A stretch of DNA of 64,000 nucleotides from Odiellus spinosus (taxonomy: Eukaryota > Arthropoda > Arachnida > Opiliones > Phalangiidae): NCBI GenBank assembly GCA_963920705.1, contig OY987232.1, positions 16,956,942 through 17,020,941 on the forward strand, given 5' to 3'. The translations under genes were made by a program, and so were the position numbers. Below the pieces are notes generated by a model. It had not been told where the DNA came from. It made no database searches and worked only from the letters and a program-made list of their open reading frames with translations. How positions within the stretch are numbered: position 1 is the stretch's first letter; each line of letters begins with the position of its first letter. Shown here in pieces: positions 1-64,000 of this stretch.

Positions 1-221
1 GGTAGATATTTTCGGAGCGGGAGTTCGTCGAGCGAATATCTCTAGCAGCCTTGGAGTTCGTCAAAAAAACGTCGTCGTTTGTGGAGAGAGAGAATTTCCA
101 ATTTTCCGTAGACAGGGGGGTATGAAGTAGGACCCCTCCGATCTCGTAAAATTGTGAATTTTACCCATACAGAGAGGAGCGCTATATGGAACACTTCAAA
201 GGAGGGTTTCATCGGCTTCTG
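1..221 (+). mobile_element. Family A short inverted-repeat transposon, 5' truncated by window edge
   Basis: This is the right part of the roughly 335-bp family A element. It runs from the internal GGTAGATATTTTCGG stretch to the right terminal repeat ending in CATCGGCTTCTG. About 15 bp just before the right repeat are missing compared with other copies. It has no coding capacity. Confidence 0.9.
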
Positions 222-509
222 TTAAAACTGAAATATTTCTGTATCAAATGGGAATTTGATATCATGAGAGTCGATCAAATGGGTGTCGAACTTATGGACC
301 ACTTTTCGATTGATTGGGATACGATGAAATGGGACAACAACTTAATGCTCAATTCATGTATGAAACTGTTGATCAGATACATGTATTTATAAATCTTGAT
401 AAAATGAATTTTTTGTATATTTCAAAATGTAGGTTCTTATACTAATTATACTCTTAAAAATACTTGGTTTTCTTTCTCTAGTCAAAGATGTTTAAGTCCG
501 GAAGTACAG
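222..509. other. Intergenic, no gene seen
   Basis: This AT-rich stretch lies between two family A elements. The short open frame crossing 186-392 begins inside transposon sequence and shows no domain or codon signal. Confidence 0.5.
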
Positions 510-516
510 CCATTAA

Positions 517-851
517 CAGAAGCCGATGAAACCTTCCTTTGAAGTCTATTACACCTGGGTCTTGTCTACCCCTCTCTGTATGGGTTAGTTTCAAAAATCG
601 CGATTCGTACGCCTCCTAACGGTAGATATTTTCGGAGCGGGAGTTCGTCGAGCGAATATCTCTAGCAGCCTTGGAGTTCGTCAACCAAACGTCGTTGTAT
701 GTGGAGAGAGAATTTCCAATTTTCTGTAGACAGGGGGTATGAAGTAGGACCCCTCCGATCTCGTAAAATTGGGAATTTTACCCATACAGAGAGGGGCGCT
801 ATTTGGAACATTAGAGTAGTAGACTTCAAAGGAGGGTTTCATCGGCTTCTG
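517..851 (+). mobile_element. Family A transposon, complete copy
   Basis: The copy is bounded by inverted terminal repeats starting CAGAAGCCGATGAAAC and ending in the complement. The 7-bp sequence CCATTAA at 510-516 is repeated at 852-858 as a target-site duplication. Confidence 0.93.
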
Positions 852-1004
852 CCATTAACAATTTTTTTGGTAAAAAATAATTTCGTAAATTCACAGAGCG
901 AAACATGAAACATCAAGGCCTCCATCTTAAGTATAAGAATATAAACGTCAACAGGTAACTTTACATGGTATCCTAAACCTTAGGCAGAATCTACGTGGTG
1001 CCAT

Positions 1005-1600
1005 AAGTTTATGACTTTATTCCATAAAAGTAAACAACGCCACGTAGCTTAATACTATCAGCAAAGGTTCGGGTAAATGTACCGGCAGATTCTGATTCGA
1101 GACACTCTAGTGGTCGGAGTCCCTCTCTACCGACATGAAATAGCAAGGAAGAGTTCAAATTACTCGATTCCGAGAGGGGTGATAACTTTTTGGTTAGTTC
1201 TTTTATCAGAAGCCGATGAAACCCTCCTTTGAAGTCTACTACTCCAATGTTCCATATAGCGCTCCTCTCTGTATGGGTAAAATTCCCAATTTTACCAGAT
1301 CGGAGGGGTCCTACTTCATCCCCCCTGTCTACGGAAAATTGGAAATTCTCTCTCTCTCCACAAACGACGACGTTTTTTGGACGAACTCCAAGGCTGCTAG
1401 AGATATTCGCTCGACGAGCTCCCGCTCCGAAAATATCTACCGTTAGGAGACGTACGAATCGCGCTTTTTGAAACTAACCCATACAGAGAGGGGTAGACAA
1501 GACCCGGGAATAATAGACTTCAAAGGAGGGTTTCATCGGCTTCTGCTTTTACTGATAGTACTTAGTTACAGGGCGTTGTTTACTTTTATGATTCAATCCA
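1005..1600. mobile_element. Family C inverted-repeat element, split by a family A insertion
   Basis: The left end (GACTTTATTCCATAAAAGTA followed by AACGCC) and the right end (GGCGTTGTTTACTTTTATG) are inverted copies of each other. The same ends recur at 41.1, 42.7, 43.8, 47.7, 52.8, 54.4 and 61.1 kb. A complete family A copy at 1207-1545 interrupts this one, so family C was here first. Confidence 0.8.
1207..1545 (-). mobile_element. Family A transposon, complete copy nested in family C
   Basis: Complete terminal repeats are present. The flanks CTTTTAT (1200-1206) and CTTTTAC (1546-1552) are a 7-bp duplication with one change. Confidence 0.92.
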
Positions 1601-2379
1601 CCTGGTGGAAAACTGTAGAACTAAAACCATCAGTGGTCACGTGACAATTAACTAATCATAATTAAGACTTCTTGGTACTCATATGGTACTAATAAAATCC
1701 ACACGCAAAAGTAGCCACCACAATATAGACAGGAAAATTGTCCGAAATTTTAATAAATGCTTCTTAAGAGTAGTGATTGCCCATGAGTACTTAACAGATA
1801 ATAATTTAAAAACACTTTAGAGTCATAAATTATCCAAGATTTTTTTTGTTATCGTTCGCTGTTAATATCTTTTAACAACTACCTAACTGACGTATCAATC
1901 TCGATTAGTCGTTGCGTCTTAGCATAGAAAAATAAAATTATCATCTTATAAGGTTTTTTCCTATAAGGTGTATTCACCACTTAGCCAAATTTTACGAGGC
2001 CATATTATTACTATAGGACAAAGCGAATCAATCTTATCAGTTGCGCCACAATTTTGTTATGTCATTGTCGCTGTGCGTCTAAAGTTCGACTTCGGTCGAC
2101 AGTAAGAAATCAGACTAAAAGAAAAATTGAAGGTAATTGAACGATTGCAGTTTGTTCATTCGTAATCCTGGATTTAGTTTGGCATTATTGTTCATGCGCC
2201 TCAAGATTAAACGTTAGGTTTTTTTGATAAATATATAAATATTTTGTGTATTAGTGTATTGATATTTTAATTCTAGTAATGCGATTATTGTCACACATGG
2301 TTAAAAGTCCCAAACTTTTGTAATTTTCGTCATAGAATCATTCGTAGATATATTTATCATAATTAAATAAAAATAAAAT
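1601..2379. other. AT-rich region upstream of the NACHT gene
   Basis: No open frame or repeat stands out. It probably holds the promoter and 5' UTR of the NACHT gene, but no convincing core promoter motif can be named. Confidence 0.4.
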
Positions 2380-5300
2380 ATGGAAAATTACAATCGTTTA
2401 AACATTCCATCAACGAACTCGGCCTTTCTACCACCATTGCATTTACAAACTGATATGAGAAGCGTCTCACCTCAGTCCTTATCTTCTGCCGGGACGTCTT
2501 ATGCAACGGACAAATTGTCTCCTGGTACTCAGCTATCCACTTCACCAAGAGAACAGGTTAGGGGAAAACTACATTTTTACATAATTTAAATTTATTTGCC
2601 TCTGTTTAACAAAAATTTGGCCAAAAAGTGTTAGTCTTAAAATCAAACTTTAATTATAATAACTAATTGCCCCTTGAAATCCTCTTCCCTTTTGCACACA
2701 GCCTAGCTTTCACTGTTGAATTTTTATGGCCAACGTCGTCTGTTAAGCAAGGAAATTAGCCTTAAAAATCGCATAGAGTGCCTTTAAAGGCCTTATCTGC
2801 TCTAGAATTCATCTTTCCTTACGCACACAGCCAGGTTTGACTGTACTATTAACTATGATCAACGTTGTCTGCTACTAAGAAAATAATTCGACTTTAAAGG
2901 GGCTACAAAAATCGCAGGTAGTCCCTTTAAACGAAAAGCTTATGATACCAGGGGAAAGGAAAGTGCTATTCAAACTCGGAAAAATAAGAAACAATGTTTT
3001 AAATCGTTCTAAATTAACTTTAATTGGTTTAAATATTATAAAATACAATAAAAGTTAAATTTATACACTTCTAAACATAAAAAGCACGAAAAATGGTATA
3101 TATATACATAAGTAAATTAAACATCTAAGTATATAAGTGCCTTGACAAACTATTTTGGTAAAAATGCAGCCCACACTCTAGTATCACCTAGACCATAAGT
3201 CTTATTATATCTAAGTAGTCAAATGAGACAATTCCATTGGATATATAAATCTCTGAAACGATTCGTCAGTACTTGTATAGAACTAGCTCACGATTGTAAA
3301 ATGCTCATTTTGTTTATTACAGAACTTTTTTCAATATCTACCCGAGTATGATTGCTTTTCACCTATTGGTTCCCCTTCTGTCTTTATCCGAGGACGGCGA
3401 TCTACCCGCTCTCCAGAAGGTAGCTATTGTTTATAAATATATCAAATTCCAATTGAAGAACTTAAAACTCAAATTTGTCTTAATTTTTATAGACAATCTT
3501 ATTGAAACTATCGCAAACACATTGAAGAAGTTATACAGTACAAAGGAACCATGGCAGAAGCCTTTACCATGGCTACCGAATAAGAAAGTCAACGCCGAAG
3601 ATTCATTCGTAGAATTTGAAATAGGAGAGTTGAACCGAGCAGGTCGTTTTGTCAGGCAAGATGATTACCACGCTGAAGATATTTTTAAAAGTAGCAAAGC
3701 TAACGAAGAAGCTCCGACTAAAATCTTACTTCAAGGAGAAGCTGGTTTTGGAAAAACAACAATTTGTACCAAGATGGCGTACGATTGGGCAGCTAGTCCT
3801 AACTCTTACTTGAATCAATTTAAGATTATAATATTTTTTCGGTTGAGAAACCTAATGTCCGGCAATTTGGAAGAAACCATTTTGAATTTGATGACCAAAA
3901 CATGTAACTTAAACGGGGATCAAGGAGTTATTCAACAACGAATCCGACAAGCTTTTCGCGGAATGGCCTCTCGCCTTCTTTTGATCCTCGATGGTTTGGA
4001 CGAATTACCCAGCAATTCGGAACGTTCGGCAGTAGAGAGGGTAATCAAGTTTAACAAAGGTGAAAACCATTCGTTTCTTTGCGCAGCTACCGTCTTAGTC
4101 ACGACTAGACCAATGCAACCTAGTAATCTAGTCAGGTCGTTTCAAAAGTACTTGAACATCAAAGGATTTTCTCCAATTCAACAAGACGCGTACATAAACA
4201 GGAACTTTATGCACGCCCCGTCCAAAGCAAAGCTATTAAAAATTGAGTTGTTACGACCCTCTGGAAACTTGTACGGTCTTGGAAGATGTCCGCTAATGCT
4301 GTCTCTCATATGCTTTCTACATCAAAAAGAAGATTTAAGCGAGCTTCGTCGGAAGACTGACGTCTTCATGTCAGTTCTGCAGTTTTTGGCTGGCCAATGC
4401 GCCGAGCATTTCGGGGTCGAATTGAATCACGGACAACCTGTCCCAGAGGGTAAACTTCCATTTCACAACCTATTCGTTCGTCTAGGATTTGTATGCTTAT
4501 CGGCGATTACTAACAGACGACTTCACGTTCGAGAGCGAGAAATCGTAGAAGTCTTTCCTGATGCGGCTGAACGTGAAATGGCTCTGGGCATGGGCATTCT
4601 AAAAAGGGTCTCAATGTTCTTTCGAATATCCGACGATGTCATTTACGAAACTGTCTATAAATCGTTGATGGAATTTTTAGCGGCTTTGTATTTGGATTCT
4701 ATTTTTACTGGAGAGGGAAAAGAGCAAGACGTTGAGATTCAAGATATTTTCGTCAAATGCGATCCGCAAACCCTCTACCAAATCGTTATATTTCTCTGCG
4801 GTTTACTTGGTCCCCGAGCTCATCAAGTAATTAAACTCTTGACAATTCCTGAAATCACTGGACCATCCGGTTTGGCTATAATTCCTTTGGACTTGAACGT
4901 CATCGTTCCTGACGATCTTCAAGATGCTAACCTACGCGTAGCCTTTGTCGCTATTTTGCTTAACGAATGCGGAACCTCTGAAGAGAACTTAAAGGCCCTG
5001 TTGGATCGAGTCAGCGCCGATGATCGTATAGAACATTCAGCCGCACATTTAAGCTCCATGTTCTGGCGAGGGTATACCGATCTACTTACAAACGTAACGA
5101 AGAAAATCCACCGATTGGCATTTGTTTTCAACTCTACAATCGCGACACCATATCATAATTTACTTCTTCAGCATATAACCACGGCGCTTCGTGAAGCCCA
5201 GGCGGTTGAAGAAGTACAAGTCGCTTGGGTTCCAGATGGTCTCCCGTCCGAAGAATTTACCAGTCAAGAATACGAGTACCAAGCGTCCGTAATGGATTCC

Positions 5301-6110
5301 TTCTGCGCCGCTGTTTTTTCTAATACCACAATACAGTCATTGATCATAGATGTACCACAACCCCTTCTATTGCGTTTCTTTAGACTTCTTCGTACCGCTT
5401 GTCCAAGAGGAAGTTTAAGACAGACGCGAATATTTGGCCGATACGGCCACGAAGTTCTTCAACGTTTGTTTCAAGAACACGTTTTGGAATCGTCCAATTT
5501 GCAAGAGAAATTTAATAAATTGGATATTGGATTTACAATGTCGTCGGATTCGTCTTTTTCCAGTCTCTTGCGTACCATGATTATGTCTTTAACCAGTGGC
5601 AGGTTCGACGAACTGGTTGTTTGCGACGGCCGGCGCGAAGTTGTCGTAGTTTGCACTCAAAGCTCGCATTGGAAACCCATTTTTGACGTTACCGTTAATT
5701 TGCAGACAACCACCCTTTCGTCAGCAACTAATCAGAAACTACCAGATGTTATAAATACATGCTCACAAACATTCCCACCGCCGGATCACGACATGCTTTT
5801 TGAAATAAGAATGCAGAAACAGCAAGCGGTATCCGGTAAACCGTTTCGTCTTTATTTGGGAATTAAAAATTGTTTGGGAACCTGGAAGGACTTCATTCAA
5901 CAAGGAGCGACGTGCGCGCAAGTCAGCTCTGAGATATCTTTCCGTATATCGCAAGTTATAACATTTTGCTCGCAAGGACATATTTGTACCGAGGACAAGA
6001 AAGTTTGTGACGTCAGTGGTCGCATGAAACGGGAGTTGGCTTCTTGTCTCGGTATTAATTCCATCTTTGGCATCTCTACATTTTTCCGATATCCCGCGCT
6101 CTTGTCTTAG
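2380..6110 (+). CDS. NACHT-domain NTPase, NLR-like (3 exons)
   Basis: Exons 2380-2556, 3323-3419 and 3493-6110 encode 963 residues. The long open frame that begins at an internal ATG at 3348 reads through a 73-bp intron (GTAGCT...TTTATAG) and is not the true N-terminus. Residues 1-90 are Ser/Pro/Thr-rich and probably disordered; no death-fold domain is visible. The NACHT P-loop GEAGFGKTT lies near residues 173-181 and Walker B (LLLILDGLDELP) near 258. Helical NACHT-associated sequence follows. The C-terminal half has no recognisable leucine-rich, WD40 or ankyrin repeats. NACHT NTPases of animals oligomerise on ligand sensing, usually in innate immunity; that role here is inferred. The gene is nearly intronless in its core, unlike its neighbours. 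The frame is intact. Confidence 0.87.
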
Positions 6111-7359
6111 ATTTCATTTAAAATGTTCCAAATGTTATGGTATAATCATAAGTGAATTATTGGAATAAGGTAGCCAATGATTTATTCCAAGATAATAAAG
6201 AGGTGCCATATTTTATTTAGTGAGAGTAACACTTTTTTTTTCAAGGACACTGAAGAAATCTCTGGCTACATTATTTGAGTTCGATTGTTTGACTTATAGG
6301 GAACTAATAATTCACTTATGGTGTTATAAACTATTGTATTGTGTATCAATATCCACCAAAATAATAAAAACTAGATAATATTGTTATATAACGAAGTTGC
6401 AGTAAAAAAATAGCTCTCTCTTCTCTTTCTCTTCTTTCATTTTAACTTTAAAAAATAAAAGTTTTACAAAAAGAGGTTTCTGCGCGTTCTTCAAAAAGAA
6501 CAATTATCCAATTGTAAATTTATACCAAGGAGGATCAGAGAAGGAGAGGAAATGTGGGGCTGCGTTGAGTTAGAGAGAGAAGAGCCAACCTCCCACTCGG
6601 GTGGAAAGGGGGGATAGGAAATTCTCGAGGTAAACTGTTGTCACCTTATACCTTATACCTTGTTTTAAACCGCTATCTGGAGTAATTAAATATCTCTTCG
6701 TGTTGAAAGTGTATAGCCATTCAAGTTTCAAACAAGCACTTTTTAGCGAATCTCCCCACGCAGTTATAATAGGCCACGCTACTCAGGTAAGCCGCGTTCA
6801 CACTACAGACTTTGAATTAGTTTTAAAATGTTCAATATGGAAAGTTTTGCGGCTAACTGTTGAGATTCTTTGTCAAAAAATGCAATTATTTGCTTGAAAA
6901 CTCGATTTGAACATTCTAAACGGTTTTAAAATGGTTTCAAAATGTTACGTGTGAGCGAAGCTTTGTATACTTTTTTTTTTTTTTTTTTGCATCAAACTTT
7001 GTCCCGTTGTACATTATGTATTTTGTATTATGTTACATCTGATATTATCTTCCAAAGGCTAGGATAGTAATGAATAATAATAATTAATGAAAACTTCCAG
7101 AGATCCCTCTCAAAAATGAAAAATTATGTAATATTTTCAAACATTTATCGGAATATGTCAAGTGTTCTCTCCTTATTTCCCTCCCTGGTTACTGGGGAAG
7201 TTGAAAGTTCGGATTTTCAATTCGTCTGCTAATTTGTGCTAAACTCCATTGAAAGTCGGTGGTTCACAGATCAATGTTTATTCATGTTAACAGTTAATAT
7301 GTTTAATTATTAAATTAACGGGATTAAAATATATTATATATAACTTATTAGGTTTAGTT
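6111..7359. other. Intergenic region between NACHT gene and VPS51
   Basis: It contains a possible polyadenylation hexamer near 6193 (AATAAA), a truncated family E element and a poly-T run near 6971-6988. The open frame at 6700-6897 has no recognisable features. Confidence 0.5.
6526..6645 (+). mobile_element. Family E element, truncated copy
   Basis: It begins CAAGGAGGATCAGAGAAGGA and follows the family E left half up to the central GTTGTCAC motif, then stops. The right half and right terminal repeat are absent. Full copies occur at 48.9, 56.8, 58.7 and 62.8 kb. Confidence 0.85.
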
Positions 7360-10300
7360 ATGGAAAAAATTGATGATCAAGATCGTCAAAAGCGCCGAAG
7401 CTTGTTGAAGGACTACTACAAAGTTTCAGAGAGTGAAATGGAAAATTTTGATCCCTACAACATTAATGGACCTGATTTTAATCCAGATTTATTTTTAAAC
7501 AAGGTACGAATATGATATACCGGCTAACTATGCCTGAAGTTTTTGGAGTGGGAAATGTTAGTAAAGAGACTGGTTAAATAGACTGACATCAATGGTAAAA
7601 TCACTCAACTCTTAGGAATCCGAGTTTGAATTTCCAGACTTCAATAGGTGACTGTCAACTTCAATGCAACACAAAGTCAGCTCTCTGGAAATTCAACCAC
7701 AGATTTAGAACAGTCACTTAACATCCGTCTCTTTACTAACGTGCTATCCTGATGCATGGACTACTTACATTTTTAAATTTAATTTATAGCTGCTCAAGGA
7801 GTACAGCTTGACAGAACTGATGGAAAAAGAAACGGAAATATATCGTCAAATTCAATGTTTGGATAGTGAAATGCAAACTCTTGTATATGAAAACTACAAC
7901 AAATTCATTAGTGCAACTGACACGATTAGAAAAGTAAGTTTCGATCAAAATCAAAATGAATTTCTACTCTCTTACCCAAACCCCTCTTCTATAAGAAACC
8001 CCATTTGTGAATTCAGAGAATGCAAAAATTTAGATCATAAGTTCCTTGCAAAAAGAGTATTGTGAATGTACGATTTTTTGGGGTTCATTTTAAACGATAT
8101 AGATGAAACACGATTTTAAAAAAATGGAAGAAGAAATGGACCTGCTGGCCAAAAACATGTCTTCCATAACGGAATTCAGTGGAAAGATCTCTACAACTTT
8201 ACAAGGCAGGAGGGAAATCATATCCAAACTATCTGGAACACACAGTCTGTTAAAAAAGGTACTTGATGAAATTATTAAAGTTTTATTGGAAATTTTTGTA
8301 CAAGTTTCAAGGTTTGTTACAGCTTCAGTTTTTATTCGAACTTCCGCCACGTTTAAAACAATCTTTAGAGAATGAAAACTATTCTCAAGCTGTAAGGTAA
8401 GTCGACATTTCAAATTCATTCTTAAATATTGCTTCATATTTTTAGGCCTATAACAAGATAACTATTCATTTTTGGCCTACAAACAACGATGACCCCTACT
8501 TTCAAGAGGGGACGACGACAATTACTAATATTGTAACTTAATTATGGTGATAAAATCCTGTTTTCAGGTATTATCTAAGAGCTGAGCAAGTACTAGTTCA
8601 ATATGAACACATGCCGTCATTTCGAGGTATACAAGAAGACTGTGAAGCGATTGTTCAAGAGTTGAAATCCAAGCTTCGGCAACAATTTCACTCAAAAGAA
8701 GTAAGTTTTAATTTATTCTCGCATGAACATTGCTATTGAGGAACAATTATGTTCTTACTGAATGCTCTTTGGTTTTGTAATGTGGTGATAATAAGGACAA
8801 TCACTTGGAACATTGGGTTAGGGTTAAGTTAGGCTTAAACTCGTACTGGTCATAGCCAGGTCCAGAGCTCTGGAAAGTTTCGTCTACTTATATTCCTGCT
8901 TTTGTAAGTAAAGTATTTCACTTTTAAGGCTACTCCAAAACAACTGGCTGATTGTGTCGATATGCTACTGCAGCTAAAAGAACCCGCAGACCATTTATGT
9001 GATGAATTCCTCGCTTAGTAAGTGTGATGTGATATCATTTGTACTCGCTTGGGCTTTTTTTGATGGAAAATTGTCATCGCAGTGCGGAAAGGAAACTTAA
9101 TTTGGACTTGGAAGAACTTGAACTTCAAAACAGACTCGCATCTGAGAGAAATCACCCGAACCTCAATGAAAATGGAAATGGACCAATGGTAAGTCATTTT
9201 CATTGGCTTTAAAAGTTAGGTACTGAGATGCAAATACAATTTTATACGTTATTCAGGATGTTCTAGAATACGTTGACTACGGATGTAACCATTTCTTGAG
9301 TAACTTGTGTTTGGTTATCGCTTCTTACGGTGATATGTTTTTGAGACGCAAACCAAACTTTGAACTTTTCAGGTAATTATTTGTAAAATTCTTCGAAATT
9401 TGGTTTCATTCTTTAAAAAAACTCCCTCTCCGCCTCATTTTCCAACCCAGCGAGGATCTTGACGTTATAGCCACTGAAAAACTGAATGGATTTGTCGTAA
9501 TGTTAATGCAGCGATATTTTCAAGCCGTTGAAAAAAGGTTTATCAACAATGTGAGCCTTTTTCATAAATAATAATTTTAATATTTATGCATTTTTATTGA
9601 TCAATTTTAATTCTTTAGCATGATGATGGTGATAATAGTGTATTGGTAAGAGCACTTGATCGATTTCATAGAAGACTTCAAGCTATGACGAAACTTATGC
9701 CAGATTCAGACTTTTCAAAGTAAGTTTTGTTCATATTATTTAAATTATTAAAGTAAGTGTCGGTTCTTGTAGATTCAGTGGGCGGAAACGTTGCCAAGGG
9801 GCGGGAACGTTAATACGGGGGCGGGAACGTTAATACGGGGGCGGGAACGTTAATACGGGGGCGGGAACGTTAATACGGGGGCGGGAACGTTAATACGGGG
9901 GCGGGAACGTTAATACGGGGGCGGGAACGTTAATACGGGGGCGGGAACGTTAATACGGGGGCGGGAACGTTAATACGGGGGCGGGAACGTTAATACGGGG
10001 GCGGGAACGTTAATACGGGGGCGGGAACGTTAATACGGGGGCGGGAACGTTAATACGGGGGCGGGAACGTTAATACGGGGGCGGGAACGTTAATACGGGG
10101 GCGGGAACGTTAATACGGGGGCGGGAACGTTAATACGGGGGCGGGAACGTTAATACGGGGGCGGGAACGTTAATACGGGAGCGGGAACGTTAATACGGGA
10201 GCGGGAACGTTAATACGGGAGCGGGAACGTTAATACGGGAGCGGGAACGTTAATACGGGAGCGGGAACGTTAATACGGGAGCGGGAACGTTAATACGGGA

Positions 10301-13300
10301 GCGGGAACGTTAATACGGGAGCGGGAACGTTAATACAGGGGGCGGGAACGTTAATACAGGGGGCGGGAACGTTAATACAGGGGGCGGGAACGTTAATACA
10401 GGGGGCGGGAACGTTAATACAGGGGGCGGGAACGTTAATACAGGGGGCGGGAACGTTAATACAGGGGGCGGGAACGTTAATACAGGGGGCGGGAACGTTA
10501 ATATAGGGGGCGGGAACGTTAATATAGGGGGCGGGAACGTTAATACAGGGGGCGGGAATGTTGCCAAGGGGGCGGGAAACAACCACGTGGGCAAGAACGT
10601 TACCACAGGATGGAAACTCATCATTTTTTCATGATTGGGTATGCATTTTCAACGTTTTAAAATCATTTCATTCCGACAGACAAGGAATGGAAATTGTTTG
10701 CGAAGCAGCCAGGTGCAAATGCCAGCAAACACTAACGCAACTTCGTAGTCATTTCGCCGATTGTATGACTGATGTCAGACAGAGTCTGGCATCATCATCA
10801 ACTTCAAATCCTTCTTCACTCGGAGGCTCCTTATCTGGTAATATTTTACCAGATCTCCTCAAATCTTTGAAAGATTCAGTTTGTGAACGGATTAAAAGAG
10901 CCTTTGAGAGTTTGAAGGTAAAAATATTTTATCAGATCATTAATGAGTGATCAAATCAATTAACGCACTTCAATCGCATTGACAGTCATTTATAGAACCC
11001 GACATTACATTCGCGACGAAAAGCAACTTTAGAGAACCATTTTGTCAAATTCATGTTCGGGAAAATGTACTAATTGCTTTTCTGCAACACATTCACGCAA
11101 CTGTTCTGGTAATTATTCAAGTTTTTGGGGAATTCTGTATGATCTGGTCAAAAATTAAAACTGAGGAGACAGGACCGGGGAAAATATATGTTTTTTATAT
11201 TAAAGGAGGTTACAAAATGTACGAGTGACAAAACCGCTTCCCCTTCTGGGGGCCTTCTACTTCTACTTTCAAGGTTTTGCTTGGATATGGAATCATCAAC
11301 GATAGTTTACTTGGTATTTATAAAACTTTTAAGTTTATTGCCCCTATCCAATAGAATCTCATAATTCATTAAGTATTGTGTACATCACCACTAGATGGCG
11401 CTAATCCCTCATTTCCTGACTACCATTGCCCTGGGGGTGATAGGCTTATACCCTCTTTAGATGAGGCCTAATTAACCGAGGTTAAATCTGATTAAATCGT
11501 CTGAAGAGGGTATAACAAGGAGATCCCCAAGCACCTTAACATAGAACACCGTCTTATTTAGTCTGTGCAAAGCATGGAGTGATTGTTCGTAGCTAGGCGA
11601 TGTCTTGGTGATTTACTGTGATTTCACCATCAACTAATATTTGTGGATCATTTTCAGTTTTCGATCCTTGAAGAACAATTTCCAATGGAGTATGGCGCAC
11701 CAGCGAACAATTACACTTCTCCAAATTCTTTATGCATTGAAGCGAAGGAATGTGCAGAGGTGAGATAATCATTTCCATTAATTTAAAGGGAAATGGGTGT
11801 AGTATTCGATAGTTTCATTGATCTTTAACCAGTTTCGCGGGAGGAGAAATCAGAACGCGCTTTTTGACCCTCTGATTATAAAGTTTTGTATTTTGGGGCA
11901 CCAATTTCGATATCCCACCATAACTCCAGCTTTGACTATCTTAACGCTTTAAACACACGCTAATCTTGCGTATATCTATAGTTATAAGTTTTCAATTCCA
12001 TCGGGATTTTAACCTAAGTATGTTTTAAGGAGTTGATGTTTCATGATTTCACTCTTCGCGCTAATTAACGAATTTTAAATGTACCAAAAGTTTATATTTT
12101 TTGACTTTTGTGGTATTTGGAATCGGCTGTCTAGAACTTCTTATTACGTTTCAGGTTTTGTTGAGTAGTTTTGTGAGGCTACAAGGATCCGCAATATCTC
12201 AAATGTTACGAAAGAGCGTTGAAACTAGAGATTGGATGAGTAGCATTGAACCGAGGAATGTTAGGGCAGTCATGAAAAGAGTCATTGAAGACGTGACATC
12301 TATGGATGGCCAAGTTGGTCAGTTGTACGAGGAAGGATCTCGCAAAGAAAGAAGCTCCGATTCCAGTAGAAGAACGTACCCTTACAGTAGTTCTCGACAG
12401 CAAGGGGCAGTTGTTGGAAGGTCCAATTGGAGCTCTTACGCACCAAGGTACTAGTTTTGAATTACCTTCACCCCTTGAGTCCCGAGACAGCAGATTTAGG
12501 CTTTACGGTGATCTCAAACGGAGGAATTATCTAATTACGCTACGATATATTAATGAAACTGCTGTAGGTTTGCAGAAATAGGTTACTTTTCAAGTTTATA
12601 AAGCAATTTACTGGATTTTTAGGGTTATTTAGTACCAGTTTTAATATAGGTTAATTTGCTTTCATAAATGTGATTGTATCGGATCGGGAATATTACGATA
12701 TCAGTCAACACTAATAGTTACCATCCAATCTGTCCAATTTTTTTCTTTCCAAAGTGTTGAAAACAGTCTTATAAGTAACATTCAGAAGCTCTTCTCAGAG
12801 AAGATTGAAATATTTGGAAAAGTTGAATTTTCTAAAGTTTCAGTTATGACTGGAATAATAAAAATCAGCCTAAAGGTTAGATTTAAGAGTATTAAGGCTG
12901 GGGATATTCTTTATTGATCAATTTTTCTCTGAAAATAGACATTCCTCGAATGTGTACGTTTGAGAACGTTCAGTCGTAATGGACTTCAACAAGTCCAAGT
13001 GGACACTCACTATTTGCAACTCTACTTATGGAGATTTGTTTCAGATGAAAAGTAAGCCAAAACTTAAGATATTTAACGAGGTGGGCGCTGTTTTGGGAAT
13101 AACGTCACTGTGACGTCATATTTCCTTTAAAGAGAGAATGCAAGCTAACAAAAAGTGCTCCTTTTATCAATTCCTTATCGTTTAAATAGACCTAATCCAC
13201 CAGTAAAACCCAGAAAATAGGCTTAGCTGGATTCATGGAGATCCTGCATTTCTTCGCATTGAAGGGTCAGCAACCAATAAGCAAAGGCTGGTCGATAAGG

Positions 13301-13864
13301 CGAGATCTCTTTGAGGCTTCTAATAACATTCGATTAGTCGCTAACCCTTCAATGCCAAGAATTTCAAGATCTCCATGAATCCAGCTAAGCCTATTTTCCG
13401 GGTAAATTTTAAATTTATTTCTGGTTTAATATTTGTTTGTAATTTTTTTTACTGGTTGATTAGGGTGATTTAAATGATAGTGAATCCATAAAAAAATCCC
13501 TTTATTGAATCATTTTGAAGCCCTCAAAGTTTATCTCGTGTTATTTTTCATGTAGCTTGGTTCATATTCTTCTCGATGAAATTGTTGGAAGCGCAATAAA
13601 TAGATGTATAGATTCTTCAGTAATGATGGAACCAAGTGTATGTATTTATTCTAAATTATAGTTTAATCGTAATTAACATACATCATTAGTCTTAAGAGGT
13701 CTTGGGGAAGTCTTTCATTATGTCTAGACTTAGACTTCCCCAAGACTTTGGTAGTGTTTTTGAGGACCTCTTCAGACCAGACTAACTTTTTTTCGGTAAG
13801 GGATTTATTGTTAAACAATTCTATTATTTTTCAGGTGGTGGAAGTAATTTGCGACAGGAGCTAA
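7360..13864 (+). CDS. VPS51: VPS51, GARP/EARP tethering complex subunit (19 exons)
   Basis: Exons: 7360-7503, 7790-7933, 8103-8258, 8323-8396, 8568-8700, 8929-9017, 9083-9188, 9257-9372, 9451-9550, 9619-9719, 10680-10917, 10986-11108, 11206-11313, 11658-11759, 12155-12447, 12755-12875, 12939-13051, 13556-13637, 13835-13864. They join in frame to 790 residues, close to the size of animal VPS51. The N-terminus has the tethering-subunit coiled-coil region ([18 protein letters not shown], then [15 protein letters not shown]). The C-terminus has the family block LECVRLRTF and [17 protein letters not shown] and ends [11 protein letters not shown]51 works with VPS52, VPS53 and VPS54 or VPS50 to tether endosome-derived vesicles at the trans-Golgi or recycling endosomes. 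Introns are mostly short except the one carrying the minisatellite and one carrying a foldback element. Confidence 0.95.
9780..10580. repeat. GC-rich minisatellite in a VPS51 intron, 20/21-bp units
   Basis: About 38 tandem units based on GCGGGAACGTTAATACGGGG fill most of the intron between exons 10 and 11. From 9801 about 18 units end ACGGGG, then about 8 end ACGGGA, then about 11 units of 21 bp end in ACAGGGG. Both edges carry a degenerate unit containing TTGCCAAGGG. The open frames across it on the minus strand are products of the repeat. Confidence 0.97.
11436..11522. repeat. Short imperfect palindrome in a VPS51 intron
   Basis: TTATACCCTCTTTAGA near the left end pairs with TCTGAAGAGGGTATAA on the right, with about 45 bp between. 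It may be a very small foldback element. It lies between exons 13 and 14. Confidence 0.6.
13126..13525. mobile_element. Family F foldback element in a VPS51 intron
   Basis: Two arms pair: AAAATAGGCTTAGCTGGATT plus CATGGAGATCCTG on the left and its complement near 13364-13400. Outside them lie GTTTAAATAGACCTAATCCA and its approximate complement. Related copies are at 29921, 40555 and 55974. The boundaries here are approximate because the outer ends have decayed. Confidence 0.7.
13690..13790. repeat. Imperfect hairpin in the last VPS51 intron
   Basis: AGGTCTTGGGGAAGTCT near the left pairs with AGACTTCCCCAAGAC, and AGTCTTAAGAGGT pairs roughly with ACCTCTTCAGACC. No coding content. Confidence 0.55.
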
Positions 13865-14979
13865 TCAATTTCATTAATATAAGTATAACTAATTTATGTA
13901 TTAACTGTTTATTATTATTATATATATATGGTCTATAGCGAGTATCAGTGTGGTACTGGTATAAATATATTATTTAAGTAGTAGACCGACTGATTCCATG
14001 ATCATTACTCGTTAAAATGATTTTAATTTGGCATATTTTAATATCCTATTGTACTCAAAGTTACTAGAGACTTTGAAATCATTTTTAACCACTTTGGAAA
14101 GGTCAAAGTGTTATTTTTTTGGGTCACCTACGTAGATATTTTGTCAAAAAATGGAAATATTTCCTTGAAAAGTGGATTTTAACTTTCTAAATGATTTCAA
14201 AGCTGCTAGTATGTAGCTTTAGTAAAACTAAAAACTTACCCAAGTACATAAGGACCATAACCTTTCTCTACGATCTCTCTGTTCGTTTATCATTTTGATT
14301 AACAGATCTATTACCTTTTCTTCCGTCTGCTGTTGAAACGGAATTGGTTCCTGATGCTTATCTATAAATAGGGCTGGGCGAGTAATACTTTTAGGGTCCC
14401 GAGTCTAGTATCGAGTACCAAACATTTACTTTGTCGAGTATCGAGTACCAAACATTTTCTTTGTCGAGTATCGAGTACCAAACATTTTCTTTGTCGAGTA
14501 TCGAGTACCAAACATTTTCTTTGTCGAGTATCGAGTACCAAACATTTTCTTTGTCGAGTATCGAGTACCAAACATTTTCTTTGTCGAGTATCGAGTACCA
14601 AACATTTTCTTTGTCGAGTATCGAGTACCAAACATTTTCTTTGTCGAGTATCGAGTAGTTTGACCTTGGTTAATTTTCATGCACTCGAGTACTCGTGAGA
14701 TTTGGTAATTTCCTTCGATTCTTATCCAGGGCCATTCTACGCAGCTTTAAAATATAGTAGCTATTCTAAAGCTTGGGTATATAGGAACATTTCTATCCAA
14801 ATTAAGATCCACATTTAATTTTAAATTAGGCATTGATAATAACTTTATTTGCAAATATAAATATTTTCAATAAAAAAAGTGAAAATACGTTTTATATACA
14901 AAATTGTAACTGCTCAAGCGCCTAAATTTTAAATACTCCCAATTGTTAAAACAATTTACAAATAGATTAATGCCTAACA
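13865..14979. other. Convergent intergenic region between VPS51 and ABCF3
   Basis: It holds the 3' UTRs of both genes and the 30-bp array. A minus-strand AATAAA at 14844-14849 is a plausible polyadenylation signal for ABCF3. Confidence 0.55.
14405..14657. repeat. 30-bp minisatellite between VPS51 and ABCF3
   Basis: About 8.5 near-identical units are present; each contains TCGAGTATCGAGTACC and AAACATTTTCTTTG. The unit length is a multiple of three and has no stop in several frames, which creates spurious repeat proteins on both strands. Confidence 0.97.
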
Positions 14980-17900
14980 TCAATGCACTTCCGCTAATTC
15001 TTCTTCTACGATCTTGCGATACTTTTCGAAACCTCCTTCGATGCTCGTTACCGTTCCTCCTTTACACAGCCATAATTCTTTACAGATCATTTCTATCAGA
15101 GTCTGGTCGTGAGCGACTAAAATCACTCCACCCTAAAAATAAAACGTACGGGTCTTAAAAATGAGCCGGAAGCAGTTGAATTGCGCTAAATCCCTATCCT
15201 TCTAACCATTAGGAAATGCTTATTAAAGAACGTGTAAATATCTCAAAAGGGGCATAGTTTTATTGGGGAAAACTATATGGACCTGTAGCGGGTTGTCAGG
15301 GGTCAGGGAATTGTGCCAAAGGTTACGGAAAAGTCATGGAATATGAAAATTGAGCCAAAAAGGTTAGGGAATTTGATCTACAAACTTTGTATCTCTTTAA
15401 AGGAGACTCGCGTCAAATGTTGAGGAAGAAACAAATTTTATGTCAGATAGTATCGTTAAAGATACTATTTCTTTACTCTGGCAACCCTGGGTTTCATCTC
15501 AGCGTGACTATGTCGTCCGCTACGAGTACTATTGTACTTTATATCGGGGTTTGGATATTTATTTATCCCAAAGGTCCTAGGCCAACAATTCTTACTTTAA
15601 ACTTGTTTAGCGCATTTCCTAGGGCTTCAACTGTTTCCACATCCAAATGATTTGTAGGTTCATCAAGTACCAGAATGTGAGGACTAAAAATAGAAAAAAT
15701 CATGAATGCAACGTAATCCTACTAATAATTTTTAACAAATTGTCTTACTTTGTCATACACATGGCAGCAAATGCTACTCTACTCTTTTGACCTCCGGATA
15801 AACTAACAACTGGTTGTAACGCAAGATCACCCGACACTCCAAAGCTTCCAAGTTGCCTTCTATATTCTTCCATAGTTTTACCTAAGTCAAGTGAAAAAGA
15901 AAAGTGGTAGATATTCGGGTTTCACTTTTAAATCACTGATACATTTCCAGCTCAATCGCAAAGTTTATTGGCTTGCCATTTATATTTGAGCTATGGGTCG
16001 ATCCCGGCTTAGCAGCAATTATTAGTGCAAGTACTCTATCTAGTTTAGAGCTGAGGACTACATTTTTTCGAGCCTTAGGCCTTGTCTTGATACCAGCTCA
16101 ATAGCAAAATGGATTGGCTAGCTATTTATATTTTAACTAGGGGTGTTCAAGAACTAGATTAGGGTCGATTATTGAGACCGAGTCTTAGGCCTTGCCTCGA
16201 TAGCAAAAGTGATTGATTAGCTATTTTTATTTAGGCTAGGAGTGTGCGAGTACTCAATTAGGGTCGAGTTTAGAGCCGAGGACTAGATTTTTTCGAGCCT
16301 TAGGCCTTGTCTTGATACCGGCTCAATAGGAAAATGGATTGGCTAGCTATTTATATTTGAGCTATGGGTGTTCAAGAACTAGATTAGGGTCGATTATTGA
16401 GATCGAGTCTTAGGCCTTGCCTCAATAGCAAAAGGGATTGATTAGCTATTTTTATTTAGGCTAGGAGTGTGCAAGTACTCGATTAGGGTCGAGTTTAGAG
16501 CCGAGGACTAGATTTGTTTCGAGCCTTAGGCCTTGTCTTGATACCGGCTCAATAGGAAAATGGATTGGCTAGCTATTTATATTTGAGCTATGGGTGTTCA
16601 AGAACTAGATTAGGGTCGATTATTGAGATCGAGTCTTAGGCCTTGCCTCAATAGCAAAAGGGATTGATTAGCTATTTTTATTTAGGCTAGGAGTGTGCAA
16701 GTACTCGATTAGGGTCGAGTTTAGAGCCGAGGACTAGATTTTTTCGAGCCTTAGGCCTTGTCTTGATACCGGCTCAATAGGAAAATGGATTGGCTAGCTA
16801 TTTATATTTGAGCTATGGGTGTTCAAGAACTAGATTAGGGTCGATTATTGAGATCGAGTCTTAGGCCTTGCCTCAATAGCAAAAGGGATTGATTAGCTAT
16901 TTTTATTTAGGCTAGGAGTGTGCAAGTACTCGATTAGGGTCGAGTTTAGAGCCGAGGACTAGATTTGTTTCGAGCCTTAGGCCTTGTCTTCATAGCGGCT
17001 CAATAGCAAAATGGATTGGCTAGCTATTTATATTTGAGCTATGGGTGTTCAAGAACTAGATTAGGGTCGATTATTGAGATCGAGTCTTAGGCCTTGCCTC
17101 AATAGCAAAAGGGATTGATTAGCTATTTTTATTTAGGCTAGGAGTGTGCAAGTACTCGATTAGGGTCGAGTTTGGAGGTTAGGACTAGATTTTTTTCGAG
17201 TCTTAGGCCTTACCTTAACAACATCTCAAAGAAAATAATCAATTACCCATGTTAAAGGATTAGTAAAACCAACCTGGAAATCTCTTTGCCATAAATTCTA
17301 GAGATGATCCGTTTAAATCCAATTGATCAACGTGATGCTGCGTAAAATAACCAACAACTAAATTCCTATGAGCGTGCCTTATACCGGAACTAGGCTCCAA
17401 ATCATTGATTAATAACTTTAAGAGCGTAGTTTTCCCCGAACCATTGTCACCAACCTAAAAATTAGAAAGTACCGTACATCGGATTAATTTTCTTAATTAC
17501 TATCAGAAAATTATCTTTAAACTTACAATACATATTCTAGATTCCATATTAGCAGTCAAGTTAACGTTAAGAAGTATTGGAGCGTCTTTGGTATACGAAA
17601 AACTAACTTCATCCAGTTGCAATACCGGAGGTGATAATGCTTCTGGGTCGGGTAGTCTTAAAACTACAGCCGATTCTTTCTCAACTGGTATTAGTTCAGG
17701 GCTAAAATTTGAAATTTCAGTTAATTAAGAGTCAAGAGATTTTTTTTTTAAATCTCTTGAAACTTGTGATTACGATCGCGAACTCGTCGCGAGATCAATT
17801 TGACAAGGCCCAAATTGAGTAAAAATGGTTTCAAGAGACTCGTCACACTCAAAATTAGTTTTATACTTACAGTTTTTCAAGCATTTTAATTTTACTTTGA

Positions 17901-20900
17901 ACCAAGGAAGCTCTGTTCGCATTGTACCTAAATCGGTCAATAAATTCCTAAAGAAAGAGATCGTTATTGTTAAGGCTTTAACTCTAATTTGGTTAGGTTA
18001 GATTAAGTATGAAGAATATTACTTGTACGTGAGCCCGAAATTGTTGCTGGGCTTCGTATTCTCTTTGTTGATTTTTTAGTTTTTCAGTCATAGTCTTATG
18101 GAACTGTTCGTAGTTTCCTCTGTATGATTCAATATGTTGCGAATGGAAATGAAGAATATCAGTGGGTACGGTCTCTAAGAATCTTCTGTCGTGGGAAACT
18201 ACTAGTAGCGTTGTAGGCCAGTTCTAGGAACCAAAAAAAGTGAAATTTCAATGAGATATTGTTTAGATTAACAATTATTTCCAGTAAAATAGGGACCAAA
18301 TTTTCAAAGGAACCAAATATGATCTTGTAGCAAAGTAACGCTCGTCTTAATTTTACGAGAACTAAGTGGAGACCCCTGGATACTTTCCTATCCTTTTCGT
18401 TCTCCCTAAGCTCCCTAGGAGCGCATTAACTGAAGACTAGACGATGATCCAATTAAATTACCCGTAAGATCATCTAGGATTCAATTAGTAATTAATTGTT
18501 TTACCTGTAAATAATTTTCTAGCCAAATGATGGCCTTCATGTCCAACATGTTGGTAGGTTCTAAAATAGGGTTAAAATTAGATTTAAAACCATTAAGAGT
18601 TGCGCTAGATTAAGACTATCTTACTCACCATCGAGTAACAAGAGATCAGGCCTTAAAATTAAACGTACAATTGAATATTATTTATATTAAGGAGAGTTGT
18701 TTCGTTAATATAAAGGTCTTACTTGGAAAACAATGCTCTCGCTAACGCTATTCTCATTCTCCAACCGCCAGAAAATTCTCTAAATATTTTAAAATCATTG
18801 ATCAGATTGGCTTTGCGTGTGAAACAACTTAGATCAACTTCTCCGTCATCTGATCAACAGATCACGGTCAAGCTGATCTAAGTACTTGGTGAATTAAAAC
18901 AACTATTTACCTTGTAGCTTTCCTTTGCATCGCGGGCGAAAATCCTAAACCAGCCAAAATAATGGATGCTCTAGCGGGTGCACTGTCAGCGTCAATCGCT
19001 TGAAGATCGACGTAAATTTGGCTTAGTTGCTGGCTTAAAGATGAATCCTCTTGTCCAGCTCTGTTTTAAAAAGGAACGTGGGATTTTTAAACAGTTAGGA
19101 ACATAATGCGAGAGTTAATTTTACTTTGAGGAAGCCATTGCCGCATTAATTTCCTTTTCCTTTTTCAATAAGGTGTTTCTAGCTTCATCGCATTCCAAAA
19201 CACTCTCTAGGGCCGTCGTGTCATCACCAACAACTTCTTGTTCGACATGAAGAATAGAGATATGCGAAGGGATTTTCAACTGCCCGCTGAAAATTGGTGA
19301 AACTTGTTTGTTTAATCATTGGGACTAAAACTAAATGCAGACACATCTCGACTGCTATTCCTCAAGCAATGGTCTGTACTTACGCAGATATCATCCTCAA
19401 TAAAGTGGATTTCCCTATTCCATTTCTTCCAACTAAACCGTACCTTCGTCCGGCAGCTAAAATTATATCAGCTCCTTGTAGCAACTGCCTAAAAACATAT
19501 TTAAATTTGGTATGTTATAAGTTTTTCTACGTTGAATCATCTCTAAAACATACTTATTTCCAAAAGCAACATCGAAGTTTTCAATTCTGACATCCTTAGC
19601 TTTATTACTTCCTTTGTTTTCCATTTTAATTTCTTTCTTACTCAAAGCTTGGCTAGCTGACGCTTCGTTAGTAATTATTGGAATAATTCTGGAGAAAATA
19701 TAAGGACTGTCAAATATATGATTTTGAGTGCAAAAGTAATTGAAGAATTACTTACACGGGCGTCTTTTCTATGATATCTCTTTTCTCTTGCTTTTGTTTA
19801 AGTCTAGCTTCCGCTTTTTCTAATTTTCTTGAATCAACTACCTATAGAATATAAGTATAGTGGTCGGATATTATTCAAAATCTTTTAAAATCCTAAAATA
19901 TTCTTGAGATGTCAGTTTTAAGGTCTAAAATTTCAGCCAATAGTCTTCCTTTATGGTGAATAAAATAAGGTCCCAAATACCTGAAATCTATCTTTAAAAT
20001 CTCAAGCTTTCCTCTTAAATCTCAAGCTTTCCTCTTAAATCTCAAGCTTTCCTCTTAAATCTCAAGCTTTCCTCTTAAATCTCAAGCTTTTCTCTTAAAT
20101 CTCAAGCTTTTCTCTTAAATCTCAAGCTTTTCTCTTAAATCTCAAGCTTTTCTCTTAAATCTCAAGCTTTCCTCTTAAATCTCAAGCTTTCCTCTTAAAT
20201 CTCAAGCTTTCCTCTAAAATCTCAAGCTTTCCTCTTAAATCTCAAGCTTTCCTCTTAAATCTCAAGCTTTCCTCTAAAATCTCAAGCTTTCCTCTTAAAT
20301 CTCAAGCTTTCCTCTAAAATCTCAAGCTTTCCTCTAAAATCTCAAGCTTTCCTCTAAAATCTCAAGCTTTCCTCTAAAATCTCAAGCTTTCCTCTAAAAT
20401 CTCAAGCTTTCCTCTAAAATCTCAAGCTTTCCTCTAAAATCTCAAGCTTTCCTCTAAAATCTCAAGCTTTCCTCTAAAATCTCAAGCTTTCCTCTAAAAT
20501 CTCAAGCTTTCCTCTAAAATCTCAAGCTTTCCTCTAAAATCTCAAGCTTTCCTCTAAAATCTCAAGCTTTCCTCTAAAATCTCAAGCTTTCCTCTAAAAT
20601 CTCAAGCTTTCCTCTAAAATCTCAAGCTTTCCTCTAAAATCTCAAGCTTTCCTCTAAAATCTCAAGCTTTCCTCTAAAATCTCAAGCTTTCCTCTAAAAT
20701 CTCAAGCTTTCCTCTAAAATCTCAAGCTTTCCTCTAAAATCTCAAGCTTTCCTCTAAAATCTCAAGCTTTCCTCTAAAATCTCAAGCTTTCCTCTAAAAT
20801 CTCAAGCTTTCCTCTTAAATCTCAAGCTTTCCTCTTAAATCTCAAGCTTTCCTCTTAAATCTCAAGCTTTCCTCTAAAATCTCAAGCTTTCCTCTAAAAT

Positions 20901-22142
20901 CTCAAGCTTTCCTCTAAAATCTCAAGCTTTCCTCTAAAATCTCAAGCTTTCCTCTAAAATCTCAAGCTTTCCTCTAAAATCTCAAGCTTTCCTCTAAAAT
21001 CTCAAGCTTTCCTCTTAAATCTCAAGCTTTCCTCTTAAATCTCAAGCTTTCCTCTTAAATCTCAAGCTTTCCTCTTAAATCTCAAGCTTTTCTCTTAAAT
21101 CTCAAGCTTTTCTCTTAAATCTCAAGCTTTAACAAAATCCTGTGATCCCCAAAAATTATTGGAAAAATAAGCAAAAACTCAAAAAGGCATGTCTCAGTGT
21201 TTCCTCTGAATGGAAAAATAAACTATTTAATCTATTGGACACTTACGGTGTTAAATTCCTTTTGTTTAAGCCAAATACTACTCATTTCTTCGCTTCTAAC
21301 TTCAGTATCTTCTGCCATTTTTCCAAGATAAATAGGGGCGTTTAAAATCCTTTGTTCTTTTCCATTACAAGTGCTTCCCCTGAAATTACAAAGAATAATG
21401 ATAAAATAAATGTCTCATATAGAAAAAAAATTACAATCCGCAATCCATTGTAAAGAATAAACACTTATTAGTCAAGTTATAAACCCTAAATACCTTTGCA
21501 TAGCATCGAGAAGATTGTTGCAGACTTCCATGATTTTAAACTGGCTCTTTCCATCACCAGCCACTTCATGTAGCATTTCTCCAATCGCCTCGTAAACCTC
21601 TTCAGGAGAGTTGAATTCATCTTTACTGTTTTCTAGAACACCTATTTTTCAAACATAATATTTAGTTTAAATACAATTTCGTACCATTACCATTTATCGT
21701 TTGTGTTTAGCTTGTATAATGATAGTTTTAGTTAATTTTCTGATAATGTACATGTATTATTTAATTGCTTTTTGAGTTGTATGGATATGAAACTTCGTTC
21801 CAATCTATCTCAATATTATTCATATAAAACAAGAACCCCATATTCTAATATTTTGGGCTTCATAACATTTTATTTAAAGTTACTAACAGAGTTTTGAACC
21901 ATTATTCAAGGCCTTTCTAAAATCGAAACCTCATGGTACTTGACACTTGGTCAGATAGAAATTTAGACCAAAATAAAAACCATAAAAATAGAGGTTGGGT
22001 TGTTAATTCACAAGTTTCATTAATTACAATTGAGATTTAGAAATTGAAAACAAAAGAATTACGAACCTTCCAAATAATCTAGCAAATCAGGGTCTAAAGC
22101 TGGAAAAGCAGAAGTTAAAATTCCACCGGTGGTCGCGGCCAT
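14980..22142 (-). CDS. ABCF3: ABCF3, tandem ABC ATPase without membrane domain (18 exons)
   Basis: Exons in transcript order: 22067-22142, 21494-21641, 21247-21379, 19756-19841, 19554-19688, 19384-19488, 19125-19286, 18911-19060, 18723-18779, 18629-18651, 18505-18560, 18023-18223, 17871-17947, 17527-17701, 17274-17454, 15749-15881, 15596-15683, 14980-15132. They join in frame to 712 residues, the usual ABCF3 size. Nucleotide-binding domain 1 has Walker [10 protein letters not shown] (about 213-221), signature FSGGWRMR (about 334-341) and Walker B LLLLDEPTN split by an intron. Domain 2 has Walker [10 protein letters not shown] (530-538), signature LSGGQKSR (about 616) and Walker B LVLDEPTN. 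No membrane segment is present. ABCF proteins are cytosolic ATPases acting with ribosomes or the Gcn2 pathway. Its start lies 569 bp from that of EXOC8, so a shared divergent promoter is likely. Confidence 0.96.
15290..15495. mobile_element. Degraded element with GGTTGCCA-type ends, in an ABCF3 intron
   Basis: It begins near TTGTCAGGGGTCAGGGAATT and ends CTGGCAACCCTGG. Internal GTCATGG and GGTTAGGGAATTTG motifs match the element at 47287-47603. The left end is eroded here. Confidence 0.5.
15945..17215. repeat. 225-bp tandem array in an ABCF3 intron
   Basis: About 5.5 units of 225-226 bp were measured from successive GTACTCGATTAGGGTCGAG positions (16251, 16476, 16702, 16927, 17153). Each unit is itself a diverged dimer of about 113-bp halves, one with GGATTGGCTAGCTATTT and one with GGATTGATTAGCTATTT. 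Both halves share CGAGYCTTAGGCCTTG. Confidence 0.95.
17735..17850. repeat. Small imperfect hairpin in an ABCF3 intron
   Basis: AAGAGATTTTTTTTTTAAATCTCTT is a perfect-type snapback, and TTGTGATTACGATCGCGAACT and TTTCAAGAGACTCG surround it. No coding content. Confidence 0.4.
19985..21130. repeat. 20-bp minisatellite in an ABCF3 intron, about 57 units
   Basis: The unit is ATCTCAAGCTTTCCTCTAAA or the variant ending TTAA. In the ABCF3 sense strand each unit reads AGGAAAGCTTGAGATTTTAG; the TTTTAG/AGG junction resembles a 3' splice site. Variant units (TCTTAA and TTTTCTC) are clustered toward both ends, and a homogeneous TCTAAA block fills the middle. It lies between exons 3 and 4. Confidence 0.97.
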
Positions 22143-22711
22143 TTTTTTAAAGGACCCGAGTAATCGTAACTTATTTGTGATTTAATTGAAAATATTCCGG
22201 GTTATTTCTTTTGGTCGTATGCAAATTTGAATGACCATATATGAAGAATAACTATGCCGGTTTTTAGATCATCACTGGGCGGGATTTTGGGAGAAATTGC
22301 TGGAACCAGAAACAGAGAATTGATGAAGCAGAATACAGTTGGGTCACTTGGTCAAGTTGGGTGGATCAGTCTCTGGCCACGGGACGGAAATTAAAAGTTC
22401 TTAATGGACAATTGTACAGTAGCCTCCTTGTCAAATTCAAAGTTATCAGACATTTAAAAAATATCAGCTATTGCTTTATCAGGAATCAAGATTTCGAATG
22501 GTATTTTTGGAGCTGTTGATTTACATTATCCATAAAATAAGATAGCTACTTATTTCCGACCCTAATCCACTCTAAACATCTCAAAATCCGTCTGCACTCT
22601 GCAAGGCCATCAAGAGATCCAAATGTCAGAAATTGAATGATGTTATGTAAATTTCTTTAAAAGTGTAAAAATACTAAAAGTTAAAGGAATAGTCAAGGAA
22701 AGTAGTGTACA
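22143..22711. promoter_or_regulatory. Divergent intergenic region of ABCF3 and EXOC8
   Basis: The two start codons face apart across 569 bp with no gene or transposon between them. This is the only space for both 5' UTRs and core promoters. No TATA element in a convincing position was identified. Confidence 0.6.
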
Positions 22712-25700
22712 ATGACAGATGCTATAGCTATTAAACTATCCTCTGTGGATTTCAGTCCAGAATTGTGTAAGACAACGATTTCTTAACAATTTTCTAATAG
22801 GGAGAGGAGAAACGACCAAGGCCCTGGGGGAGAGGCATCCCTTTAACTTTCTTTACCTTACTGGAGGAGGTTTTGTAAGGGGATAACACTGATGTAAGAG
22901 ATACTCTAAGGTTGCAAGTTTAGGATTACCTTCTCTCCATGTCATTCCTCTATTTAAATTAATATAAACAGAGGTGGGGTGCTGTCAATTTCGAATAGGG
23001 AGCTACTCAACTACCAGTAAAGTCAACTGGTCGGTGTTTAAACCTTATTAGAGGTTTTGGTCATTCTCAGCATTCACTTAATTGGTTGATGAGCTAGGAC
23101 CAAAAGCCACGCAGCTCCATTAAGAAATTGACAGTATTGACATCACATCTAGCTCCTCAACAACTAATAGTACCCTAATACTAAAACTTAGTGACACAAA
23201 TCTTTCTTTCAATTAGATGTGAAAAACCTGACACAAAATGCTTTATCAGTTGATGAATTGATAATTAACAAACAAAAGATCCAATCACTCTCTGACGAAA
23301 CAAATGGATGTCTTAAGAAGAATGTTTATAAAAACTACATGCAGTTTATTGAAACTGCTAAAGAGATATCGTGTAAGCATGAATGATGGATATTATCAAG
23401 GTGGGAGGGATCTTTTATAAGTTATTTAACCTTATAGATTTGGAGAGTGAAATGTACCAGCTGAGTCACATGTTAACGGAACAGCAAGGTGTAATTAACG
23501 CTCTATTAGAAATATCTATAACCGGTGTCAAAGGTAAATCATTGAATTTAATTTATACTTAAGTCATACAATAGCAGAATAAGCCTTTAACAACATAGTA
23601 AGTCTCAAACAATGTAACAATTGCGTTTTTTTTGTGTCTTGATCAGCTTCCAATACCAGTGATAGGCAAGTCGAAAAAAATGACGATGATTCTAGTAAAA
23701 ACCTTTCATCTCTTTTGGAAAAAGTTGAAGGCTGTGCAGTAAGGAAATTATTTTTATTCCATCTTCAGCTTCAGCGCTACTCGCGAGCTTGTGATCGCGC
23801 CTTAATAGCGCGGTTTTTGATTCATTATAGAGCATACTTGATGTTCGAGGTAGACACTTGGTGTACAGTGCTGAGCTAATGGAAGCCAGCCCATCGGATT
23901 ATTCAGTTCTACGGAAAATCTACGCGGTAATGTTGAATGACAGCTTAATGCTCGCTACGCCATTATCAAACAGGTAAATAAAATCTCTTTAAGCCTTGTT
24001 TAGCAGCGCTGCATGCTTAAAAGCCTTTAAATTGTTTCAGGAGAGGTCCAGTTCAATATAAATTTCAAGACCTTTATGAATTAGACAGCTTGGCTCTAGT
24101 CAATATACCGGATGATAATCGTGAGTCATACCAATTAAATCAAAGTTAAGCCTGCTATTTATTATTACTTGCTTTAATTCATCGTATAGAAATGAAGAAT
24201 GCGTTTAAAGTCTTAATGTTCCCAGACACGAAACTGTTCATTTGTGATAATTCACAAGTTAAGGTAAAATATCTTTCATCAGATTATTATCTACGTTACG
24301 ATCTGTACGAAATTTTCAACATCAACCCTGGTTATTTAGGCCTAAATTTAAACATAATTTATTTATGTTTCGTAGAAAGAATGGATTGAAGTTTTCGATC
24401 GACTGAAGAAGGAAAAAATTACGCCGACTGGTATAAGAAGAGAATCTTTCATAGACACCAAAAACCCTTTCATAGAAGATCGCGTATCTCTCAGATGTAA
24501 GTCATCGTAGAATTATCTTTAAAAGACATTCTTTTCTATATGTTTTTCACGTTTGTAGCATTTGGCGGTGAAAGCAACGATGATTACAGGACAGAAGTTG
24601 ATGTTGACCAGTTACCGGAACTGTATCTCGAACTTCCCGAAGAACTGGATGTACATATTGCGCAAAGAGACTTTGAAGGGGCCGTTGAATTGGTCATGAA
24701 AGGTATTATTTAACTTAAAAAACTTTCCTTTACGACTTATACTTATGTGGAACTTGAATTAAAACTTCGTAATTGTTCTTTATTTCAGCCAACGATCCTA
24801 AAATTGCTTTACCTAAAGAAATGAGGTATTTTTTTAGTTATCAGTTAAAGACCTGACTAGATTCGTGCCTTGATTTTGCTTCCACAAGAAATGGAAAGAA
24901 TTCCCGTCTAAAACTTAACCAAATGTTTATAGCGCCCGCATAGACCATCGTATTAAAACACTGGTCGATGTGCTAATGAAGGAACTGAGAGTTTCTCCTG
25001 ATAAATCGCTTCAAGGTGGACCCAGAGCTGCCAGAAGAGCCGTACATCTTCTTATTCTGCTCGAAAAATCATCCCAAGTAAGAGAAATAGTAAATTGCTT
25101 GGAAAATATCACTTTCCTATAGCTAAGTTCAGATAAGATCGGTGAAGATTGAATAGGGCTCGTCTTACTTTAGAGATACCATAGTTTAACGTAGATAATA
25201 TATTGATTTAGGCATGCAGTTTATTCTTGAAGCATCGAAGTGCTATATTGAAACAGTCAATGAAGCAACAAAAGGTGGAGGGTGCCACAACGCCTTATAT
25301 AAATCGATTATGCACTGTGTTCTTCAACAACATGGCGGATACGGGAAGGGAATTCAACAGAGCTTTTAACAACAGCAACAATTGCGCTTCAGGTTCGTGT
25401 GAAATCTAAATTTAACAGTTTTAATTTTAGAAGTTAACGACCCTAATTTATAGACTGTAACTTTTGATTTATCGGATAATTTATAATTTTTTCTCGCAGC
25501 TTTTGTAATCTGGGCCCAATCTGAGTTATTGAGGTTTTTGAAAATATTTTCTCGTCACGTTTTCACGATGCAAGTTACATTATCCACTGTTGCTGAATGT
25601 GTTGAAATGGTTCTTAAGAGATGTAATCAGGTAAAATACTGTCCTCCTAAACAAATGGCGCTTTCTTGAACGTCAAAATATTTTGTACGTATTCTCTTCT

Positions 25701-26491
25701 AGCTTTGCGAGATTGGTTTGGATTTGGTTTTCGTTCTTGATGATGTTCTCTGGCGGGATGTTGAGAATATTATAATTGATGCCAAGAACAAATTGATTGA
25801 AGCTGTGAAGCTAAGGGCTTCGGAAGAAAGATGGAAGTCGCAGAACCTTCAAAACAAAGCAGGCATCACTAAATTTCTCGAAGACATGATGGATATAGGA
25901 ATTACGAATACATTAGGCTACGTTTATGGTAATTAGGACTAATTTTTAGCGACATCCCCTTAGCGAAGGACGTGTGTAGCTCTTGTATTGACCAACGATG
26001 TAGAATTAGTAGGATAATATACTAATATATTTTTCAGACGAGACTTATGTGTCCTTAAGTTTGAGCACAACATTATTCAGCCGTTCTTTTACGTCTTTTA
26101 TGGATGATCTTTTGAAGTTGTATACACCAACAAGTCATACTTTAATCACGCAAAGCTTAGTGGAATGTTTTCTATCGCAACTTAGACATATTGAAATAGC
26201 GCTATCTAGTGATAAATTTGAGGTAATTATAAAAGTTATCCTTAATTATTTAATTCCAAGCTTTAATCCATTGTTTTAATCAATCTACAGGCCAAGTTTG
26301 TCCAAAAAAACGCGAAATTTATTCTCGATGTCATTTTACCTCTGGCTGAAGTAAAGTACGAGAAAAGAGTTGGAGAAATATCTCGCGAATTGAAAGAATT
26401 GCATTCAAAATTGCCAGAACTTCTCGCAATTCATCCGAGTCCAACCTCGGCAAAGTCTATAACCAAATATTCATCATCTGCTTATTTATAA
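22712..26491 (+). CDS. EXOC8: EXOC8 / Exo84, exocyst subunit (16 exons)
   Basis: Exons: 22712-22766, 23217-23372, 23438-23533, 23647-23738, 23831-23973, 24041-24120, 24190-24263, 24376-24496, 24559-24702, 24789-24825, 24933-25077, 25212-25392, 25500-25630, 25703-25928, 26038-26222, 26291-26491. They join in frame to 688 residues, slightly shorter than vertebrate EXOC8. The N-terminal Vps51/Exo84-type coiled coil includes NVYKNYMQFIETAKEIS and SEMYQLSHMLTEQQGVI. A PH domain follows (RGRHLVYSAELMEA, then KIYAVMLNDSLMLA, closing with KEWIEVFDRLKK). The cullin-repeat-like Exo84 C-terminus fills the rest. The exocyst tethers secretory vesicles at the plasma membrane, and the metazoan EXOC8 PH domain binds Ral GTPase and lipid. 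An AATAAA at 26531 probably ends the transcript. Confidence 0.95.
22976..23145. repeat. Inverted repeat in EXOC8 intron 1
   Basis: GTGCTGTCAATTTC on the left pairs with GAAATTGACAGTATTGAC on the right, and GGGAGCT pairs with AGCTCC inside. It is probably a decayed short transposon. Confidence 0.5.
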
Positions 26492-26814
26492 GATTTATAT
26501 TCTTGAATTTGTTTATAAATTTCGTGTATTAATAAAATTATTACGAAAAGTTTGAAAATCTGCCAGATTTATGATTCATGAAATAGCTATAACCATTTTC
26601 AGAACCATCTATCATGTTATTCGCTAATTTCACAGTTAAAATGTTGAAATGTATGAGCATGTGAAATTATTTTCCATGCTGAGCATTATTTTACATCGCA
26701 GAAATTAGTTAAAAAAATAATTTGAATTTGAAATTAACGAAATATTAAGAAATCGCTTGAAAATAGATGGCGCTACCAAGAATTTGCTCCTGATAAAAGA
26801 ATTACTACCCATAT

Positions 26815-27100
26815 TATGCAGTTATTTTACTGCGACCACTTCCCTTAAACATTCTGATTCGTTAGCCTTTAATTGCGTTATAATGCCTAATTCGCAGTGA
26901 CGTGTTAATAGATCAGAAATAGAACTAAGTCCTTGATATTTTCGACAATAAATTTTTTAACTTGGCAATAAGGGCATGACCTATCAAAACCCTTGGGGTC
27001 AAATACGTTACCCCAATTAGAAAGCATCGCGGCTTTATGACGCAATTGAAAGCTAACGAATCAGAAAGGTTACGTGAAGGGGTCGCATGAGAAAAAAAAA
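26815..27100. mobile_element. Foldback element, unnamed family
   Basis: The left arm has TTCTGATTCGTTAGC and AATTGCGTTATAATGC. The right arm has the complements (GCTAACGAATCAGAAA preceded by a changed copy of the second block). TGCGACCACTTC pairs with GAAGGGGTCGCA at the ends. About 150 bp separates the arms. Confidence 0.7.
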
Positions 27101-27404
27101 TTCTCCAAAAAAATCGTCAGTATGATAATGCGCTAATGAGAGAGGGTGCAGCGATACAGTTCGGAATTTTTGTAATCGTGATAAAGAAAGAAGTCAACTA
27201 TATAGGAGCTGATGTTTCTGATGTAAAGAGTACTCTTCAAAAGGTAAAAACATTATCAATTATTATTTCCAAATCAGATGACCATTACTGTCATCCTAAA
27301 ATTGTAAGGGTTAAAGAAGTCGGCCAAGGCTTAACAATTGCTATGGATGGTGACTTAGGTTAGTTTAAACTTCGTTAAGCCTTGCCGGTACACTTCCTGG
27401 TAAC

Positions 27405-27465
27405 CACCCATGGATTAATCAACCTGAGGTTGATTAATCCCTGGCTATATGCCTCTGTGGTTGCC
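27405..27465. repeat. Palindrome
   Basis: GGATTAATCAACC and GGTTGATTAATCC form an almost perfect stem with a TGA loop. The outer GGTAACCAC pairs with GTGGTTGCC. Confidence 0.75.
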
Positions 27466-28204
27466 TTCAACTCTTTGTTGAAAAATAAATATTATTATTT
27501 CAACTTCTAAATATTGAAGAATCAAGAAACGTTTTTTGAAAAATCCTTGAATTTTCTTAGCGATCCCTTGGACCACTAACCCATATCCTATTTAATTTTT
27601 AACTGGAACAGGCAATTTTAAGTGTAAAAATTTGCCCTGTTCTACAGTATTATTTCCAACAGATGGTTTTATAAAGTAACATATACAATAATGTAGAAAC
27701 AGATAAAATAGCCGTTAAAAAGCACCCGTTTATATTGAAAATTTAACTTTTTTAAGGTTGGTTCAAAGTATAGCGTTTTCTATACATTTGCCAACCTTGA
27801 AACTAACCAAAATAACCGTTAAATAGAACCCGTTTCTACGGAAGATGTTAGCATTTTTCAAGATTGGGACATAGTCAGATTTTATGGAATCGTCTACTCT
27901 GATCGGTACGCCGATAAAAATTAACCTGCTTTTTTTAGTAAAAAAAGGTTGGGGGTAGGAGATTGAGACATCATTTAGGCCAAGCTAAGCCTATTTTGGA
28001 TATTTTTTAATTTCCTTGTTCTTATAACATTAAATTAGTAAGTGGAATAATTAGAAACCTTAGTAACTCTTAATATTTTATGTGAACTTAGTTACATTAC
28101 AACGAATAAACAACAATTGTATTCGACTTTTTGCGAATAGGATGGGAACGTTATCATTTGACCGTTCCCTGGCCAGGGAGCACTATAGCACTTAATATTG
28201 ACAC

Positions 28205-28526
28205 CAGAAGCCGATGAAACCCTCCTTTGAAGTCTTGTCTACCCCTCTCTGTATGGGTTATTCTCAAAAGGCGCGATTCGTACGCCTCCTAACGGTAGAT
28301 GTTTTCGGAGCGGGAGTTCGTCGAGCGAATATCTCTAGCAGCCTTGGAGTTCGTCAAAAAAACGTCGTCGTTTGTGGAGAGAGAGAATTTCCAATTTTCC
28401 GTAGACAGGGGGTATGAAGTAGGACCCCTCCGATCTCGTAAAATTGGGAATTTTACCCATACAGAGAGGAGCGCTATATGGAACATTGGAGTAGTAGACT
28501 TCAAAGGAGGGTTTCATCGGCTTCTG
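28205..28526 (+). mobile_element. Family A transposon
   Basis: Both terminal repeats are present. A short deletion after the left repeat joins GAAGTC directly to TTGTCTACCCC. The target duplication is not clean here (only CAC is shared). Confidence 0.92.
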
Positions 28527-29233
28527 ATATCACGTCATCTAGTCGAATATATAACACTTATTACAATAATATGACGTATACACTATCATATTCTTTCTAA
28601 TACCGACAATCGCCAAAAGCTAATTCCCAATTGGCGACAAAAGAACTGTTAGAAATTCCTTAAAATTCGCCAACTGCGAACCAGGTTTAATACTGGCATT
28701 TTTACCTAAGATGATAGCAACCGGCCTTACATTTGTTTGGGTATTAATTGTTTTTTTTCTGAGTAGAAATTAACATAATAAATTAAAGGTGGATAATCTA
28801 AAATCAACAAATCTACCACAAATAGCTAAAACGTTTTTTCTGAGGGCGTAGTTGTTATCATAATTAAATATCGGTGCCTTTTCTTTTAATCATGGATTTG
28901 CTAAAAAATAAAGCAATTTATAGACTTTTATCATAAGTAACATAATATCGAGTTATAAGTATGACAATTTATGGAAAAAAACCTAATGTATTTTGAAGTA
29001 TAGCATTAAATCCGACTACCAACAGATTTCGAGTCCCCCTAGAGCCAAACTTCGGTCTTGCACGACTCCATAACAAAACCATCTCAAAAACTAAATATGA
29101 TGAGATATTTCGAAATTTTATTGGACAATGTCCACAGTGGTTTGCGTATTTACGTCCCTAGTTTTTCCCTGGTATTCCTACTTCTTTTGATCTAAACGGT
29201 GGGACCAAAAATACCATTTTATTTGAATGGTAC
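28527..29233. other. Intergenic, no gene seen
   Basis: AT-rich sequence without a supported open frame or repeat. Confidence 0.4.
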
Positions 29234-29319
29234 CTGCCTTAGAACATTGGGACGCAGCATCAGCCGCTGTTACAATCATCGCGTACACTTTGTTGCCATA
29301 TTTTCGTTTTCCCACAACT
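29234..29319 (-). other. Possible isolated coding exon of unknown gene
   Basis: On the minus strand an 86-bp segment is flanked by acceptor TTTTTAG and donor GTACCA. One frame stays open across and beyond it and reads VVGKRKYGNKVYAMIV followed by TAADAASQCSKA, which looks protein-like. No family is recognised. It lies just 3' of the receptor gene on the same strand and could be a neighbour's exon, an alternative end, or chance. Confidence 0.2.
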
Positions 29320-29592
29320 CTAAAAAGAAGTAATTAAGTCCGACATTCATTTTTCTCCCGTGGTTAATTCCCTAAGCCCAAAGCTTTGGATTACACTGTT
29401 ACTATTTTTCGTGAATCAACATCAATTACTCAAGGATGGGTTTGTTTCCATATCCGATTAAGGGCCTTTTGTAAGGTATATTAGGCAAATTTGTTTAATA
29501 ATTCGTTTCTTGGAGCCTAAAGACGGTTTCCCGTCTGACAAAGGGCACATAAATACTACGCGTCCACATTTTACACTGTTTGATCCAGTTTA

Positions 29593-32500
29593 TTATCGTG
29601 AAAGTTTATGATTGAAGGTTCGTAACTCGGTTACGGATGACATATGAGTATTTGAGATGGAAAATTGTCCGGTTGTGAAACTACTACTGAAACCTCTTCC
29701 GAAACTTCGTTGTAGAAGATATCGTTGGTAGGTTCTCTTTAGGAGGTAAAGAACCTGTAAAGTACAAATACATATTTTGTGAAAAACAACTGTCAAAGTT
29801 TTCACTAGAATATTAATTGCAAAATAACTGAAAAATGATCTTTATGCATAAATTGAAAAGCTTTTAACTCGATATTTCTATATTTTTGATAATTTCCTTC
29901 TACACAATTTTTTGTTTAAAGGGAGAATGCAACCTATTCGATTCCTTATTGTTTAAATAGGCCTAATCCACTACTGAAAATATTTACAAACAAATATTAA
30001 ACTAGAAATAAATTTAAAACTTACCCTGAAAATAGGCTTAGTGGGATTCATGGAGGTCCTGTTTCCTCGCGTGTAAGGTCTAGCGACCAATCACGCGAGA
30101 CGTAAGTCTCGTGGAGATCTCGCGTGAACGACGGGCCTATGCTCATTGGTCGCTAGACCTTACACGGACGCGATTCAGGATCTCCATGAATCCCGCTAAG
30201 CCTATTTTCAGGGGAAGTTTTAAATTTATTTCTAGTTTAATATTTGTATTGTAAACTTTTTATCGATGGATTAGGCCTATTTAAACGATAAGGAATCGAT
30301 AAAAAAATCACTTGTAATTAGGTTGCATTCTCCCTATAAATGATTTAAGTTTATCATAAGTATATATTTTGTAGCCACATTGCGTTGCCTCATGAGATTT
30401 GACGCGCTAACTCTCAAGAATTATAGGTTTTCCTTAAAACTTTTAGTAGCCCACACTTTCTATTTCCAAAAATTTTGAAGAGATTAAGTTTTCATGTAAT
30501 CGCAGTTAATGTCAACTAGCTTCATAGACAATGAACTTTAGGTATCAACTTTATCGTGCTATGATTCATAACAAGCCTTGAACCAGAAGCCGATGAAACC
30601 CTCCTTTGAAGCCTATTACTCCCGGGTCTTGTCTACCCCTCTCTGTATGGGTTAGTTTCAAAAAGCGCGATTCGTACGCCTCCTAACGGTAGATATTTTC
30701 GGAGCGGGAGTTCGTCGAGCGAAAATCTCAAGCAGCCTTGGAGTTTGTCAAAAAAACGTCGTCGTTTGTGGAGAGAGAATTTCCAATTTTGCGTAGACAG
30801 GGGGTATGAAGTAGGACCCCTCCGATCTCGTAAAATTGGGAATTTTACCCATACAGAGAGGAGCGCTATATCGAACATTAGAGTAATAGACTTCAAAGCA
30901 GGGTTTCATCGGCTTCTGCTTGAACTTTTGTTTCGGATCCTGTCTCTGACTATTTCCCCAAAAGCAATGATGTCATTTGAAACGTCACTAAAGTCGTATG
31001 ACGTAAAAGTAATCCAGCCATTCATAATAGGGTAGCTTGACCTGCGGCTAAGATTCTCCCAGCCTATTGTCTATACTTAGTCCTTGCAGTCTAGTCCTAA
31101 GAGACCCCTAAATAGACCCTTCTCAGGTGACATTGACTTCCTTAAATAAATAAATTAATTATGGTAGAACACAAAATGTAAGACGATGGCCTCAAGAGCT
31201 TTTGCAACGAAGTTAGAAGATTAGTTTAAATCGTAATGAAAACCGTGAATAATATCCAACGTAAAACACTCCCGAAGCTTTAAATTCTAGAGATATAACC
31301 TTCTAAACAAGAAAAATTGATATTCCTTTGGGGGTAGAAAGCTCAACCGTACATAACTTCTTGCAATTATCTAAAAAAATGTAAAATTCCATGCCACACG
31401 AGGCGAAATGCTGGCAATTACCTTAGGCTGACCTTAAACCATGACCTTTGGGTAACCTTCCTAAGTTTTAACCAACCATTAAGGTTTTTGACCAGGATAT
31501 TCAATAAACACTGTAGTCCGTTGCGTAAGGTTGAGGTTGCCTTGACGCAAGTGGACTTAAGGCCCTCAATTTTTAAAACACGTGAAGCAATGTGTAAAAA
31601 ATTCTTCAAAACATTAATTTTCCATGCTATGAAGAATATCATTTAAGATTAAACCCCACTAAACTAAATTAATTTAGTTGTATGATTGGTTGATTTTCAT
31701 TTTTCATCTTAATCTTGGTAAAAGAATTTTTGATAATAATGGGACATAATCTAGACTAAACGTGTAGCCGTACATTTTATTTCAACTTGTTAATTATTTT
31801 GCTCCCGTTGAAACTTGTGGGAAGAGTGTTGCCTAGATCTTTTTCATGACTAGTTCAGTGCGTGTAGACCGACGCCTCTCTGTAGAAGCTGCGGCTACAG
31901 AATGTTGCAAATGGTACCTCTCAAAGGAACGCATTAGAAGTTTTTGTATCTGTTGAGAAAATACGTTCAAAAAACTGAATAAACTCATTAAGCCTGAGAT
32001 GATCCATCATGGTAATGCGTTTTGACTATCGCGAGTTACTATCTGGTTACCCCACTTTTACGTGGTAATTCCTTCAAACAAAATTTCTAGCTTACCTCTC
32101 CGTTACAGTAACAAAATGCGAGGGCCACGAAAAATCCCTGGAAATATCAAATAATTTATTTCCTGTTTGTTCTCTCCTTTACATTTTGGATAAATTAAAA
32201 ACAGGGATTTCCAACTGACATAATGTTCCCAAGTTTTATCTGGATATATTTGGCGTATCAGATATTGTGCTAATCAGATAGCGAACCATTTGTCTAACAG
32301 ATAACTGTCAATTTATTTATTTATTTACTTAATGGAGGGAATGCAGGCTGCTAAGCTAAAAGCTTATAAGCAACCGCCCAAGGCAAAATAAAACAAAAAA
32401 AAAAAGAAATGTATAAAAAACAATTTAGAGACGAGATTGAATCCATTGAAAACTCTTGGATGACGGTAGCTAAAGATATTCTTCAGGCAGCGAGTTCCAG

Positions 32501-35500
32501 TCGTTAATGACCCGTACAGTGAAGTGACTCGATTTTGCAAAAGATTTAGCCTGGGGTTTGACGAGCTTGGCGGGGTGACCTCTAGTATGACAATTTGTAG
32601 ATGGTGTAAAAAGTGTCGTGGTGTCGTGATGCACCTTTCCCGTGTAGATATCATATAGGTATACCAGATCGTTGACACGTTGCCTAACGGCTGGAGATTG
32701 GAGACGTAGATGTAAGTCACGAGCAGCGGGTGGAAGATGACTAAGGCCCTTTGTGATTTTAGTGAACCTATTGTGAGCCTTTAAGAGCTGAGTCTGTTGA
32801 GTAGCCCGTGGGGGTTTCCATATGACAGAAGCAAAGTCAATTAAAGGCAGAATCAAGGAATTGTAGATGGTACGCGTGAGAAGAGGAGAGTGATGGCAGA
32901 AATTTCTCCGCGTTAGCCCAGAGACGCTGTTAATTCTTTTGGAGATTGTTTGAACGTGGGTGTTATACACGAATTTCTCGTCGACGAGGACTCCCAAATC
33001 ACGCGCAGAAGTGGCCTTAGACAAACTAGTATCATCGATAACGTATGTGAAACGAAAATTTTTTGAGCCCAAGTGAAGGACCGCGCATTTTCCGATACTA
33101 AATGTCATTCCGTTGGAGGACGCCCACGCAACAACGTTAGAAAGATCTTCTTGGAGCAGGAGACAGTCCTTGTGGTGTGAGATAGCCTTGTATAATTTAG
33201 CGTCGTCCGCAAAGAGTAAAACTTTAGAATGTTTGACCCCATTAGGTAGAGAGTTGATAAACACGGAAAACAGTAGCGGACCAAGTACGGATCCCTGAGG
33301 AACTCCACTACTTGTCTCAAGATAGGGAGAAGGGTAACCCTTGTATACTACGCGTTGGCGGCGATTCGAGACAAAGTTCAATAACCAAGATAAAGCGTTC
33401 CCAGAGATACCGGCACTCCTCAAAGACAATCTTATGGCTGATATAGGGATGGTATCGAACGCTTTGGCGAAATCTAGATAGATAATGTCAACTGCTAAAC
33501 CAGAATTGAGCCACTCAACCCAGTCGTTCGTGGCCATCAGAAGGTTGGTCACGCATGATTTTTTGCGGAGAAAACCGTGCTGAGAAGAGTGAAAGTACTG
33601 CGTGGCTTCGAGGTGTTCATCGAGTTGAATCTTCACTATACGTTCGCAAGTTTTACCGACTTGACTCGTTAAGCATATGGGCCGAAAGTTTTCCCTGTCG
33701 AGGCGACTTCCTTTTTTATGGATAGGAGTAATATCTGCTGTTTTCCAGTCCGTTGGAACTACGCCGGCAGAAAATGATTTGGTAAATATGACTGCCAGCG
33801 GAGCGCAGAGGGACAGAGTCAATTCACGCAACAATTTAGGGTGAAAATTATCAGCACCGGGAGACTTCGAAACATCAATATACATCAGCTGACTAAACAC
33901 ATCCTGCTCCAAGCAGTAAAAAGAATAAAGTGGGCGAGACTCCACATGCTCGTCGGATTGAATTCCAATGGTTGGGTTATCGATGACATTGGACGACACT
34001 TGCGCAAAGTAAGTGTTAAGTAATTCCGTAATTTCTTGGGTATCGGATGTTAGGGAGCCGTCGGGTCTCTTCAGTTTCGATATTTCAAATTTGCAGGATC
34101 TTTTTCCATTGACGTAGCTGTAGAAAGCCTTAGGGTTGGACTTGATCATGGAAGTTAAGCGGGAATCTTTTTTTCTCTGAGCCTTTCTAGCAGCGTTGGT
34201 GTAGCCGTTGCGAGCTTTCTTATAGCTGTTGTAAGCAGCGTCAACTAGAACGTTGCTTGCATTACGTTTTTTCAGCCTTGTATAGCGCTTCCAAGTCGTT
34301 GCCTTAAGTGTGTATGACTTTGTAGATCGAATATTAAGGGGAAGACGTGCAACTGGTATTGTGCGGAATGGAACGAAGGAAGAGACGCCGCATCGTAAGA
34401 TTGAACAAAAGTTGTCCCAGCAACCATCGAGTGTCGAAGCCGAGAGAGTCGCGTCCCAGTCTTGTTGTAATAAAAAGTTGCTGAAGTTGTCATAGTCGCC
34501 CCTGAAATAGTCTCTTGTAGTCCGATGAGAAAGTGAACGTGAAACCACCGGAAAAGCGCAGTGGAAGCTCACAACATCGTGGTCACTATTACCTACAGGT
34601 GGGTGGTTAGTGATGTTATAGACGAGTAGCTCATCAGACACCAGTATAAGGTCTAACACGTTAGAGGAAGTACGGCCAGTGCGTGTGGGCATGGTAACCA
34701 TTTGGTGAAGCTGTAAATCTTGCACTAGTTCCAAGAAGTCTTTCGTTGGTAACGTAGCACCAATCTTGGGAGTTGCTGTCGCCCAGTTGATTTCCGGATA
34801 GTTAAAGTCTCCTAGTAGCAAGACCGTACAACAACGACGCAAACTATAGTCGTTAGCGGATTTCAGCACGAGACGAACTTGTTCATGATTATTGAACGAC
34901 GGAGAGCGGTAGAGCACCACGGTTAGGAGAGTTTCAACGTCATTTGAGCAGAGTACAGTCAAAAAGTCTATACCGATAGTAGCAGACCAGAGATCGGCGA
35001 GATCCGGGCGAATAAGCTGAATGGCTTCAGTGGTGTAATCGGAATGAACGTAGAGCGCAACACCGCCGCCCGTCGTTGAGGTGAGACGATCCCGGCGAAA
35101 TAAAGAAAACGAGTTGATAGATCTTTCGCTGTCGATGATTTCGGGCTTAAGCCAAGTTTCGGTGACGGCCACGATGAGTGCCTGATGGATAGTGACGAGT
35201 GATGTTAATTCGCCGAACTTGTATTGACCGCGCATACTCTGGATGTTTATGATAAGTATGACAGACGAGAGCGTAGCGCAGGAAGTGACCGGGTGGAAAC
35301 ATGGAGCCATGGGATTCAGACGCGATGTTGTAGGAGGCAAGTGATCAATGACGAAAGAGGCAGAAGCTGGTGAAGACGCATCCAAAAGAGATGTTGGCAG
35401 GAGTATGGGTGGTTGGTGTTGTTAATGCCGAGGAAATATACTTTGTAGTAATAGATCCGTCTCGAATGATCAGGCCTGTTTCACCCGAAGCTCTGCGACG

Positions 35501-38500
35501 GCGAAGCTCCTGACGTAATTCGAAGTGTTTACGTTGGTCCCCTGGAGTTCTGTCCACGGAGTACGAGTTACGAAACCCATATTACGGGTCAGTGCGGAGT
35601 ACATGAAGTTGTGATAGAAAATATTGGCGATCACGAACCGTAACGAACCGGAAGACCAAAGGGCGAGGACGATGTCGATTTGCAGAAAATCGGCCTAGAC
35701 GACTGAATAACACTTGGGCAATATCGGAAAGAGTGTAGCCGCAATCACGTAAAAGTGTTTTGCTAAAGATGTTATCTTCTTTAAGGGAGTCCAGGTCAGG
35801 AACATCGAAGACAAGAGCATTACTCTTACGTCTTTCCACTTCAAGGTGATCAGAAATCATAGATTTCTGATTTCCAGGTAATGTGCCGCAGTTGAATTCT
35901 CCCATTACAAACTGGTCGGTTGCAGAAGATGGGACAGTTTCCACAAGACCATCGATACTACGTACACGACCTGACGCTGCCGTGACACGGGTGGGCGACC
36001 GAATTTCCGAAGAAAGTCCCGAAATGGATTTCGTTAATTCCCGAACACTATGAGAATTTGCTTCGCACATTGCACCCACGGAATGTAACTCATTTTTCAA
36101 GGATATCACATCAATGCGGGAAGCGGCTGCACCAGCGCCACTGTTAGTAGAATTCTTGGTCGATTGCTGATAGAGATGTAACGAACGAGATAGATTTTCA
36201 CATTTGGTGTCTGTCGAATTGATATCGAGACGAAGATCCTTGGTAGTACCCTGAAGTTTAGTAAGCTCAGTTTGGAGAGCTGAGAATATTCAATGAAGAT
36301 TTTCAATGCCGGACGAAATCTGTGCTTCGAGTCGACGTATGTTCTCCGTGTTGTCCTTGGTTAGAAGTTGGAGCTCAGGGACGAGGACCACACAAGCAGG
36401 ACACATAAACGGAAGGTGCTTAACTTGGGACTCATCCAAGGCACAATGTTCTTTGCAGATACTCGCGGGTAGATTAACACACTTTGGGTGATAGCGGTGC
36501 AAACAAGATCGGCAGTTGAACGCGAATTTGTTGTTTCCGATATTCTTCGAGCACCCATTACAAGTTGATGACGACACTGAACTTGGATACATTGTGCCAG
36601 TGGGCTTCAGAGATGTATTAAGCTCATTTTGGCTTCTTGTCAAGATTGTTCGGCCGATTGTGGAGATGAATGATGCATTATGTTCTTGAGCAGAGACATC
36701 TGAAGACGATAGGGAGCGTTTCCTACGCATTGGTTCAGACAAATCGAAGGAAGTAAGGTAATAAATAGGCGCTAAGCCTTGGATTCCGAGAATTGTCGAA
36801 AATAGATTTGAAAATTAGCACGAGTTAAAAATCACGCGACTGTTCTCGAGCGCGCAATATTAATTTTATTTCTTGACAATATACTTCTAATTTATTCATT
36901 TAAAAAGCATTTTACATTTATCTGGGAGATAATAGGCGTAGTTAAGACAGATCTAAACTTGAAGATAACTTTCCTTCAGATAATCGGTTAACGGGTATAT
37001 ATTTCTTGTAATTAGATAAAAACTATCAGTTTTATCTGTTGATCGAAAAGATATCTGACCGGACTTAGAAGCACTATCCATTTCAGTTTGTTGCCAATTT
37101 CCACCCTATTGTGGGATAATAGCTAACAGCAGAAGCCAATGAAACCCTCCTTTGAAGTCTATTACTCCCGGGTCTTGTCTACCCCTCTCTGTATGGGTTA
37201 GTTTCGCGCGATTCGTACGCCTCCTAACGGTAGATATTTTCGGAGCGGGAGTTCGTCGAGCGAATATCTCTAGCAGCCTCGGAGTTCGTCCAAAAAACGT
37301 CGTCGTTTGTGGAGAGAGAGAATTTCCAATTTTCCGTAGACAGGGGGTATGAAGGAGGACCCCTCCGATCTCGTAAAATTGGGAATTTTACCCATACAGA
37401 GAGGAGCGCTATATGGAACATTAGAGTAGTAGACTACAAAGGAGGGTTTCATCGGCTTCTGCTACAGTGGAAAATCCCTTTAATTTATTCAAGAGTGTAT
37501 TTGGTTATTCTTTTCTTTGGTCCCACCTGGAGTCCGTCTAAAACATGTCCAAAGTAAATATATCCTTCAACTAATCCACAAGATCCAGATTCAGGTCGAT
37601 ATATTACGAGCAAAAAGTGTAATCCAAATAATGGAACGAGTACTATCGTTGCTCTAACTGCTTTCCTGAAATTGCAAACGCTTTTACATATGGCGAATAT
37701 GAAACATTTACTTGAATTTTTAATTTTGTGATGTTATTTCGAAGTTATACAAGGCATACCTGTATTGACTGGGTTCATTCGCGTTAGTGGCTCTAAGTTT
37801 CGTCAGAAGGACCCGAATAATATTGACCAGAAAAATTAGATTAAACTGTAGGATGAAAAACAAGAAAATTAAAAATTTACAAGATCGTCTAACACCAGAA
37901 GCCGATAACCCTCCTTTGAAGTCTACTACTCCAATGTTCCATATAGCGCTCCTCTCTGTATGGGTAAAATTCCCAATTTTACGAGTTAGAAGGGGTCCTA
38001 CTTCATCCCCCCTGTCTACGGAAAATTGGAAATTCTCTCTCTCCACAAACTACGACGTTTTTTGGACGAACTCCAAGGCTGCTAGAGATGTTCGCTCGAC
38101 GAATTCCCGCTCCGAAAACGTCTACCGTTTGGAGGCGTACGAATCGCGCCTTTTGAGAATAACCCATACAGAGAGGGGTAGACAAGACCAGGGAGTAATA
38201 GACTTCAAAGGAGGGTTTCATCTACTTCTGCTAACACCAATAAGGACTTACAATTAAGCTCAGTAAACTTGGGCCATTTAAAATCCATTCAAAATCGTCA
38301 GCTGGCATTGCCCAACATCTATTAAAGATGAAATGATTTTACATTAGCTAAATCGATATGAAACAGTAAAATCAAACCGATATTTAAATCGCCAGGATTC
38401 GTTTGAAGCGTTAGGTGTTCACGCGTTGTTTTTATAAATCGATTTATCGTAGCTTCATCTATCGGTTGTTATAACTGTCCGAATCGGTATGAAACTGGTT

Positions 38501-41500
38501 CCCGAAGCAGTTTCGAGAAATCGAATCAAATCGATTCGATAAAAGACTGTTTCCCGTTCATACGACTCCATGGAAACTTTTTGAAACCTTTTAAATCTAT
38601 TCCAAGGCCTAGTATTAATGTGTGACGCATGGTACACTTCTACAAGGATTGTTATGCTCCCCAAAAAGCCAGGAACTTAAATGCTTTAACTCGGCAGATT
38701 TAATTTTCTTCATAAACAATTATTTCCTATTTAGTGTGACTTACTTTTCATCGAAGTAGAGTATACGGACTACTAGATAAATGAGAACTGGTATCATTGG
38801 GAACCCTGTTTTGAAAAGCAAAAAAAAAAAAAAATTATACGAATTTTACATCAGATCAGAAAAAAGCCAAGTTATCAATGGATATCCGATTCCGAGCTCT
38901 ACTTAACCAGAAGCCGATGAAGCCCTCCTTTGAAGTCTACTACTCTAATGTTCGATATAGCGCTCTTCTCTGTATGGGTAAAATTCCCAATTTTACGAGA
39001 TCGGAGGGGTCCTACTTCATACCCCCCTGTCTACGGAAAATTGGAAATTCTCTCTCTCCACAAACGACGTCGTTTTTTGACGAACTCCGAGGCTGCTAGA
39101 GATATTCGCTGGACGAACTCCCGCTCCGAATATATCTACCGTTAGGAGGCGTACGAATCGCGCTTTTTGTAACTAACCCATACAGAGAGGGGTAGACGAG
39201 ACCAGGGAGTAATAGACTTCAAAGGAGGGTTTCATCGGCTTCTGACTTAACCTAATTGTCGCTAACATCTTTATCGAATTTATTTTTGGCCAAAATGCAG
39301 AGAAACAATATAAAGAGTTCTCCGAATTTATAATTAAGTTTAGTGACAATAGATCTTATTTTTCTTACCCCAACCAAAGAAGTAAAATAGAACAAGTGAT
39401 TTTTGTTCGGCAAATGCTGACGCTATTAATTTGTGTAAGTAATACGCTTCGGAAAACATCCACATGTAATTTGTCATTCGAAAATACTTGGTAAAAATCA
39501 ATATAATTCTACACCAGATCTAAAGGGAAATGGAAAAAAACACAACAAATTAAATTAGTAATATCCGAAGCTCCCATCCAAAATTGATAGTGACAAGTTT
39601 ATTTATTGTATTATTAGGAAATTTGCCATTTCTAGTCAAGTTTTTGTTTGATTTATTTCCCAGTCTATCTAACTCCTTTTACCTCATTCCCCAGTATCCC
39701 GCCTCTAGCGTTAGCGGGTGGGCACGATGTAGGCCTGACAGTGGCGGGTAACGGATAATATACTCTATCGAGGCGACATCTTCGAGTTTACGCGTAAAAC
39801 CCCGTTATAATATCCATTTCTTATCGTAACTAGAGTAAAATTAAACTTAAAACAGTCAAATTATACCACGAACCAGAGGTATATAATAACCCCCTTCGGG
39901 GGGAAGTATGAAAGGTAGGCAAAATTGACGAACAACGAGTGCCCGGCGTAAATCGCGGCGGATCGACACACCGCTTTACTCCCAAAAAATAGTTACACCA
40001 TTTTGAACCTCACTAAATTTTCCCTACGCGCACTTCCGGAACTCGCGAGCCGAAGTCAACCTTCGACTCCGTTTTAACAGACCCCCTGACTCCTGAGACA
40101 GGAAGTTCTAAACACAAATGGAGCCGTCTTGTTTATACAAAGACCATTTACTAGAGTAGCGACATTGAGAAGTCCAGCGCGAGCTAGTGGCCTAGATAGT
40201 CAGCAGCGGGCTCTTGTTGTTCGTGATTTTTAGCATTGGTAGTATAGGGGCTTTCATACTTCCCCCCGAAGGGGGTTATTATATACCTCTGCACGAACCC
40301 ATTGACTACCGCCTTAAGACATAACTAGGCTCTGATTGGACAGTCCAGTAAATGGTAAAACTTACATTATTCCTATCCAAGATAGTGTCTCCGGGTGGTC
40401 CATCTAATTCGTCAAGCATGACGGTGCTTTTTAAAATAATTGAGCTAACTCCGTTGAGTAACAATGACGCGAAAAAATTCTTGTGCATTGAGATACGGTA
40501 CACCTGAAGTTGCCTATATAAAATAACGTTCGATATATTAAAGTAGGAGCTTTAAAAAAATAAATTTAAAACTTACACGAAAAATAGGCTTAGCGGGATT
40601 CATGGAGATCCTGATTTCCTCGCGTATAAGATCTAGCGACCAATCGAATGCGATTGTAAGTCTCGTGGATATCTCGCGTGAACGTTTGGCCATTGCTCAT
40701 TGGTTGCTAGACGTTAATCGCGAGGAAATCAGGATCTCCATGAATCCCGCTAAGCCTATTTTCAGGGTAAGTTTTTCTAGTTTAATATTTGTTTTAGAAA
40801 CTTTTTATTGGGTATTAGGCCTATTTAAACGATAAGGAATCGATAAATAAATCGCTTGTTAGATTGCATTATCCCTTTAAGAAAAATATTTATATATAAA
40901 AACGTCTTCTTTGAATTTTTTAAGTTTCGAAACTTCAAATAAAATCCCCTCATAAATGAAATTCTAAATTTTTAAACATTCTGCGCCTGTACGTCAAAAT
41001 CGTATAGTATATATAAAGTTTTTACGAGCATCTCTGGTAAATTGTTAGAAAAAAACTCAATTTAAAAGAGACAGGCTAGTTTTTCCATATAAAATATTGT
41101 AAAAACAAAAGTCTATGACTTTATTTCATAAAAGTAAACAACGCCCCATAGCTGAATATTATCAGGAAAGGTCCAGATTTACTTAAAATAGACAAAAAAG
41201 TCATCACCCCTGTCTGCCTCGAGTAATTTGGACTCTTCCACGATATTTTGAATCGGGAGAAAGGGCGTCCTTGGCTATATTGTCTTCCCCCACAACTCTG
41301 CGGAATTTCTCCGCAGAGTGGCGCTTCCGATTTGACTATTTACACGGCGACTGCGACCGCTAGAGTGTCTCGAATCAGAATCTGCCGGATCTTTGCTGAT
41401 AGTATTAAGCTACGGGGCGTAATTTACTTTTATGGGATACAGCAGAAGTAGATGAAACTCTCCTTTGAAGTCTACTACTCCAATGTTCCATATAGCGCTC

Positions 41501-44500
41501 CTCTCTGTATGGGTAAAATTCCCAATTTTACGAGTTAGAATGGGTCCTACTTCATCCCCCCTGTCTACGGAAAATTGGAAATTCTCTCTCTCCACAAACG
41601 ACGACGTTTTTTGGACGAACTCCAAGGCTGCTAGAGATATTCGCTCGACGAACTCCCGCTCCGAAAATATCTACCGTTAGGAGGCGTACGAATCGCGCCT
41701 TTTGAGAATAACCCATACAGAGAGGGGTAGACAAGACCCGGGAGTAATAGACTTCAAAGGAGGGTTTCATCGGCTTCTTGATAACGCTGATTTATAAAAT
41801 ATAAATGAACTTACTTATAGGTGAAAAAAATGATGAGTGATGGAATTAGAAACGTGACTGATATTGTGTACATGGCTAGATGAAATACGAGTTGTTGTCG
41901 TAGATCCTGAAAAGATAGCGCTGTTGAATATTTTCAGCTGAAGAACCTATATGTCAATACTATGAATTATTATAGACTTATGCACTAATAGAAACATTTA
42001 GTGTGATTACGTTTAATCTCCCACAAGGCGCGTAAGAGGTCCATTCTTTTCTCCTTCTTTTGTCGAAATACCATTGGCCAGATTCCATGCATTCTTTTTC
42101 AGCGTATTCTAAAAATATTTTAAAAAGCGCCATCTAATGTCGTTAAGTGGAATTATAATTAATTATTCTTTGATTTAAAAGATCCATAAGTTTAACCAGA
42201 GGTATATAATAACCCCCTTCGGGGGGAAGTATGAAAGGTAGGCAAAATCGACGAACAACGAGTGCCCGGCGTAAATCGCGGCGGATCGACCGACCGCTTT
42301 ACTCCCAAAAAATAGTTACACCATTTTGAACCTCACTAAATTTTCCCTACGCACACTTCCGGAACTCGCGAGCTGAAGTCAACCTTCGACTCCATTTTAA
42401 GACAGCCTGACTCCTGAGACAGGAAGTTCTAAACACAAATCGAGCCGTCTTGTTTATACAAGGACCATTTACTAGAGTAGCGACATTGAGAAGTCCAGCG
42501 CGAGCTAGTGGCCTAGATAGTCAGCAGCGGGCTCTTGTTGTTCGTGATTTTTAGCATTGGTAGTATAGGGGCTTTCATACTTCCCTCCGAAGGGGGTTAT
42601 TATATACCTCTGGTTTGACTAAGGACTGTGGTATTTCGCCTGTTGCTCTGATATACTTTGGTCAGCAATATCTGATTCCATCTATTAGGTGTAACCAAAA
42701 GTTTAGCACTTCATTCAATAAAAGTAAACAACGCCCCATAGCTTAAAACTATCAGAAAAGATCCAGTTTTACATCATAGCCTATCAATTAAAAATAGCCA
42801 AAAAAGTCATCACCCCTGTCTGGCTCGAGTCATTTGGACTCTTCCTGGATATTTTGAGTCAGGAGAGAGGAACCGAATTTAGGCGGGCCAGGCTTGGCTA
42901 CGTCTTCCCTCCCAACCAAGGAATTTCTCCGCAGAGTGGCGCTTCTGATTCATTATTTACACGGCGACTGCGGCCGCTAGAGTGTCTCGAATCCTGCAGA
43001 ATCTGCCAGTACATTTACCCGGACCTTTACTGATATAGCTACGGGCATTGTCTACTTTTACGTAGTACAGTAATATACTTTTGGCCATAATATTTTGATA
43101 TAATCGTTTGAAACATCAACTTTAGTTGAGGCCTTACGCGTGGGTTGTGATAATTAATACAGAGAATTGGAAATGAAATTTAAGACCTATCCTAATTTAA
43201 GTTTTGTGAATGAAAGCTTAAGTTAAACATACTACTGTGTTAATCAAAGTTTTCAAGCATAGACTTACTTAAACATGAGGGTTTATCAGTCTTGAAATAA
43301 ACATGATCAGCGCAATAAACCTTAGCGATTTCACCAGACTTTGTTTCTGGAAAACATTGCCATCCATCCCAAGTTCCAACACAAGTATCATTGTTACCTA
43401 AAGTCATAAATATAATTTATTTTACATAAATTCAATGAAAATATGAAGCTACAATCAGAAGCCGATAAAACCCTCCTTTGAAGTCTATTACTCCCGGGTC
43501 TTGTCTACCCCTCTCTGTATGGGTTATTCTCAAAAGGCGCGATCCGTACGCCTCCTAACGGTAGATATTTTCGGAGCGGGAGTTCGTCGAGCGAATATCT
43601 CTAGCAACCTTGGAGTTCGTCAACCAAACGTCGTCGTTTGTGGAGAGAGAGAGAGAATTTCCAATTTTCCGTAGACAGGGGGGGTATGAAGTAGGACCCC
43701 TCCGATCTCGTAAAATTGTGAATTTTACCCATACAGAGAGGAGCGCTATATCGAACATTAGAGTAGTAGACTTCAAAGGAGGGTTCCATCGGCTTCTGCT
43801 ACAAATGATCTCTTTTAATGTAGCAGTTTACTTAATGTCAAAAGTCTACTTCATTCCATAAAAGTAAACAACGCCTGGTAACTTAATAGTATCAGCAAAG
43901 GTCCAGTTTTACCTTATATAGCCCAGCATCACTTAGAAATAACCAAAAAAGTCATCACCCCTGTCTTATTCGAGTAATTTGGACTCTTCCTCGATATTTT
44001 AAGTCTGGAGAGTGTTTGAATTTAGGCGGGCCGCGCTTTCCTATATTATCTTTCCTCCAAACTCCAGTATTTCTCCGCAGAGTGGGGCTTCCGATTCCTT
44101 TAATTAACACGGCGACTACGGCTAGAGTCTCTGGAATCAGAATCTGCCTGTACATTTACCTGAAGCTTTTCTGATAGTATTAAGATACGAGGCGTTGTTT
44201 ACTTATATGGAATAAAGTTATAAATTTATGTTAATGTGGGCTGAATGTTACTTAAATTATCCTACAAACAATTCATAAATCTTCTAATATCATTGGATCC
44301 CTCTACACATTTAAAAATAAAGTAATTATCAAGCGAATGTTTTTACTTTGATAACTTGTTAATGATACTCCAGTCAAACAGCATTTTTCCGCTTCAACGC
44401 AGCAAGATCTCCATTTAATGATCGCAGTCAACGAAGCGAAAGTATGATATACTGGATGACTCGCGTTTCGCCATAATGCTCCGTAACTCACATTCGTTTC

Positions 44501-47500
44501 CGGGTCCGTTAGCGTCGCAAACCTCTCGCTATAACTAAGATTTTATTGTTAGACGCGAAATAATATGAGAACTAAGTATTTTTGATCATTTTTATGAAAC
44601 ATTCAACAATAAAACAACTCGTGTTCACACTAGATACTTAAAGGCGGTAGTAAAGGGTTATTTAGTACTATTAAGAAACACCGGATGGCACTGATTTTCA
44701 TTAATAGGGGTCTCAGTTTTCTGGGGGTAAGCTTCGTTTGGGAACTCTCTCTTACCTCTTTCCCCAGTAATCCACCTCTCAGGAATCGGGTGGGCACGCT
44801 GTAGGCCAGACGGGAACTGGTAACGGATAATAGACTCTATCGTGCCGACAATATTCGAGTTTACGCGTAAAACAGCGTTATAATATACATTTCTAATAGT
44901 AATTAGAGTAAAAATTAAACTTAAAATTGTTAAATTATACCACAAACTACGTCCGACTTTTGAGGTTTCGTCGGAAGTTCTAGCGATATTAGAACGCGAG
45001 ATAATAGGTACGGAAATGATCAAATTTCGATTAAGTTATTCTTAAACGCGATTCGCTAATCTCTCGCGTTATAATTATCAAAATTACATCATAAACTAAA
45101 GAGGATTTCAATTGAAATTTAAGTGAAACCCGCGAACTGATAGCGTTTGTGGTTCGATTGATAATAGCAGAGGTATATAATAACCCCCTTCGGGGGGAAG
45201 TATGAAAGCCCCTATACTACCAATGAAAAAAATCACGAACAACAAGAGCCCGCTGCTGACTATCTAGGCCACTAGCTCGCGCTGGACTTCTCAATGTCTC
45301 TACTCTAGTAAATGGTCTTTGTATAAACAAGACGGCTCGATTTGTGTTTATAACTTCCTGACTCAGGAGTCAGGCTGTCTGTTAAATTGGAGTCGAAGGT
45401 TGACTTCAGCTCGCGAGTTTCGGAAGTGCGCGTAGGGAAAATTTAGTCAGGTTCAAAATGGTGTAACTATTTTTTGGGAGTAAAGCGGTGTGTCGATCCG
45501 CCGCGATTTACGCCGGGCACTTGTTGTTCGTCGATTTTGCCTACCTTTCATACTTCCCCCCGAAGGGGGGTTATTATATACCTCTGATAATAGGTATGGC
45601 AAATGACCATATTTTGGTGAGGTACCCATTGACTACCGCCTTAAGTATATCCTTTTGATGCAGTGTATAAGATTAAACCTTACTGAAATCTTCTTGAATT
45701 GAAGAATCCAAGGGGCATATAGTTGTAGCACCTTGCGCAAGTATCTAAGATATACGCTTCGTATGATAAACCCATCATTCTTTCGGTTCTGCAGCAAAAT
45801 GATTCTGCTATAGGAGCTTCGCTAGAATTCTCACGCGTAAAGTTGAACTCGGAAATTAATACCGGCAAGTACAATTTCATTTCATGATATTGATCGTTTT
45901 TGTACAAATAGCGTTGAAACTAAGATATGTAAAATATAAATATAATGTCCAACACCATTTTAGAGTGAGAATCTTACATCCAGAGTGGCGCACCCTGAAT
46001 GGTCCGTTTGATCTAACTCATAGGAATATTTCTCGATGTTATTCATTAAGCAAACTCGTTTGGAATAGCCTGCCAGAAATAATATGATGTAGATCAAATT
46101 TAATTGTAGTTAAAACTTAATGTAACCATAAGTCTATCATTTTATTTCATAAAAGTAAAAAACGCCTCGGAGCTCGGAATCGGATCGATCCATTATCTTC
46201 TGTTATTCGTATATTTTCAGATATTTTATTTTCGGATAAAATATTAACTAAAACAATGAAATTTATATATTCGTATAATTGTTAAATGGTTTACCCGATG
46301 ATAAGCGTTTGGCGCTTTATCTGTCTACAAATTACTCGTTTTTAAACGTATAACGATGGATAAGAAACATTCGCGTTTCCAGAATTAGTCTAAAATATAA
46401 GAAAAAAATTTCAAATTGACTTTTAACTCGAAGAATATAAATAAAACGACGAAACTAAGATTTTAAATCATCTTTTTATTCGTTATTTTTCACGAAAATA
46501 AATTTTGAATTTTTTTATCCGAACGTATAACGTCTATAATATTCTAAGATAAGTTGCCATTTTTGGATAAAAACGGATATGGATTATGTATTTTTACTTT
46601 ATCTTCGGATAAGTTAACTCGAATGAAAAATCTATTTTTAATCAAACAGATAATATACATCAGAATTTAGTAGATTTTATCCAATTAATAAAAATTATAC
46701 GAATTCCGAGCTCTAGAGATTTATGAGCGTATGGAGTCATAAGTGTTTTTTGGAGTTTTGGTAGTGCAAACTGCAATATCATGTTTGTATATTGATTTGC
46801 CTGAAGATGAAATTTCGTATAAATACTTACGCGGACAGATAGGAGTATCTTCCAAGTAAAGAAAATTGGGACAAGGTAGCTCTAAAGTAACACCCCCATC
46901 CATCGGTGGCCAGCACTGTACACCGTCCCAAATTGTAGGACACGCTGTGGCTAAAAAAAGTTTTGAAAATACTCCCATGAGAAAAAGTTAAAAGCACTAT
47001 CCTATGATTTTTGGAGCAAATCTTTTGCCCAAAGGAACATCGATTAATCAAGTGCTTTCTCGATCTATATATAAGCGAAAAATAAGCCTTTCGTACGATT
47101 TTTCCCACTACATCAATTCCCCTAGCCCTTTTTTTTTATCAGGTCGCCAGTAAGGCTGCAGCTTCAACGGCGCTTGAAATCAAAATAAATATATTTATTA
47201 TTTTCCAAGGAGAATAAGCGTGGAATACGTTAGCACGTTCTACAAATTGATTAAGGACGAAGTAATCAGTGATTATGTTATTACAAGGTTGCCATAGGTC
47301 AGGGAAAACAGGGAATTTGAAAATGAACCATCAGGGAATTTTAAGATATTTTAAAAAGTCTGGGAATTTAAAGATCTTTCAAGAAGCCAGAAAATTCCAA
47401 TCATTATCCGCGGAAAAGATTCTCAGCTGACTGTGTCAGTTGTATAGATTAGAACAAAGATACGCCTGCAACAAAGTTTGGCGAACGCGATTATATGAAA

Positions 47501-50500
47501 AATAAAAAAGGTTAAAAATTGGGTAGTATTAGCTGAAAAGGTCAGAGAAAATCGTTGGAAAAGGTCAGGGAATTTGAATCTGAAAAAACTGTGGCAACCC
47601 TGTATAATTAGACTCAAATAAAAGCTTGAAATTTATTTCATATTTCACCAAAAAATCATTTTAAATAAGCCTCACTTTTGAAAATCAAATTACATATCTA
47701 CTGTGTTAGGCTAAAAGTCTATGACTTCATTTCATAAAAGTAAACATCTCTCTCTCTCTCACGCTTTTAAATATCAAGGAAGGGTCCAAAACACAGAGGC
47801 AGAGGAGGGGTGATGACTTTTTGTCTATTTTTAAATGCTGGGCTATGACGTAAAACTGGTCCTTTGCTGATAGTATTAACAGAAGCGGATGAAACCCTCC
47901 TTTGAAGTCTATTACTCCCGGTTCTTGTCTACCCCACTCTGTATGGGTTAGTTTCAAAAAGCGCGATTCGTACGCCTCCTAACGGTAGATATTTTCGGAG
48001 CGGGAGTTCGTCGAGCGAATATCTCTAGCAACCTTGGAGTTCGTCAACCAAACGTCGTCGTTTGTGGAGAGAGAGAATTTCCAATTTTCCGTAGACATGG
48101 GGGTATGAAGTAGGACCCCTTCTAACTCGTAAAATTGGGTATTTTACACATACAGAGAGGAGCGCTATATGGAACATTAGAGTAGTAGACTTCAAAGGAG
48201 GGTTTCATCGGCTTCTGGTATTAAGCAACGGGGATGAAATCACTTGTTGACAGATGGCATTCTCCCTTAGTCTATCTCTAATGACATTCCAAATTTTCTC
48301 AAGGGTCTATATATTTGTTTAATTTTTAAGGTTATGTTTCGTTCGTGATATTTTTCAATCAATTTAATTATAAACAGAGCGTGCCTTTGGACGTAATCGT
48401 TCTCTTGTTTTCTGTGCGTGCTTCTAGAGAAAATTACTTTCTTTTGTATAGCACCTTCAACCTCATATAGTTTCAAAAATTTACGACCGCCTCGATCATT
48501 ATATATTCGTGATATTACTAGGCTAATTTCTATTTATCGAAAAAAACAAAAGGTTATATATGAAAAACAAAGCATAATCGATATTCTATAGACATGAAAA
48601 TAGCGTGATTTATGAGATAGCAGATATATAACGAACTGGTTAACCTGAAATTAACTGATAACAACTTTAAAGATTGATTAAAAATACACGTAGAATAATT
48701 TCTCTCAATCTGTACTTTCTTATTATTATAAGGGGCTAAGCCTTGGTTACTTTCTAAGCCTCGGCAGACACGCGCGAGATTTGCTTTAGTTGCACAATTT
48801 AGCTTGCAATGTTTGCCGCTAGGCGACGCTTATAATCATCAGTTTTTAGCTCCATTCATACAAGAAGGATCAGATAAGGAGAGGAAAAGTGGGAACGGCG
48901 CGGCTCCTACTGCGTCGGCCTAAACTCCCACTCTGGGAGAACGGGGGACAGACGGGGGTAGAGATGCTTCGTGGTAAATTGCTGTCACGTGGGTAAAACG
49001 AATCCTTTATGAGACGCGCTAGCTAGCGACCACGTGACAACAGTTTACCTCGAGAATTTCCTATCCCACCTTTCCACCCGAGTGGGAGGTTGGCTCTTCT
49101 CTCTCTAACTCAACGCAGCCCCACTTTTCCTCTCCTTATCTGATCCTTCTTGATTCATACTAGGCCTTGTAATCGATTTAAACCTTTTCAAAACGTTTTT
49201 CCCGAATCGATTTGATTCGATTTCTCTAAATTGAAGGCTGAATTAATATGATTGGTCGAAATTTATTTTATTCAAATTTTACCAAATTTCATAAATTAAT
49301 TTATACACCAAAAACGTGACTAAAAATTCGTTAGTTAGTGATACCGAAAATAAATTAAAAAGGTGTGTCATTTTTAGCTCCAAGTTTCCCTGTAAACGCC
49401 AAAGATGTGTGTTGCAATAATTGTTTTTTGGGCACAATGATTCCGAAAATAAAATAAACGAACTGTAATTTTCACTTCAAACCTACTTTCGTTTTGAGAA
49501 ACAGTGGCTGTTAGGGTATTTTTACAGCATTCCCAAGCTGCTTGGCAACAGCTTTGCCATTTCCAATAGAAAACCTTGTTAAGAAACGTCTGGCTCAACC
49601 ACTCCGAATCCGTTGGATCGTATGTCATATTGGTGTTAGGGTGAAACAGCAAACCCGTTGATTTATTAAATCTATTTAGGGATTTCAAAACGTAAACAAT
49701 TAAAGTTTCTTAAGTGCTTGACTCCGAGCTTGAGTATATCGTTAATCTAAAAAAAACTAAGCTTTTACCACAGGTAAATCATGCTTCAAGTTTACAAAAA
49801 GGCATATTATGATTGGTACGTGGTTCTGAAAGTTTTTTCGTCAGAGTTTTCGAAAATATATCGACGGAAAACGACTCTCCCCTCTCTCTCTCGCGAAACG
49901 AAGGAGAGTGTCTCGCCAGGCCGTCGCGATTTCGAGTCTGATTTACTCTAAAAAGAATATACTGGGCCTGGCCACCTTTCTGTACAAATTCTGAATATTT
50001 AGGGTAAAACCGTGGACTGAGAAAATCGGACTCACTTCTTTGTCACCCGCAGTATGTCGTCTTATAAACTTGAAGGATAATAATCTTTGGTTTTCAATAG
50101 ACAATATTAAAATTAATAGTGAACTTAGTAATTAAATTAATTTAAGGCGAATCTCAATAATTAGGAGCAGAAGCTGATGAAACCCTCCTTTGAAGTCTAT
50201 TACTCCCGGGTCTTGTCTACCCCTCTCTGTATGGGTTAGTTTCAAAAAGCGCGATTCGTACGCCTCCTAACGGTAGATATTTTTGGAGCGGGAGTTCGTC
50301 TAGCGAATATCTCTATCAGCCTTGGAGTTCGTCAAAAAAACGTCGTCGTTTGTGGAGAGAGAGAAATTCCAATTTTCCTTAGACGGGGGGGTATGAAGTA
50401 GGACCCCTCCGATCTAGTAAAATTGTGAATTTAACCCATACAGAGAGCGAACATTAGAGTAGTAGACTTCAAAGGAGGGTTTCATCTACTTCTGTTAGGA

Positions 50501-50669
50501 GTCATACTCACTTTAGTCGCTGTCCTTCTTTGAAAGCAAATTTCGGAAAAATATTGTAGCATTCACCGCAGGAGAAACTTTTGTAAACGTCAGGTAGAAA
50601 AATTTCGTCATTTATTCGACATTCACTTGACAACGCCACTGATGAGTAAAGAATTAACAGAAGGAACGC
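29593..50669 (-). CDS. Class B (secretin-family) GPCR with two tandem hormone-receptor ectodomains; 5' exon not found
   Basis: Seventeen exons in transcript order: 50512-50669, 49487-49671, 46831-46950, 45978-46069, 45684-45919, 44347-44534, 43269-43397, 42011-42108, 41815-41906, 40366-40513, 39369-39519, 38745-38805, 38252-38318, 37760-37845, 37527-37665, 32096-32137, 29593-29754. They join in frame to 717 residues. The first carries a signal peptide (AFLLLILYSSVALSS) but no Met, so an upstream exon is missing. Exons 1-4 and 5-8 each encode a Cys-rich unit ending in a hormone-receptor domain (TIWDGVQCWPP in the first, TWDGWQCFPE in the second). Seven membrane segments follow: FHLAMYTISV (TM1), HKNFFASLLLNG, TNYMWMFSEAYYLHKLI, WGFPMIPVLIYL, NIIRVLLTKLRA, VLVPLFGLHFLLV and GFFVALAFCYCNGE (TM7). 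The tail is Ser/Thr-rich. These match calcitonin/DH31/PDF-type Gs-coupled peptide receptors; the ligand is unknown. Confidence 0.93.
29921..30335. mobile_element. Family F foldback element, best copy
   Basis: It begins GGGAGAATGCAACCTA and ends in the complement TAGGTTGCATTCTCCC (one base offset). Inside, CCTAATCCA and AAAATAGGCTTAG-GGATTCATGGA blocks pair with complements on the right, and GTAAGGTCTAGCGACCAAT pairs with ATTGGTCGCTAGACCTTAC at the centre. The whole element could fold into one long hairpin. Confidence 0.85.
30584..30918 (+). mobile_element. Family A transposon in receptor intron
   Basis: Complete terminal repeats; exact 7-bp duplication CTTGAAC at 30577-30583 and 30919-30925. 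Confidence 0.95.
32470..35385 (-). CDS. Retrotransposon ORF2: endonuclease plus reverse transcriptase, intact
   Basis: The frame is open for 971 residues with no stop. The N-terminal apurinic-type endonuclease shows NIQSMRGQ, AVTETWL, LLGDFNYPEINW and SDHDVVSFH. The reverse transcriptase shows FRPICLTSQVGKTCERIV, QHGFLRKKSC, IYLDFAKAFDTI, GVPQGSVLGPLLFSVFIN and the catalytic FADDAKLY. No RNase H or LTR is seen. Order and motifs fit the CR1/L2/Jockey group. It overlaps the end of ORF1 by about 40 bp in another frame. An intact frame suggests recent insertion. Confidence 0.96.
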   Translation of the reverse strand: MDASSPASASFVIDHLPPTTSRLNPMAPCFHPVTSCATLSSVILIINIQSMRGQYKFGELTSLVTIHQALIVAVTETWLKPEIIDSERSINSFSLFRRDRLTSTTGGGVALYVHSDYTTEAIQLIRPDLADLWSATIGIDFLTVLCSNDVETLLTVVLYRSPSFNNHEQVRLVLKSANDYSLRRCCTVLLLGDFNYPEINWATATPKIGATLPTKDFLELVQDLQLHQMVTMPTRTGRTSSNVLDLILVSDELLVYNITNHPPVGNSDHDVVSFHCAFPVVSRSLSHRTTRDYFRGDYDNFSNFLLQQDWDATLSASTLDGCWDNFCSILRCGVSSFVPFRTIPVARLPLNIRSTKSYTLKATTWKRYTRLKKRNASNVLVDAAYNSYKKARNGYTNAARKAQRKKDSRLTSMIKSNPKAFYSYVNGKRSCKFEISKLKRPDGSLTSDTQEITELLNTYFAQVSSNVIDNPTIGIQSDEHVESRPLYSFYCLEQDVFSQLMYIDVSKSPGADNFHPKLLRELTLSLCAPLAVIFTKSFSAGVVPTDWKTADITPIHKKGSRLDRENFRPICLTSQVGKTCERIVKIQLDEHLEATQYFHSSQHGFLRKKSCVTNLLMATNDWVEWLNSGLAVDIIYLDFAKAFDTIPISAIRLSLRSAGISGNALSWLLNFVSNRRQRVVYKGYPSPYLETSSGVPQGSVLGPLLFSVFINSLPNGVKHSKVLLFADDAKLYKAISHHKDCLLLQEDLSNVVAWASSNGMTFSIGKCAVLHLGSKNFRFTYVIDDTSLSKATSARDLGVLVDEKFVYNTHVQTISKRINSVSGLTRRNFCHHSPLLTRTIYNSLILPLIDFASVIWKPPRATQQTQLLKAHNRFTKITKGLSHLPPAARDLHLRLQSPAVRQRVNDLVYLYDIYTGKVHHDTTTLFTPSTNCHTRGHPAKLVKPQAKSFAKSSHFTVRVINDWNSLPEEYL
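35345..36742 (-). pseudogene. Retrotransposon ORF1 with PHD finger, two in-frame stops
   Basis: Three open segments (36742-36290, 36109-35582, 35557-35345) share one reading frame, so this was one protein of about 465 codons. A TGA interrupts it near 36287 and a TAA near 35580. The N-terminal third has a Cys/His cluster of PHD type (CNGCSKN, CRSCLHRYHPKC, MCPAC). A Gln/Leu-rich probable coiled coil follows, then a basic region. ORF1 proteins of CR1/L2 elements bind RNA in the retrotransposition particle. With two stops this copy is probably not autonomous despite its intact ORF2. Confidence 0.8.
37130..37461 (+). mobile_element. Family A transposon in receptor intron
   Basis: Complete copy; left repeat has CCAATG for CCGATG. 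Flanks CTAACAG and CTACAGT are poor as a duplication. Its right end lies only 66 bp from the TM6 exon. Confidence 0.92.
37896..38230 (-). mobile_element. Family A transposon in receptor intron
   Basis: Complete copy with exact duplication CTAACAC on both sides (37889-37895, 38231-38237). It ends 21 bp from the exon at 38252, so it abuts the splice donor. Confidence 0.95.
38908..39244 (-). mobile_element. Family A transposon in receptor intron
   Basis: Complete copy with exact duplication ACTTAAC (38901-38907, 39245-39251). Confidence 0.95.
39874..40291 (+). mobile_element. Family B inverted-repeat transposon
   Basis: Terminal repeats of about 40 bp start CAGAGGTATATAATAACCCC and end in the complement. 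Exact 7-bp duplication CACGAAC at 39867-39873 and 40292-40298. Each terminus contains a CCCCCTTCGGGGG mini-hairpin. No coding capacity. Confidence 0.95.
40555..40880. mobile_element. Family F foldback element, left end eroded
   Basis: It shares the paired AAATAGGCTTAGCGGGATTC and GAATCCCGCTAAGCCTATTT arms and the right end AGATTGCATTATCCCT with the copy at 29921. It lies just upstream of the TM2 exon in gene sense. Confidence 0.8.
41110..41440. mobile_element. Family C element, interrupted on the right by family A
   Basis: Left end GTCTATGACTTTATTTC and AGTAAACAACGCCCC; right side GATAGTATTAAGCTACGGGGC and TTTACTTTTATGG. The internal CTCCGCAGAGTGGCGC block matches other C copies. Family A begins at 41443. 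Confidence 0.8.
41443..41780 (-). mobile_element. Family A transposon at the right end of family C
   Basis: Complete apart from the final base (CTTCTTG instead of CTTCTG). It ends about 35 bp from the TM1 exon. Confidence 0.9.
42197..42612 (+). mobile_element. Family B transposon
   Basis: Complete copy; 7-bp flanks GTTTAAC and GTTTGAC differ at one position. About 97% similar by eye to the copy at 39874. Confidence 0.94.
42690..43085. mobile_element. Family C element, near full length
   Basis: Starts CCAAAAGTTTAGCACTTCAT and ends TACTTTTACGTAGTACAG-TAATATACTTTTGG, imperfect inverted ends. Internal CGGCGACTGCGGCCGC and TCATCACCCCTGTCTGG blocks are shared with other copies. Confidence 0.82.
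43456..43798 (+). mobile_element. Family A transposon
   Basis: Complete copy; flanks CTACAAT and CTACAAA share six of seven bases. It begins 58 bp from the exon of the second hormone-receptor domain. Confidence 0.93.
43835..44222. mobile_element. Family C element, near full length
   Basis: Left end AAAAGTCTACTTCATTCC and AAAGTAAACAACGCC; right end GGCGTTGTTTACTTATATGG and AATAAAGTTATAAATT. Internal blocks match those at 42690. Confidence 0.85.
45168..45586 (-). mobile_element. Family B transposon
   Basis: Complete copy, opposite orientation to that at 39874; exact 7-bp duplication ATAATAG on both sides. Confidence 0.95.
46127..46177. mobile_element. Family C fragment, left end only
   Basis: Reads AAGTCTATCATTTTATTTCA and then AAAAACGCC, and stops where a family D element begins. 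Confidence 0.65.
46178..46717. mobile_element. Family D AT-rich element
   Basis: It starts GAGCTCGGAATCGGAT and ends ATACGAATTCCGAGCTC, so about 11 bp of the ends are inverted. A second copy at 52290-52755 matches it closely over about 450 bp. It has many TTCGTATAA-like motifs and no coding frame. Confidence 0.75.
47287..47603. mobile_element. Element with GGTTGCCA / TGGCAACC ends
   Basis: Left end AAGGTTGCCATAGGTCAGGG, right end AAAACTGTGGCAACCCTG. The GTCAGGGAATTTGAA motif recurs inside. A decayed relative is at 15290-15495. Confidence 0.65.
47709..48240. mobile_element. Family C element, internally deleted and split by family A
   Basis: Left end CTAAAAGTCTATGACTTCAT; middle part AGGGGTGATGACTTTTTGTC; then GCTGATAGTATTAA, where family A (47880-48217) inserted and duplicated GTATTAA. 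The remnant AGCAACGGGGATG follows. Confidence 0.8.
47880..48217 (+). mobile_element. Family A transposon nested in family C
   Basis: Complete copy; exact duplication GTATTAA at 47873-47879 and 48218-48224. Confidence 0.95.
48861..49152 (-). mobile_element. Family E inverted-repeat transposon
   Basis: Terminal repeats begin CAAGAAGGATCAGATAAGGA. Exact 7-bp duplication ATTCATA (48854-48860, 49153-49159). The centre contains two CACGTGAC-type motifs facing each other around GCTAGCTAGCG. Confidence 0.95.
50168..50494 (+). mobile_element. Family A transposon next to the signal-peptide exon
   Basis: Complete with a small deletion near the right end (CAGAGAGCGAACATT). Exact duplication TTAGGAG on both sides. 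It ends 17 bp from the donor side of the exon at 50512. Confidence 0.94.
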
Positions 50670-51501
50670 CTGAAAAGATATGAATGGGGATAATTAGCAA
50701 AAATAATTTGGTTAAACCTTGGACATTTATATCAGTAGGGAAAAAGTTCCTGTAACTTTAGTTAATTAGATAAGATCTAATTATAATCAGATATTTTAGG
50801 TTTGCTTAAAAATTAGCTATTAACCCTAAGTATAACTTATACGAAGATAAATTATTAAAGTTAATTAACGGTTTAATTGTCTTCTAATTGTAAAGATAGA
50901 TAACGCTTCAAATTTTAATCTTATAAGCTCGGAATTTTGATAATGAATAACTTAAGATATTCATTCATAACTAGGCTCTTTTTTTAGATGTTTTAATCTC
51001 GGATAAATTTAAGTTAATATAAATCCACAAATTATATAAACAGAATCGTATTCAAATGCTGGATACGAATTAGACCCGGAGATAAAATTTTAAGCTCGAT
51101 TAATAAACAAATCGCGTTTATTCAAACGGACAATGCGACGTGTCTCGAAATCCGTGTAGAATGAAATATAATAATTCGATTTATTCATCTAAATCGAAAG
51201 GAACAATTCTAGCTTCGAGATCTCAATTTTGGGTTAAAATAGACGAAGAAACTCGAAAGGTTTCAAATTGTTATCGGCGAATGAATAACTCGTATCAATT
51301 TCCTAAATAACAATGAGTACGAATTGTAAGTTTGCCGTTACATTAACGTTAACTCGATTAAGAAATGGATATTTTTCACGAACGTAGGACATTCACAATG
51401 GTCTTATTCAATTAATAAAAGTTTTTAAACCCTATTATTCGAATATACACAAGCCATTAATCCGAAAACAAAATATCTGGAAGATATTGGATTATTTTTA
51501 C
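50670..51501. other. AT-rich region upstream of the signal-peptide exon
   Basis: No open frame. Several TTCGAATAA-like motifs recall family D. The missing first exon of the receptor may lie here or farther right; it could not be identified. Confidence 0.4.
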
Positions 51502-51833
51502 CAGAAGTAGATGAAACCCTCCTTTGAAGTCTACTACTCTAATGTTCGATATAGTGCTCCTCTCTGTATGGGTAAAATTCCAAATTTTACGAGATCGGAG
51601 GGGTCCTACTTCATACCCCCCCTGTCTACGGAAATTCTCTCTCCACAAACGACGACGTTTTTTTTTTGACGAACTCCAAGGCTGCTAGAGGTATTCGCTG
51701 GACGAACTCCCGCTCCGAAAATATCTACCGTTAGGAGGCGTACGAATCGCGCTTTTTGAAACTAACCCATACAGAGAGGGGTAGACAAGACCAGGGAGTA
51801 GTAGACTTCAAAGGAGGGTTTTATCGGCTTCTG
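51502..51833 (-). mobile_element. Family A transposon
   Basis: Complete copy; exact duplication TTTTTAC on both sides. Part of the internal AATTTCCAATTTTC block is deleted. Confidence 0.94.
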
Positions 51834-52289
51834 TTTTTACACATAAAAGTTGATGTAGCTGACAAAATAATATTTTTATCTTTTGTCTATTTTGTTTGTT
51901 TAGGTAAGGATGAAATGAAGTTGATTCACACAATAGATTTCGTGGCTTTCTTTTGCTGATATAATAAGATTATAGACTAAATGTAGCTAGACTCGAACTT
52001 CATCTCGAAATCTTTTTTTATCGGAACTGACCGGCAAAAGAAAAGACAGACTCTTCCCAATCTTATAAAGATAAAGAAAACCCTTGGGAATTTTGCTGGA
52101 AGGTTCGACGCAACGGTCGTTAGCTAAATCAAATTCTGGTCAGGTTTGTCTACAAAAAACATTGAACACGAGGTCGAGATCTTATAACAAATTAAGTTAG
52201 AAAACTCCCAGTTGTAAATTATCTGGGAATACAGATAATTTTTAGCTGAATATTTCGGTCTATTTTTGCCATGATTCAGTTAATACTAA
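51834..52289. other. Intergenic, no gene seen
   Basis: AT-rich, no supported feature. Confidence 0.4.
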
Positions 52290-52755
52290 AACAATGAAAT
52301 TTGTATATTCGTATAATTGTAAAAAGGTTTACCCGAAGATAAGCGTTTGACGCTTTATCTATCTACAAATTACTCGTATTCAAACGTATAACGATAGATA
52401 AGAAACATTCGCGTTTCCAGAATTAGTCTAAAATATAAGAAACAATATTTCAAATTGACTTTTAATTCGAAGAATATAAATAAAACAACGAAACTAAGAT
52501 TTTAAATCATCTTTTTATTCGTTATTTTTCACGAAAATAAATTTTAAATTTTTTTATCCGAACGTATAACGTCTATAATATTCTAAGGCAATTTTTGGAT
52601 AAAAACGGATATGGATTATGTTTTTTTTTTACTTTATCTTCGAATAATTTAACTCGAATGAAAAATAGTCTATTTTTAATCAAACAGAAAATATACATCA
52701 AAATTTAGTAAATTATACCCAATTAATAAAAATTATACGAATTCCGAGCTCTACT
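52290..52755. mobile_element. Family D element, left-truncated
   Basis: Matches the copy at 46178 from AAAACAATGAAATTTGTATA to the right end ATTCCGAGCTC. The left terminal repeat is missing. Confidence 0.75.
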
Positions 52756-52920
52756 CTCCAGATTTCAAATATCGAGGAAGAGTCCAAATCACTCGAGTCA
52801 GAAAGGGGTGATGACTTTTTTGTCTATTTTGTAAGGTAAAACTGGACCTTCTCTGATAGTATTAAGGTATTGGGCGTTGTTTACTTTTATGGAATAAAGT
52901 AATAGACTTTTGCCAACATA
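52756..52920. mobile_element. Family C element, right half
   Basis: ATATCGAGGAAGAGTCC, GGGGTGATGACTTTTTTGTC and the right end GGGCGTTGTTTACTTTTATGG are present. It begins directly at the family D end. Confidence 0.8.
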
Positions 52921-53733
52921 TCCGAAATCCTGATGTCTTCTTTGCCCCTTCTATATTTACACCAATTTCTTATTTTTCGCAATGCTCACTCGTTTTCTAG
53001 GAGCGCTTATGATGTCAAAGGACGTCTTTATAACAAACTAAACAGGTCTAGTTTCGTAGCTTAACAAATCTCTCCGTAAATACCCTTCAACCATTCCCCA
53101 AAAAATCCTTCAAACAACCCTCAAAAAAATTCAAAGTTCTATAAACCCAAATATTCTTGTTAAGTCTTTAATTCCTATTACTTTTAAAGGCTAACGCACA
53201 TAAAATTTTACAGATCCTGCGGCTTTAGAGAAAAGTGACTTCTACAGACGGGTGGCGCCATCTGCCAAGCGGGGATAATCGTTGGAAAGACCCAGAATTA
53301 CATATAAAGGCTTTAAAACTCTGACATCATCTAATAAAATCGGTAATGTTCCACAAATACATGTTTTTCAAGGCTTAATAGATCTCAAATATTGACGTCA
53401 TATTTTAGCTAATAGTTGCTTACTTATGGAATATTGACATCGACGTCATCAGCTACGTAATAGCTTGTAAAGCTCGTAGCGCTCGTGCGCACCGAGTATT
53501 TAAGCTTATTTTTTCTATATCCGTGTCATCTCTCAAGGCCGCGTCTCCCCTGATTGACTTATGAAAATGGAAATGCCATGTATAACTTTAACGCCACGTG
53601 ATTTCGTGACGTAGTTAGGAACATTCAAACAAGTTCAACTATTAGATCAATTTGCATATTTTTAGAAACCAAACGCGCACGCGTTACACGTGACCTCTAG
53701 TATCAAGACAGAGGGTAACTCTATAGCGCGGAG
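52921..53733. other. Intergenic, no gene seen
   Basis: No open frame with support. Contains several TGACGTCA-like stretches near 53395-53450, too loosely arranged to call regulatory sites. Confidence 0.35.
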
Positions 53734-54071
53734 CAGAAGCCGATGAAACCCTCCTTTGAAGTCTATTACTCCCGGGTCTTGTCTACCCCTCTCTGTATGG
53801 GTTAGTTTCAAAAATCGCGATTCGTACGCCTCCTAACGGTAGATATTTTCGGAACGGGAGTTCGTCGAGCGAATATCTCTAGCAGCCTTGGAGTTCGTCA
53901 AACAAACGTCGTCGTATGTGGAGAGAGAGAATTTCCAATTTTCCGTAGACAGGGGGGTATGAAGTAGGACCCCTTCGATCTCGTAAAATTGTGAATTTTA
54001 CCCATACAGAGAGGAGCGCTATATGGAACATTAGAGTAGTAGACTTCAAAGGAGGGTTTCATCGGCTTCTG
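53734..54071 (+). mobile_element. Family A transposon
   Basis: Complete copy; exact duplication CGCGGAG on both sides. Confidence 0.95.
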
Positions 54072-54409
54072 CGCGGAGTTAAAAGATCTCTGCTTCGAGA
54101 GACGGAATTTGGTTTAAGCTTCTCTTGGGAAGAGTTGATTGAAACCTGGGCTTATATTTTTAAGTTCGCGAAAGAGGAAAAAAATATATATATTTTGAGT
54201 TTCTAAAGCCATAGTGAAGAGTATAATATTCTAGGCTCTGATCATGGATTAACTACAGGAGGAAACTGTCAAACGGCAGCTCAAACTATCCTAATAAGAT
54301 TAAAGGGGAACTTAGAGCAAAAAATAGAAACACAATTTTTAGACACGTTTTTGATGTTTAAATTAATTTCTAAAGTTTCGTAAAATTGGAACAAATAGTG
54401 AAATTAGAA

Positions 54410-55085
54410 GCACCACTCTTTGGAGAAATCCCGGAGTTGAAAGGAGGGAAACAATATAACCAAGCGCGGCCCGCCTAAATTCCGTCCCTCTCTCCCGACT
54501 CAGAATATCGAGGAAGAGTCCAAATCACTCCAGCCAGACAGGGGTGATGACTTTTTTGTCTATTTTTAAGTTATGGCTATGAAACCAAACTGGGCGTTTG
54601 CTGATAGCAGAGGTATATAATAACCCCCTTCGGGGGGAAGTATGAAAGCCCCTATACTACCAATGCTAAAAATCACGAACAACAAGAGCCCGCTGCTGAC
54701 TATCTAGGCCACTAGCTCGCGCTGGACTTCTCAATGTCGCTACTATAGTAAATGGTCTTTGTATAAACAAGACGGCTCGATTTGTGTTTAGAACTTCCTG
54801 TCTCGGGAGTCAGGCTGTCTGTTAAAATGAAGTCGAAGGTTGACTTCAGCTCGCGAGTTCCTGAAGTGCGCGTAGGGAAAATTTAGTGAGGTTCAAAATG
54901 GTGTAACTATTTTTTGGGAGTAAAGCGGTGTGTCGATCCGCCGCGATTTACGCCGGGCACTCGTTGTTCGTCGATTTTGCCTACCTTTCATACTTCCCCC
55001 CGAAGGGGGTTATTATATACCTCTGCTGATAGTATTAAGCTACGAGGTGTTGTTTACTTTTATGAAATAAAGTGATAGACTTATG
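54410..55085. mobile_element. Family C element with nested family B
   Basis: Starts GCACCACTCTTTGGAGAAAT (an internal C block), continues through GCGCGGCCCGCCTAAATTCC and GGGGTGATGACTTTTTTGTC, and after the family B insertion resumes at GATAGTATTAAGC, ending at the standard right end near 55085. Confidence 0.85.
54608..55025 (-). mobile_element. Family B transposon nested in family C
   Basis: Complete copy; exact duplication CTGATAG (54601-54607, 55026-55032), which is itself part of the family C sequence. Confidence 0.95.
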
Positions 55086-55364
55086 ATTGTAGGTTTACAT
55101 TCTCTGTTTACGAATAATCAAATAATAATTGCCTACCAAGAAAATAACTTACGAAAGATTTGAGAAAGTTTAATTAATGCATTGAATAATATAAATATTT
55201 CAACGACATTATGGAAACAAAATTTCGATTCGAAAATGCCTTAAATTTCTAAATAACAATGCATGATATTAAAATTTAAACTGGGTATAAACAAACAAAA
55301 TCATATAAAATCTAAAAGTTTTAGGGTTATATCAAGAATCCATTCAGGTTCCATAAGAATATGG

Positions 55365-55668
55365 GAGAGCCGCGATCAGGCTGGGAAATAAGGCGGTTTT
55401 ACTGGACAAAAGTCCAGTTTAAAAATTAGCTGGGCCAGTTTAAAAATTAAATGCTTGGGGGTCTACTGGCCACAAAGCCAGTTAATTAATTCCAAAATTT
55501 TGTTTTGTTTCTTAGCCTAGGTCATAGTACTACGTCATAATGACAGTTTGTCAATCTCATGAAACTTGTAACTGGCCAATGTCCAGTTTTTTAATTAAAC
55601 TGCTTGGGCTCTACTGGCCACAAGTCCAGTTTAAAAATAATCCTTATTTCCCAGCCTGGCCGCGATTC
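55365..55668. mobile_element. Inverted-repeat element, unnamed family
   Basis: GCCGCGATCAGGCTGGGAAA and TAAGG at the left pair with CCTTATTTCCCAGCCTGGCC and GCGATTC at the right. Internal CTGGCCACAAGTCCAGTT blocks repeat. The open frame across it is spurious. Confidence 0.8.
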
Positions 55669-55973
55669 AATAACCATCCTCCCAAACTTTGTAGCGAAAG
55701 TTCGTCCGCTTCGAATCGATTTTTCAAGTAAATCGCTCCTGACATCTATTATTAACCCCCGCCACTAACGACCTTGACATAATATTTTGGGTAATAAAAA
55801 TGGAGCCGACCGAAAAAAGATCTAAGCGTACAAATGTTGCGAAAATTGCGGACGAACTTTTGTTACAAAGTTTGGGAGGATGGTACCAGAGGCTAAAACT
55901 ATGCTCCCATATTCTTATGGAACCTGAATGGATTCTTGGTTATATGAGTCCATTCTTTGAAAAGACCTTCTTA

Positions 55974-56225
55974 AAGAGAGAATTAATCTTAACACGTGAA
56001 TTTTTTATGGATTCATTATCGTTTAAATAGGCCTAATCCACTTTGGTCATCAACCAATGAACAAAGGCCATCAAAAACCAAATTCGATTGGTTGTTAACC
56101 CTTCAATGCGAAGAAATTCAGGATCGCCATGAATCCAGCTAAGCCTATTTCTCCGGGTAAGTTTTAAATTTAATTCTAGTACAAAATTTGTTTAATTTTA
56201 CTGGTGGATTAGGCTTATGGTGATA
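55974..56225. mobile_element. Family F foldback element, diverged copy
   Basis: Contains ATTATCGTTTAAATAGGCCT and the right arm ATGAATCCAGCTAAGCCTAT plus GTGGATTAGGC. The left inner arm is largely deleted. Confidence 0.7.
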
Positions 56226-56795
56226 AATATCCAAGCAAAATTGCAAATAACTGCTCCATTTATTATTACAAGCGATGTTTTTGGAAATAAAAATAGCCAC
56301 ATTGTAAAGATATGCTTTTTAGAATTGTAGTGTATAAAGTAAATTTAAATAATCATGCTAATTTTCTTTCCTTTTATCTCTTGAATTTGAAGAAAGATTA
56401 ATAACTTTCCAGAGAAAGTGCACTTTGGTAAAATTTAAGACCTATTACCATTTTTGATGTTGCTGCATATGCTTAAAGTGGTAGTAGCTCATGACTTAGG
56501 AGCTTTAGAATTTTTTACCTTACTAGTTTAATATTTGTTTATACCACCTGAAAACATGATATTTCCCGCCCCTGTATTTATTTTGACCCCTCGCGTTCCA
56601 AAGGGTTAGGCAACCAACTGAATCAGATCTGTAAAGAGGGATGATTAGCTCATGCGCAGTGAAAGCGATGTTTCCCAGGGGGCAGACACTCCCGAACTCT
56701 GGTGTACATAATTTTAAAAACTCTTTGCACTATCTAAGCTGAACTCAAGATTCATAAGAGTTCGAATTCAATACACTATCAAAGCTGAACTCAGT
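56226..56795. other. Intergenic, no gene seen
   Basis: Nothing supported. A short direct repeat ACTATC-AAGCTGAACTCA occurs just left of the family E copy. Confidence 0.4.
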
Positions 56796-57087
56796 CAAGA
56801 AGGATCAGATAAGGAGAGGAAAAGTGGGGCTGCGTTGAGTTAGAGAGAGAAGAGCCAACCTCCCACTCGGGTGGAAAGGGGGGATAGGAAATTCTCGAGG
56901 TAAACTGTTGTCACGTGGTCGCTAGCTTGCGCGTCTCATAAAGGATTCGTTTTACCCACGTGACAACAATTTACCACGAAGCATCTCTACCCCCGTCTGT
57001 CCCCCATTCTCCCAGAGTGGGAGTTTTGGCCGACGCAGTAGGAGCCGCGCCGTTCCCACTTTTCCTCTCCTTATCTGATCCTTCTTG
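56796..57087 (+). mobile_element. Family E transposon
   Basis: Complete terminal repeats; exact 7-bp duplication ACTCAGT on both sides. Confidence 0.95.
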
Positions 57088-57237
57088 ACTCAGTGAACTC
57101 AGGTGTACAGAGAATTCAAGATTGTCTGACCCCTCGGATGTTTCATCCCCGTTTATCTGATTCTATGGGTGCCTACCGTCTTTGAAGGGAGTCAAAATAA
57201 ACGCAAGAGGTCTATTATTACACTCTACCGTTACTAT

Positions 57238-57575
57238 CAGAAGCCGATGAAACCCTCCTTTGAAGTCTACTACTCTAATGTACCATATAGCGCTCCTCTC
57301 TGTATGGGTAAAATTCACATTTTTACGAGATCGGAGGGGTCCTACTTCATACCCCCCTGTCTACGGAAAATTGGAAATTCTCTCTCTCCACAAACGACGA
57401 CGTTTTTTTGACGAACTCCAAGGCTGCTAGAGATATTCGCCGGACGAACTCCCGCTCCGAAAATATCTACCGTTAGGAGGCGTACGAATCGCGCTTTTTG
57501 AAACTAACCCATACAGAGAGGGGTAGACAAGACCAGGGAGTAATAGACTTCAAAGGAGGGTTTCATCGGCTTCTG
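57238..57575 (-). mobile_element. Family A transposon
   Basis: Complete copy; flanks TTACTAT and CACTATG do not give a clean 7-bp duplication (ACTAT shared). Confidence 0.92.
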
Positions 57576-58238
57576 CACTATGTATCGTAGAAGCGTGATT
57601 GTAAGAGACTCTGACTTGCTTTTATGTTTTGAATAAATCTTGCAGGATACTAACTCTTTATGAAATTGGTTACAAAAGCGGTAGGTTTTTGAGGATACAA
57701 GAGAAAAGTCGCTTCGAAGTAACGAATTTTATATTCTTTTCTCTTTTCAAAGACTGACCGAACCTTCGTCTTAAAATGATACGATGGTGGAATAACAATC
57801 TTTACGCTAAGATTGTTTCCAGGAAGTTGTCAGGGTTTTGGGAACGTTTGGAGACACGAGGGCGCCGTCTTTCGATTTGGCAAGATACCAGAAGAAAACC
57901 AAAGTGTGACAGGTATTGATTTAAAGGCCAATGAAATATAAATTTGTGCATGGATACAATAAACAGGGGGTTGTAAGACGTAGTGAAATGGTGGTCTAGG
58001 ATCATGTTGTCCGAATAGATTTTATTCAAAGTAGTTTCGAAAAACATTTGCGACTTCCAAATCACTTTTTTTCTTAGATCTTTATTCCCTTGGTTTATTG
58101 TTCCATGCTATAAGTGTATACCAAGGTTTTAAGGGGTGCATCAAACAATATCCATGTATAATGCATTTCAAGTGACAAAGAAATAAGATTGACACTCGTG
58201 TTTAGTTTCAAGTGATGAACTATGACGTTTACTGATAG
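57576..58238. other. Intergenic, no gene recognised
   Basis: An 87-codon minus-strand frame (57802-58065) has no recognisable motif and no clear splice context. Confidence 0.4.
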
Positions 58239-58572
58239 CAGAAGCCGATGAAACCCTTCTTTGAAGTCTATTACTCCCGGGGTCTTGTCTACCCCTCTCT
58301 GTATGGGTTAGTTTCAAAAATCGCGATTCGTACGCCTCCTAACGGTAGATATTTTCGGAGCGGGAGTTCGTCGAGCGAATATCTCTAGCAGCCTTGAAGT
58401 TCGTCAACGAAACGTCGTCGTATGTGGAGAGAGAGAATTTCCAATTTTCCGTAGACAGGGGGGTATGAAGTAGGACCCCTCCGAACTCGTAAAATTGTGA
58501 ATTTTACCCATACAGAGCGCTATATGGAACATTGGAGTAGTAGACTTCAAAGTAGGGGTTCATCGGCTTCTG
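58239..58572 (+). mobile_element. Family A transposon
   Basis: Complete copy with small differences in the right repeat (AAAGTAGGGGTTCATC). The left flank CTGATAG looks like a family C remnant. Confidence 0.92.
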
Positions 58573-58658
58573 AATAAAGTGAGACTTTTGCTTTTATTCT
58601 GTGAACATTTTGCTTTCTCTTTATTGACTAGTTTTCTGCTGCAAGAACTACGTTTGAT

Positions 58659-58939
58659 CAAGGAGGATCAGACAAGGAGAGGAAATGTGGGGACGGCGCG
58701 GTTCCTACTGCGTCGGCCTAAACTCCCACTCTGGGAGAACGGGGGTAGAGACGTTTCGTGGTAAAATGTTGTCACGTGGGTAAAACGAATCCTTTATGAG
58801 ACGCGCTAGCTAGCGACCACGTGACAACAGTTTACCTCGAGAATTTCCTATCCCCCCTTTCCACCCGAGTGGGAGGTAGGCTCTTCTCTCTCTAACTCAA
58901 CGCAGCCCCACATTTCCTCTCCTTCTCTGATCCTCCTTG
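58659..58939 (-). mobile_element. Family E transposon
   Basis: Complete copy starting CAAGGAGGATCAGACAAGGA; exact 7-bp duplication GTTTGAT on both sides. Confidence 0.95.
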
Positions 58940-59371
58940 GTTTGATATACGACAGCCGAGTAGCGTGTGAATGAATTGCAAAATAGGTATATTGCCCCTC
59001 GAATATTTGAAATATAAGCGTAAAATCTCTATATAAAGACTGATGTTTCATTCAACAGTATCAGATACGAGTCTTAATAAAATCAAGAGGTTATTTATTC
59101 ATTTATCGGAGAGAATGAATACATTGCGAACGTTTTGATGTCGTTTTCATTCCGTATATAAATAGAATTGGCATGTAGTGCAAATTTCAGGCTTTTTATA
59201 CTCCTCCCTTATCGTTACCTTTTCTTGAGTTTTTACAGAAATTACATTTCACAGAGCGTTTTTTTTTTTCAAAGATTTTATTTTACTTAAAGGATAACAA
59301 GCAGAAATAATTTTTTAACCAAATTTCAATGAAAAATATTCATTCTCGTGGTGGTAGTAAAGGGTTATTTA
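58940..59371. other. Intergenic, no gene seen
   Basis: Nothing supported apart from a poly-T run near 59262. Confidence 0.4.
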
Positions 59372-59378
59372 GTAATAT

Positions 59379-59784
59379 CAGAGGTATATAATAACCCCTT
59401 ACGGGGGAAGTATGAAAGGTAGGCAAAATCGACGAACAGCAAGTGCCCGGCGGATCGACACACCGCTTTACTCCCAAAAAATAGTTACACCATTTTGAAC
59501 CTCACTAAATTTTCCTTACGCGCGCTTCCGGAACTCGCGAGCTGAAGTCAACCTTCGACTCCATTTTAACAGACAGCCTGACTCCCGAGACAGGAAGTTC
59601 TAAACACAAATCGAGCCGTCTTGTTTATACAAAGACCATTTACTAGAGTAGCGACATTGAGAAGTCCAGCGCGAGCTAGTGGCCTAGATAGTCAGCAGCG
59701 GGCTCTTGTTGTTCGTGATTTTTAGCATTGGTAGTATAGGGGCTTTCATACTTCCCCCCCGAAGGGGGTTATTATATACCTCTG
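59379..59784 (+). mobile_element. Family B transposon
   Basis: Complete copy; exact duplication GTAATAT on both sides. A small deletion occurs in the TGCCCGGCG region. Confidence 0.95.
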
Positions 59785-59791
59785 GTAATAT

Positions 59792-60314
59792 GAAAAAACA
59801 CGAGATGGCGCACTGATTTTTCATAATAGGGGTCTCAGTTTTTCTGGGGGTAAGCTTTTTGCCCCTGCAAATTTTTGCCCCTCCAAATTTTACCTTTTGA
59901 AAATTGACGTATCTTTTAACATGTTTTAAGCCGATTTAATTCCCGCCTCTCAAATAATATTTCATAGAAAACATTTTTTTGGCCGAAGCGGGGAAATTCG
60001 CGAAGTCCTAGCAGAATTTGGGAGTAATGCTAACTTCGCCAGATTTTAGTGTTTGGCTCTAACCACCAGGATCGCCGCGATCGTGCGGAGTCACTTCCAA
60101 TCTATATACGTAAGTTATTTTATTTATTTCAAATGACCCTTTTTTGTGAGTTACCCAGTGACTATAATTTTAAATATACAAAATATTTTAACTTCCTATC
60201 TTTTGAGTATAAAATTTAATTTTTTTGGATTTTGCTGCGCGTTATCCTTTAATCAAAAAAGTATCAAAAAAGTATGGAAACAAAATCCCCCTTAGTGTTA
60301 TTGGGGATTTCTTT
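59792..60314. other. Intergenic, no gene seen
   Basis: Contains GGGGTCTCAGTTTTTCTGGG (near 59830), which also occurs near 44708, suggesting an undefined older repeat flanking family B copies. Confidence 0.45.
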
Positions 60315-60321
60315 GTTCAAC

Positions 60322-60659
60322 CAGAAGCCGATGAAACCCTCCTTTGAAGTCTATTACTCCCGGGTCTTGTCTACCCCTCTCTGTATGGGTTAGTCTCAAA
60401 AATCGCGATTCGTACGCCTCCTAACGGTAGATATTTTCGGAGCGGGAGTTCGTCGAGCGAATATCTCTAGCAACCTTGGAGTTCGTCAACCAAGCGTCGT
60501 CGTATGTGGAGAGAGAGAATTTCCAATTTTCCGTAGACAGGGGGGTATGAAGTAGGACCCCTCCGAACTCGTAAAATTGTGAATTTTACCCATACAGAGA
60601 GGAGCGCTATATCGAACATAAGAGTAGTAGACTTCAAAGGAGGGTTTCATCGGCTTCTG
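60322..60659 (+). mobile_element. Family A transposon
   Basis: Complete copy; exact duplication GTTCAAC on both sides. Confidence 0.95.
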
Positions 60660-60666
60660 GTTCAAC

Positions 60667-61105
60667 TATATACAGAAAAAACTATTAGATTTCTTTTTTC
60701 CCCGTAAGAGATCATAAGACAGGTAAACTAATTAGTTCTTTCAAGTTAATGACTATTTGCTTTGCCCAATTGTTTTCAATTACTGAATCATGTAGACACC
60801 TTAATTAATTTTTCATTTTAATTAAGTTAATTTATAATTAATTAAAGGGAAAGCCTGCTATTTGGAAGGCTGGGGTTGTTTAATGAAATTATTTTGTGAC
60901 GCATCTTATAAGAACTGAACTGAATTAAACCCAAAGCGTGACGCTTGTCGGTGGCGCCATCAAGTAATAATTAACCATGGTATTGTAGTGATATGGATTT
61001 CAACCGTACATTAAGAAAGGCAGAGGGGGAAATAATAGGTTCAAATGAAAGGTGAATGGCGGTGCCCTTCCACAATGCATTTTAAGGGCTTCCACAGTCG
61101 GTGTA
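60667..61105. other. Intergenic, no gene seen
   Basis: AT-rich; no supported feature. Confidence 0.4.
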
Positions 61106-61109
61106 GTGG

Positions 61110-61358
61110 AGAGGAAGCCCCACTCTTTGGAGAAATGTAGGAGTTGGGAGGAAAGATAATTTAGCCAAGCGCGGCCCGCCTAAATTCCATCCCTATCTCT
61201 CCCGACTCAAAATATCGTGGAAGAGGCCAAATCACTCGAGCCAGACAGGGGTGATGACTTAAGTGATGGGCTAGTATGTCAACCTGGACCTTTGCTAATA
61301 GTATTAATCAACGGGGCGTTGTTTACTTTTATGGAATTAAGTTATAGACTTTTGGTAA
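61110..61358. mobile_element. Family C element, right two thirds
   Basis: Runs from CCCCACTCTTTGGAGAAATG through GCGCGGCCCGCCTAAATTCC to GGGGCGTTGTTTACTTTTAT and GGAATTAAGTTATAGACTTT. Confidence 0.82.
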
Positions 61359-61368
61359 TAAGTAATAA

Positions 61369-61706
61369 CAGAAGCCGATGAAACCCTCCTTTGAAGTGTA
61401 TTACTCCCAGGTCTTGTTTACCCCTCTCTGTATGGGTTAGTTTCAAAAAGCGCGATTCGTACGCCTCCTAACGGTAGATATTTTCGGAGCGGGAGTTCGT
61501 CCAGCGAATATCTCTAGCAGCCTTGGAGTTCGTCAAAAAAACGTCGTCGTTTGTGGAGAGAGAGAATTTCCAATTTTCCGTAGACAGGGGGGTATGAAGT
61601 AGGACCCCTCCGATCTCGTAAAATTGGGAATTTTACCCATACAGAGAGGAGCGCTATATCGAACATTAGAGTAGTAGACTTCAAAGGAGGGTTTCATCGG
61701 CTTCTG
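61369..61706 (+). mobile_element. Family A transposon
   Basis: Complete copy; exact duplication GTAATAA on both sides. It lies 10 bp beyond a family C end. Confidence 0.95.
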
Positions 61707-61713
61707 GTAATAA

Positions 61714-62227
61714 TTAAGTTTCGCTATGAACTGTCATTTTGGCAAATAACAATCAAATTTTTCAACCTCTTAATTATATTTCAGATAACCTAGCTTTTAC
61801 AAATTACGTTCTTTCTCAAAATCTTGGACTTCCGTGTTTCGTACGAGATGAAAATCTCTGATATAAATAAATTAAATTTAATATTCTGGGAGATTCTGAA
61901 CGAATATGACGTTGTTTTCTTTTAAAACGACGAGGGGAGTGTCCAAAGATTCGCTAGCGTAACGAGATCAGGATAAAATTGGGGTCAAATTTTACGGGTA
62001 ATGATGTTTAGAAAAGGTCCCTATTACACTAGGTAATCTTTTCTGGGCAACTTTTACCTCATCCTACAAAATATATATAACTATATATACCGGAAGAGAA
62101 AGCTGACTTAGAATCAATAAGACTTCCACGGGAAAGTCTGTCAATCTGATGTTAAAAATTTAGTTCTTTTCTTACTAATTTCATTGACAGGGTCAAGCAA
62201 ACTAGCAAAGTAGCTTCAACTTTATAA
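61714..62227. other. Intergenic, no gene seen
   Basis: No supported feature. Confidence 0.4.
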
Positions 62228-62234
62228 TCATAGC

Positions 62235-62571
62235 CAGAAGCCGATGAAACCCTCCTTTGAAGTCTACTACTCCAATATTCCATATAGCGCTCCTCTCTGT
62301 ATGGGTAAAATTCCTAATTTTACGAGTTAGAAGGGGTCCTACTTCATCCCCCCTGTCTACGGAAAATTGGAAATTCTCTCTCTCCACAAACGACGACGTT
62401 TTTTGGACGAACTCCAAGGCTGCTAGAGATATTCGCTCGACGAACTCCCGCTCCGAAAACATCTACCGTTAGGAGGCGTACGGATCGCGCCTTTTGAGAA
62501 TAACCCAAACAGAGAGGGATAGACAAGACCCGGGAGTAATAGACTTCAAAGTAGGGTTTCATCGGCTTCTG
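62235..62571 (-). mobile_element. Family A transposon
   Basis: Complete copy; exact duplication TCATAGC on both sides. Confidence 0.95.
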
Positions 62572-62768
62572 TCATAGCTTGAATCATGATTTTAGACACA
62601 TTACGCGCCTGCGTAAATAGTTCCAAGCCTTATTTCTACACCTATTCTAGAAAAGTTATAGCAGAATATATTTTCCTCTCCTTTGCAAATAAGTCCTCCC
62701 AGGTTTCATGGGGTTACACTTCCAGAAGACGTTTGGCGACATTTAAGGCATTAGGCCATTAATCTAAG

Positions 62769-63059
62769 CAAGAAGGATCAGATAAGGAGAGGAAAAGTGG
62801 GGCTGCGTTGAGTTAGAGAGAGAAGAGCTAACCTTCCACTCGGGTGGAAAGGGGGATAGGAAATTCTCGAGGTAAACTTTTGTCACGTGGTCGTTAGCTA
62901 GCGCGTCTCTTAAAGGATTCGTTTTACCCACGTGACAACAATTTACCACGAAGCATCTCTACCCCCGTCTGTCCCCCGTTCTCCCAGAGTGGGAGTTTAG
63001 GCCGACGCAGTAGGAGCCGCGCCGTTCCCACTTTTCCTCTCCTTATCTGATCCTTCTTG
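62769..63059 (+). mobile_element. Family E transposon
   Basis: Complete copy; exact 7-bp duplication ATCTAAG on both sides. Confidence 0.95.
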
Positions 63060-63066
63060 ATCTAAG

Positions 63067-63580
63067 GGTGTAGTCATTTAAAAAGTGCTTTGAACCGTGT
63101 TTTTTTCGCACTTGTCAATCTATTTTCCGTTTCAGAATACAATTTATAGAGTCCAATGTTTTTTGTTTTGTTCTAGAACTTACAAGACTTCACCCTTCAT
63201 CTTCTGTCGAGAGTCCTGAAACAAAGGAAGTCCAAGCTTGATATTAATTACGCTCGCTTTTTGATATATGCCACTTCCACAACAGAGCTAGGCCGGATCC
63301 TTTTATTCAGACGGAAATAGAATGTAACATTATATAATAAAAATTCCATTTTTATTCTAAATTTCAATACAGCAGATGCATTCTTCTCGCAGGACATGTT
63401 AAGATCTATTTTTATTGATCGTGAACTTTCTTAGATCATAGACTAAGAAAGAGATTCACTCTGGACACGTGACGTGTAGCTATCTCCGCCTTCCACCGTA
63501 GTTTGCTAGGCAGTAGGTTTTTCAAATAGTAAGGGATCTTGGTGAAGTAGTTCGCTAGCGCCTCTAGTGTTCGAGCTTGT
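63067..63580. other. Intergenic, no gene seen
   Basis: No supported open frame or repeat. Confidence 0.4.
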
Positions 63581-64000
63581 AAAAAAAAAAAAAAAAAACA
63601 AAAACAAAAAAAACAACGAAAACCAAATTTTTTTACAAGAGGTACCCCTTGTTAAAAAAAATTATTTTTACAAGGGGTGTATTTATTATTTATTTTTTTA
63701 CAAGGGGTGTATTTAATATTTATTTTTTTACGGGGGTGTATATAATATTTATTTTTTTTTACGGGGGGGTGTATTTATTTTTTTACGGGGGGTGTATTTA
63801 TTATTTATTTTTTTTACGGGGGGTGTATTTATTATTTTTTTTACAGGGGGTGTATTTATTAATTTTTTACAGGGGGTGTATTTATTTATTTTTTTACAGG
63901 GGGTGTATTTATTATTTATTTTATTTTACAGGGGGTGCAATTATTATTTATTTTATTTTACAGGGGGTGTATTTATTTATTTTTTTACAGGGGGTGTATT
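63581..64000. repeat. Poly-A tract followed by degenerate tandem array, open at window edge
   Basis: A run of A at 63581-63598 leads into about a dozen irregular units of roughly 25-32 bp. Each has TTTTTACAGGGGGTGTATTT followed by a variable ATTATTTATT stretch. The array is still running at base 64000. Confidence 0.93.

Follow-up and report, generated by a model that had tools for sequence, protein, structure and literature searches.

A predicted class B1 receptor gene of Odiellus spinosus with a tandemly duplicated HRM ectodomain

The N-terminal ectodomain of class B1 receptors is described as one six-cysteine domain (PMC7200681, PMC3961327, PMC12638048, PMC12716839, PMC4302439, PMC4504005), and in the two-domain model a class B hormone receptor is taken to have a single ectodomain for each seven-transmembrane (7TM) domain. 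The protostome “Cluster A” receptors are reported to be CTR/CLR-related (PMC3961327, PMC7200681, PMC12638048), and those protostome N-terminal regions that could be judged were stated to be generally of vertebrate length, i.e., not doubled (PMC3961327). In CLR, W72 (the Trp shelf), D70, G71, W121, T122 and Y124 are described as surrounding the place where the amidated end of CGRP or adrenomedullin (AM) sits; alanine at W72, W121 or Y124 cut the potency more than 20-fold for CGRP and more than 40-fold for AM, and likely structural roles were ascribed to D70 and W69 (PMC4504005). In the CLR:RAMP complexes, according to the same source, an extra folded domain beside the peptide pocket tunes selectivity (PMC4504005), and HRM-bearing adhesion GPCRs are described as combining an HRM with a class B 7TM domain (PMC12716839). 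No class B1 receptor with two HRMs was found among the papers listed by searches of the open-access literature, which is not proof of absence from print. Two papers on adhesion GPCRs use the wording “HRM domains” (PMC9508192, PMC6422961). The doubled-HRM class B1 ectodomain described here is apparently a new form, not proven to be unreported.

The window analyzed here is a stretch of 64,000 nucleotides of the O. spinosus genome (443 Mb), C8:16956942-17020941. By reading of the splice sites, the minus strand from 50669 to 31850 was modeled as one secretin-type (class B1) receptor gene of 17 exon pieces, with 697 codons, no stop and 16 introns that are all GT-AG. The predicted protein consists of A1, B1, C1 and D1 (unit 1, the outer unit), A2, B2, C2 and D2 (unit 2, the inner, membrane-proximal unit), TM1 to TM4, the second extracellular loop (ECL2), TM5 to TM7 and a tail, encoded as follows (positions in the window; phases given as in/out).

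50512..50669, minus strand: exon A1 (unit 1), hydrophobic leader AFLLLILYSSVALSS, then the CxxC motif CGECYNIFP; phase 0/2
49487..49671, minus strand: exon B1 (unit 1), helix region with CCQAAWECC; phase 2/1
46831..46950, minus strand: exon C1 (unit 1), HRM core CPTIWDGVQCW, above the Pfam HRM cut-off; phase 1/1
45978..46069, minus strand: exon D1 (unit 1), final two HRM cysteines, GxW and WTxY motifs lost; phase 1/0
45920..45977, minus strand: intron between unit 1 and unit 2, 58 bases, not a multiple of three; read-through from D1 hits a stop
45684..45919, minus strand: exon A2 (unit 2), linker and CARCYNYMP; phase 0/2
44347..44534, minus strand: exon B2 (unit 2), WRSCCVEAEKCC; phase 2/1
43269..43397, minus strand: exon C2 (unit 2), HRM core CVGTWDGWQCF, above the Pfam HRM cut-off; phase 1/1
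42011..42108, minus strand: exon D2 (unit 2), final two HRM cysteines, GQW and EWTSY retained; phase 1/0
41815..41906, minus strand: TM1 exon; phase 0/2
40366..40513, minus strand: TM2 exon
39369..39519, minus strand: TM3 exon, overlapping the 7tm_2 genome match C8:16996308-16996463
38745..38805, minus strand: TM4 exon
38252..38318, minus strand: exon of the second extracellular loop, with a CW motif
37760..37845, minus strand: TM5 exon
37527..37665, minus strand: TM6 exon
32096..32137, minus strand: TM7 exon, preceded by an intron of 5389 bases containing a non-LTR retrotransposon
31850..31949, minus strand: start of the C-terminal tail exon

The window gene thus differs from the usual class B1 state of one HRM unit in having two four-exon units. 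The eight exon ends between 50512 and 42011 that the earlier note had given proved exact to the base on the minus strand, and its out-phases of 2, 1, 1 and 0 in both sets were reproduced. The in-phases (0, 2, 1 and 1) match as well, giving 0/2, 2/1, 1/1 and 1/0 in unit 1 and identically in unit 2, making each unit a module that begins and ends in phase 0; the phase-0 intron had been claimed for the 3′ side of each set, and the 5′ side is also in phase 0. The assignment to class B was confirmed by seven helix exons and a 7tm_2 (PF00002) match of 184.4 bits (E 2.8e-54) covering profile positions 9-250 of 250. Pfam further recorded two HRM stretches, with a whole-protein score of 59.9 bits, and in a genome profile search both exons C scored above the HRM cut-off (30.1 and 28.5 bits vs 26.2). 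The hydrophobic stretch in A1 looks leader-like by eye and may belong to a signal peptide; the Met exon of the gene was not found, with four weak candidates listed for it, and the 3′ end of the C-terminal tail was likewise not found.

Among solved structures, the 7TM domain was best matched by human CLR (E 1.7e-59), with CTR also among the best, and unit 2 by the calcitonin receptor ectodomain (E 3.2e-10, residues 119-214 of 217). The best match of unit 1 was the GHRH receptor ectodomain (E 9.7e-7), over the HRM core alone. The predicted protein therefore resembles CTR and CLR in its 7TM domain and in unit 2, and differs from them in carrying two HRM units rather than one. With the HRM-bearing adhesion GPCRs it shares the combination of an HRM and a class B 7TM domain, but its HRM is duplicated and abuts TM1; an adhesion GPCR was rejected, as no GAIN or GPS domain was detected in the protein (Pfam, E up to 0.01) and D2 runs into TM1. 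An OCRE match in unit 1 was below the cut-off and was put down to chance. The retrotransposon in the TM6-TM7 intron (window 32473-36814, minus strand) contains an open frame of 983 codons for an endonuclease and a reverse transcriptase (RVT_1, E 1.5e-26), and the stretch preceding them looks PHD-finger-like by eye.

The likeness of the two units was examined by scoring against composition-preserving shuffles. Whole unit 1 against whole unit 2 of the window gene gave a score of 197 (z 28), which 0 of 400 shuffles reached. The exon-by-exon likeness that had been proposed was strong for B (z 10.3) and C (z 11.2) and weak for A (z 3.8), and it did not stand for D on sequence alone (z 1.3, not significant), so that D1 and D2 are paired by their place, phase and two cysteines. 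With the paralogue on C11 included, the matching exon scored best in 15 of the 16 comparisons between a unit 1 and a unit 2, the sole exception being D in C11 unit 1 vs C11 unit 2, where the z-score was 0.1. A profile of the two unit 1s against one of the two unit 2s, each of two rows, gave a probability of 98.9 and E 1.8e-17 over 145 columns. In the alignment of these four units, eleven cysteine positions do not vary, and at a twelfth only C11 unit 2 departs, having W; each unit has 12 to 14 cysteines, including those of CxxC and CCxxxxxC[CW], vs the canonical six of CTR and CLR. A chance resemblance between cysteine-rich exons, to which the weak pairing of A and D might point, was rejected on the whole-unit shuffle test and the profile-profile comparison, with the matching-exon comparisons also against it, and its likelihood is negligible.

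The paralogue, C11:9969100-9961543 (minus strand), has eight ectodomain exons with phases identical to those of the window gene, followed by exons for TM1 to TM7, with TM5 and TM6 in one exon; the model comprises 638 codons without a stop, the tail lying outside it. The exon ahead of its unit 1 encodes MISNSLMSRKLGLFPVVVCLFLSVAVGW, from Met to leader, and ends in phase 0; by its look it is signal-peptide-like. The intron between the units is 425 bases long in C11. A genome search with the C11 ectodomain returned C11 and C8 only, among the matches listed (best 10 of 11). Conservation between the two genes is higher in unit 2 (score 278, z 40.5) than in unit 1 (score 168, z 22.7). The two unit 1s nevertheless have 13 of 13 cysteines in common, at about 25% identity. 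The unit 2 exon most alike between the paralogues is A2 (50% over 63 residues, z 19.8). This exon (C8 45684-45919; C11:9965343-9965174), with the pattern RTER..LSY.AY.LDTCA.CY.YMP, is conserved though it lies outside the canonical HRM.

Two HRM units were present in four of the nine secretin-type loci examined. The nine are the C8 window, C11, C12a (hereafter C12), C6 minus, C6 plus, C4, C12b, C16 and C8b; C12:23153701, C11:20904621 and further HRM matches on C1, C12, C14, C3 and C2 lie outside this count. The C12 gene, from 22516751 to about 22512260, has two units before its 7TM domain, 532 bases apart and with two HRM stretches; the order of a helix exon (0/1), a core exon (1/1) and a last exon (1/0) occurs twice, the longer of two candidates being taken as the helix exon of unit 1. 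The C6 minus gene, from 21139826 to 21118168, has two core exons and two last exons before one 7TM domain, and its units, about 11 kb apart, each score above the HRM threshold, with 35.7 and 77.5 bits. No helix exons were located for these two HRM units, and TM7 of the gene falls outside the stretch covered. Its relative C6 plus has one HRM unit within 10 kb upstream, and the genome scan gave no further HRM match upstream. These three loci (C12, C6 minus and C6 plus) we take to be of the insect DH31 receptor (calcitonin) type, to which they are similar; two of the three show an extra outer HRM unit. The in-frame, exon-for-exon duplication of the ectodomain claimed for the window gene is thus supported by the same eight-exon plan in its paralogue and by two HRM units in two more genes.

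A tree of the 7TM domains (ten rows; TM3, TM5, TM6 and TM7), in which four of the seven inner branches remained open, paired C8 with C11 (84/93) and grouped C12, C6 minus and C6 plus (95/93). C8 and C11 were not joined to human CLR with support. Besides these, the genome presumably also holds calcitonin/DH31-like, PDF-receptor-like and other class B loci, so that a placement of the window gene in Cluster A would be by elimination alone. The loci C4:11239961 and C12:9107425, which we take to be PDF-receptor-like genes, have one HRM each and formed a pair (100/100) in the same tree. Another class B locus with a single HRM, C8b (C8:17903679 / 17897867), lies on the same contig as the window gene, some 0.9 Mb away, and the G after D in its core is replaced by S (FDSLSC).

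The residues known from the CLR pocket were located in the units of the four genes from sequence motifs and from the spacing to the final cysteine; five receptors with a single unit that are encoded in this genome (C6 plus, C4, C12b, C16 and C8b) served as controls. The inner units of C8, C11, C12 and C6 retained the equivalents of W72, W121 and Y124 in all four cases. Among the outer units, W121 was found in none of the four and Y124 in one (C6); W72 was present in two (C12 and C6), with V in its place in C8 and Y in C11. Both W121 and Y124 are therefore gone from the outer units of C8, C11 and C12, and the WTxY stretch is absent from unit 1 of C8 and C11. The single-unit receptors had Y124 in all five cases, W121 in four (R in C16) and W72 in one (C6 plus), suggesting that W72 marks the calcitonin type and that Y124 and nearly W121 are general. 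The loss of W121 alone is accordingly no proof of non-binding, because the single-unit C16 has R there and yet keeps Y; the outer unit of C6 is alike in having Y without W, and for it a loss of binding is least sure. The D70/G71 equivalents (the DG motif) were retained in all eight units of the four genes. The pocket residue pattern, together with the PDB matches, suggested that unit 1 has been repurposed and that unit 2 is the working peptide-binding domain.

We consider it somewhat probable, judging from the predicted sequences, that the window gene encodes a CTR-like GPCR with a tandemly duplicated, phase 0-0 HRM cassette, in which unit 2 would bind the peptide and unit 1 would be an outer accessory domain. 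The whole N-terminal HRM module would have been duplicated in tandem as an exon cassette with phase 0 at both borders, giving a single chain of leader, HRM unit 1, HRM unit 2 and 7TM domain. Unit 2, which keeps W72, W121 and Y124 and for that reason is given this role, would do the ordinary class B job of holding the C-terminal, amidated half of the peptide, and the N-terminus of the peptide would enter the 7TM bundle while unit 2 grips that half. Unit 1, with the HRM disulfide core kept, would serve as a cap, a spacer, a partner contact or a modulator of selectivity; we infer that it is an outer HRM put to other use, perhaps a regulatory cap, and it may bind something via another surface. In comparison with vertebrate CLR:RAMP, the additional domain here is itself an HRM and belongs to the receptor chain; a search of the genome for RAMPs, uninformative by its nature, gave no match.

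The earlier note had spoken of two ligand-binding modules, and both units might indeed bind peptides, either different ones or one in succession, with either unit driving the 7TM domain. Unit 1 persists in both paralogues, with the core cysteines of the HRM, the WDG motif and a Pfam-level similarity retained, the D70/G71 equivalents are kept in all four outer units, and C16 exists in the genome as a single-unit receptor without W121, to which the outer unit of C6 is alike at two positions. Such a receptor with two ligands nevertheless appears unlikely, since W121 is lost from four of the four outer units and Y124 from three, vs none and none of the inner units and one and none of the five single units, and since the WTxY stretch is gone in unit 1 of C8 and C11. 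Two equal sites are therefore less well supported; a regulatory or structural outer domain, which the note had also raised in regulatory form, fits better, because the outer units lost most of the amide-holding residues of CLR and the inner units keep them. The phase-0 borders bear on another possibility, namely that the duplication serves a change of ectodomain by exon skipping, yielding receptors with both units, with unit 1 only or with unit 2 only. The entries of A1, A2 and TM1 and the exits of D1 and D2 are all in phase 0 in both paralogues, as is the end of exon 0 of C11, so that either unit could be skipped in frame; however, this would require the joint skipping of four exons, and no sign in the sequence pointing to skipping was found, and we give this splice-switched reading a low probability.

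A remaining alternative is that unit 1 is part of another gene, or a decaying remnant not joined to unit 2 by splicing. It would agree with the greater divergence of unit 1 between the paralogues (168 for the two unit 1s vs 278 for the two unit 2s) and with the loss of several motifs from D1 of the window gene. In contrast, no stop or broken splice site was found in the eight exons of either paralogue, the signal-peptide-like exon of C11 precedes unit 1, and all 13 cysteines are shared by the two unit 1s despite their low identity. Further, none of the 7tm_2 matches listed (best candidates, E up to 0.001) falls between the two units of any of the four genes, and the gaps of 58 (C8) and 425 (C11) bases leave no room for a separate receptor gene between the units. 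A separate gene was rejected on the gaps, the C11 leader and the lack of a listed 7tm_2 match between the units, and the alternative as a whole is very improbable.

The second HRM may have arisen once or twice. Two separate duplications in related receptors would be the simpler reading of the sequences; one old duplication with later gene conversion is possible. Independence is suggested by the extra cysteines (CxxC and CCxxxxxC) and the helix region spread over two exons that the C8 and C11 units share, from which C12 differs: each of its two units has a core of six cysteines and a single helix exon and lacks CxxC and CCxxxxxC. It is also suggested by the scores of the C and D exons, where the C12 and C6 outer units are nearer to each other (122) and to the inner units of that pair (106-125) than to the outer units of C8 and C11 (64-87). 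C11 unit 1 scored 94 with C6 unit 2, 93 with C8 unit 2, 87 with C12 unit 1 and 83 with C8 unit 1, so that the C and D exons alone give no sisterhood of the C8 and C11 outer units. A tree of the HRM units (12 rows of about 65-80 residues, with very long branches) left eight of nine inner branches open, and only C12 unit 1 with C6 unit 1 reached 80/81; scores were used instead for dating in C8 and C11. The duplication looks older than the C8/C11 split, as the two unit 2s score higher with each other (278) than unit 1 with unit 2 in C8 (197), an order that is not clean because the two unit 1s score lower (168) than that. In a more speculative and rather doubtful form, calcitonin-type receptors would have twice independently gained a second HRM, which lost its pocket and became a RAMP-like gate in cis to the inner HRM, removable by splicing.

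The occurrence of the doubled HRM in four loci of two groups suggests a lineage trait and not a freak gene. With ectodomains in series and the pocket mostly in the inner one only, a deletion can reveal the effect of the extra domain on affinity, selectivity and signaling, and the doubled HRM lets one ask whether vertebrate RAMPs have a functional analogue that arose by tandem duplication. Pipelines for annotation and phylogeny may split such genes or drop one of the units.

Several other features were recorded in the window and the genome. On the plus strand of the window, positions 3300-6107 hold an open frame of 936 codons with a NACHT domain (E 2.6e-19), an NTPase of the innate-immunity type. 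Long minisatellites occur at 9798-10578, 14403-14657, 16042-17211, 19995-21130 and 63665-64000, with units of 20, 30, 225, 20 and about 27 bases, respectively, and 97-99% matches in the first four; a portion of the first, with GGGNVNT repeats, can be read in several open frames. On contig C286 (16,074 bases) a COX1 is open throughout when translated by the invertebrate mitochondrial code (table 5). Compared with conserved COX1, AAA stands for Lys and AGA for Ser, which argues against the codes of echinoderms and flatworms, and the sequence looks arthropod-like. Contig C17 carries several nuclear COX1 copies with TAG and TGA stops, which are probably NUMTs.
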